A DNA stretch of 64,000 bases from contig NZ_JAUTBL010000001.1 in the NCBI RefSeq assembly GCF_030819275.1, forward strand, positions 856,001-920,000, given 5' to 3'. The translations under genes and the position numbers were made by a program. The notes below the pieces were generated by a model, which worked only from the letters and a program-made list of their open reading frames with translations, had not been told where the DNA came from and did not search any database. This DNA is from Agrobacterium larrymoorei (GTDB lineage: Bacteria; Pseudomonadota; Alphaproteobacteria; Rhizobiales; Rhizobiaceae). How positions within the stretch are numbered: position 1 is the stretch's first letter; every line of letters starts with the position of its first letter. This document shows positions 1-64,000 of the stretch, piece by piece.

Positions 1-1470
1 GGTTTCAAGCGCGGCTGCCAGACGCAGCACTTCCGGCGCCGTCGAACCAAAGGAGACGATATCCGTCACCTTCGGCTTGCCCTCGGTCAGCGTGCCGGTC
101 TTGTCCAGCGCCACCGCCGTCAGCCGGCCAAGGCCTTCCAGCACCGCGCCGCCTTTCAACAACAGGCCTCTGCGCGCACCCGCCGAAAGCGAGGCAGCAA
201 TGGCTGCAGGGGTGGAGATGACCAGCGCGCATGGGCAGCCGATCAGCAGAATGGCAAGGCCCTTGTAGATCCACTCGTCCCAATTCGCCCCCCAGAGAAG
301 CGGCGGCACGAGCGCCACAAGTGCTGCGACGGCCACCACGCCCGGCGTGTAATATTTCGAGAAGCGATCGATGAAGCGTTCGGTCGGCGCTTTGCTTTCC
401 TGCGCTTCCTCCACCAGTTTCACGACACGGGCAATCGTATTGTCGGCAGCGGCCGCCGTGACACGCACCCGCAATGCGGCATCGCCATTCACCGTTCCAG
501 CAAACACGCTGTCGCCGGCATTCTTCTGGACAGGCACGCTTTCGCCCGTCACCGGCGCCTCGTTGATGGCGCTTTCGCCCGAAACGATAACACCATCTGC
601 CGATACACGGTCGCCTGGACGAACCAAGATAATGGCACCGATCTCGAGGCTCTCCGCTGGCACTTCCCTAGTTTTGCCCGCTTCTTCCAAAAGTGCAGTT
701 TTCGGGACGAGGGCAGAGAGCGATTTGATGCTGTCACGCGCTTTACCGGCGGCCACGCCTTCCAGCAATTCGCCCACCAAAAACAGGAAGACGACCGCTG
801 CGGCTTCTTCCGTGGCTCTGATTGCCAGCGCACCAATCGCCGCGATGGTCATCAGCATTTCGATGGAAAAGGGAGTACCCGCCAGCGCCGCCATGATGGC
901 GCGGCGCGCGATCGGCACCAAACCGACCAGCATGGCGATGGCAAAAACATAAAGCTGGACGGACGGCACGAGGTGACCGATCGAATAGGCAACCACCAAA
1001 GCTGCGCCAGCCAACAACGTCGCACGGCCCTTCTTGCTTTTCCACCATGGACCGCCGCTCGGTCCATGGTCATGGCCATGCAATCCTTCGACAGCGACAG
1101 CACCGTCGCCATGATCGTGATCGCCATGCGTATGATTGTCGTGGTCGTGGTGAGAATGCCTATGGCCTTCTCCGTCTGCGTGATCATGCAAATGACCGCC
1201 ACAGCACGTCCCACCGTGGTTTGCCGATGTCGGGTTGTCGGCCTGACGCCCCGCCAATCGCTCAACCGAGTAGCCAAGGCCACGAACCTTTTTACCGATG
1301 GCGTCAAGATCGCTTGTCTGATCGTGACGGATGCTCATGGTTCCGGCAGTCACAGAGACAGAGACGTCCTCCACGCCCGGCATGCGCCGAACGGCAGTGT
1401 CGATCTTACTGGCGCAGGATGCGCAATCCATGCCGCCAACCCGAAATCTGGTCTGTAAATCCGTGCTCAT
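1..1470 (-). CDS. zntA: Heavy-metal P1B-type ATPase (Zn/Cd/Pb exporter), 3' part outside window
   Basis: This inner-membrane pump would export Zn2+, Cd2+ or Pb2+ from the cytoplasm using ATP. About 490 N-terminal codons are present; the rest lies beyond the left edge. The N-terminus carries a heavy-metal-associated domain with GMDCASC (Cys16, Cys19). A His- and Asp-rich linker follows at about residues 85-130, then membrane segments. The TGES-type actuator motif appears as VTGES. The metal-binding CPC motif is in GCPCALV near residue 410, and the phosphorylation motif DKTGTLT is near residue 451. CPC plus a His-rich linker fits the Zn/Cd/Pb subgroup rather than copper pumps, but the metal is inferred. 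The ATG at 1470 places the HMA domain normally at the start. A MerR-type promoter lies immediately upstream. Confidence 0.95.
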   Translation of the reverse strand, partial: MSTDLQTRFRVGGMDCASCASKIDTAVRRMPGVEDVSVSVTAGTMSIRHDQTSDLDAIGKKVRGLGYSVERLAGRQADNPTSANHGGTCCGGHLHDHADGEGHRHSHHDHDNHTHGDHDHGDGAVAVEGLHGHDHGPSGGPWWKSKKGRATLLAGAALVVAYSIGHLVPSVQLYVFAIAMLVGLVPIARRAIMAALAGTPFSIEMLMTIAAIGALAIRATEEAAAVVFLFLVGELLEGVAAGKARDSIKSLSALVPKTALLEEAGKTREVPAESLEIGAIILVRPGDRVSADGVIVSGESAINEAPVTGESVPVQKNAGDSVFAGTVNGDAALRVRVTAAAADNTIARVVKLVEEAQESKAPTERFIDRFSKYYTPGVVAVAALVALVPPLLWGANWDEWIYKGLAILLIGCPCALVISTPAAIAASLSAGARRGLLLKGGAVLEGLGRLTAVALDKTGTLTEGKPKVTDIVSFGSTAPEVLRLAAALET

Positions 1471-1496
1471 CTGACAGTCCTCTTGATACTGCAGAG

Positions 1497-1527
1497 GTTC
1501 TACGACCTCTAGTAACTAGAGCTACAA
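1497..1527 (-). promoter_or_regulatory. MerR-family (CadR/PbrR/ZntR-type) operator-promoter for the metal ATPase
   Basis: Read on the minus strand, TTGTAG (1527-1522) and TAGAAC (1502-1497) form -35 and -10 elements separated by 19 bases, longer than the usual 17. The spacer holds the dyad CTCTAG-TTA-CTAGAG (1507-1521). A 19-base spacer with a central dyad is the hallmark of promoters activated by DNA untwisting by MerR-family regulators. The dyad closely resembles known CadR and PbrR operators. The element ends about 27 bases before the ATPase start codon. No merR-family gene is seen beside it, so the regulator would act from elsewhere. Confidence 0.82.
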
Positions 1528-1674
1528 GGGCAAAAACGACGTATGGGTTGGAATTATTCGGACGCAGGAACGGAAGCGTTTTGATCCGGCCTTTCGCTTC
1601 GGGCATTTTTCGCATAATTGCCCATTGTCAGATTATCGGCATGCCCTCCCCCGCCGATATGCCGAGAGAGAGCG

Positions 1675-2559
1675 ATGCCCAGCCAATCCACCGGACTTCT
1701 CTACGCCCTTGGGGCGTTTTCCATATTTGCCGTACAGGATGGCATTTCCAAACATCTCGGCCAGTACTACCCGCCCGTCTTCATCGTGATGCTGCGCTAC
1801 TGGGCCTTTGCCGTCTTTGCGATTGTCCTCGCCGCACGCTCTCACGACGGGCTGAAGGCAACGATGCGCTCCAAGCGGCTCTTGCTGCAGATCAGCCGCG
1901 GCGTGCTGCTTGCGGCTCAGATTGTTCTCTCAATTTTCTCGTTCAGGCTGGTGGGTCTCGCCCACACACATTCCATCTTCGCCTGCATCCCATTGATCGT
2001 CGCAGCACTCTCCGTTCCAATGCTTGGGGAGAAGGTCGGCTGGCGCAGATGGTGCGCCATCCTCGTCGGCTTCATCGGCGTGCTGATCATCATCAACCCA
2101 GGTGAAACGGGCTTCGATCTGACATTCCTGTTGACCTTTGTCGCAGCCTTCATGCTGGCGCTCTATGGCGTGATGACAAGGCTGGCCAGCCGCACCGATA
2201 CCGCCATGACCAGCTTCTTTTATACCGGTGTTGCCGGTGCAGCCGCGCTGACACTGATCGGCCCGTTCTACTGGGTCAACATGGTGCCACATGACTGGCT
2301 GTGGATGCTGGCGCTCTGCATCACCGGCATGAGCGGCCATTACCTGTTGATCCGCGCTTTCGAGCTGGCGGATGCGGCCTCTGTCCAGCCCTTTTCCTAC
2401 TATCAGCTGGTGCTGGTCTCCATCGTCGGCGTCACGATCTATGGTGAAGTGCTCACCGCCCATATGGTGATTGGCGCGGCTATCGTCATCGCAGCAGGTC
2501 TCTTCACCATCTGGCGCGAGCAACTCACCGCCAGAAGACGCCGACTTCAAGGATTATGA
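1675..2559 (+). CDS. EamA/DMT-family membrane transporter
   Basis: A 294-residue integral membrane protein of the drug/metabolite transporter superfamily (EamA, RhaT/YdcZ-like). About ten hydrophobic segments are arranged as two repeats, for example FIVMLRYWAFAVFAIVL and VIGAAIVIAAGLFTIW. It probably exports or imports a small metabolite; the substrate cannot be told from sequence. The ATG at 1675 follows a GAGAGAG ribosome-binding site. The same frame extends upstream to a TTG at 1618, but the added residues do not look like a membrane segment. An inverted repeat TCGGCAT/ATGCCGA lies at about 1635-1665, just before the start. The 3' end overlaps the convergent ornithine cyclodeaminase gene by 6 bases. 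Confidence 0.9.
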   Translation: MPSQSTGLLYALGAFSIFAVQDGISKHLGQYYPPVFIVMLRYWAFAVFAIVLAARSHDGLKATMRSKRLLLQISRGVLLAAQIVLSIFSFRLVGLAHTHSIFACIPLIVAALSVPMLGEKVGWRRWCAILVGFIGVLIIINPGETGFDLTFLLTFVAAFMLALYGVMTRLASRTDTAMTSFFYTGVAGAAALTLIGPFYWVNMVPHDWLWMLALCITGMSGHYLLIRAFELADAASVQPFSYYQLVLVSIVGVTIYGEVLTAHMVIGAAIVIAAGLFTIWREQLTARRRRLQGL

Positions 2560-3642
2560 CAGCGCGATCCGACTCTCAGTGTCGGCAGCAGACATCGCCG
2601 CCTCGCATCGAAGCAGCATGCCATAAAGATCGCGTGGCTCATCCGGATCGGCAAGAAGATCGAGTTCTTCGAACAGGCCGGTCTCCATCAGCTTGGAGCG
2701 CACGTAGCGCAGCGCCGAAAAATCCTCGATGGCGAAGCCCACACTGTCGAACAGCGTGATCTGCCGCTCGCTCTTGCGACCCACCGTCTTGCCGGCCATG
2801 ACCTGCCACAACTCGATGACCGGATGGTCTGCATCCAACTGCTGGATCTCCCCTTCGATCCGCGTCTGCGGCGGGTATTCGACGAAAATATCCGAGCGCA
2901 GCAGGATGTCGCGATGCAGTTCGGTCTTGCCGGGGCAATCACCGCCGACGGCGTTGATGTGAACGCCGGGGCCGACCATGTTGTCGGTCAGGATCGTGGC
3001 ATATTGCTTGTCTGCGGTGACGGTGGTGATGATATCGGCACCCTCGACCGCCTGTTCAGCGCTGTCGCAGATGGTGATGGAAAAGCCGAGCCCGCGTAAG
3101 TTTGCCTCGCATTTGCGGCTAGCCAGCGGATCGATATCGTAAAGCCGCAACTGATCGACACCGAGGATCGCCTTGAATGCCCGCGCCTGGAACTCGCTCT
3201 GCGCCCCGTTGCCGATGATTGCCATGGAACGTGCATCGGCCCTCGCCACATGCTTCGCGGCAACGGCAGAGGTGGCAGCGGTCCTGAGCGCCGTCAGGAT
3301 CGTCATTTCGGACAGCAGCATCGGATAGCCGTTGCCGACATCGGACAGAACGCCGAAAGCCGTCACCGTCTGCCGGCCATCGCGGGTGTTCTTCGGATGC
3401 CCGTTGACATATTTGAAGCCGTAAAGCGTGCCGTCACTTGTCGGCATCAACTCTATCACCCCTTCCTGCGAATGGGAGGCGACGCGCGGTGTCTTGTCGA
3501 AGCTCTCCCAGCGCAGAAAATCCTCTTCGATCACGTCCGCAAGTTCACGCAAGAATGTGTCGATGCCAACCTTCAGCACCAGCTTCATCATATGATCGAC
3601 GCTGACGAAGGGAACGACGTTCAGTTTTGCAATCGCTGTCAT
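2554..3642 (-). CDS. ocd: Ornithine cyclodeaminase
   Basis: A 362-residue member of the ornithine cyclodeaminase/mu-crystallin family, converting L-ornithine to L-proline and ammonia with bound NAD+. The Rossmann nucleotide-binding motif IIGNGAQ is near residue 143. GFKYVNGHPKNT and the GVHINAVGGDCPGKTEL stretch are characteristic. The full family length is present. It lies 12 bases downstream of the arginase gene on the same strand. Together they make a short route from arginine to ornithine plus urea and on to proline. Coupled arginase-ocd catabolism is known in Agrobacterium, where it serves arginine and opine use. The divergent Lrp/AsnC regulator is the likely controller. Confidence 0.95.
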   Translation of the reverse strand: MTAIAKLNVVPFVSVDHMMKLVLKVGIDTFLRELADVIEEDFLRWESFDKTPRVASHSQEGVIELMPTSDGTLYGFKYVNGHPKNTRDGRQTVTAFGVLSDVGNGYPMLLSEMTILTALRTAATSAVAAKHVARADARSMAIIGNGAQSEFQARAFKAILGVDQLRLYDIDPLASRKCEANLRGLGFSITICDSAEQAVEGADIITTVTADKQYATILTDNMVGPGVHINAVGGDCPGKTELHRDILLRSDIFVEYPPQTRIEGEIQQLDADHPVIELWQVMAGKTVGRKSERQITLFDSVGFAIEDFSALRYVRSKLMETGLFEELDLLADPDEPRDLYGMLLRCEAAMSAADTESRIALS

Positions 3643-3654
3643 GATCTTTCCTCC

Positions 3655-4575
3655 TCAGCCTGCGCGCGTTGGGCGGTCGAGAACGCGCTTGCCCATCAGG
3701 CTTGCAGTCAGATCCACCATCAGCGTCGCAGTGCGTCCACGTTCATCGAGGAACGGGTTCAGCTCCACCAGATCGAGGCTACTGACGAGACCGCTGTCAT
3801 GCAGCATCTCCATCACCAGATGCGCCTCACGGAAGGTGGCGCCGCCTGGCACGGTGGTACCGACAGCCGGTGCAATCGACGGATCGAGAAAATCGACATC
3901 GAAGCTGACATGCAGCAGCCCGTTGGCCGCCTCCACCCTTGCCAGGAACTCCCGCAACAGGACGGCCACGCCATGCTCATCGATCATGCGCATATCATGC
4001 ACGGTGATACCGGAACCGCTAAGCGCCGCACGCTCCGCCGGATCGACGCTGCGAATACCGATCATGCAGACATTGTTCGGATCGACAGGATGCGCAAGCG
4101 GCGGGAAGTAACCCGCAAAGCCACTTCTCCCCGTGTAATAGGCGACCGGCGTTCCATGCAAATTGCCGCTCTTCGTCGTCTCAAGCGTGTGAAAATCCGT
4201 GTGGGCATCCAGCCAAAGCACGAAAAGCGATCGTCCCTGCTCGGCAGCCCGGCGCGACAGCCCGGCAACGGTGCCCGCGGACAGCGCGTGGTCCCCGCCA
4301 AGGAAGATCGGCATGGCATCCGCGCTTTCGAGATAGGCTGTCTCGATCAAGGTCTCGGTCCAGGCGACCGTTTCGGGAAGGTGATGCACCGCCGCGTTCG
4401 GATGCTGGAGATCGCGAAAAGGCGCGGGCGACACATTGCCGAGATCGCTGACATGATGCCCCAACTCTTCAAGCGCCCCCTTCAGCCCTGCGACCCTGAG
4501 AGCGCTGGGCCCCATCTCGCATCCGAGCTGCCCTGCCCCGATCTGCAACGGAACACCGATCAACTTGCAGTCCAT
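3655..4575 (-). CDS. rocF: Arginase
   Basis: A 306-residue ureohydrolase that hydrolyses L-arginine to L-ornithine and urea at a binuclear Mn2+ centre. All metal ligand motifs are visible: GGDH (His96), DAHTD (Asp123, His125, Asp127) and DVDFLDP (Asp226, Asp228). The ATG at 4575 is chosen because GGAG lies about 9 bases upstream and the protein then begins MDCKLIGVP, as arginases usually do; the open frame extends to 4617. It is the first gene of a two-gene operon with ocd and is divergent from the Lrp/AsnC gene. Arginase rather than agmatinase is favoured by the ocd neighbour and by the N-terminus. Confidence 0.95.
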   Translation of the reverse strand: MDCKLIGVPLQIGAGQLGCEMGPSALRVAGLKGALEELGHHVSDLGNVSPAPFRDLQHPNAAVHHLPETVAWTETLIETAYLESADAMPIFLGGDHALSAGTVAGLSRRAAEQGRSLFVLWLDAHTDFHTLETTKSGNLHGTPVAYYTGRSGFAGYFPPLAHPVDPNNVCMIGIRSVDPAERAALSGSGITVHDMRMIDEHGVAVLLREFLARVEAANGLLHVSFDVDFLDPSIAPAVGTTVPGGATFREAHLVMEMLHDSGLVSSLDLVELNPFLDERGRTATLMVDLTASLMGKRVLDRPTRAG

Positions 4576-4617
4576 CACGTCATCTCCAGTTCCCGATTTT
4601 TGATCATGACACCACAT

Positions 4618-4704
4618 TCAGATGGCAGATTGAATGGTAAGGATTGGCAAATTTTCCCATCAAGCTTATCATTCTGATCAATAGCCCTACCAATTTGGTT
4701 TTCG
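4618..4704. promoter_or_regulatory. Divergent promoter region between arginase and lrp/asnC genes
   Basis: The intergenic space between the arginase leader and the Lrp-type start codon is AT-rich compared with its surroundings. It includes an AAATTTTCCC run and the pentamer ATCAA twice. Lrp/AsnC proteins commonly bind such AT-rich divergent promoters, sensing an amino acid. No exact operator or promoter could be fixed by eye. Confidence 0.4.
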
Positions 4705-5142
4705 ATGGATCATCTTGACGAAAAGCTCATCACCCTTCTGCGCCACAATGGCCGAAGAAGCATATCGGACCTTGCGATCGAAACCGGCGCCTCCCGCGCC
4801 ACGATACGATCGCGCATGGAGAAGCTGGAGCAAAACGGCACGATCATCGGCTACACCGTCATCCTGCGCGCCGACGCGGTCGAGAACGCAATACGCGGCA
4901 TCATGATGATCGAGATCGAAGGCCACGTCACCGACCGCGTCATCCGCGCCCTCGGCGGCATTTCGGAGGTCTCCGAAATCCACTCGACCAACGGCCGCTG
5001 GGACCTGATCGTCGAACTGAGCGCCGCAACGCTGACCGAATTCGACGCGGTACTGCGCCGCATCCGCCTCGTCCCCGGCATCACCGGCAGCGAAACCAGC
5101 CTGATCCTCTCGACACAGAGATCCACCAAAGCAAGGCTTTGA
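4705..5142 (+). CDS. Lrp/AsnC-family transcriptional regulator (likely arginase-ocd regulator)
   Basis: A 145-residue one-component regulator. The N-terminal helix-turn-helix spans about residues 4-50 (DEKLITLLRHNGRRSISDLA, then ATIRSRMEKLEQNGTI). A C-terminal RAM/AsnC ligand-binding domain follows (GIMMIEIEG to GITGSETSLIL). It is transcribed divergently from the arginase-ocd operon across an 87-base gap, the usual position of a local activator that responds to arginine or ornithine. The specific ligand is inferred from context only. The start codon follows TTCG without a strong ribosome-binding site. Confidence 0.93.
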   Translation: MDHLDEKLITLLRHNGRRSISDLAIETGASRATIRSRMEKLEQNGTIIGYTVILRADAVENAIRGIMMIEIEGHVTDRVIRALGGISEVSEIHSTNGRWDLIVELSAATLTEFDAVLRRIRLVPGITGSETSLILSTQRSTKARL

Positions 5143-5251
5143 CCTGAACCGACAAACAAGCTTTGGAAAAAATGCATTTTTCGGCTTGCATAGCCAACCA
5201 AATCATCTATATGACGACCCACCAAACGAAACCGCCCGGCGCTTCTCGGAT

Positions 5252-5325
5252 TGGGGAATAGTTCAATGGTAGAACAGCGGACTCTGACTCCGTCGATCTT
5301 GGTTCGAATCCAGGTTCCCCAGCCA
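5252..5325 (+). tRNA. tRNA-Gln (CTG anticodon)
   Basis: A full cloverleaf can be folded. The acceptor stem is TGGGGAA with TTCCCCA and the D arm is GTTC...GAAC. The anticodon stem is GCGGA/TCCGT with loop CTCTGAC (anticodon CTG). The T arm is CTTGG TTCGAAT CCAGG, with encoded GCCA at the 3' end. An IS6-type transposase relic and the truncated end of a transporter operon follow within 600 bases, so this tRNA may mark a rearrangement boundary. Confidence 0.96.
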
Positions 5326-5519
5326 ATTCTCCCTAAATGCCCTTAATTCCTGATTTTCCAGTCGTGCCGGATATCGTTTTGGCATCATTGGCGACCTGAT
5401 GCCTAGGCGAAATCGCCCTGAGATTGCCTCCAGGGCATCATAAATTTGAGGTGCATAAGTCAGCCGTAGGCCGTTTGCACCCCAGCTTTTATGTTTGAGT
5501 GATTTTGCCCATAGGTTCA

Positions 5520-5895
5520 TTGAGTCTGACTGCAGTTCGAGGTGATGGCTGGAGGAGATGTCGCGCGGGGGATTGGGAACAGGTTGGCAATCGAATTGTG
5601 AATGGAGACGAAGCGCTTCCAATGGCGTCGTGGCTTGAAGCGCTTCATAATCCGTTCTCACCATCGGAGTGGCTGGAGGGAATTCTCCGCCCGCTTGTTC
5701 AAGCCTTTATGCGAGCGGTTATCGATACCAAGCATGGATCTCTGCTTTCGCAGCGACGTTGCCCCAGAACCTCCAACACGAAATCGTCCCCATCGACGGA
5801 GCGCCAGAGCCATTGCTTTGCAGCGGATCGAACCAATGGCCTCGTCACAGGCGTCCTTCAACATCCATGGGCGAAGCTCGCTGGCGATTAAGCGC
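5520..5895 (-). pseudogene. Degenerate IS6-family-like transposase C-terminus
   Basis: Two reading frames on the minus strand together resemble the end of an IS6-type DDE transposase. The upstream piece (about 5895-5660) ends NKRAENSLQP, matching the 'NNRAENSHQP' signature around the catalytic Glu. A second frame at about 5575-5635 reads RFVSIHNSIANLF, like the family's 'RFLSAHGQINNLF'. Near 5540-5500, SMNLWAKS resembles the usual C-terminal 'VWAE' end. Frameshifts and the lack of the N-terminal half make it non-functional. It lies between tRNA-Gln and the end of the riboswitch-controlled transporter operon. Confidence 0.65.
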
Positions 5896-5906
5896 AACCT
5901 TTAATA

Positions 5907-6701
5907 TTATAAGGAACTTCCCTTTTTTTGCACATGCGCCAATTCCTCTCTATCAAGCATCACACTCAAGGTGAAAGTCGTCAAAGCAATCGCTGCCCCT
6001 GGCCAGAACATAAGTCGAGGATGATCGAAGATAAAGGCGCGGTATTCAAAGAGCATGGAACCCCAATCGGGCTTCGATGGATCCGATCCGAGGCCGATGA
6101 AAGCCAGCGAAGCATATGAGACGATGGCTAGACCAGCTTGATTTCCCGCATAGGTCACCATCAAAGGCAACGTGTTGGGCAGCACGTGTCGTGTCATCAT
6201 TCTAGCGGGTGACACACCAAGACTATGCGCCGCGATGATAAATGGCTGCCCTAAGACGCGTTTTGTCAAAGAATGCGCGAGGAGAGAATGGGGCCCAATC
6301 GCGGCAAGCCCGAGCGCAAGCCCCGCACTCAAGGGGGAGAGGCCGAAAAGCGCTGCGGCAACCAGCGCGATGATCAGCGTCGGCACCAGCACGAAAAACT
6401 CGCAACTACGCAAGATCAAGGCTTCTACCCAGCCACCCAGCACGGCAGCAGACGTGCCCAGAAAACTGCCCACGACAAAGCCTATCGAGCAGACGGCGAA
6501 GATCACACAACCGGTTCTCCACCCACCGACCAGAACGCGGGAAAGCAGATCACGCCCCAGTTGATCTGTTCCTAGAAAATGCTGGCTACTACCAGACGCG
6601 TAGCGGTCCAGAAGACTGACCGCGTTCGGATCATGCGGTTGCCATATGCCACCGGCGATCAGAAACGCAAAAACCAGGAGCAGCAATCCGTAGCGGATCA
6701 T
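5907..6701 (-). CDS. Peptide/nickel-type ABC transporter permease (DppC/NikC-like)
   Basis: A 264-residue inner-membrane permease of the Opp/Dpp/Nik class. LGTDQLGRDLLSRVLVGGW is the classical N-terminal motif of DppC/NikC permeases. The EAA loop appears as AAHSLGVSPARMMTRHVLPNTLP. The ATG at 6701 overlaps the stop of the upstream permease (ATGA), showing translational coupling. The open frame extends upstream, but only as an overlap with that gene. The C-terminal residues (DREELAHVQKKGSSL) do not look like the usual family end, and no ATPase gene follows. An insertion relic begins right after the stop, so the 3' part of the operon may have been replaced. Confidence 0.88.
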   Translation of the reverse strand: MIRYGLLLLVFAFLIAGGIWQPHDPNAVSLLDRYASGSSQHFLGTDQLGRDLLSRVLVGGWRTGCVIFAVCSIGFVVGSFLGTSAAVLGGWVEALILRSCEFFVLVPTLIIALVAAALFGLSPLSAGLALGLAAIGPHSLLAHSLTKRVLGQPFIIAAHSLGVSPARMMTRHVLPNTLPLMVTYAGNQAGLAIVSYASLAFIGLGSDPSKPDWGSMLFEYRAFIFDHPRLMFWPGAAIALTTFTLSVMLDREELAHVQKKGSSL

Positions 6702-7615
6702 AAACGAGTTCTCGGATCGAGATGATACATGACAAGCTGGGCTGCTGCGTTCAACAATAGCATCCACAGCGCGATGACCATCACATAAGCCTGCAGGACC
6801 ATCTGGTCCCGAGCCGCTATGCTCTGAACCAGAAACTGGCTGATCCCCGGAAGGCCGAACAAGATCTCCATCGTGGCGGTCGATCCTACCACCCACCCAG
6901 CTTCAGAACGGACGGCTGCGAGCAGCGCGTACAGTGCGCTCTGGCGGCCATGACGCCACAACGCGGCACCTTGGGAAAGCCCCTTCGCCAACGCTGTGAC
7001 GAAGTGGGGCGACCGTGTAGTCGCTATAAGGTCGTGGCGGTAGACGCGTGCCAGCGTGGCAACCGAATGAAGTGCTATGAGCAGCACCGGCAGGATCAGT
7101 GAGGTTGCATCGTTGGAAAACGGTTTTATCCACTTCAGCTGCACTCCCAGCACCCATAGCAAAATCAATCCTGACCAGAAACCCGGCACTGCCTGTACGA
7201 AAACGGATAGAGCGCGACTAAATTTGTCTACGGCTCCCCCGGGGGACGCAGCGGCAAAGAAGCCAAGCGGGATGGCAAGGATCACTGCCAGTAAAAGGCC
7301 GGACAGGCCCATGAAGAGCGATAATGGCAGACGCTCAGCAAATTCTCGCAATACCGGCTCTCCGGTGCGAAAGGACCGGCCCCAGTCTCCTGTGAGGAAA
7401 TTGGACAGCCAATGGAGGTAACGGAACGGAATAGGTTGATCCAGCCCCCATTCGGCGCGCAGAGCAGCATATGTGGCTTCTGTTGCCGGAAGATTCCAAA
7501 GATGTATGGCAATGGAGACGGGATCAGATGGCATCATGGCGATAACCGTGAAGGCGGCGAATGAAATCGCCACCAGCCCGATGACCGATCTGATAAGGGG
7601 CCAAGTCAAATTCAC
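6698..7615 (-). CDS. Peptide/nickel-type ABC transporter permease (DppB/NikB-like)
   Basis: A 305-residue inner-membrane permease with about six membrane segments. Family features are WGLDQPIPFRYLHWL, GDWGRSFRTGEPV and the C-terminal GLPGISQFLVQSI with VQAYVMVIALW-like helices. The GTG at 7615 is chosen because it overlaps the stop of the binding-protein gene (GTGA) and gives a normal N-terminus. It should form a heterodimer with the DppC-like product. The conserved EAA region is partly altered (LAKGLSQGAALWRHGRQSALYALL). The substrate is unknown; the cobalamin riboswitch upstream suggests cobalt, a corrinoid or a related compound. Confidence 0.88.
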   Translation of the reverse strand: MNLTWPLIRSVIGLVAISFAAFTVIAMMPSDPVSIAIHLWNLPATEATYAALRAEWGLDQPIPFRYLHWLSNFLTGDWGRSFRTGEPVLREFAERLPLSLFMGLSGLLLAVILAIPLGFFAAASPGGAVDKFSRALSVFVQAVPGFWSGLILLWVLGVQLKWIKPFSNDATSLILPVLLIALHSVATLARVYRHDLIATTRSPHFVTALAKGLSQGAALWRHGRQSALYALLAAVRSEAGWVVGSTATMEILFGLPGISQFLVQSIAARDQMVLQAYVMVIALWMLLLNAAAQLVMYHLDPRTRL

Positions 7616-9117
7616 TCGCTCTTCGCTTCGCCTATATCTGCTCGCAAGACGTGGTAATCCGATCCCCACGGTTCATATCCTTGGAGCCGTTTCGAGAGTC
7701 CAACATGCCATATCGGTGACACGAGAAACGAGACAGGCACATCCTCAAACAATTTTTGCTGCGCTTGAAGCGCAATGCTGGCGCGCGTCTCCGGGTTGCT
7801 CTCCGACGCGAAGCGATCGACGATGGCGTCAAACTCCGGCGATGCGTATTTGGCATAATTCAGCGAAGCGCCACTGCGCAGCATCGAATTCATGAAGAAA
7901 GCCGGATCGCCGCTTGGCGCCGTGTGTTGCGCCCAAAGTGCGATATCGAAGTCACCAGCGGCGGCGACCTGCTGGATGTTTTCGACCACCTGTGTGTCGA
8001 GTTCAACACCCACTCTGGCGAGTTCGGCCTTCACGACGGGAAGCATCGTAACGAGATCGGGACGTTGCGGATAGGTGATCGCCAGCAGGCGCAGCGGCTG
8101 TCCATCCTTTTCAAGGACACCGGTGGCGCCCTTTTTCCATCCCGCTTCCTCAAACAGCCTGGCCGCATGGTTCAAGTCTGTCACTCGGGCATCTTTGCCA
8201 GCAAACGAGAAGTATGGGGCATAAGCGCCCGTCGCTGGCTCTCCGCCGTTGATGGCCGCCGCCAATTCACGTCGGTCAAACGTCAGATCAAGCGCCTGAC
8301 GTATCCTGACATCTCTCAACAGTGGGCGGGTTGTGTTGAGAAATGCCAGATATTGATATCCAACTGGAAAGGACTTGATAGTCAGATCGGGATTGTTTTT
8401 CAGGCGGCTGACGACCTCTGATGGCAGTCCGAAAGCAAGATCCAACTCTCCCGCTTCCAGCGCCAACGTCATACTCTGCGCGTCCCCGAACTTTCGGAAC
8501 TCAACCTGCGAACGCTTGTCTGAACCGGGAAAATAGGTGTTCGGCTCGAGTGTAATGGAAGCGTCACTTTTGAAGGCAGCGATTTTGTAGGGGCCGGTGA
8601 ACGTTGCCTCACCATTCGCCGAGAGTGTGTAAGCAACCATCGGCCACTCCGCAAACAGAGCAGGGATGTAGGGTATCGGTTTTTCTGTTTTCACCTTGAG
8701 CGTTAAGTCGTTGACCGCTTCGAAGCTTAGCTTCCCACCAGTGGCAAGGGCGGCTTTGTTTTTCGCAAACGTGTTCTCAAAACCAGTTGCCAGAGCCTTT
8801 GCCGTGACGGCAGATCCGTCAGAAAACATGCGGCCTGGCCTAAGCTCTATCGTCCACGTAACATCGTCGTCGCGCTTGGCACTTTCAGCCAGCTCCGGAA
8901 CCAGTTTGCCGTCGCGGTCGACGGTAAACAGATTTTCGCCAACACCATGACTCGTCAATGCCCAACCGTTCGAACCTTTGGCCGGATCAGTGCCACTGGT
9001 GATGTAGGTCGCACCAACATGGACTGCGTCCGCAGCGACGGCAGTTGAAGCCGCTGCCATTATGCCAACGGCAGCGAGCCCAGCAAAAGCAACGCAGGAC
9101 GTGAATCTGGATAACAT
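7612..9117 (-). CDS. Family 5 extracellular solute-binding protein (Opp/Nik type)
   Basis: A 501-residue periplasmic binding protein with an N-terminal signal peptide ending near AVAADAVHVG. The SBP_bac_5 pattern is clear: LVPELAESAKRDDDVTWTIELRPGRMFSDGSAVTA, then VRIRQALDLTFDRRELAAAINGGEPATGAYAP. The ATG at 9117 has GGAG upstream and begins one base after the stop of the CbiX-like gene, so the genes are coupled. It would deliver a substrate to the two permeases downstream. Family 5 proteins bind peptides, nickel complexes, heme or sugars. The riboswitch points to cobalt or corrinoid metabolism, but this is inference. Confidence 0.92.
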   Translation of the reverse strand: MLSRFTSCVAFAGLAAVGIMAAASTAVAADAVHVGATYITSGTDPAKGSNGWALTSHGVGENLFTVDRDGKLVPELAESAKRDDDVTWTIELRPGRMFSDGSAVTAKALATGFENTFAKNKAALATGGKLSFEAVNDLTLKVKTEKPIPYIPALFAEWPMVAYTLSANGEATFTGPYKIAAFKSDASITLEPNTYFPGSDKRSQVEFRKFGDAQSMTLALEAGELDLAFGLPSEVVSRLKNNPDLTIKSFPVGYQYLAFLNTTRPLLRDVRIRQALDLTFDRRELAAAINGGEPATGAYAPYFSFAGKDARVTDLNHAARLFEEAGWKKGATGVLEKDGQPLRLLAITYPQRPDLVTMLPVVKAELARVGVELDTQVVENIQQVAAAGDFDIALWAQHTAPSGDPAFFMNSMLRSGASLNYAKYASPEFDAIVDRFASESNPETRASIALQAQQKLFEDVPVSFLVSPIWHVGLSKRLQGYEPWGSDYHVLRADIGEAKSE

Positions 9118-9118
9118 C

Positions 9119-9916
9119 TTATCTCCTCGGATCAATTTGGGGATTTCTCAGGCGCTGCTTGTGGCCTGTGGGGTGATACGCATAAGTCTCGACCACACGG
9201 CCGCCGAGTAAGTGGCAGGATATGATGTCATCCACGGACTGCTCGGTCACTCCGCCGTAATAGGTACCCTCTGGAAACACCTGTAATACCGGTGCCAGAC
9301 TGCAGGGCCCGAGGCACGTCGACTTCGCCGTCATAGTGCCTTCGCCGACAATGCGCAGTTTCTGACGTTCCTGCTGATTGCGTAGATGGTTCCAGATCGT
9401 ATCGGCACCTGCGCTGTTGCACGTTGCACCAGAGCAAACGAGAACACGGTACCGCTGCTGCGGCACGATCGTTCCCTCGAGAGCAACAGCTTTTCCTTCG
9501 GCACTCTCAACGATTTTCGGCTCCCTCAGAAGATCAGCAACCAGCGGTAACATGAAGGGAGAGGAGGCGATGTCTTGAGTGATCGATACCCCAGGCCATG
9601 GCTGTTCCGCGGAGCCTCGCCAGCGCTTTATCGATTTGTCTAACCATCGGAAAAAGCTGGGTTCCATCGGCAAAATCAACGGAAGGATGATGATGTGGTC
9701 AAGGTTTCGGGCCACCAGGGCAACCAACCCTTCGAACAATGAGGGCGTACCTTGTTCGGTAAATGCAAAACTGACGACGTCCTCGGGGCATAACTCGCCC
9801 AGTTGCGCTGCCAGTCGCTGCATTTCCCTATGGGGCGCGGCCGCAAAGGCGGATTTTGCAATCAGGAGAATTCCCCGCCTTGCTGGTCGATCTGGATGAT
9901 GTTGTTCGCTGCGCAC
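9119..9916 (-). CDS. CbiX/SirB-like domain fused to thioredoxin-like [2Fe-2S] ferredoxin
   Basis: With the GTG start at 9916 the protein has 265 residues; a GTG at 10009 would add 31 poorly structured residues, so the start is uncertain. Residues about 15-145 resemble a CbiX/SirB-type chelatase fold (GILLIA, AFTEQGTPSLFEGL, IIILPLIL). Residues about 155-235 are a thioredoxin-like [2Fe-2S] ferredoxin with Cys161, Cys166, Cys201 and Cys205 (VLVCSGATCN and STCLGPCS). The chelatase part lacks the expected HGS motif: the sequence reads IAKSA, and the second histidine position reads MEP. Catalysis as a cobaltochelatase is therefore doubtful. It is first in an operon under a cobalamin riboswitch, so a role in cobalt or corrinoid supply is likely. 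Confidence 0.8.
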   Translation of the reverse strand: MRSEQHHPDRPARRGILLIAKSAFAAAPHREMQRLAAQLGELCPEDVVSFAFTEQGTPSLFEGLVALVARNLDHIIILPLILPMEPSFFRWLDKSIKRWRGSAEQPWPGVSITQDIASSPFMLPLVADLLREPKIVESAEGKAVALEGTIVPQQRYRVLVCSGATCNSAGADTIWNHLRNQQERQKLRIVGEGTMTAKSTCLGPCSLAPVLQVFPEGTYYGGVTEQSVDDIISCHLLGGRVVETYAYHPTGHKQRLRNPQIDPRR

Positions 9917-10021
9917 TGCCTGAATCTCAATTGGAGGAGACAGCAAAAATGATGGCGCATCTGACCACACCGTCAGCACGCGATCATTCCTGTGGCACAC
10001 CCCGACCACGGAATTGTATAT

Positions 10022-10180
10022 CGTCAGGCAGGTCTCCTGGCTCGCGGGTCAATGCCGTTTTCCGTCTTCCCGGCAATTCTGCCAGTGACATATCGGACAA
10101 ACGGCTCGCCGCTTACAGTTGCGGGACAGCTCCGGTTTTGCACCGAATTCCCTCTTAGCTTCCACCGAGGTGAAAGAACC
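10022..10180 (-). promoter_or_regulatory. Cobalamin (AdoCbl) riboswitch
   Basis: Read on the minus strand, the leader shows the conserved cobalamin riboswitch core. AAGAGGGAA is followed by CCGGAGCTGTCCCGCAACTG and GTAAGCGG, then the CGGGAAGACGG segment, and finally the B12 box AGCCAGGAGACCTGCC (10042-10027). It lies just upstream of the CbiX-like/ferredoxin gene and would repress the downstream operon when cobalamin is abundant. The expression platform would overlap the region 9917-10021, which is also where the first gene's start codon is uncertain. Confidence 0.95.
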
Positions 10181-10723
10181 ATGACCGGCCAAATCTACAT
10201 GGCGCGCCATTCCTGTCAACGGCGCAACACCATCGCAAAAGCGTGGCGGACCAACTTGCAATGAAAAAGGATTTCCATTGATCATTTGCAGACCGGCGCG
10301 CGACGCTGAAGCTCAAATGTCTGTACGAACGTCCCTTAGAGTGAATTTACCGCGCCCGCTCGACACGATGATCTTGGGCGGGACAGCACTGGAGTTTCTT
10401 CGTCAAATTCTGGCATTCGAGGAGTGCACCGAGGTGGGTTTCTTCATTTTAAGTCACAAGAATTCTCATTCAGCCGATGTGTAATGTTATACCATTTATG
10501 ATAAAGTCATTGCGACGGCAAGCTCGAAGTTCGCCACGTTGGAAAAAGGAATCGACGCCAGGTGTGGATGGAGCCGGTTTCGACTATTGACGCTTCCGCA
10601 TACCGTCATGGGCTTTCAAGACTGCCCATGAGCCGGTAAGCGCCAGCACCACTAAGCCCAACGTCCGTCGACAGGCTCCATTCCTTTTCCATCAACGAGG
10701 CGGGGTTGCCGCTGTGACATCAG
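10181..10723. other. Intergenic region upstream of riboswitch and downstream of fecA-like gene
   Basis: No convincing gene was found. It must hold the minus-strand promoter of the riboswitch operon near 10200-10280. An 8-base inverted repeat TCATGGGC (10606-10613) and GCCCATGA (10624-10631) with a 10-base loop could end the fecA-like transcript, although no T-run follows it. A 68-codon open frame on the plus strand at 10278-10484 has no recognisable features. Confidence 0.5.
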
Positions 10724-13549
10724 TCAGAATTTTGCGGTCAGGTTGAGCCGGAACGTTCGACCCGGTGAAGGCATCAGTCCGAGCGTCAGCGTATCCATGT
10801 AGTAGGTGTCCGCAACATTATCGATGGCGGCGTCGATCTTAAGGTTGTCGTTGACCTTATAGCTCGCGAAAAGGTCAACCACAGTGTAAGGTTTCCACTC
10901 CACATGGGTCAGGCTTCCACCTGTGGAGTTTGATACCCCCAAAGCGGTCGTGGGACGGTTGCCGATGTAATTCAACCTGCCGCCGAAGGTAAGAGTCTCG
11001 TCCAGAGCGCGCATGCCAAGAGTGAGCGAGAGGCTGTCTTTCGGCGGAAGCTGGTTGATGACATAACTATTGGCAACGCCGCCGCTTGAGCAAAGGGCTG
11101 TGTACGACGTCCCAGAAACCTGTCCGGGACGAGAGCAGAACTCTGTTCGTAGGTAACGGGTGTAGGACAGGTCGCCAAAAAAGTCGCCCGCGTCGTAGGA
11201 TGCTGCCAGCTCAACACCCTCCAACTTGGCATAATCGATATTGACGATGTAGGCTCTCCCTTGATTGAGAGATCTGGTGAGATAGTTGTCCACCCGATTA
11301 TGGAAATAGCTGGCCTTCAGTTTGAGTTCGTCTCCTGCGGTGAAGATGCTATCGCTCATCACATTAGATCCAAACTCCCATGTCCGAGCGTGCTCAGGCC
11401 GCAGGGGATTGGCTTGGCCCGGTGGAAAATCGCCGCCGTAGAACGAAAATCCTCGTGTGGTCTCGAAAAGGCTGGGCATACGCAGAGCTTCGGCATACTT
11501 CGAGTAGAACTGGATACCGTCCCAGGGTTCCACCATAACGCTGCCCATGGGAGCAAAGCCGCTATCTTCATAGGATTGATAGACGCCGGAGTTCGAGGTG
11601 GTCACGGCGGGAAGATTGGTCGAGCCGGGATGGGCTCGACGATATGCGGCCCGTTCAGCCGAGGAATTGAAGCTCAGCACCTGGCCATTGTAGCTCAATG
11701 GATAGGTGGTCGTTTCCCATGGGCGAGTGTCTCTCGATTTGAATTCTGAATATCTGAGAGAACCGTTCAACGTCAGCCATTGCGTCGGCTTCCATTCACC
11801 GGAGGTGAAGATGCTTGCTTCACTCCGGTTTCCCTCTCGCGCATTCGGTAGATTTGCTCCTTCGCCTGGCTCGATAAGCTCGTGCGTGAAGGAGCCTCCG
11901 TAGTTGAACGACAGGTCGCCCCAAGCGGTGTCGAAACGTGACGTATTCTCCGCATTGATGCCCCAGCGCCGGTTCGCAGCACCATAGTAGTTGTCAAAAG
12001 TGGGATCAGCCGGCGTGCCGACAGCGGGCCAATACCATTGCATAGGCGTTGTGAGATCGGCGTTCGTCATCCATGCAGACAGTTTGACGTTCACGAGATC
12101 TGAATCCTCAGGATTCCAGCCATATTTGGCTGTATACGTATCCATCTCTACCTGGCTCAACGTGGCTTGATAGGCCCCATAATCTCCTGAATATACGATC
12201 TGGGACGGCATGATCTCTCCATATCGGCTTTCATAATGAATGTAGCCGAGATCGATCTTCTGATCGTAGGGTAACCGAACGGTGGTTTTTAAGAGGGTCG
12301 AGGTATTGCTCTGCGACGTGTTGAGAACCTCTTCCCCCGCACGGAACCGGTTCAGGCCGGAGAACCCGACCCCAGTCCAACCGGACCGGGGGAGACTGCA
12401 AGTCAACTGTTCTGTGACCCTGCCACAATCAGGAAACAGAACTGGACTGGGCACATCGCCCTTCGTGCCGGCGTGGTAATTACCGTTCTGGCGACGGGCA
12501 AAGCCAGCGACGATATCGAGGTTTTCAGATCGATATGCAGCGGCAACACTGCCGTTGCCGCCGGTTGGCTCCAAAAACCCAGGCCTGTCCATACCGTCTG
12601 ATCCCCCAAACGAGCCGGGCAACGATGCGCTTGGATAAGCCTGCTGGCCGTATAACCCGCCTGTCGTGTAGAGTGGCGGAATGGATGAGCTGTTGGAGTT
12701 GAATCCCCCCTTGAAGCGTACACCGAAGCTTTTATCGGGAAGGAGAATGTCGTCGGGCGTGATCGTATTCATTCGAACGACGCCACCGATCACACCTGCT
12801 CCATCCGCGCTGCTGTTCGGACCCTTCTCCACCATGACACTGCCAATGAAGTCCGGATCTATGAAAGAGCGCCCCGCGACGCCTGCATATCCCCGATAGA
12901 CGGTGGTTTCCTGTTGCGCACCGTCCACGACCACTGGGACGCGCCCCTGCCCTTGCATACCGCGTATGTTTACGTCCAGCGCAGCACCATTGCGGTTATC
13001 GCCATTGAGCACACCTGGTGTTCCGGAAAGCATGTCGCCCACAGAGGTGCCGCGAAACCGTTCGATCTTCTCCCCAGAAATATAGGTGCTGGATCCGGCT
13101 GTCCGATAAGGATCGTCCGCCAGGGTTCTGGATCCTTTGATCACGATGGGGCGAAGAACTGTCGCACCCTCGGCGGACGAGGCACCACTGTCGACGTGAG
13201 CGCTAATGATGACGGTACGAGGATCCAGGAAACGGTAGGTCAGGTTCGATCCTGCAAGGATTTCGGCAAGCGCCCTCTCAGCAGTGAGAGTGGAGTGTAT
13301 CCCGAGGGTCCGATGATCGCGCACCGCTGCCGCATCGACAGAGATTTGAAGCCCAGATTGCTGGCCAAACAGGGTCAGGGCGCTCGCCAGTGGCTGTGGA
13401 GCAATCGCAAACGCCTTCCGCGCGTCAGCCATCTCCTGCGCCCTGGCGTGCCCGGTCATCGCCACAAGAGCACCATTGAGCGCGGTTGCCATCAGCAACG
13501 CCGTTGTCCAGATCGCGCGAATTGTCCTGTTGTTTCTCTTCTCAGCCAT
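10724..13549 (-). CDS. TonB-dependent outer-membrane receptor with signalling (STN) domain, FecA-like
   Basis: A 941-residue outer-membrane transporter. After a signal peptide (to about GHARAQEMADA) comes an STN domain (AFAIAPQPLASALTLFGQQSGLQISVDAAAV), which contacts FecR in the periplasm. A TonB-box-like segment (TVLRPIVIKG) follows, then the plug (VGDMLSGTPGVLNGDNRNGAALDVNIRGMQG) and a long beta-barrel ending in aromatic Phe (LNLTAKF). The YRGYAGVAGRSFIDPDFI plug motif recalls heme or hemophore receptors, but siderophore uptake is equally possible. The ATG at 13549 has an AGGGGCG site upstream. The fecR- and fecI-like genes lie directly upstream, so its own transcription probably responds to its ligand. 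Confidence 0.95.
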   Translation of the reverse strand: MAEKRNNRTIRAIWTTALLMATALNGALVAMTGHARAQEMADARKAFAIAPQPLASALTLFGQQSGLQISVDAAAVRDHRTLGIHSTLTAERALAEILAGSNLTYRFLDPRTVIISAHVDSGASSAEGATVLRPIVIKGSRTLADDPYRTAGSSTYISGEKIERFRGTSVGDMLSGTPGVLNGDNRNGAALDVNIRGMQGQGRVPVVVDGAQQETTVYRGYAGVAGRSFIDPDFIGSVMVEKGPNSSADGAGVIGGVVRMNTITPDDILLPDKSFGVRFKGGFNSNSSSIPPLYTTGGLYGQQAYPSASLPGSFGGSDGMDRPGFLEPTGGNGSVAAAYRSENLDIVAGFARRQNGNYHAGTKGDVPSPVLFPDCGRVTEQLTCSLPRSGWTGVGFSGLNRFRAGEEVLNTSQSNTSTLLKTTVRLPYDQKIDLGYIHYESRYGEIMPSQIVYSGDYGAYQATLSQVEMDTYTAKYGWNPEDSDLVNVKLSAWMTNADLTTPMQWYWPAVGTPADPTFDNYYGAANRRWGINAENTSRFDTAWGDLSFNYGGSFTHELIEPGEGANLPNAREGNRSEASIFTSGEWKPTQWLTLNGSLRYSEFKSRDTRPWETTTYPLSYNGQVLSFNSSAERAAYRRAHPGSTNLPAVTTSNSGVYQSYEDSGFAPMGSVMVEPWDGIQFYSKYAEALRMPSLFETTRGFSFYGGDFPPGQANPLRPEHARTWEFGSNVMSDSIFTAGDELKLKASYFHNRVDNYLTRSLNQGRAYIVNIDYAKLEGVELAASYDAGDFFGDLSYTRYLRTEFCSRPGQVSGTSYTALCSSGGVANSYVINQLPPKDSLSLTLGMRALDETLTFGGRLNYIGNRPTTALGVSNSTGGSLTHVEWKPYTVVDLFASYKVNDNLKIDAAIDNVADTYYMDTLTLGLMPSPGRTFRLNLTAKF

Positions 13550-13703
13550 TTTTTGAACGCCCCTAATGCACTTCCGAGGGAAAGCGGACGGCAGCGCCGT
13601 CGACCTCCTGAACAAGAAACGGATGGGCATTCGGAATTTTCAGGAAAAAATGCAGTGCGGGGAAAACAACCAGGTGGAAGAGCTTGAATTCGGGCGCAAA
13701 CTC

Positions 13704-14831
13704 CTATCGAGCGGAGACGACGGCGAGCCACGATCCCGCGGTATAGATGTTCGCTCCCTGCGACTGCGCCACGGCGCGAAGCGCCGTGATGGGGTCGGCA
13801 AGATCGTAGACCCCGGTCACTCGCTTGTCGCGTAGGCCAGGTGCCGCGACGATGATACGGCCACGGTAATACCGGTTCAGCGCATCGATAACATCACCGA
13901 CAGCAACGTCCTCGACCATCAGCGTGCCGTTGCGCCATCCGCCGACCGCAGAAGTCGAGGTCGTGCCGCGCTCGATCGTACCTTTCCAGTCGACGCGCTG
14001 CCATTCACCTGCTTCGAGTGGCGGCCCGGCCTTCCCGTTTCCACAGGCGGGACAGTCCACCAGCACACGACCATGCGCCACCGAGACAGCTACTCCATCG
14101 CTGTTCATGCGAATATTGAAACCGGTACCGAGCACAGTTGTTTCAACACCTTGAGCGTCGACCGTGAAGGGCCGAGACGGGTCGTGCGCCACCTCGAAAT
14201 AAGCCTCCCCTGCGAGCAGCCGCACGTCGCGCCGTCCTTGAGCGAAAGACAGCGAGACGGCGCTGTCGGCACCGAGGGTCACGATAGATCCGTCTTTAAG
14301 ACGAACCTGCTGGCTTTGGCCGGTGCCTGTCTGGTAATCCGCTCGGAGCCAGAGACCTGCCGTTGGTGCGACCAAGATGGTGATCACGGCCAGCGCACCA
14401 GCCAGAGCCGCCGCCAGAACGGGACGTCGCAACTGCCAAACGCGGCGTGGTGGATGGACTGGAAAAGCAGGCCTTACGACAGCAGCCGATCCGTACGAAC
14501 CGTCTTCGGAGGTCGGTGCGTCGAGCGCCGGCTGCACGGCACCAAGAACGTTCCAGAGGCGCTGCGCATTATCCCAAGCCTGCGCATTCTCCGCAGAAGC
14601 AGTCTTCCAAGCGAGGAAGCGCGTCAAAACGGATTCGTCGTTATCCTCTTCGCGCAGGGCAACCAGCCACTCGAGCGCTTCGCGCGAACGTTTATCAATA
14701 TCGCTATCGTGCTGAATGATGATGGGTCCCTGCTTATTGAACTCGTCGTAAGTGAACCAGCGGCCCTTTAGGCCATCTTCTATTCGAAATAACGTATAGG
14801 GCGCGGCTTTTTTTAAAACTATTCCCGTCAC
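13704..14831 (-). CDS. fecR: FecR-family anti-sigma/sigma-regulator
   Basis: A 375-residue inner-membrane protein that relays the receptor signal to the ECF sigma factor. The cytoplasmic N-terminal DUF4880-like part reads REALEWLVALREEDNDESVLTRFLAWKTASAENAQAWDNAQRLW. One membrane segment follows (VLAAALAGALAVITILVAPTAGLWL). The periplasmic FecR domain has VRLKDGSIVTLGADSAVSLSF and VRLLAGEAYFEVAHDPSRPFTVDA, and a C-terminal STN-like part follows. The start is uncertain: GTG at 14831 gives about 45 more residues than usual before the conserved region and overlaps nothing. The upstream fecI-like stop is 3 bases away. Confidence 0.93.
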   Translation of the reverse strand: MTGIVLKKAAPYTLFRIEDGLKGRWFTYDEFNKQGPIIIQHDSDIDKRSREALEWLVALREEDNDESVLTRFLAWKTASAENAQAWDNAQRLWNVLGAVQPALDAPTSEDGSYGSAAVVRPAFPVHPPRRVWQLRRPVLAAALAGALAVITILVAPTAGLWLRADYQTGTGQSQQVRLKDGSIVTLGADSAVSLSFAQGRRDVRLLAGEAYFEVAHDPSRPFTVDAQGVETTVLGTGFNIRMNSDGVAVSVAHGRVLVDCPACGNGKAGPPLEAGEWQRVDWKGTIERGTTSTSAVGGWRNGTLMVEDVAVGDVIDALNRYYRGRIIVAAPGLRDKRVTGVYDLADPITALRAVAQSQGANIYTAGSWLAVVSAR

Positions 14832-14834
14832 GGA

Positions 14835-15341
14835 TCATTTTGTTCTCGCCACCTGACGGCGGCAAGCCTCCAACCCGTCAACGACCAAAGAATGGGCTAG
14901 CGATACCGAGATATCGAGCCGCAGTGCTATATCTTTCAACTTGCAGCCGTGAAACCGGTATAACTCCACAGCAAGACGAGTGCGTTGAGGAAGCGCATCC
15001 AGAGCCTTTAGGACAGCGGCGAGTTCGTCGCGGTCGATCGCGATCTGTTCAGGAGATGGCGCTGTCTCCCCAATTTCTTCGGTCAGCGCAGAAGCATCGA
15101 ACATCCGGCCTTCGAACATGCAGCGACGTAGGGCGTCCAGAGAAAGATTTCTGACAATCCTTTTCAGATAACCAACTGGTTGCTCCGGTCGGAGGCGAGC
15201 GTCGGCTGAATTCCACCGCAAAAAAGCTTCCTGAACAATGTCCTCTGCGCGAGCCCTGTCACCGAGAATGGCAGATGCGAGATCGATCAGCTCGACCCGG
15301 TGCAGTAAATAGAGGTTCAGCGATCTGTCCGAATAGCCCAA
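14835..15341 (-). CDS. fecI: ECF sigma factor, FecI-like
   Basis: A 168-residue extracytoplasmic-function sigma factor if it starts at the TTG at 15341, which has GGGAG about nine bases upstream. The frame stays open to 15407, so a longer start is possible. Region 2 shows ARAEDIVQEAFLRW and PVGYLKRIVRNLSLDALRR; region 4 shows LPQRTRLAVELYRFHGCKLKDIALRLDISVSLAHSLV. It would drive the fecA-like receptor gene when FecR signals ligand binding. It forms a compact sigma factor-regulator-receptor set with the two genes downstream. Confidence 0.93.
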   Translation of the reverse strand: MGYSDRSLNLYLLHRVELIDLASAILGDRARAEDIVQEAFLRWNSADARLRPEQPVGYLKRIVRNLSLDALRRCMFEGRMFDASALTEEIGETAPSPEQIAIDRDELAAVLKALDALPQRTRLAVELYRFHGCKLKDIALRLDISVSLAHSLVVDGLEACRRQVARTK

Positions 15342-16603
15342 TATCCCACTCCCGGAGGCAACCAAGCCACTGCCCGGAAAACCTCGATGCCGCTGGCAAC
15401 AAAGCAACGGCAGGCACCCTTTTTTTCGTGTCCAGCCTGACGTGCATCGCTCGCCGTTTGCTGATGGCTACATCATTTTCCAGGCCAGCCCGGTTAGTCT
15501 GAGAGGTGAGCCGGTTGGTCGAAGTGCCCTATGCCGCACGGGGAATAGCGGGTCCTGATCACAGCGGATGTCTCTCTCGACTCGCCTCTCTTCTTCACCC
15601 CGCCGCAGCCTGCAAGAAAAGCGCACGACACGATTGCTGGACGTCGATAAGTGTCGAGGAGACGCCGCGCAACAGGAATGTCATGGACTGAAACACCCCA
15701 TTTCTTGGCGGAAATTAAAACTTGAGTATTAAATTCTTGTTTTTGTTGAGCACCAGCCGGTGCGAATGCTGATGACACGCATAGACCCCAGGTTTGAATC
15801 CCAGACCTGTGTTACAATTCCGCAACATTAATCCGTTCCCACAAGACCACGAAGCTTGCAGCCTTCCTCATGACCGATAGCCGGTCTCAGCGGAGAGCTG
15901 CTCTGGATCGGACCGGTGCCGATGTCGTCGCACGGCCCGACCTCCACGCTCCTGCGAACAATCTCGTTTTCCCCCACCCGATCCCGACCGGCCTGCTGGC
16001 CACACTGATAGCGAGCCTTTCCTGTTTTGCTCATCGGGAGGAAGGTATGGGAACAGTACGAGTTTCCGACCCCGGACGGTGCTCTCTCCGCAGCGGATTG
16101 CTGCGAAAACGCAACCGCTGCGGCTGGTGGCAGGATCTCGGCCATTTCGACACGAATGCCAACGTGCATACCCACCTGCATGTACCCATGCAATTGGGGG
16201 ATCCTCGCTTAAAGAATCCACCGGCTATACGAAGCCGTTGACAGTAAAATCGCCGGCGGAAAGCTGTAATTAAGTTTACGTGCGGAGCAGGCTCCAGATT
16301 TCGCTCGAGAACCAGACACTCAGGAATTCACCACGTTCGCTGGCCCGCCTGCCGGTCCTAAAATAACGTATGGGCAATCGAAGCGCGTAGTGTATAGTCT
16401 CCAAGATGTGGTTGCTAGGCGGTCTGTCGACCTCCGCATTTGGAAAACATCGGAAATTGCACCGGCGGCATCATGAAAAGTTCCGACCCAATGGACGGCT
16501 TGCTGGCAGGCGCTAATTCCGGAGATGCGCTCATGTTGCTCTGCTTCAGTATTTGCGCAGCCGGTCAAGTTTAGAAGTGCGTCCTGTATTTGGATCAGGC
16601 GAC
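15342..16603. other. Long gene-poor region between fecI-like and histidine kinase genes
   Basis: About 1.2 kb without a supportable gene. Several overlapping open frames of 60-120 codons occur on both strands, notably the minus-strand frames at 15828-16193 and 15868-16221. None shows a recognisable domain, and two frames covering the same bases cannot both be real. It may be decayed coding sequence at the boundary of the stress island. Promoters for the divergent fecI-like and kinase genes must lie here. Confidence 0.4.
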
Positions 16604-18307
16604 ATGTTAAGGGTCAATGGGCTTTTCGAACCACAAGAGCTCAAGCATTGCATTCGCGATCTTGTCGCCCTTTCGACTCTGCCGACAAGCTGGAAAGACT
16701 ACAACTCGCAGCAAATTGCTGAGAGTGTGGCCGCCGAATTGATTTCCATGCTCAATGCCGACATCATCTATGTGTCCTCACCGGGGCTGGGCGATGACGC
16801 CCCCGTGGAAGTGATACGAACGAGCTTCGTAAGCTCTGCCGAAGCGATCGATCGCATCAAAACCATCGTTCGTGGTGCCTGGCTGGACAAGCGCAAGCAG
16901 GCATTCGGGATCGGCAATACCTTTGGGAATGGCGAATTGCATTTCGCCAGCGCTCCGATAGGCTTTGGCGAAAATGCGGGGATTGTTGCAGGCTCCCTCC
17001 ATCCTCATTTTCCAAGCGATGCCCATCGGCTGCTTCTCGAAATTGCCGCAAGCCATGCGACACTGGCTATTGAGCGCGGATATGCGGATGCCCAGCAACT
17101 GCGTATGGCGAGCCTTGTCGAGCGATCTTCCGAACTCGTTGGCTTTGTCCGGTTAGAAGGCAGTGTTGACTATCTGAACAAGGCTGGCTGCGAACTGCTG
17201 GGGCTCTCTGGCCCCCAGGAAGCACGGCATCTCAACATCATCGATTTCATAACTCCAGATGAGCGAAGCCGGGCGCGCCGCAAGTTGCTGCCACAGGTTA
17301 TGGAGACTGGTCGCTGGCTTGGAGAGCTCAATTTCCGACACTTCAAAACAGGAGAAGACATCCCTTTTTTGGTAGATTGGTTCCGCATCGACGATTTGCT
17401 TACGGGCCGTTCTACAAATATGGCGACAGTCAGCCGCGATCTGAGAGGGCAAAAAAAAGTAGATAAGAACCTTCAACGCCTGAACGTGTTACTTGAGCAG
17501 CGGGTGTCCGAACGTAACTCGGAGTTGGCAGAAGCGCTTAAACGGCTAACCTTTGAAGCCGCTGAACACGCGCTTGCAGATGTCCGCGCTCAGGAACTGC
17601 AGCTAGAGCTCCTTCATGCGTCCCGCCTCAGTGCAGTAGGGCAAATAGCTGGCGCATTGGCGCATGAATTGAAACAACCGCTGACCGCGTTGACAAACTT
17701 GGTCAACGCTGGGCGCCACATGATCTCAAAAAACACACATACGGTGGAGTCGGTGCAAGAAGTGCTCCATGAGGCTTCAGCCCAGGCACTCCGCGCCGGT
17801 GAGATCGTCCGCCGCCTCAGAGAGTTCGTTAAGCGTGGCGAGACGGAAATGCGGATAGAAAAACTCCCTGACTTGATCCGCGAAGCCAGCGCCCTCGCTT
17901 CCATGGGAAGCGGAACACACGGCGTACGCACCAAGCTGAAATTTGACCCGCGCGCCGATGCGGTATTGGGGAACCGAGTTCAACTCCAACAGGTCATGCT
18001 CAACTTGATACGCAATGCGCATGAGGCAATGGTGGAGAGTGAGCGACGCGAGTTGGTGGTCTCGACATCACGGCTCGACGAGGAAACGATTGAGATCTCG
18101 GTGGCAGATTGCGGACCCGGTGTTCCGGATGAGATTGCCGAGCATCTTTTCGAACCCTTCCACACAACGAAACCGGACGGGATGGGCTTGGGGTTGTCGA
18201 TCTGCCGCATAATCGTCGAAGCTCACGGCGGCACGCTGCAATATGAGCCTAACCTCGGAGGCGGAGCGATCTTTCGTATAAACTTCACTTTCCCACGGGA
18301 GCAATGA
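16604..18307 (+). CDS. Sensor histidine kinase, GAF-PAS-HisKA-HATPase (FixL-like)
   Basis: A 567-residue cytoplasmic kinase with no membrane segment. A GAF-like sensor spans about residues 15-155 and a PAS domain about 165-290 (SSELVGFVRLEGSVDYLNKAGCELLGL). A coiled coil (LEQRVSERNSELAEALKRLTFEAAEHALADVRAQELQ) precedes the HisKA box with His354 (GALAHELKQPL). The ATPase domain has N (NLIRNAHEAM), G1 (DCGPGVPDE) and G2 (GMGLGLSI) boxes. The layout from PAS through the ATPase core matches FixL/DctB-type kinases. The PAS does not show the heme-binding pattern of true FixL that I can recognise. The FixJ-like gene begins one base after its stop. The start at 16604 is chosen over 16553 because the extra upstream residues are unlike the family and AGGCG precedes the ATG. 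Confidence 0.93.
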   Translation: MLRVNGLFEPQELKHCIRDLVALSTLPTSWKDYNSQQIAESVAAELISMLNADIIYVSSPGLGDDAPVEVIRTSFVSSAEAIDRIKTIVRGAWLDKRKQAFGIGNTFGNGELHFASAPIGFGENAGIVAGSLHPHFPSDAHRLLLEIAASHATLAIERGYADAQQLRMASLVERSSELVGFVRLEGSVDYLNKAGCELLGLSGPQEARHLNIIDFITPDERSRARRKLLPQVMETGRWLGELNFRHFKTGEDIPFLVDWFRIDDLLTGRSTNMATVSRDLRGQKKVDKNLQRLNVLLEQRVSERNSELAEALKRLTFEAAEHALADVRAQELQLELLHASRLSAVGQIAGALAHELKQPLTALTNLVNAGRHMISKNTHTVESVQEVLHEASAQALRAGEIVRRLREFVKRGETEMRIEKLPDLIREASALASMGSGTHGVRTKLKFDPRADAVLGNRVQLQQVMLNLIRNAHEAMVESERRELVVSTSRLDEETIEISVADCGPGVPDEIAEHLFEPFHTTKPDGMGLGLSICRIIVEAHGGTLQYEPNLGGGAIFRINFTFPREQ

Positions 18308-18308
18308 A

Positions 18309-18932
18309 ATGGAGGTAGGTACGTCTCCTTTCGTTTATGTTGTTGATGACGACCCAGCGGTACGTCGTTCGCTGGAGCGCCTGCTGGACGCAGTTGGTTT
18401 CCGGGTGACTTCCTACGCGACGCCCAAGGCATTTCTCGGTGTGGCGGAAGATTTGGCTTTAGGCTGCGTTCTGCTGGATCTTCGCATGCCTGAGATGGAT
18501 GGCTTCGAGGTTCAGGCTCGCCTGCTGTTGATCAACCCTGGTTTGCCGGTCATCGTAATAACGGCTGAAGGTGATGTCCAAAGTGCTGTCCGTGCGATGA
18601 AGGCAGGAGCAGTAGACTTCATCGAGAAGCCATGTTCTGACGAGACTCTCATTTCGGCTATTGAATCCGCGTTGCGTGGCATCGGCATGAAGGGTCGGAC
18701 AGAAGATATCGCTGCCGCGGCTGTGCTAATAGGGACGCTCAGTCCACGGGAGCGGGAAGTTCTGGAAGCACTGGTCGCCGGGCAGCCAAACAAGGTCATC
18801 GCCTTCAGGCTCGGCATCAGTGTGCGCACCGTCGAGGTTCACCGCTCACGCATGATGGAACGTTTGGGCGTGCGTCAACTGGGCCAAGCGGTCAAACTTT
18901 CAGTTCTCGCAAGCCTGGCAGAGGGTGGGTGA
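18309..18932 (+). CDS. FixJ-type response regulator
   Basis: A 207-residue response regulator. The receiver has the acidic pair (VVDDD, residues 12-15), phospho-acceptor Asp57 (LLDLRMPEMDG) and the conserved Lys in FIEKP. The C-terminal LuxR/FixJ helix-turn-helix reads LSPREREVLEALVAGQPNKVIAFRLGISVRTVEVHRSRMMERL. It is the partner of the kinase immediately upstream. The pair sits at the left side of the stress gene island and may control it in response to oxygen or redox state; that link is inferred from position only. Confidence 0.95.
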   Translation: MEVGTSPFVYVVDDDPAVRRSLERLLDAVGFRVTSYATPKAFLGVAEDLALGCVLLDLRMPEMDGFEVQARLLLINPGLPVIVITAEGDVQSAVRAMKAGAVDFIEKPCSDETLISAIESALRGIGMKGRTEDIAAAAVLIGTLSPREREVLEALVAGQPNKVIAFRLGISVRTVEVHRSRMMERLGVRQLGQAVKLSVLASLAEGG

Positions 18933-19098
18933 ATGGCACCTGCGGCACCGGTAGAGGCTAGCCCGCGGGCCGCTACACTTATCATGCTGCACGCCGAAAC
19001 AGCCGCGACACCTGGATCACCCCATCACTTCGGCAACAGGCACTTCGGCAACACGCCGCGAGTTCCGGGATCTGCGGCACGATTCGTACAGAGTCGAC

Positions 19099-19641
19099 TC
19101 AAACGGCGGACGGCGAAGCATCCATCGCTTCCTGTATTGACATACCAAGCTCGCGTGCGCTGAATCCGCCTTGGTGTCGCAAGCCGTTCACAAAGAATGT
19201 CGGCGTTCCGTTGACACCGCTGCGGACACCCCCAATGAAGTCAGCCTGAATTTTGTCGGCATGCAGCGACCGAGCGATCGACTCACGAAGTGCGATCTGC
19301 GACAGCTTCAATGTTCCGGCAATGGCAAAAAGAAGTTGCATGCTAAGCCGGTGCTGGTTCAAAAAAATCGCATCATGCATGTCCCAAAACACGCCTTGAT
19401 CGCCGGCATACTCCGTCGCCTCGGCTGATGACGCTGCGAAAGGATGAACCTCGACCAATGGGAAATGCCGAAAGACGACACACAGCTTCTGACCATACAG
19501 GCTCTCTAAGGATCGGACGACAGGATTTGCGAGAGCGCAGAAGGGACACTGGTAGTCGCCATACTCCACGAGCGTGACGCTCGCGCTTTCACCACCACGC
19601 TTGTGATCGCGCGCATTAACGGGAACTTTGAGCGTCGACAT
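19099..19641 (-). CDS. DsbA-like thioredoxin-fold oxidoreductase (cytoplasmic type)
   Basis: A 180-residue thioredoxin-fold protein of the DSBA/NhaA-associated type with active site CPFC (Cys32, Cys35) and the cis-Pro loop NGTPTFFVNG. It has no signal peptide, so it probably acts in the cytoplasm. The ATG at 19641 has GGAG upstream, and the same frame stays open far upstream only because of a frameshift in the overlapping peroxiredoxin gene. The two genes overlap by 26 bases, suggesting coupled translation. Thioredoxin-like genes occur in several stress-tolerance islands. Confidence 0.9.
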   Translation of the reverse strand: MSTLKVPVNARDHKRGGESASVTLVEYGDYQCPFCALANPVVRSLESLYGQKLCVVFRHFPLVEVHPFAASSAEATEYAGDQGVFWDMHDAIFLNQHRLSMQLLFAIAGTLKLSQIALRESIARSLHADKIQADFIGGVRSGVNGTPTFFVNGLRHQGGFSARELGMSIQEAMDASPSAV

Positions 19642-20118
19642 TTTTTTGCTCCAGGTTTGGCATCTGATCGAGCGCGTCAAGAATGACATCCGCTCCGGGA
19701 TTGACCGCGACCGGCGACAAATAGCTCCACGCGATCGTGCCGTTCTCGTCAACGATAAAAAGGGCTCGAGCGCATTCGCCGACGTCATCGCGATAGACGC
19801 CATAGGCCTGAGCCACCTGCGCCTTGGGGTGAAAGTCCGACAGCAACGGGAAATGGAGGTCCGATCCCGAGCGAAGGCCTGGTGACACCAGGCGCTATCG
19901 ACAGATATGCCCAGTAGGGACGCGCCCTTCTTTCGAAATTCGGAAAGCACGTGATTGTAGAGGGTCATCTGGTCCCCGCAAACTGGGCTCCAGTCTGCGG
20001 GATAGAAGGCCAGGATCACGCGCCGGCCCGTAAACTCGGACAGCGAGAGGGTTTGATCCGGCGTTACGCGTAAGGCAAAAGCGGGCGCCTTTGTTCCTCG
20101 TGAAAGAATCCCCGACAT
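19616..20118 (-). pseudogene. AhpC/TSA-type peroxiredoxin interrupted by a frameshift
   Basis: The first part (20118 to about 19865) reads MSGILSRGTKAPAF, then FYPADWSPVCGDQ with peroxidatic Cys47, then GISVDSAWCHQAFARDR. The frame then breaks. The continuation LHFPLLSDFHPKAQVAQAYGVYRDDVGECARALFIVDENGTIAWSY runs in another frame to a stop at 19616. Adding one base near 19857-19866 would restore a normal peroxiredoxin of about 167 residues. This could be a true mutation or a sequencing error. The enzyme would reduce peroxides, probably with the downstream thioredoxin-like protein as partner. Confidence 0.85.
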
Positions 20119-20130
20119 ATGTTGCTCCTG

Positions 20131-20748
20131 TCACTCTGTTATTCCCGTGGTGGAATGAGCGAGATCGCCTTGCAGGCCGACACTTTGAGATCTCAGCTTG
20201 TAGGCCAGAGCCAGCAGTGTCGCCCCTAGAACAACGGCGTGTGCGCCGGTCCAGAAAGTCAGCACGAGGGCCCCGACAAAAGGCCAGAAGATCAGCAGAA
20301 CTCCGAAGACGACGCTCGCGATGCCGCCAACCACCAGCCAGACGCGACCGTGATCGATCCTGAGCCGGTAAGCCGAGATCAGCATGAAGGTGCCAGATAC
20401 CATCGCCCGTGAGGCGAGTAGAATGACGAACGCCAAGATTGTAATACCGGGCCACAAGATCGCGACCGCACTGGCGGCGACACCAAGGATGCCGCTGAGC
20501 AGCAGCCAGATCCAGCGCTCTCCTCTTCGCGCACCGCGTATCGATGCAACGATCCCGAAGATCCCGTCGATGAAACTGAACACGGCGAAAACCATCACAA
20601 ATGAGAGCATCGTGATAAACGGCATCGCGAAAACGGCGATGCCGAACAGGATCGCGACAACGCCCTGCAACGCGACTGCCCACCAGTTTCTCGCGAGCAT
20701 GTCATTCATCGACTCAAATTTGCGGCTATCGGGCGATGCGATAATCAT
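20131..20748 (-). CDS. HdeD-family acid-resistance membrane protein (DUF308)
   Basis: A 205-residue membrane protein with about six hydrophobic helices, including WWAVALQGVVAILFGIAVF, WIWLLLSGILGVAASAVAILWP and VWLVVGGIASVVFGVLLIFWP. The repeated 'G(I/V)...FG..L...P' pattern is typical of the HdeD/DUF308 family, linked to acid and membrane stress. The ATG at 20748 has GGAGAA upstream; the open frame reaches 20820. The peroxiredoxin relic follows 12 bases after the stop, so they form one transcription unit. HdeD is a recurrent member of stress-tolerance islands. Confidence 0.9.
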   Translation of the reverse strand: MIIASPDSRKFESMNDMLARNWWAVALQGVVAILFGIAVFAMPFITMLSFVMVFAVFSFIDGIFGIVASIRGARRGERWIWLLLSGILGVAASAVAILWPGITILAFVILLASRAMVSGTFMLISAYRLRIDHGRVWLVVGGIASVVFGVLLIFWPFVGALVLTFWTGAHAVVLGATLLALAYKLRSQSVGLQGDLAHSTTGITE

Positions 20749-21367
20749 AGTGTTCTCCGTTCGCGTCCGGGATTTAAGTAACCAGTTGGCGCTGGCAGCG
20801 CGTGCTGGCATGCACGACATGTCATAAAGGATAGGGTAGTTGTGCCGGGCGAGCCGTGATGATCGTCAGTTTTTAGTTCACCGATAGCGTTGTGTTGATC
20901 GACGGAGGAGGAAGCCGAGATGCCACACCTGGGAATCTCCGCAGTGATAAGCCACCTGCGCCTCGCCCGTGGCCGCTGGTCGTTCTGTAAAGGGCTGGAA
21001 AGCTGAGCTTGATCGCTGTCCGCATTGGCAGGCGTATCGCCACTTCCAGACGGAAAGTTGAGCTCATGCCCCAAAGAACTCAGCCGCGCATGACTTGGTG
21101 CCAGCAAGGCAGCTTGAGTGGAGCGACATCCATCTTCTTGCTTTTCTGGCGGACCACAAGGACGTTCCGACGCGTGCGCACTCGACGCATCCGCGACCTT
21201 TCCGGCGGGATGGGCGTTGCGACCGTGATCGCCGCAAAACATTCAAAGCGGCAAACGTGACAGAACCATCCTGCGCGAAAACAAGGTTATGTCTCCGGTT
21301 CGGCTCCACCATCGGCAAGGCGCGGTTGAGAGACGCCTCGATCTTTCAGGTTGTTTCGGCACCTCGG
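20749..21367. other. Intergenic region between KefB-like and hdeD genes
   Basis: About 620 bases without a recognisable gene. Short overlapping open frames on both strands carry no domain signature. It presumably holds the hdeD promoter. It could also contain remnants of lost stress-island genes. Confidence 0.35.
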
Positions 21368-23080
21368 TCAACGGGCGCTTATGCCGTCTTCCCTCGTCTG
21401 TCCCTGCACCAGCTCCACCCTAACTGTGTCGACGACGCGGGTCGCGTCATCCCTCGTTTTGCCGCACAGCAACAAAGCCCGGTCGGCAAGAGCAAGACCA
21501 GCGGCTAGATTTTCCGGAAACACCGCAGTCGCGTTGAGTTTGGCAAAGTCCGCTATGTCGAGGTCATCAGCCGTTGATACGAGCGACGCTGGTGCCCGTT
21601 CAAGAGCCTTCACTTGATGCAGGATGCGTTTCACCGTGCCTTGATGATCGAACGTAATGACAACCAGAACGGCTTGATCCAGCCCTGCCGCCTCAAGAAT
21701 GCGTCGATGTCCTGCGTCGCCGAATACGACCTTTTGAGATTTCCGCTGGGCAGTCCGAAACCGCGGCAGATCCATCTCAATCGCCACGTAAGGGACCTCC
21801 GCCGATTCCAGGACCGTTGCGACGAGGCGACCAACACGACCACAACCACACAAGATGACGTGATCCCGGAGGCCAAAGCTATGGGCGCGGATCAAAGCTT
21901 CCGTCGCGGCGATGCGACGATCTCGACGACCGAATGGCCAACCGGCCCAGTGGTTGCGCTGGATGATGAGCGGGGCCACACCCATCGTGAGGGCAAGAGC
22001 AATCAGTATCGGCTGCCCCAGTTCCGGCGATATAACGCCGGACTGAAGCGCAAGCGACATAAGCAGTAACCCAAACTCGCCGCCATGCGCGAGAATCACG
22101 GCGGTCCTTGCCGCTGCCTCGCGGGGCGCCCCGGCGATCAGTCCTGTCACAAAGGTCAGCAGCACCTTTACGGGAACAAAAACCAGCACCCAAAGGATGA
22201 TCGCGAAGGGAAATCTCGGTATTGCCGACAGGTCGATACCCATGCCCACGGTGATAAAGAACAGCCCGACCAAAACGTCACGAAACGGCCGGATGTCCTC
22301 CTCGACGCGATGGCGAAATTCGCTCTCACCGATGACGATGCCCGCGACAAACGCTCCGATCGCAGGAGCAAGACCTGCAAGGTGAACGAGATAGGCGGTG
22401 CCTATCGCGCTCATCAGCACCCACAAAAGGAAGAGGTCGGCGGAACGGGACCTGAGAACCCACGAGAACCCGAAGCGGATCAAAGGCCGCGCGATGACGG
22501 CTGCCGCGAGCAGCGCACCGGTTGCAACTGAAATTTGCTTGAGAAATGCCATGGGCTCCAGGGTTTCACCTTGCGACAAAGCGTCCGCCAGGATGAGAAA
22601 GGGGAGTGTTGCCAGGTCTTGGAACAGCAATATTCCAAGCGCCAGCCGTCCATGCCGACTGGTCATTTCGCCCTGCTCAGCGAGTTGCTTAAGGGCGATG
22701 GCTGTCGACGACATCGCGATGGCGCCGCCTATGATAATTGCCGGCTGTAACGCTACGCCGCTCAGGAACAGCCCGGTGGCCACGAGAGCGATCGTCATGC
22801 CAACCTGCAGGCTGCCAGCACCAAGCACATCCCACCGCGCGCGAATAACGGTGGGAACAGAGAATTCGAGGCCGACCATGAACATGAGAAAGATCAGGCC
22901 AAGTTCCGCTAGAAACCGTGTATCCTCCGCCGAACCGAAAACGCCGAGGCCATGCGGCCCGAGCGCCACACCGACAAGAAGATAGCCTGTGGCGGCTGGC
23001 ATCCGAAGGAGGCTTAGAAGACCAACCGCAAATCCCGATGCAACGATGAGGATAAGTGTCCGGGCTAGCAAATCGTGCAT
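21368..23080 (-). CDS. CPA2-family K+/H+ antiporter with TrkA-N domain (KefB/KefC/YbaL-like)
   Basis: A 570-residue membrane protein. The N-terminal ~380 residues form a Na+/H+ exchanger domain with about 12 helices (PAATGYLLVGVALGPHGLG, GGAIAMSSTAIALKQL, GILLFQDLATLPFL). A C-terminal RCK/TrkA-N domain follows with the dinucleotide-binding motif VILCGCGRVGRLVA and acidic residue in VAIEMD. It would exchange K+ for H+ during electrophilic or pH stress. The ATG at 23080 is preferred over 23113 because GAGG lies upstream. A kefB-like gene is a common component of transmissible heat/stress-tolerance loci, as are the neighbouring hsp20 and hdeD genes. Confidence 0.93.
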   Translation of the reverse strand: MHDLLARTLILIVASGFAVGLLSLLRMPAATGYLLVGVALGPHGLGVFGSAEDTRFLAELGLIFLMFMVGLEFSVPTVIRARWDVLGAGSLQVGMTIALVATGLFLSGVALQPAIIIGGAIAMSSTAIALKQLAEQGEMTSRHGRLALGILLFQDLATLPFLILADALSQGETLEPMAFLKQISVATGALLAAAVIARPLIRFGFSWVLRSRSADLFLLWVLMSAIGTAYLVHLAGLAPAIGAFVAGIVIGESEFRHRVEEDIRPFRDVLVGLFFITVGMGIDLSAIPRFPFAIILWVLVFVPVKVLLTFVTGLIAGAPREAAARTAVILAHGGEFGLLLMSLALQSGVISPELGQPILIALALTMGVAPLIIQRNHWAGWPFGRRDRRIAATEALIRAHSFGLRDHVILCGCGRVGRLVATVLESAEVPYVAIEMDLPRFRTAQRKSQKVVFGDAGHRRILEAAGLDQAVLVVITFDHQGTVKRILHQVKALERAPASLVSTADDLDIADFAKLNATAVFPENLAAGLALADRALLLCGKTRDDATRVVDTVRVELVQGQTREDGISAR

Positions 23081-23436
23081 TTCGGCCTCGGGTCTCTGCG
23101 GCGGATACGACATGGCAACTGGACGTCCGGACCAGATTCCTTCTTGGCACGCTGACGCCGTTCGGACAGGTCAGCGCAAGAACCATTCTCCCGGCAACTG
23201 GCCATTTCAGGGAAATCTGTTCTTGCAGGTCTTCGAGGCAGGCCAAGATGTGGGGCGTTGCGCGAACGAAGATCACTCAGGAGACATGAGTTGATTCCAG
23301 CCAGGCCAACCCGGTCCAGATCCATCTCCTCTTGCCGATCAGTTCCCGGACTTTCCTGAGGGATCAAGCGACCAACTCCTCTCGAAGGATCACAGCCGGG
23401 CCAAGCAATAGCCCGGCTGATATCAACGGTGATTGA
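23081..23436. other. Intergenic region with terminator-like hairpin downstream of BON gene
   Basis: No gene is supported. An 8-base-pair inverted repeat AGCCGGGC (23393-23400 with flank) and GCCCGGCT (23411-23418) could terminate the BON-gene transcript on the minus strand, although the following T-run is weak. The rest presumably contains the promoter of the antiporter gene. Confidence 0.45.
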
Positions 23437-24090
23437 TCACGGCGAGATGGTAATTCGGTTGTCCACCTTGGTGACGCCAGGCGCACGCCAAGCTGCGCGC
23501 TCGGCTTCCTGCCGTTCCGCCCACGAACGAACGGTACCTGTGAGGGTCACCTCCCCGCCGCTGGCGGTTACGGTCACCCGGTTCGCATCGACCTCAACCA
23601 TTCGTTTCAGAGCATCCTCGATCTTCGATTTGATCTCTGTTGGAGTGGCGCGCGGCTTCAGCGTGACTAGGTTGGAGATACCCCGCACACCCTTGACCTT
23701 TCGCACAGCGACTTCGGCCCGATTGCGTTGATATTCCCACTCGACATTGCCTTCGAGGGTCACCCAGCCGTTTTTGACGACGACTTTGATGTTTTCGTGC
23801 GAGTAGGGCAGTTCATACTTGAGCGCTTCGACGGCGGAGCGCGCAATTTCGGGATCGGGTCTTTCGTGGATCGAAGGCAACCTGACTTCGATATCGTTGG
23901 CGACGCCGAGAACGCCCCGGACCCTTTTCGCCGCTTTCTCCGCCTCATACTTCTGGGTGAAGCTGCGCACAAAGCCGCTCAGCGTGACCACCCCGTTTTT
24001 CACTGCAACCCCGACATCTGAAGCATCAATGTCCGGATCCCATTTGAGTTCGCTTTCCACGTCTCGCTTGATGTCACTGTCTGTTGTCAT
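23437..24090 (-). CDS. Triple BON-domain (OsmY-like) protein
   Basis: A 217-residue protein made of three BON domains of about 65-70 residues each. Each has the signature of a short helix followed by 'V..G.VTL.G.V.....+..A...A..V.GV..V.N'. They are seen at about residues 5-70 ([13 protein letters not shown]), 78-145 ([13 protein letters not shown]) and 150-217 ([17 protein letters not shown]). BON domains bind phospholipid membranes and are induced by osmotic and envelope stress. No signal peptide is visible, unlike E. coli OsmY, so this form may stay in the cytoplasm. It sits between the antiporter and the small heat-shock genes. Confidence 0.93.
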
Positions 24091-24235
24091 GTCGCGATCC
24101 TCCGCTGTGAGTGATGAAGCTACACGTCGAAGGCTTCCTTCGTACGCAGCATCCAGAAGCTAGCTCGCCTATGGTGGTTCGGCCTTGACGGTCATCAGCT
24201 TTGCCGGGAATCCCGTTGAAGACATTCGCTCGCTC

Positions 24236-24274
24236 GTAAAACAAGAAAGCCCGCAACCGTGGGCGGTCGCGGGC
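24236..24274 (-). terminator. Rho-independent terminator of the hsp20 operon
   Basis: On the minus strand GCCCGC (24274-24269) and GCGGGC (24254-24249) form the outer stem, with an inner ACC/GGT pairing. The stem is followed by the T-rich tract CTTTCTTGTTTT (24248-24236). It lies about 30 bases after the stop of the last hsp20 gene. Confidence 0.8.
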
Positions 24275-24304
24275 AACGGGGGGCGTTTCATAGGGAGAGA
24301 TGAA

Positions 24305-24808
24305 TTAACCCGCCTGGACTGAAACGCGGCGGGCCTTAGCCTGGGGCTCTGTGGATTTTGGTATGGTGAGGGTTAGCACGCCGTTCCTGAATGTGGCCGT
24401 GGCCGCGTCAGCAATGATGCCGTCCGGAAGCGTTATCGTTCGCTCGACGGTGCCATACGCTCGCTCTTTGACGAGAACGCTATTTTCCTCAAGCTCATAC
24501 TCCGACTTCTTCTCGCCACGGATCGTCAACAGACCGTTGCTGATCGACACATCTATGTCGGCTTCGCTGATGCCCGGCAATTCTGCGGTGACTTTGACCT
24601 CTTTGCCGTTATCACCGACATCGACACGAACGTCGTCCAGATGAGACGTCCGATCGATAGCGGCGAACGGATAGGAAATGGCGCGCCAAAAATTGTCGAA
24701 AGCGCGCTCAACTTCCGTTTGCAGCCCCGACATCGGGTCTATCGGTGTAGAGCGGGTGGTAACGTCGCGGCCGGAGCCTCGCCAGGGAACGAGATCTGTG
24801 ATTTTCAT
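24305..24808 (-). CDS. Small heat-shock protein, Hsp20/alpha-crystallin family
   Basis: A 167-residue ATP-independent holdase. The alpha-crystallin domain covers about residues 55-160, with VRVDVGDNGKEVKVTAELPGISEADIDVSI and the conserved FRNGVLTLTIPKS near the end. The N-terminal region SGLQTEVERAFDNFWRAIS is typical of bacterial class A sHsps. It is the third gene of a three-hsp20 operon; the preceding stop is 14 bases upstream. It would hold unfolded proteins for refolding by DnaK and its partners encoded nearby. Confidence 0.95.
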   Translation of the reverse strand: MKITDLVPWRGSGRDVTTRSTPIDPMSGLQTEVERAFDNFWRAISYPFAAIDRTSHLDDVRVDVGDNGKEVKVTAELPGISEADIDVSISNGLLTIRGEKKSEYELEENSVLVKERAYGTVERTITLPDGIIADAATATFRNGVLTLTIPKSTEPQAKARRVSVQAG

Positions 24809-24821
24809 TGCATGTCCTCCA

Positions 24822-25205
24822 TCATCCCGCTTTGACGCTTATCTTGGCAGCGGGGGATGGCGCGGCTTTGGGCAGTGTCAGCCGAAGAATGCCGTCCTTG
24901 AAAACGGCCTCGATCTTCGCGGTGTCGATAGGCTCGGAGACTGTAAAGCTGCGCTCATAGCTCCCATCACGATACTCCGCATGCACCAGCGCATAGCCTT
25001 CAGGCGCAGTGGAAACCGATCGAGCGGAGATTCGCAGGACACGCTGGTCGAGCGTGACATCAAGACTCTCCGGATCCGCGCCCGGCATGTCGAGTATGAG
25101 ATGAACGCCAGACTTGTCTTCGATGATATCGGTTGGCGGGTTGAAGACAGGTCCGGCACGGGTGCCTTCTGCAGATGCTGTGCCGTTGGGTTGGTGATCG
25201 GTCAT
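24822..25205 (-). CDS. Small heat-shock protein, Hsp20 family (short)
   Basis: A 127-residue Hsp20 protein with a short N-terminal arm and an alpha-crystallin domain at about residues 20-120 (VFNPPTDIIEDKSGVHLILDMPGADPESLDVTL). It has the conserved FKDGILRLTLPKA near the C-terminus. It is the middle gene of the tandem set, separated by 12-13 bases from both neighbours. It differs strongly in sequence from the flanking two, so this is not a recent duplication and the three may form mixed oligomers. Confidence 0.95.
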   Translation of the reverse strand: MTDHQPNGTASAEGTRAGPVFNPPTDIIEDKSGVHLILDMPGADPESLDVTLDQRVLRISARSVSTAPEGYALVHAEYRDGSYERSFTVSEPIDTAKIEAVFKDGILRLTLPKAAPSPAAKISVKAG

Positions 25206-25217
25206 TGTGGTTTCTCC

Positions 25218-25658
25218 TCAGGACCGGCTGACGGTGATCTTGTGTGGCCTATCCGCATCTGGACGGGGTAGATCGAGCCGGAGCACGCCGTCCTTAAAAG
25301 TCGCGGTCGCCCGTTCGCCGTCGACCCGGAACGGCAATATCAGGTTCCGGGCAAAGGCACCGGTGACGCGCTCCTGGCGATGAATGACAGCATCCTCCGC
25401 TAAGGGTTCCATCGCTCGCCTGCCACTCAAGGTAACGGTGTTGTAATGGACCGCGACGTCGAGATCCTGCGGCGACACGCCGGGTATCTCGGCCGTGATC
25501 ACCGCTCCATTGGTTCCGGCCCAGACATTCATCAAGGGTAATTCGGGTCCATCCGCCAGCCGGAAATTGTCAAACAGACGACTCATGTTGCCTTGTGCAG
25601 AGCGCACCTGGCGGAGCGGGTCGAACCATCGCCCCGTGTTTTCGATGTTAGGCTGCAT
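25218..25658 (-). CDS. Small heat-shock protein, Hsp20 family (first of tandem set)
   Basis: A 146-residue Hsp20 protein. The alpha-crystallin domain runs from about residue 42 (MNVWAGTNGAVITAEIPGVSPQDLDVAV) to FKDGVLRLDLPRP. The ATG at 25658 has GGGAG seven bases upstream. It is the first gene of the hsp20 operon and is divergent from the cbpA-like gene across 184 bases. That shared interval probably carries heat-inducible promoters for both directions, though I could not identify them with certainty. Confidence 0.95.
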   Translation of the reverse strand: MQPNIENTGRWFDPLRQVRSAQGNMSRLFDNFRLADGPELPLMNVWAGTNGAVITAEIPGVSPQDLDVAVHYNTVTLSGRRAMEPLAEDAVIHRQERVTGAFARNLILPFRVDGERATATFKDGVLRLDLPRPDADRPHKITVSRS

Positions 25659-25842
25659 GCCGATCTCCCTTCTTGAATAGGAACAACGTCCAGGTCTTCA
25701 AAGGTGCATCCGCGATGCACAGGTCACATTGATGACCGTCAGTTTCAGGCCTTAAAATTCGTGTATTTCTTTTGGGGTTCTGGCAAAAATCTCCAGCGGC
25801 CTCCCCGACGAGGGGACGTTTACGAAGGGCGGGGCAGCGAAG

Positions 25843-26760
25843 ATGCCGATAACCAATGGCGATCCATATGCAACCCTCGGCGTCAAGCGCGATGCCTCGC
25901 AGAGCGATATCCAGTCGGCCTATCGCCGCAAGGCAAAGAAGCTCCATCCCGATCTCAATCCCGGAAACAAACAGGCTGAACAGGATTTCAAAGCACTGTC
26001 GGCAGCCTACGAGATCCTGCGCGACGAAGAAAAACGCCGCAAATTTGATAATGGCGAGATCGATTCTACGGGCACGCAAAGGCAAGAACGGCGATACTAT
26101 CGTGACTTTGCCGATGCCAGCACGGCTGGTGGGTCCTACGACGATGGCGATGGCTTCGCGGATTCGGCCGGCGGCGACATCTTCGCCGAATTTTTCTCTC
26201 GTCAAGAGCGGCGGGGTTTCCGCGTGCCCGGTGCCAACGTCCGGTACTCAATGGAGATCGACTTTCTCGATGCGGTCAACGGCAGCACACGCCAGGTCAA
26301 GCTATCAGACGGCGAGATGGTGGACATCCACATCCCCCCAGGCACCCGAAACGGGCAGACCCTCAGGCTGCGTGGCAAGGGCCACGCCGGCGGAGGTGGG
26401 GCGGAAGCCGGTGACGCTCTGATTGAACTTCACGTTCGCCCTCATCCTTTCTATCGGCGCGAGGGTGATGACATTCATCTGGACCTCCCGATCACGCTTG
26501 GCGAAGCCGTCCTCGGTGGCAGGGTTAAAGTGCCGACACCTGCCGGACCCGTGGTTGCGACCATACCGGAGAATTCGTCCAGTGGACGGATTCTGCGCAT
26601 CAAGGGAAAGGGCGTGGCTCGCCCAAAAGGCTCTCGGGGCGATGTCTATGCCTTGCTGAAAATCATGCTCCCCGAAAGTCCGGACGCCGAGTTGAAGACG
26701 TTCGTCGCCCACTGGTCGGCCGGCAAAGTCTATAATCCTCGAGACAGGATGGGAGTGTAG
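25843..26760 (+). CDS. cbpA: DnaJ-class co-chaperone, CbpA-like
   Basis: A 305-residue type II J-protein. The J domain spans residues about 7-70 with the essential HPD (KLHPDLNPGNK). A Gly/Asp-rich linker follows, then two CTD peptide-binding barrels (about 125-295; IPPGTRNGQTLRLRGKGHAG and IPENSSSGRILRIKGKGVARPKGSRGDVY). There is no zinc finger, so it is CbpA rather than DnaJ. The stop is directly followed by the cbpM-like start. It probably works with the accessory DnaK encoded convergently downstream. Confidence 0.95.
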   Translation: MPITNGDPYATLGVKRDASQSDIQSAYRRKAKKLHPDLNPGNKQAEQDFKALSAAYEILRDEEKRRKFDNGEIDSTGTQRQERRYYRDFADASTAGGSYDDGDGFADSAGGDIFAEFFSRQERRGFRVPGANVRYSMEIDFLDAVNGSTRQVKLSDGEMVDIHIPPGTRNGQTLRLRGKGHAGGGGAEAGDALIELHVRPHPFYRREGDDIHLDLPITLGEAVLGGRVKVPTPAGPVVATIPENSSSGRILRIKGKGVARPKGSRGDVYALLKIMLPESPDAELKTFVAHWSAGKVYNPRDRMGV

Positions 26761-27114
26761 ATGATGAATCAAGAAGAATTTGCACATAACCTTCAAATCG
26801 ATATCGCTCAGTTGCGCGCCTTGACGGAGCGAGGCTGGATATCGCCTTTGATGATCGACGGGCAGGAAACCTTCCGGGACGTCGATCAGGCAAGAGCCGA
26901 ATTGATAGCCGATCTAACAAATGAAATGGGCATCAATGATGACGGCGTGGAGGCCGTGCTGGTCCTGCTTGACCAGCTTTACAGCCTCCGCCACGCCGTC
27001 GGCGACCTTATCGACACATTGGAAGGACAGCCCCTTATCATTCGGCGTCGTATCGTCGCGGAGGTCCAAAAGCGCAGGAGACTTGCGCATCTGAGATCGC
27101 GTCCGCGTCGATGA
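26761..27114 (+). CDS. cbpM: CbpM-like modulator (MerR-type HTH) of CbpA
   Basis: A 117-residue protein with an N-terminal MerR-like winged-helix half (LRALTERGWISPLMIDGQETFRDVDQARAELIADL). A C-terminal helix contains VEAVLVLLDQLYSLRHAVGDLIDTL. In E. coli, CbpM binds the J domain of CbpA and inhibits its co-chaperone activity. The gene begins immediately after the cbpA stop, as in other cbpAM operons. It converges on the grpE end, with about 90 bases between them. Confidence 0.9.
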   Translation: MMNQEEFAHNLQIDIAQLRALTERGWISPLMIDGQETFRDVDQARAELIADLTNEMGINDDGVEAVLVLLDQLYSLRHAVGDLIDTLEGQPLIIRRRIVAEVQKRRRLAHLRSRPRR

Positions 27115-27202
27115 AACAATTCAAGACGCGCAAGCCTTGGGTTCCAAGATCACCGACAACAAAACCCGCCACAACCACGTCGCAACGGGTGGCTCAGCCT
27201 GC

Positions 27203-29798
<2,596 letters not shown>

Positions 29799-29896
29799 CT
29801 ATGAGACCAGACGCGCGAAGCCTCTCCGGGGGTCGGCACCTCTTTTCGTGGAAGAAAGAAGGGGTCGGCTCGGCGAGCATAAGCTCGCAGCATCTT

Positions 29897-30568
29897 TCAC
29901 GGCTTTCTTGTCGCCACTTGTGTCCTGTTGATCACGATGTGGCGCGGGCCATGCAGTGAGATCACTCCATGTTCCTGCAAGTCGGTGAAGGCTCTGCAGA
30001 CTGTCTCGGCAGAGATACCAAGCATGTCAGCAATGTCGTAGCGCGTGATTGGTAATGAGAGACTGTCCTCATCACTTGCTGAAAGCCTATGATGAAAGTA
30101 GGTTAAGAATTCCCTGACCTTTTCCTTTGCGGTCATGGTGCTGATCACCAACAGATGCTCCTGCATGCGTTCCAGCGCTTCGAAAACGTGCCGGTTGATT
30201 TCGACGGCAGTCTCCTTGTCTTCCTTCGCTAGAGCCTCCACGCGCTGGCGAGGGTAGCAGGCGACCAATGTTTCGTCCGCTACGGCCTGAACGGCAAATC
30301 TATGATGAAGCCGCGATGTAAAACCGAAAAGATCTCCCGGCACGAAAATGTCGACAAGCCGTCGGCGCCCGTCGGCGCTTATCAGATACTTGCGGGCAGA
30401 GCCTGACACAATACGGTACCAAGTCTCGCTGCGCTCTTCCTGTCGATAGATTTCCTGCTCGCGATGGAAGCGACGGAGATGTGCAAGAGAGCGGAGTTGC
30501 GCTGGCTCAGGCATCGGCACTTCAGCCAAGCCTCGTGGATCGATTGAAGTTTCGGACAAGTCAACCAT
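29897..30568 (-). CDS. Crp/Fnr-family transcriptional regulator
   Basis: A 223-residue regulator with a cyclic-nucleotide-binding-like domain (about residues 20-135; SGSARKYLISADGRRRLVDIFVPGDLFGF). The C-terminal winged helix is LPITRYDIADMLGISAETVCRAFTDLQEHGVI. It lacks the N-terminal Cys cluster of Fnr. The start at 30568 has GGAGG eight bases upstream; the frame is open to 30700. It is upstream of dnaK on the same strand and could control the stress genes, perhaps together with the FixL/FixJ-like pair, as FixK does in rhizobia. A palindrome CGTGGA-G-TCCACG lies at 30638-30650. Confidence 0.93.
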   Translation of the reverse strand: MVDLSETSIDPRGLAEVPMPEPAQLRSLAHLRRFHREQEIYRQEERSETWYRIVSGSARKYLISADGRRRLVDIFVPGDLFGFTSRLHHRFAVQAVADETLVACYPRQRVEALAKEDKETAVEINRHVFEALERMQEHLLVISTMTAKEKVREFLTYFHHRLSASDEDSLSLPITRYDIADMLGISAETVCRAFTDLQEHGVISLHGPRHIVINRTQVATRKP

Positions 30569-30699
30569 AGCGGGCCCTCCTCGCCAACTCACGTGAGCGT
30601 CAAAGGAGCATTGGCCAGACCCGTCCAGATTAGAATTCGTGGAGTCCACGTATGGTAGAATCACGCAAAGAACCGTGACTGAGTCCGCTTTGCCCAGCA

Positions 30700-31117
30700 T
30701 TTGCGTTGCCTGGCAACGTCGCGAATTGCATCGATGTCGTATGCCTTGTCGGCAAGGAACGTTGCGACGGGCCGGAAGTTGCTCAGCAGCCTTTCGGCAA
30801 TAGGTGCATCGGCAGCCTGACCGACCCTGAGTTCCCGCTAAACCGGCCTGCCGTCTACATCGACAAGAGCATGGGCATTGTCGTCAAGCCGCGGCGGGAA
30901 CGTCCCGTGCAAGGGCCAGCAGATCCAATCCTTTTATGCGTTGGCACCCTGTTGGTGAACGTGGACACAAGAACTGTCGATCATCGCGAGATCCCCATCG
31001 TCACGCTTTGAGACAGCGTCCAGAAGACGATCCCAAACACCCGTATTACGCCTAATTGTTCGCCAGCAGCGGGGCAATGACAGCTCTTTCTTCGTCGCTC
31101 AATTCGTAACGGCGCAT
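30700..31117 (-). pseudogene. IS5-family (IS427-like) transposase relic
   Basis: Starting at the ATG at 31117, the minus strand reads MRRYELSDEERAVIAPLLANN and then stops, like the N-terminus of IS427-group transposases. After an internal deletion the sequence continues in other frames with TGVWDRLLDAVS and MIDSSCVHVHQ. It then gives HALVDVDGRPV and LADKAYDID, which are the DDE-domain landmarks. Several stops and frameshifts make it non-functional. It marks the right edge of the stress gene island, just upstream of the Crp/Fnr gene. Confidence 0.82.
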
Positions 31118-31307
31118 GACACTCTATCTTCCAGAACATGGGGGCACGAATGAGGGAGATGTCTTCTCCACTAACGCCTCGGTCTAAGGCGTTCCGACCA
31201 TCGGAAGACAATGAAGACCTCTATCGAAACAAAACATCACATTTTGCTTCCGCTGCTACACTGGTTGCTTGATCCCAGGCATCGATAGAGGCTGAGCCAT
31301 TGGCCCC

Positions 31308-32396
31308 TCATTCCACTCCGGTGTCGCTACATGGTAGCCCGTCATGGTTCGGAAAGACATGTGCTGGGCCTGTTACAGTTAGCGTTACGGCGTCGCCCTC
31401 CGATAAGATCGTACGGTTTGGGATGCGCAAACGCATTGCGAATGGCTCTCGGCTGCCGACCGTTATAGACACATCTGAAGTAGCGCCATTGAACTCGATG
31501 TTCGTGGCCGTTCCGTGCACGCTGTTGTTTGCGCCAGCATGACCGTTTCGCACGGTGACATCAATTTGTTCGGCCCGCACCATGATCCGCGCGTCTCCCG
31601 ACCGTGTCGGACCGCCAACCGGGATATTGCCCAACGCGCATTGCGCCCAACCATCTGTGATCGTTGCCTGCAGAACAATAGCCTCACCTAGAAACCGCGC
31701 CGTTTTGACATCGATCGGTCGCGAATATACCTCACGGGGCGATCCCACCTGGGCAAACCGACCGCCCTCCATAACAGCCACCTGATCAGCGAAAGCCAGT
31801 GCCTCGGCCTGATCGTGGGTGACGAGGATAGTCGTAATGCCAGCCGCCGCCAGCACTTGAGCGACTGCGCGCCGTGTTGTCACGCGCAAGCTCGTATCGA
31901 GCGCGGAAAACGGTTCATCCAAAAGTATCAGTCGCGGCTTTCGCGCCAATGCCCTCGCCAACGCAACGCGTTGCTGCTGGCCACCTGAGAGCTGATCGGG
32001 CTTGCGGATGAGCATTGACCGCTCCAGCCCGACCATATCGATAAGCTCCAAGATCAGCGCCTCGCGTCCGGGCATGTGGCGCTCAAGTCCAAAGCCAATG
32101 TTCTCGCTCACCGATAAATGCGGGAACAAATTTCCGTCCTGGGCGACAAGACCGATACCACGCTTATGTGCTGGGACTTGAACATGCCTGTCCGCGAGCA
32201 GACCGCCATCAAAGACTATGCTGCCGTCATCCGGCACGTCAAAACCGGCGATCATTCTGAGCAAGGTGGTCTTGCCGCAACCCGAGGGCCCGACGATTGC
32301 GGTCCGCGTTCCCATCTCGACATGCAGATCGACACCGTCCAACGCCGCAACGCTTCCAAAAGATTTGCGCAGGTCTTTTATCTCGATCAATGTCAT
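31308..32396 (-). CDS. fbpC: Fe(III)-type ABC transporter ATP-binding protein (FbpC/AfuC-like)
   Basis: A 362-residue ATPase. It has Walker [11 protein letters not shown]-loop [11 protein letters not shown], signature LSGGQQQR, Walker [13 protein letters not shown] and H-loop VTHDQ. A C-terminal TOBE-like regulatory domain follows (about 240-362). It belongs to the MalK/FbpC/PotA subgroup. The ATG at 32396 overlaps the permease stop (ATGA). It energises uptake through the permease upstream, with the periplasmic FbpA-like protein as receptor. Confidence 0.93.
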
Positions 32397-33964
32397 CGTC
32401 CTGAGATTTTTCTTGATTGGTGATGCAGAAGCCACGTCATAGGCAGCGAAAACAGCACCATCAGCACTGCATAAGGCGCCGCCGCTGCATAATCTATCTC
32501 ACTGGTCAGTGCCCAAAATGCCATCGCCAGCGTGCGTGTACCGTTAGGCGCAAGCATTTGCGTCGCTGTCAGTTCGTTGAGGATTCCGAGCGAAGCAAGC
32601 GCCATGCCCGCTGCCGCTCCAGGGGCGGCAAGCCTGACGGTTGTGGACCATAAGGCGCGAAATGGCGAGCGCCCGAGACTCGCTGCCGCCTGTTCTAGTT
32701 CGACCGGCACTTGCGCAATGCTTGTTCTGAGACTCACCAAAGCACGTGGCAAAAACATAATGATATAGGCGATCGCGATGGTCGCCACCGTTTGGTAAAG
32801 TGGCAAAGCCACACGCACGGTGACCGTAACAAGCGCAAGCGCGACGACAACACCCGGCATAGCGCTCGAAAGATAATAACAGCTTTCCAAGAAACGGCTC
32901 GCCCGCGTTGGTCGGCGAACGGATAGCCAGGCGATCGGCAACGCAGCGACTGTGGTAGCCAGTCCCCCCACCACACAAATGCCGAGAGTTTGGGTAAGAG
33001 CCAACCCGATTTCGTTCCCCTGCCAGATCGCCGTGCCGCCAGCCAGAAGCCACCGTCCCAACGTCCACGCCGGAATGCCAAGTGCGAACACCGCAGTGAT
33101 GGCGGGCAAAAGCAGGACCGGATAACGCCAACGTCCAAGTCGCTTCACCCCGGCGTGCCGGGCCACCCCTGAGCCAAGCCGTGCGTATCGTCTGCGACCG
33201 CGCAGTAGTGCTTCTAACCCTAGCAAGGCGAAACAGCAAAGGACGAGAACAACCGCCAGCATATTGGCCGCAACACCGTTATAGGTGGACTGGAATTGCT
33301 CAACGATGGCGGTGGTGAATGTGTCGAAACGGATCATGGCAAAAAGCCCGTACTCGGCCAAGAGATGCAACGCAATCAGCAGTCCGCCACCGCACAAAGC
33401 AAGCCGCAACTGGGGCAAAACCACGCGAAAAAATACGGCAACAGGGGAAAATCCGAGAGCCGACGCCTGATCTTCCAATGCTGGATCCAACAGCCGAAAA
33501 GCGGCAGATACCGGCAGATAAAGAAAGGGAAAATACGCCACGACCGAGATCGCGATGCCGGCCTGCAGACCGTGCAGGCCGGGCCACAGGCCAATCCACG
33601 CATAGGAGTGTACGAAAGCAGGCACCGCGAGGGGCGTGATGGACAACCATGCCCAAAACCGCCGGGCGGGCATATCACTGCGTTCTGTCAGCCATGCCAA
33701 TGCGACCGCCAGAACGCTACACAGGGGTACGGTGAAGACGATCAAGAGAATGGTGTTGAGAAGAAGTTCGCCGACGCGGGGCCGCCAAATGAGTCGAGAA
33801 GCAGTCTCCATTCCCGTCTGGATCGTCGCCCACATCACGAAACCGAGCGGCACGAGGGAAAGCAAGGCCATAACGGTAGCGCTCGCAAGAACCCACGAAG
33901 GGGCACCGAGGATACGCCTGCGTCGGGGGACGGCGAGCCCGCTAGGTGAAATGACAACCATCAT
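32393..33964 (-). CDS. fbpB: Fe(III)-type ABC transporter permease (FbpB/AfuB-like)
   Basis: A 523-residue inner-membrane permease with two fused binding-protein-dependent transport domains and about 12 hydrophobic segments. The two EAA-like loops are [24 protein letters not shown] and [22 protein letters not shown]. This double-domain architecture is typical of FbpB/ThiP-type iron and thiamine permeases. ATG ATG at 33964/33961 is the likely start; the open frame to 34021 would add unrelated residues. It lies between the binding protein and ATPase genes in one operon. Confidence 0.93.
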
Positions 33965-34031
33965 GCGTCCAGGAAATGGCGAGACACCGCAGGCAAAGCC
34001 TGCGGTGCTCCAAAGTTGCAACCTTAAAAGC

Positions 34032-35033
34032 TTAAAGAATGCCAGCCGCGGTCAACATGTCGGTGACTTTGGCATTGTTGAGTTGGGATGGCTCCACTTT
34101 CGGCGCATCGAGGTCCGCGAGCGGCACCAGCGCCTTGTTTGAGGCTTCACCCTTGCCAACGGCATATTCAAACGAGGTGCCGTCACGCAGAACCTGCTGG
34201 CCACCTTTGCCGCTCACCCACTTGAGGAAGGCCTGCGCCTGTTCCTTATGCTTCGACGCTGCAAGCACACCGCCACCGGAAATGCTGACGAACGCGCCGG
34301 GATCCTTATGTTTGAAATAATGCAGTGCGACGTTCTTGCTGTTCTCACCAGTTTTCGCCTGATCACCGAAGTAATAATAGTGATAGATCACCGCGCCTGG
34401 AATCTCGCCCGCATTAACAGCCTTCATCGCCGTCGAATTGCCCTTATAGGCAGTGAAGTTCGTCTTCATGCCCTTCAGCCACTCCGCAGTTTCTGTTTCG
34501 CCCTTCAGCTGAAGCAACGCGCCGACAATAGCTTGGAAATCCGCTCCGGATGGCGATGCCGCCCAGCGGCCCTTCCACTCGGGCTTTGCAAGATCGAGCA
34601 TAGATTTCGGCAACTGGTCTTCGGTAAGCTTGGTTTTGTCATAGGCAAAAACTGTGGAGCGTGCTGCGATACCGATCCAGTGGCCATTCGCAGGGCGGAA
34701 TTCAGCAGGGACCTGCTCTAGCGTCGCCTGATCCACCGGTTCGAATAGAGACTTGCTATCGACGAGCGCCATTGCCGGGGAATTTTCGGTGAGGAACACA
34801 TCTGCTGGCGAATTCGCGCCTTCCTGAACGATCTGGTTTGCAAACTCCATGTCGCTGCCCTTGCGAACGGTCACAGGAATACCCGTCTCCTTCGTGAAGG
34901 CATCGGCCCACTCCTTGGTGAGACCTTCATGCTGCGCGTTGTAAATGACGATACCGTCCTCAGCTGCGACAGGTCCAACAAAACCTGCTGCGGTCAGCAA
35001 GGCGGCAATAGCGATAGAAGTGCCGAATCTCAT
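34032..35033 (-). CDS. fbpA: Fe(III)-binding periplasmic protein (FbpA-like)
   Basis: A 333-residue periplasmic iron-binding protein. A signal peptide ends near GPVAAEDG, followed by [24 protein letters not shown] and [23 protein letters not shown], both strongly FbpA-like. The tyrosine cluster YHYYYFGD near residue 220 matches the conserved pair of iron-coordinating tyrosines. The ATG at 35033 gives the signal peptide at the very start. It is first in the fbpABC operon, and a two-component system lies about 180 bases upstream on the same strand. Confidence 0.93.
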
Positions 35034-35213
35034 GTCTATCCCATTCTTCTGTTTGGCGGCCAGTTTGAAGCCTGCCCCGGGTTCCAGTTTTTGAATACCG
35101 TCGAACACTCTGCACGACGAAAACTATTCACTAAAACTCCACTTATATCGCCTGAGAATGGATATCCATGCGGACTAAAGTCCGTATTGCGAGGCAACCG
35201 CTGTTCGCGTCGC

Positions 35214-35885
35214 TCAATCTTTCGAGTGCGCGTCCCGCCAATATTTAGCGGCTTCCGTGCGGTTGCGCGCATGGAGCTTGCGCAGGACACGCGTCATGAC
35301 ATGCTTGATGGATTTCTCCTGCAAATTCAACAGGCGAGCCACCTCCTTGTTACTGTTGCCATCCGCCACCAAAACGAGAATCTGCTCCTCCCTTGCGGTG
35401 AGGTCGGACATTGCATGCCGGTCGTGTGTTTCGTGTCTGGATGGCGTTTTTACTCTGTCGCCGTCGAAAGACCTCGACATCCGGGAAGCCAAGGGTGGAG
35501 AGACATATGTCTTGCCCTCGAACACGTCCCTCATGATCCTTACCAATTCCGATGACTCGACGCCCTTAAGCACATAGGCGCGCGCGCCTGCCTCAATTGC
35601 TTCGACAATATCCCCCTGCTGTTCCGACGCGGTCAGGACGACGATAATGGCTTCCGCATCCTCGGCAAGGATGGCGGAGATTGCCGCGTGTCCACCGCCG
35701 GGCATGGAGAGATCGAGCAGAACGATGTCGGGCCTGTGTCGGATAAAGAGCAATAGGGCTTCGTCGGAGCTGGCGCCCTCCGCGACGATTGTCATTCCGG
35801 GCTCGTCCTCAAGACTGCGGACCAATCCCATTCGAAAAATGGGGTGATCGTCGATGATGACAATGTTCAACTTGCTTTCGCTCAT
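35214..35885 (-). CDS. NarL/LuxR-type response regulator
   Basis: A 223-residue regulator. The receiver has the acidic pair in IIDDHP (Asp12, Asp13) and phospho-acceptor Asp58 (VLLDLSMPG). The C-terminal LuxR-type helix-turn-helix reads LTAREEQILVLVADGNSNKEVARLLNLQEKSIKHVMTRVLRKL. The kinase stop and the regulator start overlap (ATGA), so they are a cognate pair. They sit upstream of the Fe(III) transporter and could control it, in response to a signal sensed in the periplasm; that is inference from position. Confidence 0.95.
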   Translation of the reverse strand: MSESKLNIVIIDDHPIFRMGLVRSLEDEPGMTIVAEGASSDEALLLFIRHRPDIVLLDLSMPGGGHAAISAILAEDAEAIIVVLTASEQQGDIVEAIEAGARAYVLKGVESSELVRIMRDVFEGKTYVSPPLASRMSRSFDGDRVKTPSRHETHDRHAMSDLTAREEQILVLVADGNSNKEVARLLNLQEKSIKHVMTRVLRKLHARNRTEAAKYWRDAHSKD

Positions 35886-37300
35886 CGCTTCTCCCGCATC
35901 TTCAGCCTCATATGGACCGACGCCCCACCTTCCGGCTGCATGTGGACCTCCATAGTACCACCGAGGCTTGCGACGCGCTCCCTTAGACCCACGAGTCCGA
36001 GCCCAACTGTGGAAGCGTCGGGAGAAAAACCGATGCCGTCATCCTTGACCGTAATCGCCGTATAACCGTCCTTCTGGCGCGTTATGACATCGACGCGAGA
36101 GGCTTGGGCATGCCGTGCGGCGTTGCTCAATGTTTCCTGAAGGAAACGGTATATGCAGATCTTCTCCGCAACCGATTGGACACCGATGCGGGCCAAATCG
36201 GCATTGATGTGGCTTCCCGAATAGAACTCGTGAGATTGGATTGCGCGCTTCACGACCTCGTCTGCGGAGAGCTCCTCCAGCTCCGGCAAACGCAAGCCTC
36301 GGCAAATGTTTCTGATCTCTTGTAATGCGTCGGCGACTGCCCGCTGGATCAGATTGTGATCATCCTCCCGGGCTTTCCCCTGCTCGGTCGCTTTCAGCCG
36401 CATGGTGGCAAAGCCAAGCATCTGCGCAGGCCCGTCATGGAGCTCGGCTGAAATGCGGCGCAGGTAACGCTCATTCAGCGCGGCGGCATTTTGCGATGCA
36501 GCGTCAATGTGCTGCCGCAAAGCAATGTTTGCGGTCACCATATTGGCAAGCTCTTCCACCTGATCGTCCAAGGCACGCTTCTGGCGTTCGATTTGCACGC
36601 TGCCGCGTGCGACAATACCGTAAAGAAGCATGAGCATGCAGATCGTCACAGCAGCCACGACAAGCCAACTTTGGAAGAGAACCTTTTGAAGTTCAGCAAG
36701 GATGTCGGCGGAGAATTCGTAAAGTTCCGCCACCCCTATGATCTTGCCCGTTCCAGTCTCATGGATCGGGCTGTAAACTTCGATCAATGGATACCCGCTT
36801 TTCCGCTCCAGCGAATGTTCCTGCCCGCTTAACGTGGTGAAGGATGCATCCACCTGCCCTGCCAAGGCTGCCTTCAGCCCTTGTCCAGGGGCAAAATGCT
36901 GACCGATCAAATTTGGATCGCTGCTGAAAACGACTGTCCCGTCAGGCCGCCAGATTTTGAACGAAAAGAGTTCCTTTGCCAAAGGCCCCTTCTGGATCAT
37001 GTCGAGAAGACGGCGCTGCGACTGCTCGCTGAGAACACTCGATTGGCCCAACTCCTGTACCAGCGGCGAAACGATGCTGTCCACGAAAAGCGCGGTCTCT
37101 CCCGCCCTCTCTTGAACAAGGGCAGTCTCGATGTGGGATGTGACCCATAAGCCAATTGCGAGCATCCCACCCGTAACCACGAGCAATCCCATAATTATAA
37201 ACTGGCGCGCTAGTGTCAGTTGTGGTGGGAGGTGAAAAGCGATGTTGCGAACATGAAATGTCAAATCTAGTAGGCTTCGCCTCTTAGAAGAAGTTCGCAT
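35882..37300 (-). CDS. Membrane sensor histidine kinase, HisKA_3 (NarX/DegS type)
   Basis: A 472-residue kinase. The first membrane helix (about 34-55; QFIIMGLLVVTGGMLAIGLWV) and the second (about 207-228; SWLVVAAVTICMLMLLYGIV) flank a periplasmic sensor of about 150 residues with a Cache-like VEVYSPIHETGTGKIIGVAELYEF. The HisKA_3 box is RRISAELHDGPAQMLGFA. The HATPase has LSNAARHAQA, VKDDGIGF and GLGLVGLRERV. It signals to the NarL-type regulator. The start at 37300 gives about 33 residues before the first helix; no clear ribosome-binding site was found. Confidence 0.92.
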   Translation of the reverse strand: MRTSSKRRSLLDLTFHVRNIAFHLPPQLTLARQFIIMGLLVVTGGMLAIGLWVTSHIETALVQERAGETALFVDSIVSPLVQELGQSSVLSEQSQRRLLDMIQKGPLAKELFSFKIWRPDGTVVFSSDPNLIGQHFAPGQGLKAALAGQVDASFTTLSGQEHSLERKSGYPLIEVYSPIHETGTGKIIGVAELYEFSADILAELQKVLFQSWLVVAAVTICMLMLLYGIVARGSVQIERQKRALDDQVEELANMVTANIALRQHIDAASQNAAALNERYLRRISAELHDGPAQMLGFATMRLKATEQGKAREDDHNLIQRAVADALQEIRNICRGLRLPELEELSADEVVKRAIQSHEFYSGSHINADLARIGVQSVAEKICIYRFLQETLSNAARHAQASRVDVITRQKDGYTAITVKDDGIGFSPDASTVGLGLVGLRERVASLGGTMEVHMQPEGGASVHMRLKMREKR

Positions 37301-38098
37301 CGTCTTTTTCCGCGTCTACGAGACTGCCCGCCCCCCGTAAAATAGGAGAAATTGGTAAACATAGGGCGCGGGTACTGTAGGGTGCCGCAAAGCGATGATC
37401 AACCGGATCCGTCCATATGGATGGTACAGCGTATTGGGCTACGTTGATTTCAAATCCGCTGGAAGATGGCGGTCGGTGACGGGTGGCCCGATTTTGCGCG
37501 AGCGGGAACTGGAATTTTCCGGGTTTATGGGGCAGCTCCACGGGGGCCGATGGGCCGTTCATGATGCCGCACTTCCAAAGTAGTTCCTCGACCAACCGCG
37601 CGCTCAGCGGAAAGAAATACAACCACACTGCTTAAGTAATGATCTGCCGTGCGAAACGATGGTTCTTATAGCCAACGATCGATGAATAACGACCAATTAG
37701 CCATTACTGTTCACCAACAACGCGACAACGTACTGCTACCATTTGCAAATCGTACTTCATTCTTGAACCCAACCATGCACCAAAAGAATTTGGCAAAACC
37801 GCTGAACCGGCCGACCGCGATTCATCGTGCGGCCAGGCATTGACCTCGACAGCCGCGCCCTGGAGGGGCGGCAAATTTTACTCGAAATTCGTCAATCCTC
37901 ATATTGTCCAAATTGGATATCTTGCGGCTAGAAGATTAAAAAGAGTGCGATACTATTGGTCGCATAAAAAATAATCATATTCATTTTCAAGCCTGCCGGG
38001 TCTCACCTCTTCTTGTGATCGGTTTTCCGGCCGAGTGGAAGGTATCGGTTCACGCAGGAGCTATTCGGATTTCTCTCACTCTTATCAGGAGTCGCTTG
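37301..38098. other. Long intergenic region upstream of NMT1-type transporter genes
   Basis: About 800 bases without a supportable gene. It separates the divergent kinase gene from the transporter operon. Open frames at 37284-37628 (minus) and 37395-37583 (plus) carry no recognised domain. The right part becomes AT-rich and holds a perfect 11-base palindrome TCCAA-A-TTGGA (37908-37918), a plausible operator for the downstream operon. No RNA gene was recognised. Confidence 0.4.
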
Positions 38099-39037
38099 AT
38101 GTTTGGCTTTTCCTTCTCTCTTGCCAAAATGACCGCCGTCGTCGCCGTGATAAACCTTTCGATTGCAATGCCGGCGGTCGCCGAGACGATCCGCATAGGG
38201 CTGGGCGTCGATCCCGCTCACGGCGAGTATTTCGTTGCGGCCGAGCGTGGACTGTTCAAGAAGGCTGGACTGGATGTGGAGCTTGTGCGGTTCACGCAGG
38301 GTGGTGAAGGCGTCGATGCCGCGTTGACAGGGCTCGTCAATATTACCAGCGCTGCCGATATGACCACCATGATCCGCATGGCGCGTGGACCTCTGAAGCC
38401 TTTGGCCATCGGCCAGCGATCCATCAATTCCATCAAACTCACCGTGTCATCCAAGGTGCAGTCCATCAACGATATCAAGAAATTCGGAATCGTGGCCGGG
38501 TCAGTCAGCGAATACGCCGCACGCGCCGCTCTTAAGAAATTTGGCGTCGACGCTACGGGCGTAACGTTCGTTCGCTCCGGCCCGCCAGAATTGCCAGCGT
38601 TGCTGGCGCGTGGTGACATAGACGGTTACTTTGTCTGGGAACCTCTTGCCAGCTTGGGGGTCCAGCAGGGCGGCAAGATTTTGATGACCAGCGTGGACGC
38701 TGGCTATCAATCCCATATGTGGATCACTGCCAACGCCGCATGGTACGAGACCCACAAGGACGAGGCAAATCGCTTGGTGGAGGTATTGTCGGAGGCGGCA
38801 AAGATCATCGCCGCCGATCCAGAGGCTGCAGCCAAGGATATCAATGCGCAGACACGCCTACCTGTCGACCAAACCGCGACCACGCTGAAAATGTATGACT
38901 GGTCCGTCCGGAAATTCACCCCGCAGGACATTGAGGGCTACAAGAATATCGCCACTTTTCTTGCCGAAAACAAAATGACAGACAAGCTACTCGATGTCGC
39001 CGCTGCCGTCCCCGTCGATACGTCCGGGACGAAGTGA
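38099..39037 (+). CDS. NMT1/TauA-type ABC transporter substrate-binding protein
   Basis: A 312-residue periplasmic binding protein of the NMT1/SsuA/TauA class. A signal peptide ends near AMPAVAETI, followed by IRIGLGVDPAHGEYFVAAERGLFKKAGLDVELV, the standard family opening, and YFVWEPLASLGVQQGG later. The ATG at 38099 has AGGAG nearby upstream. Such proteins bind sulfonates, nitrate, pyrimidine precursors or aromatic acids, and the substrate is not evident here. The ATPase gene begins two bases after its stop. It may belong to the catabolic cluster downstream. Confidence 0.9.
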   Translation: MFGFSFSLAKMTAVVAVINLSIAMPAVAETIRIGLGVDPAHGEYFVAAERGLFKKAGLDVELVRFTQGGEGVDAALTGLVNITSAADMTTMIRMARGPLKPLAIGQRSINSIKLTVSSKVQSINDIKKFGIVAGSVSEYAARAALKKFGVDATGVTFVRSGPPELPALLARGDIDGYFVWEPLASLGVQQGGKILMTSVDAGYQSHMWITANAAWYETHKDEANRLVEVLSEAAKIIAADPEAAAKDINAQTRLPVDQTATTLKMYDWSVRKFTPQDIEGYKNIATFLAENKMTDKLLDVAAAVPVDTSGTK

Positions 39038-39038
39038 G

Positions 39039-39827
39039 ATGCACGGCGCCTCAATCCTCATCGAGCACCTCGATATCGACGTACCCGGCCGTAAAATCGT
39101 CGCGGACATCAATCTCTCGATAAAGGCCGGTGAATTTATTTGCCTTCTTGGACCCTCCGGCTGCGGCAAGTCGACGATCCTCAATGCGATTGCTGGCTTT
39201 ATCGACGTCATTGGCCGCCTTGAGGTCGGCGGCAAAAAGGTATCCGGCCCCGGCCCCGACCGCGGCGTCGTCTTTCAGAGCACGGAGGCGCTGTTTCCGT
39301 GGCTGACGGTGGAAGAGAATGTCGAGTACGGCCTTCGACTGAAAGGCGTTCCGAAGAGTGACTGTCGCAGGACGGCAGACCGCTTTCTTCGCCTTGTCGG
39401 ACTATCCCATGCGGCCACGCAGTTCCCCTCACAATTGTCCGGCGGTATGCGCCAGCGGGTGCAGATTGCCCGTGTCCTGGCCAATGAACCGCAGGTCGTT
39501 CTGATGGACGAGCCTTTCGGAGCGCTTGATGCGCAGACGCGCGAAGTCTTGCAGCGGGAAGTCCAGCGTATCTGGAACGCGACGAGAACCACATTTGTTT
39601 TCGTCACCCACGATATTTCCGAAGCGGTTCTTCTCGCCGACCGGGTCGTAACGATGACCGCAGGCCCGGCAGCCGGCATCAAAAGCATAACGCCCGTCGC
39701 ACTCGCCCACCCCCGTGACCTGACAGATCCCGAATGCGTGCAACTTCAACGCGACTTGCGCAACACCATAGCCAACGAGGTGGATCGCGCCATGGGCAAC
39801 GAAACCGCTGGAGAACGGGCTGCATGA
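39039..39827 (+). CDS. ABC transporter ATP-binding protein (SsuB/TauB type)
   Basis: A 262-residue ATPase. It has Walker A GPSGCGKST, Q-loop VFQSTEALFPWLTV, signature LSGGMRQR, Walker B VLMDEPFGALD and H-loop VTHDISEA. It is of the nitrate/sulfonate/taurine subgroup. The ATG at 39039 follows the stop of the binding protein by one base, and its own stop overlaps the permease start (ATGA). It powers the NMT1-type importer. Confidence 0.93.
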   Translation: MHGASILIEHLDIDVPGRKIVADINLSIKAGEFICLLGPSGCGKSTILNAIAGFIDVIGRLEVGGKKVSGPGPDRGVVFQSTEALFPWLTVEENVEYGLRLKGVPKSDCRRTADRFLRLVGLSHAATQFPSQLSGGMRQRVQIARVLANEPQVVLMDEPFGALDAQTREVLQREVQRIWNATRTTFVFVTHDISEAVLLADRVVTMTAGPAAGIKSITPVALAHPRDLTDPECVQLQRDLRNTIANEVDRAMGNETAGERAA

Positions 39828-40654
39828 GTATCGACAACAGCGCCTCCATTCAGACGCACCGGAGCGGAACCGTTAGCCAAATAGTGCGCCGCCTGCTTCG
39901 ATCGCTTGTCAGTCGATATGGTGCGTTCGCAGCCTCGATTGCAGGCGGTGTCATCCTCTGGCAGATCGCCAGCACCTTCAGCTCACCACTCTTCCTTCCT
40001 TCGCCACTGGCGACGGCGGAAGCGTTGATGTCCCTTTGGAGCGACGGAACGCTGCCGGCCTCGATCGTAGTTTCCGCCAGGCGCATCTTCATAGGCTGGA
40101 TCACAGGCGTTATCGTCGGTGTGCCAATCGGCATGTTGATGGGGTATTTCAAGGTCATACGCCAGGTTTTCGACCCTTACATCGAGTTTTTCCGCTTCGT
40201 GCCGCCCACGGCCTTCGTCACCCTTGCGGTGATATGGCTGGGCCCAGGCGAGGCATCGAAGATCGCGCTGATCTTCTACGCGACCGTCTTTGCCGTAACG
40301 ATGAACACACTTGCCGGGACGCTTGCGACCTCGGAGCTTCGCCTGCGCGCCGCCGCCTCCCTCGGTGCAGGTCCTCTTGCAACGCTCACGACCATCATCG
40401 TCCCCTCAGCCATACCCTACATCTTCACCGGGGCGCGCATCGCCATGGGCAATTCCTTCCTGACCATCATCGTTGCCGAGATCGTGGCCGCGCAGGAGGG
40501 CCTCGGTGCCCTGATCTGGAACGCACGCAACTATGCGCGCACGGACTGGGTGTTCGCGGGCATCATCGTCCTGGGGCTGCTCGGTTTTGTATTCGACCGC
40601 ATTCTGAGGGTGGTAGCGGTCCGGACACTCAAGCGGTACGGCGTTGCGGCCTGA
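39824..40654 (+). CDS. ABC transporter permease (SsuC/TauC type)
   Basis: A 276-residue inner-membrane permease with about six helices and the EAA loop RAAASLGAGPLATLTTIIVPSAIPYIFTG. LGALIWNARNYARTDWVFAGIIVLGLLGF is typical of the SsuC/TauC C-terminus. The ATG at 39824 overlaps the ATPase stop. It completes a three-gene importer. Some 170 bases and a promoter-like AT-rich stretch separate it from the PanE-like gene. Confidence 0.93.
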   Translation: MSIDNSASIQTHRSGTVSQIVRRLLRSLVSRYGAFAASIAGGVILWQIASTFSSPLFLPSPLATAEALMSLWSDGTLPASIVVSARRIFIGWITGVIVGVPIGMLMGYFKVIRQVFDPYIEFFRFVPPTAFVTLAVIWLGPGEASKIALIFYATVFAVTMNTLAGTLATSELRLRAAASLGAGPLATLTTIIVPSAIPYIFTGARIAMGNSFLTIIVAEIVAAQEGLGALIWNARNYARTDWVFAGIIVLGLLGFVFDRILRVVAVRTLKRYGVAA

Positions 40655-40788
40655 CACGCCCTGATCGCTCGCTGTGACGCGACCCGGAAAACAATGGGCG
40701 TCAGCCTACCTCGATAAAGAAGGATGGCAATTTCTGCCCATTTTATGATCGAAAATTTTCTTGCCTAAAGAGTACTCAGCAAATTATG

Positions 40789-40804
40789 GTAATATTCACG
40801 CAAA
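40789..40804 (+). promoter_or_regulatory. Shared 16-base motif, copy 1 (upstream of PanE-like gene)
   Basis: GTAATATTCACGCAAA ends 17 bases before the PanE-like start codon. It matches GTAACATTCACGTAAA upstream of iacH (42716-42731) at 14 of 16 positions, at a very similar distance from the start. Two similar motifs at two operon heads of the same catabolic region suggest a common operator. The binding protein is unknown. Confidence 0.5.
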
Positions 40805-40821
40805 AACGTGGAGGGACCGAT

Positions 40822-41850
40822 ATGACACGACCACTCTCCATTGCCATTCACGGCGCAGGCGCCGTCGGGTCAGCGCTCGCCGCGCGCCTAACGGCAGCAG
40901 ATCTACCGCCAGAGGTGTCGGTAACACTCATCGCCCGAGGCACCCGCTTGGGACAGTTGCGTAAAAACGGGCTTTCGCTGACGGATTTGACGGGGCGGAT
41001 CGATGTGTTTCCGGCCGCCGTCGCCGAGCGCGCGATCCGACCGGTCGATATCTTATTTCTTTGCGTCAAGGGTCATGCCATCGCCGATGCGCTGACGGAA
41101 GACCTGCCATATGTCACGGCAGAAACTGTGGTCATTCCGCTCGTCAATGGTATCCCCTGGTGGTACTTCGCCGACACGGCGCAACCACGCGCCGTATCCG
41201 CCGTCGATCCGGACGGGCGGCTGCTGAGCATGCTGGACTCCCGACAGATCCTCGGCTGCGTGGTTTACATGACCGCCGAATTGGACGCCGAGGGAATGGT
41301 TACGGCGCATAGCTCGCACCAACTGGTTATCGGGCCGGCCACAGGCCCCATCACGAACACACACAAGCGTGTCGCCACACTCCTTGAATGTGCAGGGGTG
41401 AAAACGACGCTAACCCCCACCATTCGGGAATCTATCTGGCAAAAGTTGACACTCAACCTCGCCACCAACCCACTTTCCGCGCTCACCGGCGCGTCGGTTG
41501 CCCAGATATCGCAAGATCCAGCCTTAATGAGTGTCGCCCGGGCGATTGCCGATGAAGTGAAGGCGACGGCGCATGCGTGGGGCGCGGAGGTCCCCGGCTA
41601 CGAAGAGTTTCGTACCAAACTGCGTCTGGCCGGCGATTTTCCGACATCCATGCTTCAGGACGCCCGCGCTGGCAGACCTCTGGAAACCGGCTCGATCTGT
41701 CAGGCGCCTCTCGATCTAGCCGCAGAAGCCGGCGTGGCAATGCCACTTACCCGCAATATTGTCCATCTGCTGCGACATGTAGCGCCGGGCTGCCACTCTT
41801 CACAGACGTTAGGAGAACCGCATGAACGCCCCCTTTCCCGAATTGCTTAA
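40822..41850 (+). CDS. 2-dehydropantoate 2-reductase-like (PanE/ApbA family) oxidoreductase
   Basis: A 342-residue NADPH-dependent ketoacid reductase-like protein. The N-terminal Rossmann motif is IAIHGAGAVGSALAARL. The catalytic-Lys region (SIWQKLTLNLATNPLSALTGAS) is as in PanE. Being embedded in a catabolic cluster, it probably acts on another 2-keto acid rather than making pantoate. The ATG at 40822 has GGAGGGA upstream. Its 3' end overlaps the class II aldolase-like gene by 29 bases, so the two are co-translated. The physiological substrate is unknown. Confidence 0.85.
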   Translation: MTRPLSIAIHGAGAVGSALAARLTAADLPPEVSVTLIARGTRLGQLRKNGLSLTDLTGRIDVFPAAVAERAIRPVDILFLCVKGHAIADALTEDLPYVTAETVVIPLVNGIPWWYFADTAQPRAVSAVDPDGRLLSMLDSRQILGCVVYMTAELDAEGMVTAHSSHQLVIGPATGPITNTHKRVATLLECAGVKTTLTPTIRESIWQKLTLNLATNPLSALTGASVAQISQDPALMSVARAIADEVKATAHAWGAEVPGYEEFRTKLRLAGDFPTSMLQDARAGRPLETGSICQAPLDLAAEAGVAMPLTRNIVHLLRHVAPGCHSSQTLGEPHERPLSRIA

Positions 41851-42577
41851 CGGCAAGACCGAAGCCGAACTGCGCGTGCAACTTGCCGACTTCTACCACT
41901 TGGTCAGCTATCTCGGCTGGACCGAACTCATCTTCAACCATATTTCGGTCCGGATACCCGGACCGGATCACGTTTACCTCGTCAATCCTTTCGGGCTTCA
42001 CTATGACGAGGTGACGCCGGACAATCTCGTCAAGGTCGGCGTGGACGGCAAACTCGTTGAGGATAACGGCTATAAGGCCAATCCCGCTGGATTTGCGTTG
42101 CATGGCGTGATTCACCAACATCGCCCGGATGTCGGTTGCGTCGCACATACGCACACCACGCCTATATCGGCAATTACGCTGAAGGAAAGCGGCTTCGAAC
42201 ACGACAGTTTCTATGGCGCCCAGCTCTACGGACGCGTCGCCTATCATGCATTCGAGGGCATCACGCTCTACGATGATGAACGGGAACGCATGCTGGCCAG
42301 CCTTGGCGATAAAAATGTTCTGGTGCTGCGCAATCACGGCATTGCGGTGGCAGAGGCCGACATTCCCACGACCTTCATGTTGCTCTGGACCGTTCAGCGT
42401 GCAGCAGAGATCCAATGCGCAGCCAACGCGCTGCCTGGCGCGAACACATCCCTGCCCCCGGCCATCATGGAAAAATGCGCAACGGACGCGCAGCGTTTGA
42501 TCGAAAAAGCAAGCTTTGCCCAGTTGCTGTTCGACGCCATGGTCCGAAAGATGAAACGCGACCGTCCGGCGCACTGA
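41822..42577 (+). CDS. Class II aldolase/adducin-family protein
   Basis: A 251-residue protein of the class II aldolase/adducin family (fuculose-phosphate aldolase, ribulose-phosphate epimerase fold). Metal-binding histidines are visible in VAHTHTTP and in the later RNHGIAVAEA motif. N-terminal LGWTELIFNHISVRIPGPDHVYLVNPFGLHYDEVTPDNLVKV is typical. It overlaps the PanE-like gene. It could cleave a hydroxy-acid intermediate or act as a decarboxylase or isomerase; its place in auxin breakdown is not established. Confidence 0.88.
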   Translation: MNAPFPELLNGKTEAELRVQLADFYHLVSYLGWTELIFNHISVRIPGPDHVYLVNPFGLHYDEVTPDNLVKVGVDGKLVEDNGYKANPAGFALHGVIHQHRPDVGCVAHTHTTPISAITLKESGFEHDSFYGAQLYGRVAYHAFEGITLYDDERERMLASLGDKNVLVLRNHGIAVAEADIPTTFMLLWTVQRAAEIQCAANALPGANTSLPPAIMEKCATDAQRLIEKASFAQLLFDAMVRKMKRDRPAH

Positions 42578-42715
42578 CGGCATCGCATTTGTCGCGATTT
42601 AACCGTGCCGGACGTCTTCGGTGCGACAGGCTCTCTGTGCCGTTGAAAAACTATTTAAGTATCTGAAAATAAACAATAAATTCTAGATTCGAAATTGACT
42701 CGGTCCGGATTTACA

Positions 42716-42731
42716 GTAACATTCACGTAAA
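42716..42731 (+). promoter_or_regulatory. Shared 16-base motif, copy 2 (upstream of iacH)
   Basis: GTAACATTCACGTAAA lies 19 bases before the iacH start codon, downstream of an AT-rich promoter-like region (42640-42700). It is the second copy of the motif seen at 40789-40804. It is likely to be an operator or leader element controlling the iac operon. Confidence 0.5.
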
Positions 42732-42750
42732 TTGAAGAAAGCTGGACATC

Positions 42751-43947
42751 ATGCAAGACGCTCCGCGACCATTAGCGACACCCGCCGAAGCAAGCCGCCC
42801 GCAGGGCTTCGCCATCACCGTCCCGTTGGATCTCGGTGGGAATGGACCGACAGTTGTGGTGAAGGAATGCATCGCGATTGCCGGCCACCCGACGAGGAGC
42901 GGTTCCGAAGCGCTTGCCGGGGCGCCTATTTCCCCCGATCACGCAGCCGTGGTGCTCTCGGTTCTGGAGGCGGGTTGCCGCATTGTCGGACGCGCCAACA
43001 TGCATGAACTTGCCTTCGGCATGACAGGCGTGAACCGCTACCTCGGCACGCCTGTCAACCCCCGATGGCCGGACAGGATACCCGGCGGATCGTCTTCCGG
43101 TTCGGCCGTGGCCGTAGCCGCAGGTCTTTGCGATTTTGCAATCGGCACCGATACAGGAGGCTCGATCCGTCAACCCGCCTGCTGCTGCGGGGTTTACGGC
43201 TTCAAACCCACTTTTGGCCGAGTGAGCCGAGCAGGTGCCGAGCCCGCCGAAAGCTCACTCGATTGTATCGGCCCTTTTGCTGCCAATGCAACAATGTTGA
43301 CCCGCGCCATGAGCGCGATGGACCGCACGTTCACCGCGCAACATCTATCGCGCCCTCCCGTTCTCAAGCGCGTGAGAACGGGCATCGTGGATCCTGCGAT
43401 AGAAGCCGCGATGGATGTTGCACTCGCTGCCGCCGGACTGACGCCGGAGGAAATTGAACTGGAAGGACTATCCGCCGCCTACGACGCAGCCATTACCGTT
43501 ATCAATCGCGAAACAGCCAACGCATTCGGCGATCTGGCGCGCAGCACAGCACCGATGGGAGAGGATGTCCGCAACCGAATCCTTAACGCTGCGAAAACGA
43601 CGGATGAGGCGCTCGCCAACGCAGAAGCCGTGCGGGCCACTTTCACTGCTGCGGTCGATGCAGCGCTGGCTGGGGTCGATGCACTCATATTGCCGGCCAT
43701 GCCGGTCGTACCGCCGACACTTGCAGAAGCACAGGATCCGGCAGCCGTGCTGCCGCTGACCCGGTTGATCCGGCCATTCAATCTTTCCGGCCATCCGGCG
43801 CTTACCGCGCCGCTTCGAACGACGCAGAACCTTCCGGCAGGATTTCAACTCATTGGCGCAAAGGGAATGGACACGCTGCTGTGTGCCATTGCCGAATGGC
43901 TTGAGGAGCGCATCGAAGGACGCAACACAGAGAAGGTGATCGAGTGA
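42751..43947 (+). CDS. iacH: Amidase-family protein, IacH-like
   Basis: A 398-residue amidase-signature enzyme, somewhat shorter than the usual 450-500. The Ser-Ser-Lys triad is visible: Lys38 (VVVKE), the Ser cluster at 114-116 (GGSSSGS) and Ser138 (GTDTGGSIR). In known iac loci IacH is an amidase-like protein dispensable for growth on indole-3-acetic acid (IAA); release of IAA from amide conjugates has been suggested. It is the first gene of the operon, and its stop overlaps the iacA start (TGATG). The shared regulatory motif lies just upstream. Confidence 0.85.
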   Translation: MQDAPRPLATPAEASRPQGFAITVPLDLGGNGPTVVVKECIAIAGHPTRSGSEALAGAPISPDHAAVVLSVLEAGCRIVGRANMHELAFGMTGVNRYLGTPVNPRWPDRIPGGSSSGSAVAVAAGLCDFAIGTDTGGSIRQPACCCGVYGFKPTFGRVSRAGAEPAESSLDCIGPFAANATMLTRAMSAMDRTFTAQHLSRPPVLKRVRTGIVDPAIEAAMDVALAAAGLTPEEIELEGLSAAYDAAITVINRETANAFGDLARSTAPMGEDVRNRILNAAKTTDEALANAEAVRATFTAAVDAALAGVDALILPAMPVVPPTLAEAQDPAAVLPLTRLIRPFNLSGHPALTAPLRTTQNLPAGFQLIGAKGMDTLLCAIAEWLEERIEGRNTEKVIE

Positions 43948-45092
43948 TGGATCAGGTCTCTTCGCCAAATCCTGTTAAACCGGTGACGCTTGCAGCCACG
44001 CTCGATGAAATTCGCGCCCGCCGTCACGAATTCGAAGCCCTCGGCCATATCCCGCTCGACATGGTGGAGAAATTGCAGGCAATCGGCTGTTACCGCGCTT
44101 TCGTGCCGAAGGAGCTTGGCGGCGACGCCCTGAGCCCTGCCGAGTTTTGTGCCCTCATCGAGACGCTGTCCCAAGCCGACGCCTCCACAGGCTGGGTGGC
44201 AAGCTTCGGGGTCTCCGCAACCTATCTCTCCGCCCTTCCGCCGGAGACCTTTCGTGCCATCTATGCCGCCGATCCAGACAGCGTATTTGCCGGGGCTTTG
44301 TTTCCTCCGCAGCCTGCCAGGCGCATCGATGGCGGCCTGTCGGTCAGCGGACGGTGGAAATACTGCTCTGGCTGCATGGGCGCCTCGCTCATCGGAGCCG
44401 GGGTCACTCTTGCGGACGGTGCGGAGGCGGCCCTCCCACGCATGGCGATCATGCCGCGCGCAGCCGTCCGCATCGAGCAGACCTGGAAAACCACCGGTCT
44501 GGCGGGCACCGGCAGCCACGATATCGTCGCTGAAGACGTCCATGTTCCTGAAGACTGGACTTTCGTGCGCGGCGGCCCGTCACGCCAGGACGCGCCCGCA
44601 TTTCGCTACCCCGCCATGGCGCTCGCGGCCCAGGTGTTGGCCGTCGTTTCCCTTGGCGCGGCGCGTGAAGCACTCGATCATATACGCGCTGATGCCGGCA
44701 GAGTGTCGATCACCGGAGGCCCAACGACAGCGGCGCGCCCATGGTTGCAGGCAGACTTTGCCCGCAGCGAGGCGACGCTGAGGGCGTTGCGATCCGTCTT
44801 CTACGATACGATCGACGAGGCGTGGCAATGTCTCTTGCGTGGGGACAGCATTGACCGAGACCTGCATACGCGTCTGCGCCTCGTCGCAACCCAGGCCGCG
44901 CATGGGGGTGCGGATGTGGCGCGCGCCGCCTTCTACATGGGCGGAACCGGCGCTATCGCCAAGGGTCACATCCTGTCTCGAACCATGATGGATACCGCCG
45001 CCGTCGCCCAGCATGCCTTCATGGCTGAAGGCACCTGGACTGCGGCCGGCGCCGCATTGCTGAACCAGCCGACAATGCCGGGCTATCCTTAA
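43947..45092 (+). CDS. iacA: Flavin-dependent monooxygenase, acyl-CoA dehydrogenase fold (IacA)
   Basis: A 381-residue protein with the acyl-CoA dehydrogenase fold used by two-component flavin monooxygenases (HpaB/HsaA/DszC group). Features are RAFVPKELGGDALSPAEFCALIETLSQADASTGWVASFG, WKTTGLAGTGSHDIVAEDVHVPEDW and the C-terminal MGGTGAIAKGHILSR. IacA attacks the indole ring of IAA using reduced flavin supplied by a partner such as IacG, and with IacE gives 3-hydroxy-2-oxindole-3-acetate-type products. The ATG at 43947 overlaps the amidase stop. Identity as IacA rests on fold plus the full set of iac neighbours. Confidence 0.88.
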   Translation: MDQVSSPNPVKPVTLAATLDEIRARRHEFEALGHIPLDMVEKLQAIGCYRAFVPKELGGDALSPAEFCALIETLSQADASTGWVASFGVSATYLSALPPETFRAIYAADPDSVFAGALFPPQPARRIDGGLSVSGRWKYCSGCMGASLIGAGVTLADGAEAALPRMAIMPRAAVRIEQTWKTTGLAGTGSHDIVAEDVHVPEDWTFVRGGPSRQDAPAFRYPAMALAAQVLAVVSLGAAREALDHIRADAGRVSITGGPTTAARPWLQADFARSEATLRALRSVFYDTIDEAWQCLLRGDSIDRDLHTRLRLVATQAAHGGADVARAAFYMGGTGAIAKGHILSRTMMDTAAVAQHAFMAEGTWTAAGAALLNQPTMPGYP

Positions 45093-45120
45093 TCTCCGCC
45101 CCTGACCGAGAGGACATCCT

Positions 45121-45477
45121 ATGACCGAAAAGCCGATCCGCACTCTCTTCTGCATCGCCGTGCTCCAGAATTTCTTCGATCTGCCCTCCGCCGATATCGG
45201 GGTCGTTTGGAAAGCAACCGGCAAAATGCTGTCGGGCATCGCCAACCTTCCGGGTGTCACCATTCTCGGCACCCTTGACGATGACGAAACCATGGTCGGG
45301 ACCTCCCCGAACGGCTGGCCATGGACATGCTATATCCTCGCCGACTGTCCGGACCGGGAAACCGTGCGGGCGGCCTGCAATCTCTTCCGGACCATCGAAG
45401 TGGGCGAACACCGGCTGTGGAAGTACCTGCGGGTCGAAGCCCGGATGGGCCGCGTTCTGGAGATTCCCGCGCTGTGA
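45121..45477 (+). CDS. iacB: IacB-like small protein of unknown function
   Basis: A 118-residue protein without an assigned enzyme class; its size and likely ferredoxin-like alpha/beta fold fit the IacB family found in all iac loci. Recognisable segments are TLFCIAVLQNFFDLP and VTILGTLDDDETMVGTSPNGWPWTCYILADCP. The stop overlaps the next start (GTGA), showing coupling. I assign IacB from position directly after iacA and from size; a role in protecting or channelling the IAA oxidation intermediate is possible but unproven. Confidence 0.75.
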   Translation: MTEKPIRTLFCIAVLQNFFDLPSADIGVVWKATGKMLSGIANLPGVTILGTLDDDETMVGTSPNGWPWTCYILADCPDRETVRAACNLFRTIEVGEHRLWKYLRVEARMGRVLEIPAL

Positions 45478-46037
45478 CGTCTGTTCAGGATGCAATTGCC
45501 CGTCGCCTCGGGCTTCTGGAAGCGGAGAGCGCGATCAGGGCCTGCCTGTCCGACTATATGGACATTTGCGACCGCATGGACGAGACGACGGACCTTGCCC
45601 CGCTCGGTGCCCTTTTCACCCGCGATGCGGTTTGGATGGGCGGAGGCGGACGCTACGGCAAGGACTTCGGCAGTCACGAAGGGCGCGAGGCGATCATCGC
45701 CTGGTTGTCGCGCTTTTGCACGACGCCACCGCACTTTGCCATGAATGCGCATTTCCTCGGCTCAGAGGCAATACGGGTTTTGAGCGACCGCACCGCGACA
45801 GGCCGGTGGATGATGTTACAGACGCCGACCTTCGCGAATGGCGAGAGCTACCTGATGGCAGCCCGACTGCAGATCGGTTTTGCCTTTGAGGAGGATCGAT
45901 GGCGCATGGCGCATTTTCACACGACCAACCTCTATGCCAGACCCGTTTCCTCCTGGGACCAGAACGTGCCTATTCCGAAACCGCTGACCGCCGCCGCTCC
46001 CTTCACGGTCGCCGCCACATACAAGGAACCGTCCTGA
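45474..46037 (+). CDS. iacI: SnoaL-like (NTF2-fold) protein, IacI-like
   Basis: A 187-residue NTF2/SnoaL-fold protein (AIRACLSDYMDICDRMDETTDLAPLGALFTRDAVWMGGG, then HFAMNAHFLGSEAIRV). IacI proteins are thought to act on an unstable ring-oxidation intermediate. The GTG at 45474 is chosen because it overlaps the iacB stop and gives a normal N-terminus; the frame is open upstream to 45321. The stop overlaps the iacC start by one base. A second, frameshifted relative occurs at 55969-56533. Confidence 0.82.
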   Translation: MTSVQDAIARRLGLLEAESAIRACLSDYMDICDRMDETTDLAPLGALFTRDAVWMGGGGRYGKDFGSHEGREAIIAWLSRFCTTPPHFAMNAHFLGSEAIRVLSDRTATGRWMMLQTPTFANGESYLMAARLQIGFAFEEDRWRMAHFHTTNLYARPVSSWDQNVPIPKPLTAAAPFTVAATYKEPS

Positions 46038-47302
46038 TGCTCGACATTTTGAATACCAGCCCTGACTGGTCCGGACTCGTCAAGCCCGACCACGTCGATA
46101 CGCCAATGTATGAAGACCCGGCCATTTTCGAGGCCGAGATGGACAAGATATTCAGTCGGACATGGGTCTGGGTGGCCCATATATCCGAAGTGCCCGACAA
46201 GGGATCATTCACGCTGAGCTATGTTGGCACCCAGCCCGTCATCGTCAGCCGGGACCGCAAGGGTGACGTCCATGTGATGGTCAATCGGTGTCGGCATCGT
46301 GCCGCAACGGTTTGCGAAATCAAACGAGGCAAGACGTCGTCGTTCCAATGCCCCTATCACGGTTGGGGATACGCGCTCGACGGCTCCTTGCGCGGCGTCC
46401 CTTACACCGAAGGCTATGCCGACGACTTCGATAAATCCAGCTACGGCCTGAAGAGGTTGAAGGTCGGCATCTATAACGGCATGATCTTCGCGAGTTTCAA
46501 CATGGATGTCGAACCGCTCGAGGATTTTCTAGGAAACGCCCGAAAATGGATCGATCTTTTCATGAAGCAGGGCGGGGGCTTTCCCGTCAAAGTCAATGGT
46601 GAGCATCAATTCCGCTTCCCCGGAAACTGGAAGATCCAGCTCGAGAACACCACGGACGCCTATCACTTTCCGGTGGTGCATAAGTCATTCCTGCAGTCTC
46701 TGGACGCGGAAGCGGAAAAGCAGTTCTCATTCCTCGAGGGCGAGGGCTTCGTGGAAGATCTCGGCAACGGCCATTCAGTGATGGTGATGATGCCGGAACT
46801 GATCGATCTTGACGAAAACCTCGATGCTCCGATCCCCGAACGTTTCGAAGAGCTGGCCGAGGAGTTGCGCGCCGATTATGACGAAGCGCAAGTCCGCCGG
46901 ATCGTCCGCGCCGTCGGTGGGACGGGCTTCAACCTCAACCTCTTCCCGAATGCGGCCTGCTCCTTGTCGTTCTTCCGGATCTTGCGCCCTATCTCCGTCA
47001 AGGAAACAGCCATCCGCCACATTGCCATCGGCATGGATGGCGGCCCCGAGGCGGGCAACCGCATGAGGTTGCGCATCCATGAACATTTCCAGGGGCCGAT
47101 GGGTTTCGGCAGCCCCGACGACGCCGAGGTCTGGGAACGCGTCCAGCGCGGCAGTGCGGGGGGGCCTGACCTTCCCGTCATGGTCAACAGGGGCTTGGGC
47201 ATTGAGAAGCCAAGCGAAAACGGTCTGCCGGTCGGCGATGTCAGCGCCGAGACCGGCATGCGCGGCGCTTACCGCCAGTGGAAAAGGATGATGCAGGGAT
47301 GA
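46037..47302 (+). CDS. iacC: Rieske aromatic-ring oxygenase alpha subunit (IacC)
   Basis: A 421-residue Rieske non-heme-iron oxygenase large subunit. The Rieske cluster ligands are Cys85, His87, Cys105 and His108 (CRHR...CPYHGW). The mononuclear iron site is in DAYHFPVVHKS near residue 217. It oxygenates the oxindole product formed by IacA and IacE, on the way to catechol, with IacD as small subunit and IacF as electron donor. The ATG at 46037 overlaps the iacI stop; the open frame to 45899 is inside iacI. Relatives are anthranilate and salicylate oxygenases, but the flanking genes fix the role. Confidence 0.92.
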   Translation: MLDILNTSPDWSGLVKPDHVDTPMYEDPAIFEAEMDKIFSRTWVWVAHISEVPDKGSFTLSYVGTQPVIVSRDRKGDVHVMVNRCRHRAATVCEIKRGKTSSFQCPYHGWGYALDGSLRGVPYTEGYADDFDKSSYGLKRLKVGIYNGMIFASFNMDVEPLEDFLGNARKWIDLFMKQGGGFPVKVNGEHQFRFPGNWKIQLENTTDAYHFPVVHKSFLQSLDAEAEKQFSFLEGEGFVEDLGNGHSVMVMMPELIDLDENLDAPIPERFEELAEELRADYDEAQVRRIVRAVGGTGFNLNLFPNAACSLSFFRILRPISVKETAIRHIAIGMDGGPEAGNRMRLRIHEHFQGPMGFGSPDDAEVWERVQRGSAGGPDLPVMVNRGLGIEKPSENGLPVGDVSAETGMRGAYRQWKRMMQG

Positions 47303-47796
47303 ATGAAATGCCAAAGATCGATCAGGTCATTCCCCTGCAGCAGGCGATTGAGTTCCTGTGGGCGGAAGCCGATATTCTTGACAAGCCGGACTATGACCGC
47401 TGGCTTCAATTGTGGAACCGCGATGGCCACTACGTCATTCCCATCGATCCGGAGACGGAAGATTTCGCCTCAACGCTCAACGTTGCCTATGACGACGCGC
47501 AGATGCGCAAGCTGAGGGTCGAGCGCTTGCAGGGCGGGTTTTCGATATCGGCAGCGCCGCCGGCGAAAACCGTTCGAACTATCTCGCGCTTCGTAGCCGA
47601 ACAGAATGCGCCGGGGACACTCACCATCCGGTCCGCCTTGCATCTCGTCGAAGACAAGTTCGGACGTCAGCGGGTCTTCGCGGCGAACGTCACCCACCGG
47701 CTAGTCGTGACGAATGACGGGCTGAAAATTCGTGACAAAGTCATCCGACTGCTCAACTCCGACGGGGTGCTGACATCCATCAGCTACCTTCTCTGA
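47299..47796 (+). CDS. iacD: Aromatic-ring oxygenase beta subunit (IacD)
   Basis: A 165-residue NTF2-fold small subunit of ring-hydroxylating dioxygenases (QQAIEFLWAEADILDKPDYDRWLQLWNRDGHYVIPI, then RTISRFVAEQ). It would stabilise the alpha trimer. The ATG at 47299 overlaps the iacC stop (ATGA), with GCAGGG upstream. It is directly followed by the SDR gene after 14 bases. Confidence 0.92.
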   Translation: MNEMPKIDQVIPLQQAIEFLWAEADILDKPDYDRWLQLWNRDGHYVIPIDPETEDFASTLNVAYDDAQMRKLRVERLQGGFSISAAPPAKTVRTISRFVAEQNAPGTLTIRSALHLVEDKFGRQRVFAANVTHRLVVTNDGLKIRDKVIRLLNSDGVLTSISYLL

Positions 47797-47810
47797 GCGG
47801 AGGCAAGCTC

Positions 47811-48572
47811 ATGACCACACCTTTACCGGATGTCATTCAGACCGCTGTAATTACCGGGGCTGCTTCCGGCGTCGGCGCCGACATCGCCCGCGCGTTGCAC
47901 ACGGCGGGTTTTCGCGTCGTGATCACCGATATCGATATGGAGGCTGCTGGGAAACTTGCTCTCGAACTCGACCTCGCGGGAGAGACAGCCGTTACCGCAA
48001 CGCTCGATGTCAATGATCCAGCCGCATTCCAGGACGTTCTGGACAAGATCGTGGATCGATGGGGGTCTGCGGAGGTTCTGGTCAACAATGCCAGCGTTAC
48101 CGTCGCAAAGCCCGTGCTGGAGATTCTGCCGGAGGAGTTCAACGCCGTGCTGGCGACGAACGCCGGAGGCACCTTCGCTGGCAGCCAGGTTTTCGGGCGC
48201 CATTTCAAGCTGCGTGGCTATGGCCGCATCATCAACATGGCATCGCTCGCCGGCCAGAATGGCGGCACCGCCACGGGAGCGCATTACGCTGCCTCGAAAG
48301 GCGCGATCCTCACCCTGACCAAAGTCTTCGCCCGCGATCTCGCACCCTTCGGCGTCACCGTCAACGCCATCGCACCCGGACCGATGGACACGCCGATGGT
48401 CCATCGGCTGATCCCCGAAGACAAGCTTGCCGGTCTGGTTGCGGGCATTCCTGTCGGACGCATCGGTGATCCGAAGTTCGTTGCCGAACTTGTGGCGTTA
48501 TTGGCCGGGCCATCGGCCGCCTTCGTCAACGGCGCATGCTGGGACGTCAATGGCGGGCTTTTCATGCGATGA
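47811..48572 (+). CDS. iacE: Short-chain dehydrogenase/reductase (IacE)
   Basis: A 253-residue SDR. The cofactor motif is TGAASGVG (residues 15-22), the structural motif is LVNNAS, and the catalytic Ser and Tyr-Lys pair are in NMASLAGQ and YAASKG. The C-terminal PGPMDTPM and VNGACWDVNGG are typical. In IAA degradation IacE works with IacA to give the hydroxylated oxindole-acetate. Spacing to the neighbouring genes is short (14 and 43 bases). The precise step is taken from knowledge of the iac pathway, not from sequence alone. Confidence 0.9.
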   Translation: MTTPLPDVIQTAVITGAASGVGADIARALHTAGFRVVITDIDMEAAGKLALELDLAGETAVTATLDVNDPAAFQDVLDKIVDRWGSAEVLVNNASVTVAKPVLEILPEEFNAVLATNAGGTFAGSQVFGRHFKLRGYGRIINMASLAGQNGGTATGAHYAASKGAILTLTKVFARDLAPFGVTVNAIAPGPMDTPMVHRLIPEDKLAGLVAGIPVGRIGDPKFVAELVALLAGPSAAFVNGACWDVNGGLFMR

Positions 48573-48615
48573 GACAGTTGCACCAAGATGACATTGACCA
48601 TGACAGGAGAGGCCA

Positions 48616-49590
48616 GTGGCCAACGCCCCCTTTCAACTGAAGATCACCGACCGGCATGACGACCGCGGCAATATCATGCGGCTGACCCTGGCAGCGGCCG
48701 ACGGTTCGCCGTTACCGCCCTTCGATGCTGGATCGCATCTCGACCTTCGCATTCAGGATAGCGCACAGGGCATCGACCTCTGGCGTCAATACTCGCTCTG
48801 TGGCGATCCTTCAGAGCACGGCGTCTATCGGCTTGGAATTCTGAACGACCCGGCGAGCCGAGGCGGCTCGCAGGCGCTACACCGGATCGCCCGGCCAGGC
48901 CTCGTACTGGAGGCTAGCCATCCCCGCAATCATTTTCCGCTTGCACCTGATGCGCGTCGCTCCATCCTGATCGGCGGCGGCATCGGCGTCACGCCGATGA
49001 TCGCGATGGCCTGGACTCTTGAAGCCAAAGGATCCGATTTCATTCTTCACTACTGCACAAGAGATCCGGAACGCACAGCCTTCCTTTCCGACTTGCAAGG
49101 CTGGAGTTTTGCCTCGAAAATCAGATGCCATCACGACAATGGCCCTGATACGCAACGCTTCGATGTGCTTCGCGACATCCCGGAACCGGATGGCGGGACG
49201 CATATCTATGTCTGCGGCCCGCAAGGCTTCATGGATATGGTGATTGACGCGGCACAGAATGCCGGCCATGCGAACGAAAACATCCACCGCGAATATTTCA
49301 GCGCCGATATCGACACCAGTGGTGGTGCCTTCGAGGTGGTTGCGCAGACCTCCGGCGTCACGGTCGAGGTCGGCGCGGACGAAACCATTGTCAAAGCCCT
49401 TGCCCGGGTGGGGGTGAAGGTGGAGGTCAAGTGCGAAGAAGGGATCTGCGGCACCTGCCTCACCGACATTATCGAGGGGCTTCCCGACCATCGCGACGCT
49501 TTTCTGACGGAGGATGAGCGGCAGGACGGAACGGTGATGATGCTGTGCTGCTCACGGGCGAAGACGTCACGTCTCGTACTGGATATCTGA
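48616..49590 (+). CDS. iacF: Ferredoxin-NAD(P)H reductase with C-terminal [2Fe-2S] domain (IacF)
   Basis: A 324-residue phthalate-dioxygenase-reductase-type protein. The FMN-binding domain shows FDAGSHLDLRI and LWRQYSLCGD. The NAD domain has IGGGIGVTPMIAM and YVCGPQGFMDMV. The C-terminal plant-type ferredoxin has the Cys cluster in KCEEGICGTC with a fourth Cys in MMLCCS. It passes electrons from NAD(P)H to the IacCD oxygenase. The start is a GTG at 48616 preceded by GGAGAGG. Confidence 0.93.
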   Translation: MANAPFQLKITDRHDDRGNIMRLTLAAADGSPLPPFDAGSHLDLRIQDSAQGIDLWRQYSLCGDPSEHGVYRLGILNDPASRGGSQALHRIARPGLVLEASHPRNHFPLAPDARRSILIGGGIGVTPMIAMAWTLEAKGSDFILHYCTRDPERTAFLSDLQGWSFASKIRCHHDNGPDTQRFDVLRDIPEPDGGTHIYVCGPQGFMDMVIDAAQNAGHANENIHREYFSADIDTSGGAFEVVAQTSGVTVEVGADETIVKALARVGVKVEVKCEEGICGTCLTDIIEGLPDHRDAFLTEDERQDGTVMMLCCSRAKTSRLVLDI

Positions 49591-49597
49591 GGTGCCG

Positions 49598-50095
49598 ATG
49601 ACCGACGCTCCGACTGACGCCAAATTATTCCGTTCCGCCATGAGCCGGCTTGGCGCCGCTGTCAACATCATCACGACCGACGGTCCGGCGGGGCGCCACG
49701 GCATGACTGCTTCCGCCGTCTGTTCCGTCACGGACACGCCGCCGACGGTGCTTGTCTGCGTCAACCGCGACAATCGATCTCACCGGTTTTTCGTCGAGAA
49801 CCGCGCGCTTTGCATCAATGTGCTGGCGGCCCGTCATCAGGCACTTTCCCTCGATTTTGCCAGGCAAACCGTTGAGGACCGTTTCGCCGGTGCCGGCTGG
49901 TCGACTTTGGTGACTGGGGCTCCCGCGCTTGAGGACGCGACCGTCGCTCTCGATTGCCGGATATCCGCGAGACAGGAAGTTGGAACGCATTCGGTGTTTT
50001 TCTGCGCGGTTCAGGCGACGCGGATATGGGACGGCGCGGCCGAGGGTTTGATCTGGTTCGACCGCCAATTTCACCCGCTTGCCGCAACAGGTTAA
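49598..50095 (+). CDS. iacG: Flavin reductase (IacG)
   Basis: A 165-residue flavin reductase of the HpaC/DszD-like group (FRSAMSRLGAAVNIITTDGPAGRHGMTASAVCSVTDTPPTVLVCVN, then NVLAARHQALSLDFA). It makes FMNH2 or FADH2 for a two-component monooxygenase, here most likely IacA. The ATG at 49598 has GAGGTG as ribosome-binding site; a GTG at 49592 is in frame. It is the last gene of the iac operon and converges on iacR with 31 bases between the stops. Confidence 0.9.
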   Translation: MTDAPTDAKLFRSAMSRLGAAVNIITTDGPAGRHGMTASAVCSVTDTPPTVLVCVNRDNRSHRFFVENRALCINVLAARHQALSLDFARQTVEDRFAGAGWSTLVTGAPALEDATVALDCRISARQEVGTHSVFFCAVQATRIWDGAAEGLIWFDRQFHPLAATG

Positions 50096-50126
50096 TCGCA
50101 CTCCAGCGAAAGGTTTTTACGTGGCT

Positions 50127-50600
50127 TCAGCCCTCGCCAAGCCGATCAAACACCCGCTTCAGAAGACTGTTCATCTGCGCAAGCTCCTCGCTGCCAATGT
50201 CGGCGAAAGAGCGCTGGAACACCGCCTCGACCAGAACGCGGGCGCGACGGGCCTGCGCGCGTCCCTCTTCAGTCAACGTTACCTCCGTCACCCGCGCATC
50301 GGCCTTCCGGCTTCGGACAGTGACCAGCCCGTCCGTCGTCATGCGCTGGATAATTTTAGTGGTGGTGTTCAATCGGATGATGCAGAAATCCGATATCTCG
50401 GAAATACTGAGATAAGCATCCTCCGTGAGCGACGACAGGACGCGCCAACGCGGCACATCGAGACCGATCGGACGCAAGGCCTTCTCGACAGCAAGGACGT
50501 AGCGGGCATTGACGCGTGTGATCCAGTAGTACGGCCATTCGCTCTTGTGAAATGCGGGTTCAATCTGTCCAAGGGCGTCGGGATCGGTTTTTGTCTGCAT
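50127..50600 (-). CDS. iacR: MarR-family regulator (IacR)
   Basis: A 157-residue MarR-type repressor. The winged helix is visible in VPRWRVLSSLTEDAYLSISEISDFCIIRLNTTTKIIQRMTTDGLVTVRSRKADARVTEVTLTEEG. In iac loci IacR represses the operon and is released by IAA or a metabolite. It is transcribed away from the livK-like gene, with 150 bases between the starts, a natural site for its operator. It is convergent with iacG. Assignment rests on family and position. Confidence 0.9.
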   Translation of the reverse strand: MQTKTDPDALGQIEPAFHKSEWPYYWITRVNARYVLAVEKALRPIGLDVPRWRVLSSLTEDAYLSISEISDFCIIRLNTTTKIIQRMTTDGLVTVRSRKADARVTEVTLTEEGRAQARRARVLVEAVFQRSFADIGSEELAQMNSLLKRVFDRLGEG

Positions 50601-50750
50601 GTACGCTTATGCCTTCACTTTTGGCAGATCGGATACATCACCTGCTCTCACGGAGCAAACAATACGAACAATCCTGGGCCGAAACCGCGGTCTCAGGCTT
50701 GATTGCCATCTAGAAAACTAAAAAACGACCAACCAGAGGATCAAGAACAC

Positions 50751-51935
50751 ATGCCACACGTCACTGCCTCCTTAAAGCTAAAAGTCACCCCCCTGTCGAA
50801 ACGCCTGATGATGTCGTTGATGGTCGCTACCCTCTGGGCTGGCGCCGCAGACGCCCAGATCAAAGTCGGCGTTGTCACATCCTCCACCGGGCCGATCGCG
50901 CTGGTCGGTATCCCGCAGAAGAACACTGTTCCTCTACTGCCCAAATCTGCGGCAGGCCAAACCATCGAATATATCCCGCTTGATGACGGTAGTGATCCGA
51001 CGGCCGCCGTATCCGCCTTCAAGAAGTTGATCGAAGAGCAGAAAGTCGATGCGATCATCGGCCCTTCTGGTTCGCCCAGTGCCATGGGCGTCATCGCATT
51101 CGCAGCCGAGTCCGGCGTCCCGATGCTGGCGCCTGTCGGAACGGCCGCGGTCATCCTGCCAATGGATGACAAGAAGAAGTGGGTCTTCAAAACCACTCAG
51201 AACGACGATCTCGTGGCTAGGGCGCTGGTGGCGAACATGGTCAAGGCCGGCGTAAAAACGGTCGGGTTCATCGGCACCGCCGACGCGTTTGGAGACAACT
51301 GGCAGAAGGTCTTTACCGCCGAAGCCGGAAAGTTTGGCATAAAGGTCGTCGCTGCGGAGCGTTTCCAGCGCCAAGATACTTCACTTACCGCGCAGAGCCT
51401 GAAAATTCTCGCATCAGCTCCCGAGGCGGTTCTGATCGCGGCACCGGGCAGTTCATCAGTCCTGCCACAGACAACCCTCTACGATCAGGGTTATCGCGGC
51501 AAAATCTATCAGACCCACGGTGCGGCACTTCCCGATTTTCTCAAGCTGGGCGGCAAGAAGGTGGAAGGTACGATCCTGGCGGCCAGTCTCATGCTGGTCC
51601 TAGATGAAATGCCGGACTCCAATCCTTCAAAAAAGGTCGCGGTCGATTATGTCGCTGCCTATGAAAAGCTCTACGGCTCCAAACCCGCGACCTTCGGCGC
51701 CAATGTTCTCGATGCCGGACTGCTTCTCGAACGAGCGATCCCAGTCGCGCTGAAGAGCGGCGAACCGGGAACGCCGGGCTTTCGCGTAGCGCTGCGGGAC
51801 GCGCTGGAGAATGTGAAGGAATTGCCGGGCGCACAAGGCATTTACAACATGACGCCAGCCGACCACAGCGGTTTCGACGAGCGAGGCCTTGAGATGATCA
51901 CGGTTAAAAACGGCAACTGGGCACTGTTGAAGTAA
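50751..51935 (+). CDS. Liv-type ABC transporter substrate-binding protein
   Basis: A 394-residue type I periplasmic binding protein (LivK/Peripla_BP_6 class). A signal peptide ends near AGAADAQIKV, followed by VGVVTSSTGPIALVGIPQKNTVPLLP and later GSFSVLPQ-like and DAGLLLERAIPVALKSG motifs. The ATG at 50751 has AGAGGA upstream. Proteins of this class next to aromatic catabolic operons often bind aromatic acids, so IAA or a related acid is a reasonable guess. It begins a four-gene importer, divergent from iacR. Confidence 0.9.
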   Translation: MPHVTASLKLKVTPLSKRLMMSLMVATLWAGAADAQIKVGVVTSSTGPIALVGIPQKNTVPLLPKSAAGQTIEYIPLDDGSDPTAAVSAFKKLIEEQKVDAIIGPSGSPSAMGVIAFAAESGVPMLAPVGTAAVILPMDDKKKWVFKTTQNDDLVARALVANMVKAGVKTVGFIGTADAFGDNWQKVFTAEAGKFGIKVVAAERFQRQDTSLTAQSLKILASAPEAVLIAAPGSSSVLPQTTLYDQGYRGKIYQTHGAALPDFLKLGGKKVEGTILAASLMLVLDEMPDSNPSKKVAVDYVAAYEKLYGSKPATFGANVLDAGLLLERAIPVALKSGEPGTPGFRVALRDALENVKELPGAQGIYNMTPADHSGFDERGLEMITVKNGNWALLK

Positions 51936-52102
51936 GCCTGCCTCCTGCGTCGGGCGCTCGCCGGTGAGACCTGACGCAGAAATACGCTCAAGAAGAAATA
52001 CGGGAACAGCAAAATGGATCACCTGAAACAGCATCGACCGGCAACGGGAGTGTGTCGCGCCTCGCATCGTCATCCAGGCTTTCGGCAGCGAGGAGATATC
52101 GC

Positions 52103-53140
52103 GTGAACCTCGTCGTCGCCATACTGCTTGGACAGGACGGGTTGACCAACGGCGCGATCTACGCCCTGTTAGCGCTCGCCATTCTTCTCGTTTTCTCCGT
52201 CACCCGCATCCTGCTTATTCCTCAAGGCGAGTTCGTGTCCTTCTCGGCGCTCACGATGGCCGCCATGCAAGCCGGCAAGCCGGTGCAGCTCGGCTGGCTG
52301 CTGCTTGCCTTTTGCGCAACCGCCATCCTCATGGATCTCTACACCGGATTGCGGGACAACGGGCGTTGGCTGATCAAGCCCACCATGATCTGCATCTCCA
52401 TCTACGCGCTCGCCCTGACGCTCGTGACCTTTTTCCTTCCGTTGGCCAGTGCTGGCGCTGCTATTCAGGCAGCCCTCACCACCGGTCTCCTCATTGCGTT
52501 CGGCCCGCTTTTCTATCGCGTCGTCTTCCAGCCACTCGCCTCCGCTCATTCGCTGGTGCTTCTCATCGTTTCCATTGCATCCCACGTGGCGCTTGTGGGC
52601 ATCGGCCTCCTGATGTTCGGCCCCGAAGGAATGCGAACGGAACCCTTTACCGATATAAGCCTCAACATCGGCCCGGCCATGATCAACGGCCAGTCCGTGG
52701 CCGTGGTGGTGCTATCGCTGGCGTTGATCGGCATGCTGTACGCCTTCTTTGAAAAGACGCTCTATGGCAAAGCCTTGCGCGCCACCGCCGTCGATCGCCT
52801 TGGCTCTCAGCTGGTGGGAATCTCTCCCGCCCTTGCGGGTCAAGCAAGTTTTACGCTAGCGGCGCTAATTGGAGCACTGTCGGGCATATTGATCGCTCCA
52901 CTGACGACCATCTATTACGACTCCGGCTTCATCATCGGCCTGAAAGGCTTTGCCGGCGCCATCATCGGCGGCCTCGCCAGCTATCCGCTCGCCGCTATCG
53001 GCGCGGTGGTTTTGGGTCTCGCCGAGGCATTTTCTACATTCTGGGCCAGCAGTTACAAGGAAGTGATCGTCTTTACTCTGCTGCTGCCCGTTCTTTTATG
53101 GCGTTCGCTGGCTCACAAGCGGGTGGGAGACGGCGAATGA
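52103..53140 (+). CDS. Liv-type ABC permease (LivH-like)
   Basis: A 345-residue permease with about eight membrane helices. The family signature GLTNGAIYALLALAILLVFSVTRILLIPQGEFVSFSA is at the N-terminus, and KGFAGAIIGGLASYPLAAIGAVVLGLAE near the C-terminus. The GTG at 52103 has AGGAG upstream. The stop overlaps the next start (ATGA). It forms the membrane pore with the permease half of the fused LivM-LivG protein. Confidence 0.93.
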   Translation: MNLVVAILLGQDGLTNGAIYALLALAILLVFSVTRILLIPQGEFVSFSALTMAAMQAGKPVQLGWLLLAFCATAILMDLYTGLRDNGRWLIKPTMICISIYALALTLVTFFLPLASAGAAIQAALTTGLLIAFGPLFYRVVFQPLASAHSLVLLIVSIASHVALVGIGLLMFGPEGMRTEPFTDISLNIGPAMINGQSVAVVVLSLALIGMLYAFFEKTLYGKALRATAVDRLGSQLVGISPALAGQASFTLAALIGALSGILIAPLTTIYYDSGFIIGLKGFAGAIIGGLASYPLAAIGAVVLGLAEAFSTFWASSYKEVIVFTLLLPVLLWRSLAHKRVGDGE

Positions 53141-54948
53141 CGCTACGCCACCTTCGCATGCTCGGGCTTCTTGCCGCCGTTCCGCTGCTGGCGCTTTCCG
53201 CTATCCTCCTGCCCGGCCACCAGATCACCATCGCCAACAACATCGGCATCTATGCGCTTGCGACACTCGGCCTCGTGCTCATGACAGGCGTCTGCGGCAT
53301 GACGAGCTTCGGTCAAGCGGCCTTCGTGGGGATCAGCGCCTATACGACCGCGGCAATCGCCACCGGCGCGGGTCTGCCACCGGCGCTTGAATTCCTCCGC
53401 TACAACCCGCTGCTCAGCCTTGTCGCAGGACTGTTCCTCACCCTTGGTGTCGCCGCCATTCTGGGTGGCCTTACGTTGCGTCTCTCCGGACACTATCTGC
53501 CGCTTGGAACCATCGCCTGGGGCCTGTCGATCTACTATCTGTTCGGCACGAGCGAAACGCTGGGCGGATATTCCGGGCTTTCCGGCATCCCGTCCCTGGA
53601 ATTGTTCGGGCTGCGTTTCGACAAGGCATATCTACTGTTTCTGCTGATCTGGTTTGCCGTCCTCTGTGGCATCGCGATCATGTTCAATCTGCTGGACTCG
53701 CGAGAGGGAAGAGCCATTCGTGCCCTCAAAGGCGGCCAGTCAATGGCCGAGTCAATGGGCGTTAATACCTTTCGCGCCAAGATGGCGGCCTTTCTCGTCG
53801 CGGCGGCTTTCGCGGCCGTCTCCGGTTGGCTCTATGCCTACACCCAGCGTTTCGTCAATCCGACGCCCTTCGGCCTGCAATACGGCATCGAATACATGTT
53901 CATGGCCCTGATCGGCGGCATCGGCACAGTGGGAGGCGCAGTGGTGGGAGCAGCCACGACGACGTTTATGAAAGAGTGGCTACAGAACCTGCTGCCGAAC
54001 ATTCTCGGTCAGGGCGGCAACTATGAAGCCATAGTTTTCGGCATCATCATCGTACTGCTGATGCAGTGGATGCCGGGAGGCATCTGCGGCACCCTCCTTG
54101 CGCGGTTGACCCGCGGCGGCAACCTCAAGCCGGTGGCTACGACGACCTCCGATGTCGTGCCTCTCGATCGCCGCGATCAACCTGACAAGACAGCGCCGAT
54201 CCTCGATGTCCGCGGCATCACGCGCAAATTCGGCGGTCTTGTCGCCAACAGTGATATCTCCTTCGCCATCGACGCGGGTGAGATTCTCGCTGTGATAGGC
54301 CCGAACGGTGCCGGCAAAAGCACGCTCTTCAATCAGGTGTCTTGCGTCGACCGACCGACATCTGGCGAGGTGATATTCCGTGGTCAGGCAATCACTGGTC
54401 TTGGCGCGCGTCACGTGGCGAAAGCAGGCATGAGCCGCACCTTCCAGCATGTGAAGCTTCTGCCAGACATGAGCGTGGTGGAAAATGCGGCGATCGGCGC
54501 CCATTTGCGAGGCAAGCACGGCCTTATTGCCTCCATTTTGAGGCTGGACCGCAAGGAGGAGGTACAAATTTTGGCGGAAGCCACCCGGCAGCTGAAGCGC
54601 GTAGGTCTTGGGGATCATCTCTACACAGAGGCCGGAAGTCTGGCGCTCGGTCAGCAACGAATTCTGGAAATTGCCCGCAGCCTGTGCGCCGATCCCTGCC
54701 TGCTGCTGCTGGACGAACCTGCTGCCGGCCTCCGTTTCAAGGAAAAGCAGGCGCTCGCCGACCTGCTCAGAAAGCTGAAGGCGGAGGGCATTGCGATCCT
54801 TCTCGTCGAGCACGATATGGATTTCGTAATGGGGCTGGCCGATCGCGTCATGGTAATGGACTTCGGCCAGAAGATCGCCGAAGGCCTTCCTGCGGATATT
54901 CAGTCCAATCCGAAGGTGATCGAAGCCTATCTGGGAGGCGCCGAATGA
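53137..54948 (+). CDS. Fused Liv-type permease-ATPase (LivM-LivG)
   Basis: A 603-residue fusion. Residues about 1-335 are a LivM permease ([33 protein letters not shown] and [18 protein letters not shown]). A linker of about 30 residues follows. Residues about 355-603 are a LivG ATPase with Walker [10 protein letters not shown], Walker [12 protein letters not shown] and H-loop VEHDMD. The usual LSGG is replaced by LALGQQR in the signature position. The ATG at 53137 overlaps livH, and the stop overlaps livF. Such fusions are known in Liv systems. Confidence 0.93.
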
Positions 54949-55706
54949 CCGGTACAGCACCCTCACCCTTGTTGGCTGTTTCGGGCCTATCCGTGTCCTA
55001 CAGCAAGATTGAAGCTGTAAGCGGTCTCGATCTCGAGGTCGGTGAAGGACAGATCGTCTCCGTCATCGGGCCGAACGGCGCTGGCAAGACAACCCTCCTG
55101 TCGGCGATCATGGGAATCCTGCCCTCACGCGGGACGATCCGCATCTCAGGCGAGGCTGTCGAGGCAGGGACGATCAGGGACCGGATCGATCGAGGGCTCG
55201 GTTTGGTTCCGGAAACGCGGGCGCTGTTCGGCACGATGAGCGTAGAAGACAATCTCAGGCTCGGCGCTTTCCGTTTCCACCGCTCTGCAGCGAGTAAACG
55301 TGCCGACACGCTGGAAGAGGTCTATACCCTGTTCCCGCGCCTGAAGGAGCGTCGAGCACAGATCGCCGCCACGCTATCGGGTGGTGAGCGGCAGATGCTT
55401 GCGCTCGGTCGGGCCCTGATGGGCCGACCTCGTCTATTGATGCTGGATGAACCGAGTCTCGGCCTCGCACCGCTGATCGTGAGGGATGTTTTCCGTATCA
55501 TCGCCGATCTAAGACGCAAGGGCGTTTCTATATTGCTCATCGAGCAAAACGCCCGCGCCGCATTGAAGATCGCCGACTATGCTTATGTGCTCGAACTTGG
55601 ACGCATCGCGCTGCAAGGCCCCGCCTCGGAACTCGCCCAGGACCCACGCGTGGTCGCAGCCTATCTCGGCATGACCAGCCAGCATCAGGAGATGCTCGCC
55701 ACATGA
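54945..55706 (+). CDS. Liv-type ABC ATP-binding protein (LivF-like)
   Basis: A 253-residue ATPase. Walker A is GPNGAGKTT, signature LSGGERQM, Walker B LLMLDEPSLGLAP and the H-loop-like position is IEQNA, as usual for LivF. The ATG at 54945 overlaps the stop of the fused gene (ATGA); an upstream open frame is an artefact of overlap. It completes the importer of the auxin locus. Confidence 0.93.
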   Translation: MTGTAPSPLLAVSGLSVSYSKIEAVSGLDLEVGEGQIVSVIGPNGAGKTTLLSAIMGILPSRGTIRISGEAVEAGTIRDRIDRGLGLVPETRALFGTMSVEDNLRLGAFRFHRSAASKRADTLEEVYTLFPRLKERRAQIAATLSGGERQMLALGRALMGRPRLLMLDEPSLGLAPLIVRDVFRIIADLRRKGVSILLIEQNARAALKIADYAYVLELGRIALQGPASELAQDPRVVAAYLGMTSQHQEMLAT

Positions 55707-55968
55707 CGCTCGCCGCGCCCAAACTGTACAGTGTCGGCGGGCAATCGTTTGCCGCTGCGAAGCGCCAATAGAAGATTGCCAGCAACGAAGAGCGCTAGGC
55801 GCGTCGTACCGGGAATGTCTGTGAACAGGCCTCCAATCAAAGGGAAGAATATCCATTCCGGATATGATCGGCCTGGGCCTGGAGCGAATGCCTGAGCAAT
55901 ACTCTGACGACCGCGACGGGGACCGCCCTGTCGCGCCCGGTTTAAAAACCAGATTCGAGGAAATGAAA
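55707..55968. other. Short spacer with possible decayed coding sequence
   Basis: The interval between the livF-like gene and the SnoaL relic has no intact gene. On the minus strand, pieces in one frame read IPEWIFFPLIGGLFTDIPGTTRLALFVAGNLLLA, which resembles part of a major-facilitator-type membrane protein but has no start or conserved signature. It may be a remnant. Confidence 0.3.
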
Positions 55969-56533
55969 ATGCTGTCAGTTGAAGAACAGATCGCGAGCTT
56001 GACCCGGAAAGTCGATGCGTTGCAAGCAGAAGCAGATATCCGCCGCATCGTAAGCCGCTACATGTTTCTGTGCGATGTTCCGATGCCCGAACCGGACGCC
56101 GAGGGAGGAAAGCGGATCGATCTCATCCTGGAACTCTTCAGCGATGATGCCCAATGGGAGGGCGTCGGCGCCTATTACGACAATCAGTTCGGCAAGAAGC
56201 AGGGCAAGGCAGCACTGCGCCAGCACTTCGAAGGTTTTTTCGCACCACGCGAACCGCAGATGATTCTCAACTGCCACTATCTGACATGTGAGCATATCGC
56301 GGTGAATGGTGACGGCGCGGAGGGGAACATGGGTTCACTTTCAGCCCTGGATCTTCAGCGACGGCACCTCGCTGCTGCGCTCCAGCCGGCTCTATAACGC
56401 CTTCAAGAGAGAAAACGACGTGTGGAAAATGTCACGATATCGAACCGAGAACGTCTTCGTGGCGCCCCTGCCGAAAGAGTGGTGGGACTCCATTCCTGCA
56501 GAATCGATCCTCATGCGAGATGCGGCGGCCTGA
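55969..56533 (+). pseudogene. SnoaL/NTF2-like gene interrupted by a frameshift
   Basis: The first part reads MLSVEEQIASLTRKVDALQAEADIRRIVSRYMFLCD through HYLTCEHIAVNGDGAEG. Near 56326-56331 the frame breaks. The expected continuation TWVHFQPWIFSDGTSLLRSSRLYNAFKRENDVWKMSRYRTENVF runs in another frame to the stop at 56533. Removing one A in the GGGGAACATGG stretch restores one protein of about 187 residues. It is an NTF2-fold relative of the IacI-like protein upstream. It could be a sequencing error or a real loss of function. An alternative ATG is at 55963. Confidence 0.8.
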
Positions 56534-56649
56534 CCTCTCGCAAGCTGTCGCTATGGCGGCACAGAGTGAACGGTTTTCTTATGCCACTTGCAGATCGCGT
56601 CGGGAAACGTCTAGATTTATAACGTTGGGAGGCGGCAAGAGGGCTGCAC

Positions 56650-58305
56650 ATGAACGAGTACGAGATCAGCCGGATCATAGCGCTTGCGGACCGGCTGACG
56701 GCCCGTTTTCGTGTGGCCTTCCCCGAAGCGGGACAGAATAGCGTCTGGCAAATCGTCAGCAATCTCGTCCGCCTGCATCTCGAAGGCCATATGATAACGC
56801 TGACCAGCCTTATCGCTGCGTCCGGATTGCCCTATGGCACAGCGATCCGGTGTATACACGCACTTGAGGCGCGAGGCATGATCGGCCGGCAAGCGCGCAG
56901 CCGTAGCGGCAAGAGCTTCGTCTATTTTCCCACCCCCTCGCTTTTGAAAAACTTCGAGGCCTATGCCGAAGACGTCAAGCAAGAGTTGTCTCGAATGGTT
57001 GTGGAGGAACCGCGGCTCGACGCAACCAAATATTTTTTTGGCGGGGACCATCAACGCCACGCCCTGACGGAGCGTCAACTTCGGGGACTGCGCGATATAG
57101 AAGGCGTGGAAACACTGCAATTTCTGCTGCATAACGATTGGTACTTCATGTCGCTGCGTCACGTGTGGTCGGATTTTCGCAGCCGTATCGGCCCATCCGG
57201 CAATTTCACTCTTGTCGACCGGCAAACATTATATGAAACGATCAGGCGCAATGCCGAGCAACCGGTTTCCGGTGCCGACATCATCGCGATTGCGCCGTCA
57301 TGGGTGGGAGAGATGGCCGCTGGCGCCATCATCGCGCCACCGGGGCAGCATCAGCTTTGCGCAGACGTCGCCAGCCCACTGCATGCCATGCTGGCACCGT
57401 CAGGCCTCGAAATGGCCGTTCCTGCCTATGTGGCCATCGATCTGCTGGCCGTTCGCCGCGACCTTCTTGATGAAGAAGCCTTGAGCTATCCAACCAACCT
57501 TGATGCCGTCCTCGCCACGGCTCGGCAACTCCACACGCCGCGCCATAACCGTTACGGTATCGTCTGGGGCGGCAGTCGTGGGCTGGCGCTCGGGCACAGC
57601 TTCCTGTTCATCTTGTCATGCATGGGAGCGCAGTGGCCGCAAAACGGGGCCAATTCACTTGAGTCGGTTGCAACGTTTCTAACAGGAAGCGAAAGCGTGG
57701 CGGCATTCGAGTATTTGCGAATGCTGATCGAAGTCTCAGCTCCTGGCGTGTTGAATGGGGGGGCGGGGGAAACCCAGGCGGTGTTCGCCGCAGGATCAGC
57801 GGCGATGAGCTTTCTTTCTTCGCTGGATGCAACCCGCTTCGAACTCGACATAAATTCGAAGGTAAAGCACAGGGTCGCGTATCTTCCCCCTCCCATCGCA
57901 ACCCGTGGCCGCGGGAAGGTGCCCCTTGACGGCTTCTTTCTGGCGCTCCCGGCAAATCTTCCACCACCACGCCAAAAAACGGCCCAAGCCGTACTTGCGG
58001 CATTGGCATCGCCGGAAAGCACGGGCGTTGAAGAGGATGTAGGCCGGCTCCCCACCTCCTCACTCTTCAGCCTCATCCGAGATCCGGAACAGGCCAGAAA
58101 CTCTGCTATCCACGCCCTCATTGCCTCGCTCACGCGGCAGCACAAGCTCGTGGCGCCTTCTCCTATCCTACCCCCGCACGAAATCGTCGTTACTCAAATA
58201 TTGGGAGAACACCTACACGACGCTTTGGCCAACAATGCAAAAAACGGTACCGCAGCGCTCGCCTCGGCCGCAAATAAAATTCGATCCATAGGTTTAAACG
58301 CTTAA
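56650..58305 (+). CDS. Winged-helix domain fused to periplasmic-binding-protein-like domain (putative one-component regulator)
   Basis: A 551-residue protein without a signal peptide or membrane helix, so it should be cytoplasmic. Residues about 28-100 form a MarR/IclR-like winged helix: MITLTSLIAASGLPYGTAIRCIHALEARGMIGRQARSRSGKSFVYFP, with PYGTAIRCIHAL as likely recognition helix. Residues about 185-500 resemble a MalE/UgpB-type solute-binding protein (GADIIAIAPSWVGEMAAGAIIAPP, AVPAYVAIDLLAVRRDLLDEEALSYPTNLDAVLATARQL, GIVWGGSRGLALGHSFLFILSCMGA). Such a fusion would bind a ligand directly and change DNA binding. It lies at the end of the auxin/Liv cluster on the same strand. Function is inferred from architecture. 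Confidence 0.82.
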   Translation: MNEYEISRIIALADRLTARFRVAFPEAGQNSVWQIVSNLVRLHLEGHMITLTSLIAASGLPYGTAIRCIHALEARGMIGRQARSRSGKSFVYFPTPSLLKNFEAYAEDVKQELSRMVVEEPRLDATKYFFGGDHQRHALTERQLRGLRDIEGVETLQFLLHNDWYFMSLRHVWSDFRSRIGPSGNFTLVDRQTLYETIRRNAEQPVSGADIIAIAPSWVGEMAAGAIIAPPGQHQLCADVASPLHAMLAPSGLEMAVPAYVAIDLLAVRRDLLDEEALSYPTNLDAVLATARQLHTPRHNRYGIVWGGSRGLALGHSFLFILSCMGAQWPQNGANSLESVATFLTGSESVAAFEYLRMLIEVSAPGVLNGGAGETQAVFAAGSAAMSFLSSLDATRFELDINSKVKHRVAYLPPPIATRGRGKVPLDGFFLALPANLPPPRQKTAQAVLAALASPESTGVEEDVGRLPTSSLFSLIRDPEQARNSAIHALIASLTRQHKLVAPSPILPPHEIVVTQILGEHLHDALANNAKNGTAALASAANKIRSIGLNA

Positions 58306-58429
58306 CGGTTCAGAAAAAGAACAGCCAAGATCGTATAAGGCTACTGGAAGTCAGAAGAAGAGCAGTCCGAAATCGATGGCATGGAAGGCTGCCTCTTCCC
58401 CGGTGCTAAGATGGCGTCGTGTGTGGAAG

Positions 58430-59110
58430 GCACCCTCATTGAGGGAAGTTGGCTTCGTTATACAGCGCGTATCGAGTGCAGTCGTGTGTATGGCCCTTGA
58501 TGACTTCGGCATATAGCGCAAGACCGGCTACAAGATATTCAATCGCTACAAGGACGACGGGCTGGAAGCTCTGACGGACAGATCCCGGCGTCCGGTGCGC
58601 TACGCCAACCAACCTCCCGATCCTGTCGAGGCAATGATCGTGCGCCTCAAAGAAAGGGAAGCCGCATTGGGGTGCGCGCAAGATCCGCGAGTTGCTGGTG
58701 AAGAAACTCGCCGGGAACGTTCGCATTCCGGCGAACAGCACCGTGCACGCGGTGCTCGACCGCCATGGCCTTGTGCGCCAGACCCGCAAGAGGAACCGGG
58801 CAAACAAGGCCATGGGCACCACCCTGTCGCAAGCCGTCAATGCAAACGATCTGTGGTGCGCCGACTTCAAGGGCGAGTTCAAGCTTGGGAATAATCGTTA
58901 TTGTTACCCTTTGACCGTAACCGATCGGGCATCACGCTATCTATTGGCTTGCGAAGCCTTCGAATCGACACGCGAGCAAGCCGTGATCAGTGCCGGCCGA
59001 TCTCTATAGCGCCTCTTTGCACCCATACCTTGGCCTGCCGGACATCAATTACCCCTTCCATGACCGAGACATCATCGTCACCAAATTTCAATTGCTCGTC
59101 GCTCAGTAGC
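58430..59110 (+). pseudogene. IS481-family transposase relic
   Basis: Pieces in several frames match an IS481-type transposase. RKTGYKIFNRYKDDGLEALTDRSRRPVRYANQ is the helix-turn-helix part. After a frameshift, HWGARKIRELLVKKLAGNVRIPANSTVHAVLDRHGLV and NDLWCADFKGEFKLGNNRYCYPLTVTDRASRYLLACEAFEST form the integrase core (DDE start). The core is deleted after that, and LGLPDINYPFHDRDIIVT from the family's C-terminus follows near 59030-59090. Stops and shifts make it inactive. It lies between the catabolic cluster and the rrn operon. Confidence 0.85.
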
Positions 59111-59198
59111 GAGGTCACGGGATAGGACCAGCCGCGTTCGTCGGCGATTTGGCCTACTGAGGATCACTAGGAGAGAGCACCGTGCCAGCGCCAAAACG

Positions 59199-59232
59199 CA
59201 CGAAAGCCCTCCACAACGGGAGGGCTTTCGTG
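59199..59232 (-). terminator. Rho-independent terminator downstream of tRNA-fMet (rrn operon end)
   Basis: A 14-base-pair perfect stem, CACGAAAGCCCTCC (59199-59212) with GGAGGGCTTTCGTG (59219-59232), closes a 6-base loop. On the minus strand it is followed by GCGTTTTGG. It lies 20 bases past the tRNA-fMet 3' end, the proper place for the rrn operon terminator. The symmetric stem could also stop transcription from the left. Confidence 0.8.
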
Positions 59233-59251
59233 TTGAATTTCTTCGTCTATT

Positions 59252-59328
<77 letters not shown>

Positions 59329-59413
59329 TTGATTGTGAGCGACCGTGGCTTATACGCCCGGTTTTTTTGTTTTGCCGGTCCTCGAAGGCTTCTTGCCTTC
59401 TGCGGTTCGGCGG

Positions 59414-59435
59414 GGGCTGCTCCACCCCGCGTTGA
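59414..59435 (-). repeat. Partial duplication of the tRNA-fMet 5' end
   Basis: The 22 bases GGGCTGCTCCACCCCGCGTTGA at 59414-59435 repeat exactly those at 59311-59332, which cover the 5' part of tRNA-fMet and four bases of leader. The copies are in direct orientation 103 bases apart, between 5S and tRNA-fMet. The second copy cannot form a tRNA. Confidence 0.9.
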
Positions 59436-59473
59436 CTTTGTTCGACTTGGATGTCGAGTAATCTTTAGAACTG

Positions 59474-59501
59474 CAAAAGGCCGCTTTGGATGCGGCCTTT
59501 G
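59474..59501 (-). terminator. Hairpin downstream of 5S rRNA
   Basis: GGCCGC (59479-59484) and GCGGCC (59492-59497) form a stem with a 7-base loop; on the minus strand it is followed by TTTTGCAG. It may attenuate transcription or serve in processing between 5S and tRNA-fMet. Confidence 0.5.
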
Positions 59502-59557
59502 GTATCGGCCTTGGCCGGAGGAGTTTGATTTGAGAAGATTTATTCGTTGCGTTTAGC

Positions 59558-59676
59558 AGACCTGGCAGCGACCTACTCTCCCGCGTCTTAAGACGAAGTA
59601 CCATTGGCGCTGGGGCGTTTCACGGCCGTGTTCGGAATGGGAACGGGTGCAGCCGCCCCGCGATAACCACCAGGTC
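59558..59676 (-). rRNA. rrf: 5S ribosomal RNA
   Basis: On the minus strand the sequence GACCTGGTGGTTATCGCGGGGC through CCCGTTCCCATTCCGAACACGGCCGTGAAACGCCCCAGCGCC ends at GTCGCTGCCAGGTCT. Its terminal segments (GACCTGGTGG and CTGCCAGGTC) pair, and loop motifs CCGAACACGG and GGGAGAGTAGGTC are canonical. The ends are set by this pairing and may be off by a base or two. Confidence 0.95.
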
Positions 59677-59917
59677 GGCGAAACGCAACTGGCACATGCT
59701 TTTGCATGTGCTGTTGTATCGAGAAGCTGGGTGGCGAAGCCACATTTAATTTCAACACGTCTTTCTCCGACCTGTCTGTGTGTTGCCTTTCTCGCGTTTG
59801 AGTAAGGAGCCATACAGACCACGCGGTCGTCGCGCTTGTGGCGCGGCCCGTCCGGAGCGCTAAGCGCGTCAGGACAGAAGAGATGATGCTCATCTTCGAT
59901 GAGCATGAACAATGGGA

Positions 59918-62950
<3,033 letters not shown>

Positions 62951-63595
62951 TCTCATTGTCTATGCTCATCCATATTTGCTTGATTTGGAATTCCTGATCC
63001 TCTTCGCTTACGCTTGAGGGGTTCCAAATCTGGCCATACTGCAACCTCGCGGTATTCATAGAGCCAGCAAAATCCGATTACCTTTTACAATCGGATATTT
63101 CTTGATGCCATCGACGTGTTCGGTATGGTCTTCATTGAGGGCACGCCGGTGCACCTCGAAGCCATACCATTAAGACCAGCTTCTCGAGATATCATCCGGT
63201 GATGCGCGGTCAGGCAACACCAATCCAGCATCTTCATCAGAGGGACATAAGCCCCAACAACAAAAATGCCTCGGACAAGCTTCCTTCCTACCTCCAATCC
63301 CTCCACCAATTCCGGCCGACTAAGCCATCACATGGTTTCTCTGAGACTGGGCTCGGACGTTCCGGGTAAAACCCAAAACACCTGGAAGCTTCCAGACATA
63401 TCTTCTCTTCACAATGTATCCAAAACAGGCACCGTCATCGCATTCGATGAAGGTGCAAACCTTTATTTTCTTCAGAAGACAATTCGCAGCCGTAGGATCA
63501 ATTCTCCAATACAGCGCGATAGCGCGTCGCCGATCGTTCGGCGCCCTCGCGGAGGGTAGGTCCGAAGGACCGCTCACCCGTGAGCGCCAAAATTT
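62951..63595 (-). other. Internal transcribed spacer between tRNA-Ala and 23S rRNA
   Basis: The ITS is transcribed from the rrn promoter beyond the right edge. It has no gene. It contains half of the 23S processing stalk near 62940-62960. Short open frames here are not coding. Such spacers are often used for strain typing in rhizobia. Confidence 0.85.
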
Positions 63596-63671
63596 TGGTG
63601 GAGCTGAGCGGGATCGAACCGCTGACCCCCTGCTTGCAAAGCAGGTGCTCTCCCAGCTGAGCTACAGCCCC
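63596..63671 (-). tRNA. tRNA-Ala (TGC anticodon)
   Basis: A 76-base cloverleaf on the minus strand: acceptor GGGGCTG, D arm GCTCAGCTGGGAGAGC, anticodon arm CTGCTTTGCAAGCAG with anticodon TGC, T arm with GTTCGATCC, and encoded CCA. It is in the spacer between 16S and 23S, as is standard. Confidence 0.97.
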
Positions 63672-63764
63672 ATCCAGCTCGATCACCCAAGTCTTTCAAC
63701 CAGGCGCGGCAACAATTCGCATCGACCAACAGTCTCAACCCAAACCCTCATTCGCATATGCAAA

Positions 63765-63841
<77 letters not shown>

Positions 63842-64000
63842 ATTCCGGTACCGGTCAATGCGGCTTTTGTCTTCATGAAGAAAGAGAAACGTGGACGGCG
63901 ACACTTGCCATACCAATCCGGTTACCGAAGTAACTCCGTGGCGTATTACGTTTTCGATGGTCGCCTGACTGGCGCCATCTATGTTCTAAAAAGCACGGGA

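Follow-up and report, generated by a model that had tools for sequence, protein, structure and literature searches.

A winged-helix/SBP_bac_1 fusion protein near an iac-like cluster belongs to a family of predicted importer-linked transcription regulators

The window (the whole 64,000-nucleotide stretch of DNA that was analysed) holds a gene for a protein in which a winged helix is joined to a solute-binding-protein (SBP) domain, together with importer and catabolic genes on the same strand. The relevant features are:

37904..37920, no strand assigned: predicted operator 2, TTGTCCAAATTGGATAT, upstream of the NMT1-type importer operon
38015..40654, + strand: NMT1/SsuABC-type ABC importer (binding protein, ATPase, permease), the predicted target operon; first gene start likely 38099 by eye
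40786..41850, + strand: PanE/ApbA-type reductase; likely start 40822 by eye
41822..42577, + strand: class II aldolase/adducin family protein, with a homologue in locus L106
42751..50095, + strand: iac-like cluster (amidase, flavin-dependent monooxygenase, SnoaL-like protein, Rieske dioxygenase alpha and beta, SDR, reductase, flavin reductase)
50127..50600, - strand: MarR-like gene between the iac-like cluster and the Liv operon, a candidate IacR-type regulator
50703..55706, + strand: Liv (branched-chain-amino-acid-type) importer operon, ending before predicted operator 1
55849..55865, no strand assigned: predicted operator 1, ATATCCATTCCGGATAT, upstream of the SnoaL-family gene and the regulator gene
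55864..56397, + strand: SnoaL-family ORF directly before the regulator; likely start about 55963 by eye, frame seemingly broken near 56330
56650..58305, + strand: winged-helix/SBP_bac_1 fusion protein (ATG start, 551 aa), predicted one-component regulator
56740..56931, + strand: predicted winged helix-turn-helix, residues 31-94, with the recognition helix at about 62-74 and the wing at about 78-94
56935..57000, + strand: predicted interdomain helix, residues 96-117
57094..58302, + strand: predicted type II periplasmic-binding-protein domain (SBP_bac_1), residues 149-551

In addition, a single 616-aa ORF (53098-54948) comprises the Liv permease and the Liv ATPase, and Rfam places a cobalamin riboswitch at 10010-10199 (- strand, 133.7 bits).

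Pfam matched SBP_bac_1 at residues 195-457 of the fusion protein (E 7.2e-15, 56.2 bits against a cut-off of 26) and, below its cut-off of 22, HTH_IclR at residues 49-80 (E 0.0037, 17.5 bits). Together with a sub-threshold DIP2311-like_C match these make up the entire Pfam list at E up to 1, and NCBIfam gave no match at the same limit. Fifteen homologues of similar length (551-606 aa) span 93-100% of the query. In the 16-row family alignment Y62, A65 and R67 are invariant, R83, G87, K88, S89 and F90 are kept in at least 90% of the rows, and the putative recognition helix and wing rank among the best-conserved regions; full-length homologues and this conservation thus argue that the N-terminal half is not a chance extension of the ORF. 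The AlphaFold2 model (pLDDT 79.5, pTM 0.69) predicts a winged helix at 31-94 and a helix at 96-117, followed by an SBP fold. Residues 148-551 share their predicted fold with the SBP_bac_1 importer proteins Arad_9887 (5iai), AVI_3567 (4rya) and MalE3 (6dtq). The first solved winged helices that Foldseek matched were of the MarR family (IadR, MepR, SlyA). The original prediction had read an N-terminal winged helix and a type II SBP in one protein and had proposed structure prediction and a fold search as checks; Pfam, the homologues and the model bear this architecture out, and the predicted type II fold covers the 185-500 segment where it had been expected.

A signal-peptide-like core was seen neither in the family rows by hydropathy, where the peak 15-residue mean within the first 60 residues is 1.49 (rows L037-L044 left aside, some rows starting inside the protein), nor by eye in the N-terminus of the window protein, in agreement with the earlier claim that it has no signal peptide. 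Two plain SBP relatives, L138:8404-9741 (- strand) and L139, come from small-genome bacteria and by eye belong to an importer operon with a regulator-like gene; the L138 protein appears by eye to start with a signal-peptide-like stretch, unlike the fusion family. The fusion protein could in principle be an importer binding protein with a structural N-terminal extension, working without DNA: its SBP_bac_1 match exceeds the cut-off, and of the plasmid records matching at E 1e-30 (32 found, 30 listed) 25 carry the name "extracellular solute-binding protein". We regard this as highly improbable, as the winged-helix core and wing are conserved, no export signal is visible, and nearby importers often own a binding protein, which was matched in 39 of 51 loci.

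Full-length copies of the fusion gene, the window's own genome included in each of the following samples, occur in 2 of 39 genomes of the genus, in 8 of 101 relatives' genomes (counted by coverage), in 30 of 297 genomes of the family at E 1e-20 (G741 among them, lacking the N-terminal part) and in 8 of 385 genomes drawn from the class. They were further found in all three genomes of another family and, by a hand count of full-length rows, in 24 of 52 genomes of a small-genome family whose largest member has about 1.4 Mb. Named carriers include two Ochrobactrum and MAGs labelled Rhizobacter, Mesorhizobium and Rhodobacteraceae. The 23S rRNA of the window's genome is 98.1% identical to an Agrobacterium salinitolerans record over 90% of the query, against 93.0% over 100% for a Rhizobium record, which makes the genome Agrobacterium-like. 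Since the gene is rare within the genus, the window's copy was probably acquired, and the rRNA operon and transposon debris bordering the cluster would fit an acquired island; at 58692-63841 an integrase-core (rve) fragment is followed by tRNA, 5S, 23S rRNA and tRNA genes on the - strand.

When 29 family SBP domains and 16 plain SBPs were placed in one tree, two label changes were needed and 10 plain SBPs joined inside the family on long branches. We therefore make no claim of a single origin; judged from these sequences, the fusion may have arisen in one or two events. Two partial matches were seen in addition. The first, at G046:C62:8889-9125, is a 158-aa open frame that matches residues 39-118 only (the winged helix, 35%) and is either an SBP-less winged helix or a fragment, and the second, at L134 (G741), begins at residue 165, with the winged helix absent or out of frame.

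The original prediction had also proposed a look at the genomic neighbours of this architecture, and these mostly include importer genes. Permease matches were obtained for 44 of 51 family loci of 10-22 kb, compared with 4 of 20 control stretches taken from the same genomes, and an Rbs-type permease, ATPase and binding protein occur together in 36 of the 51 loci and in none of the 20 controls. Frequently a Peripla_BP_4 binding protein with two BPD_transp_2 permeases and an ATPase is encoded divergently from the family gene, whose other flank holds an SDR, an M24-peptidase-family protein, 2-oxoacid-dehydrogenase-like subunits and an aldehyde dehydrogenase. In Ochrobactrum (L032 and L034) and Aminobacter sp. 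MSH1 the family gene comes after a sugar-type importer (with SBP_bac_1 in the case of L032), and opposite it are YciI, maleylacetate-reductase-type and intradiol dioxygenase genes. The neighbours vary by member, so the pathway differs, while the pairing with an importer mostly persists. The neighbourhood count (51 loci) leaves out L034, which is included in the operator counts (52 loci); the plain SBPs L138 and L139 are excluded from the family counts, L130 and L131 overlap, and L118 and L137 each hold two family genes. Plasmid neighbourhoods were examined for H24 and H36 of records H24-H53.

A palindrome recurs upstream of the family gene. All 10 of the small-genome rows, closely related to each other, read ATATTCAA-(A or T)-TTGAATAT, and Rhodobacteraceae-like rows carry ATATCCA-N3-TGGATAT-like sites. 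The common pattern, ATATYCA-N3-TGRATAT, was derived from these two discovery groups. With one mismatch allowed at most, 20 of 52 loci have it in the 400 bp preceding the family gene, among them 6 of the 33 outside the discovery groups; 150 permuted half-sites used as a control gave a mean of 0.013 and a maximum of 1. With a weight matrix, a score of at least 15 was reached in 44 of 52 family loci and in none of 20 controls. Several loci are near relatives and we therefore also counted by 70% cluster, of which 20 out of 24 (52 loci) have a site. A matrix from the two discovery groups only found sites in 26 of the 33 other loci against 1 of 20 controls, with the held-out L048 and L050 sharing a 70% cluster with discovery loci. 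Of 75 matrix sites, 56 lie outside supported ORFs, which make up 58% of the sequence, a count that rests on crude ORF calls, with antisense ORFs masking the family gene in some loci. For many of the sites, the family gene or an importer or catabolic gene is no more than 150 bp away. Two sites with a spacing of 21 bp occur in 16 of the 52 loci; 15 of these belong to one 70% cluster, which makes the pairing one lineage's habit, and the pair is also found in L161. In L096, L098 and L099 a second palindrome (AGAGATTTAATCTCT on the family-gene strand) lies between the operator and the divergent gene.

These recurring palindromes and the importer linkage support the regulator role put forward by the original prediction. 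The palindrome might instead belong to another regulator, with the fusion protein acting at other sites or not on DNA at all. Eight of the 52 loci have no site scoring 15 (L119, at 14.6, is counted as siteless), and annotation places an IclR-type gene about 8 kb away in L160 and an AraC-type gene in L161. This seems quite unlikely to us, however, since in many loci a site immediately precedes the family gene, conservation of the recognition helix goes with that of the site, and no other gene cluster occurs in as many loci, the next being a permease cluster (37 loci).

Within the window, the two best matrix sites of all 64 kb are at 37904 (score 22.4) and 55849 (21.6), the third reaching 12.2. 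Both were left out when the matrix was built, and the discovery-group matrix scores them at 20.4 and 20.9, against 11.0 for its third site. None of 200 dinucleotide shuffles reached 21.6, the highest giving 21.0. The 55849 site is one of 3 places with at most one mismatch in the 4.88-Mb genome and the 37904 site one of 37 with at most two; a loose three-mismatch pattern matches 13 places in the window, of which 10 lie elsewhere and have three mismatches. The 55849 site falls in the gap that separates the Liv operon, ending at 55706, from the likely SnoaL-family start (55963), and the 37904 site about 190 bp before 38099, where the NMT1-type importer probably starts.

L106, the closest genomic relative found, encodes a family protein with 44% identity to the fusion protein. 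There the regulator gene, a SnoaL-family gene beside it (without the frame break) and the same importer (64-74% identical) are co-directional, and homologues of PanE (48%) and the aldolase (79%) are divergent from the family gene. L032 and L034 share with the window an amidase and a SnoaL-family gene, the latter at the head of their importer operon. The window's Rieske dioxygenase genes and Liv binding protein are not among the genes it has in common with L106, L032 and L034, the closest genomic relatives found. Operator sites and gene neighbours are thus two lines pointing to the importer-PanE-aldolase operon and the protein's own genes as the predicted regulon.

The original prediction had placed the gene at the end of auxin and Liv operons and suggested that it senses a ligand linked to that pathway, proposing binding assays on the 42.7 and 50.65 kb intergenic regions with indole-3-acetic acid (IAA) and related acids. 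The genes at 42751-50095 agree in kind with the published iac list (Table 3 of PMC11676955), and no iac-named model is among the NCBIfam matches listed for them. An IAA sensor controlling the iac-like and Liv operons would suit a gene that the Liv operon precedes by about 1 kb and the iac-like cluster by about 6.5 kb, and amidase homologues adjoin the family gene in L032 and L034. The upstream regions of the PanE-like gene (40789-40802) and the amidase (42716-42729) also have the element GTAAYATTCACGTA in common. We nevertheless consider this reading unlikely and do not adopt auxin or Liv regulation as the main one. No palindrome site is present at 42.7 or 50.65 kb, the predicted operators lying at 37904 and at 55849, after the Liv genes, and relatives adjoin very different catabolic genes. 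Moreover, the MarR-like gene at 50127-50600 is itself a candidate regulator of the iac-like cluster; its MarR_2 match is 27.6 bits in the window scan and 25.8 bits, just below the cut-off of 27, as an isolated protein, with HTH_24 and HTH_27 above their cut-offs. The iac/iad loci looked at in PMC11630574 and PMC11676955 carry MarR regulators, with two-component or LysR exceptions. Given this candidate and these regulator types, it is likelier that the fusion protein adjoins the auxin cluster than that it regulates it, barring a link between the pathways, and the iac-like cluster is probably not its main target.

The element GTAAYATTCACGTA also occurs at L106:10741-10754, between the family gene and PanE, and is rare, with one place in the genome within one mismatch of AGTAAYATTCACGT. 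It does not fit the family matrix and was rejected as the family operator; it may be a promoter core or a second operator.

We infer that the fusion protein is a cytoplasmic one-component transcription regulator that binds the 17-bp palindrome as a dimer and responds to the cargo of the importer it controls, a reading we hold to be probable. A dimer of winged helices would sit on ATATYCA-N3-TGRATAT, controlling its own SnoaL-regulator genes from the 55849 site and the NMT1-type importer operon, with the PanE-like and aldolase genes, from the 37904 site. The ligand would be a compound taken up via that importer; on binding it the SBP clamshell may close and signal through the 96-117 helix to the winged-helix dimer. 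MarR-like winged helices act mostly as repressors relieved by ligand, and in one relative group, the small-genome bacteria, the right half-site can be read by eye, in some rows only, as a -35 box 18 bp before the TATAAT of the family gene's promoter. For both reasons we favour an auto-repressed, ligand-relieved repressor; importer operons may be either repressed or activated. The -35 overlap suggests autorepression of the family gene, which is also reported of SgrR.

More broadly, we lean towards the view that these proteins form a transcription-factor family, unnamed and widespread in Alphaproteobacteria, whose MalE-type carrier domain has been recruited to the cytoplasm behind a winged helix, and that each member reads its neighbouring importer's cargo after uptake via a conserved 17-bp code, even in streamlined 1.4-Mb genomes. 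If so, proteins that public records name as extracellular would be intracellular gene switches with a readable operator, and regulators could be assigned to many importer and catabolic operons of rhizobia, Rhodobacteraceae and small-genome Alphaproteobacteria. The family would also offer a ready sensor scaffold, as MalE-type domains are among the best-known ligand-binding folds, which makes cargo specificity directly testable.

Several known systems resemble the fusion protein in part. SBP_bac_1 binding proteins of ABC importers, which share its predicted fold, are exported, whereas the fusion protein has a winged helix where the export signal would be. MarR proteins have about 140 aa, and their ligand site is close to the dimer interface. 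The solved winged helices that Foldseek matched first belong to them, but in the fusion protein a separate clamshell of about 400 aa follows. The fusion protein has no MarR Pfam match at E up to 1, and no MarR or MarR_2 match in 10 relatives exceeds 20.1 bits, the cut-offs being 24.6 and 27. LysR regulators such as CysB also combine a winged helix with a type II periplasmic-binding-protein-like effector domain, but they belong to other Pfam families (HTH_1 and LysR_substrate are not among the fusion protein's matches at E up to 1) and their effector domain is shorter. The original prediction drew its contrast with the LacI family only; a LacI HTH and a type I domain are indeed not among the Pfam matches at E up to 1, SBP_bac_1 and its predicted fold being found instead, but the type II precedents, LysR effector domains as well as SgrR and DsvR, had been left out.

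SgrR/DsvR-type regulators are cytoplasmic, and SgrR carries an SgrR_N winged helix and has the SgrS/SgrT small RNA and the SetA efflux pump as neighbours. Neither SgrR_N nor SBP_bac_5 is among the fusion protein's Pfam matches (E up to 1), and SgrS was not found in an Rfam scan of the window at gathering scores. In PMC13060122, SgrR of E. coli and DsvR of Vibrio cholerae are transcription factors with an HTH and SBP_bac_5, the AlphaFold model of DsvR has an N-terminal HTH and a C-terminal solute-binding domain, and SgrR is autorepressed. The principle of an HTH with an SBP-family sensor was thus already established by these two proteins, and the fusion protein is predicted to share with them an HTH and an SBP-type domain in one chain with no visible export signal. 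Judged by title and the start of the abstract, which cannot prove absence, none of the PMC papers listed joins a winged helix to SBP_bac_1; the SgrR-type paper concerns SBP_bac_5. What appears to be new in the fusion family, from its sequences, is that both domains differ from those of SgrR and DsvR, the sensor being SBP_bac_1 rather than SBP_bac_5, and that the family has its own predicted operator and a linkage to importer and catabolic operons.
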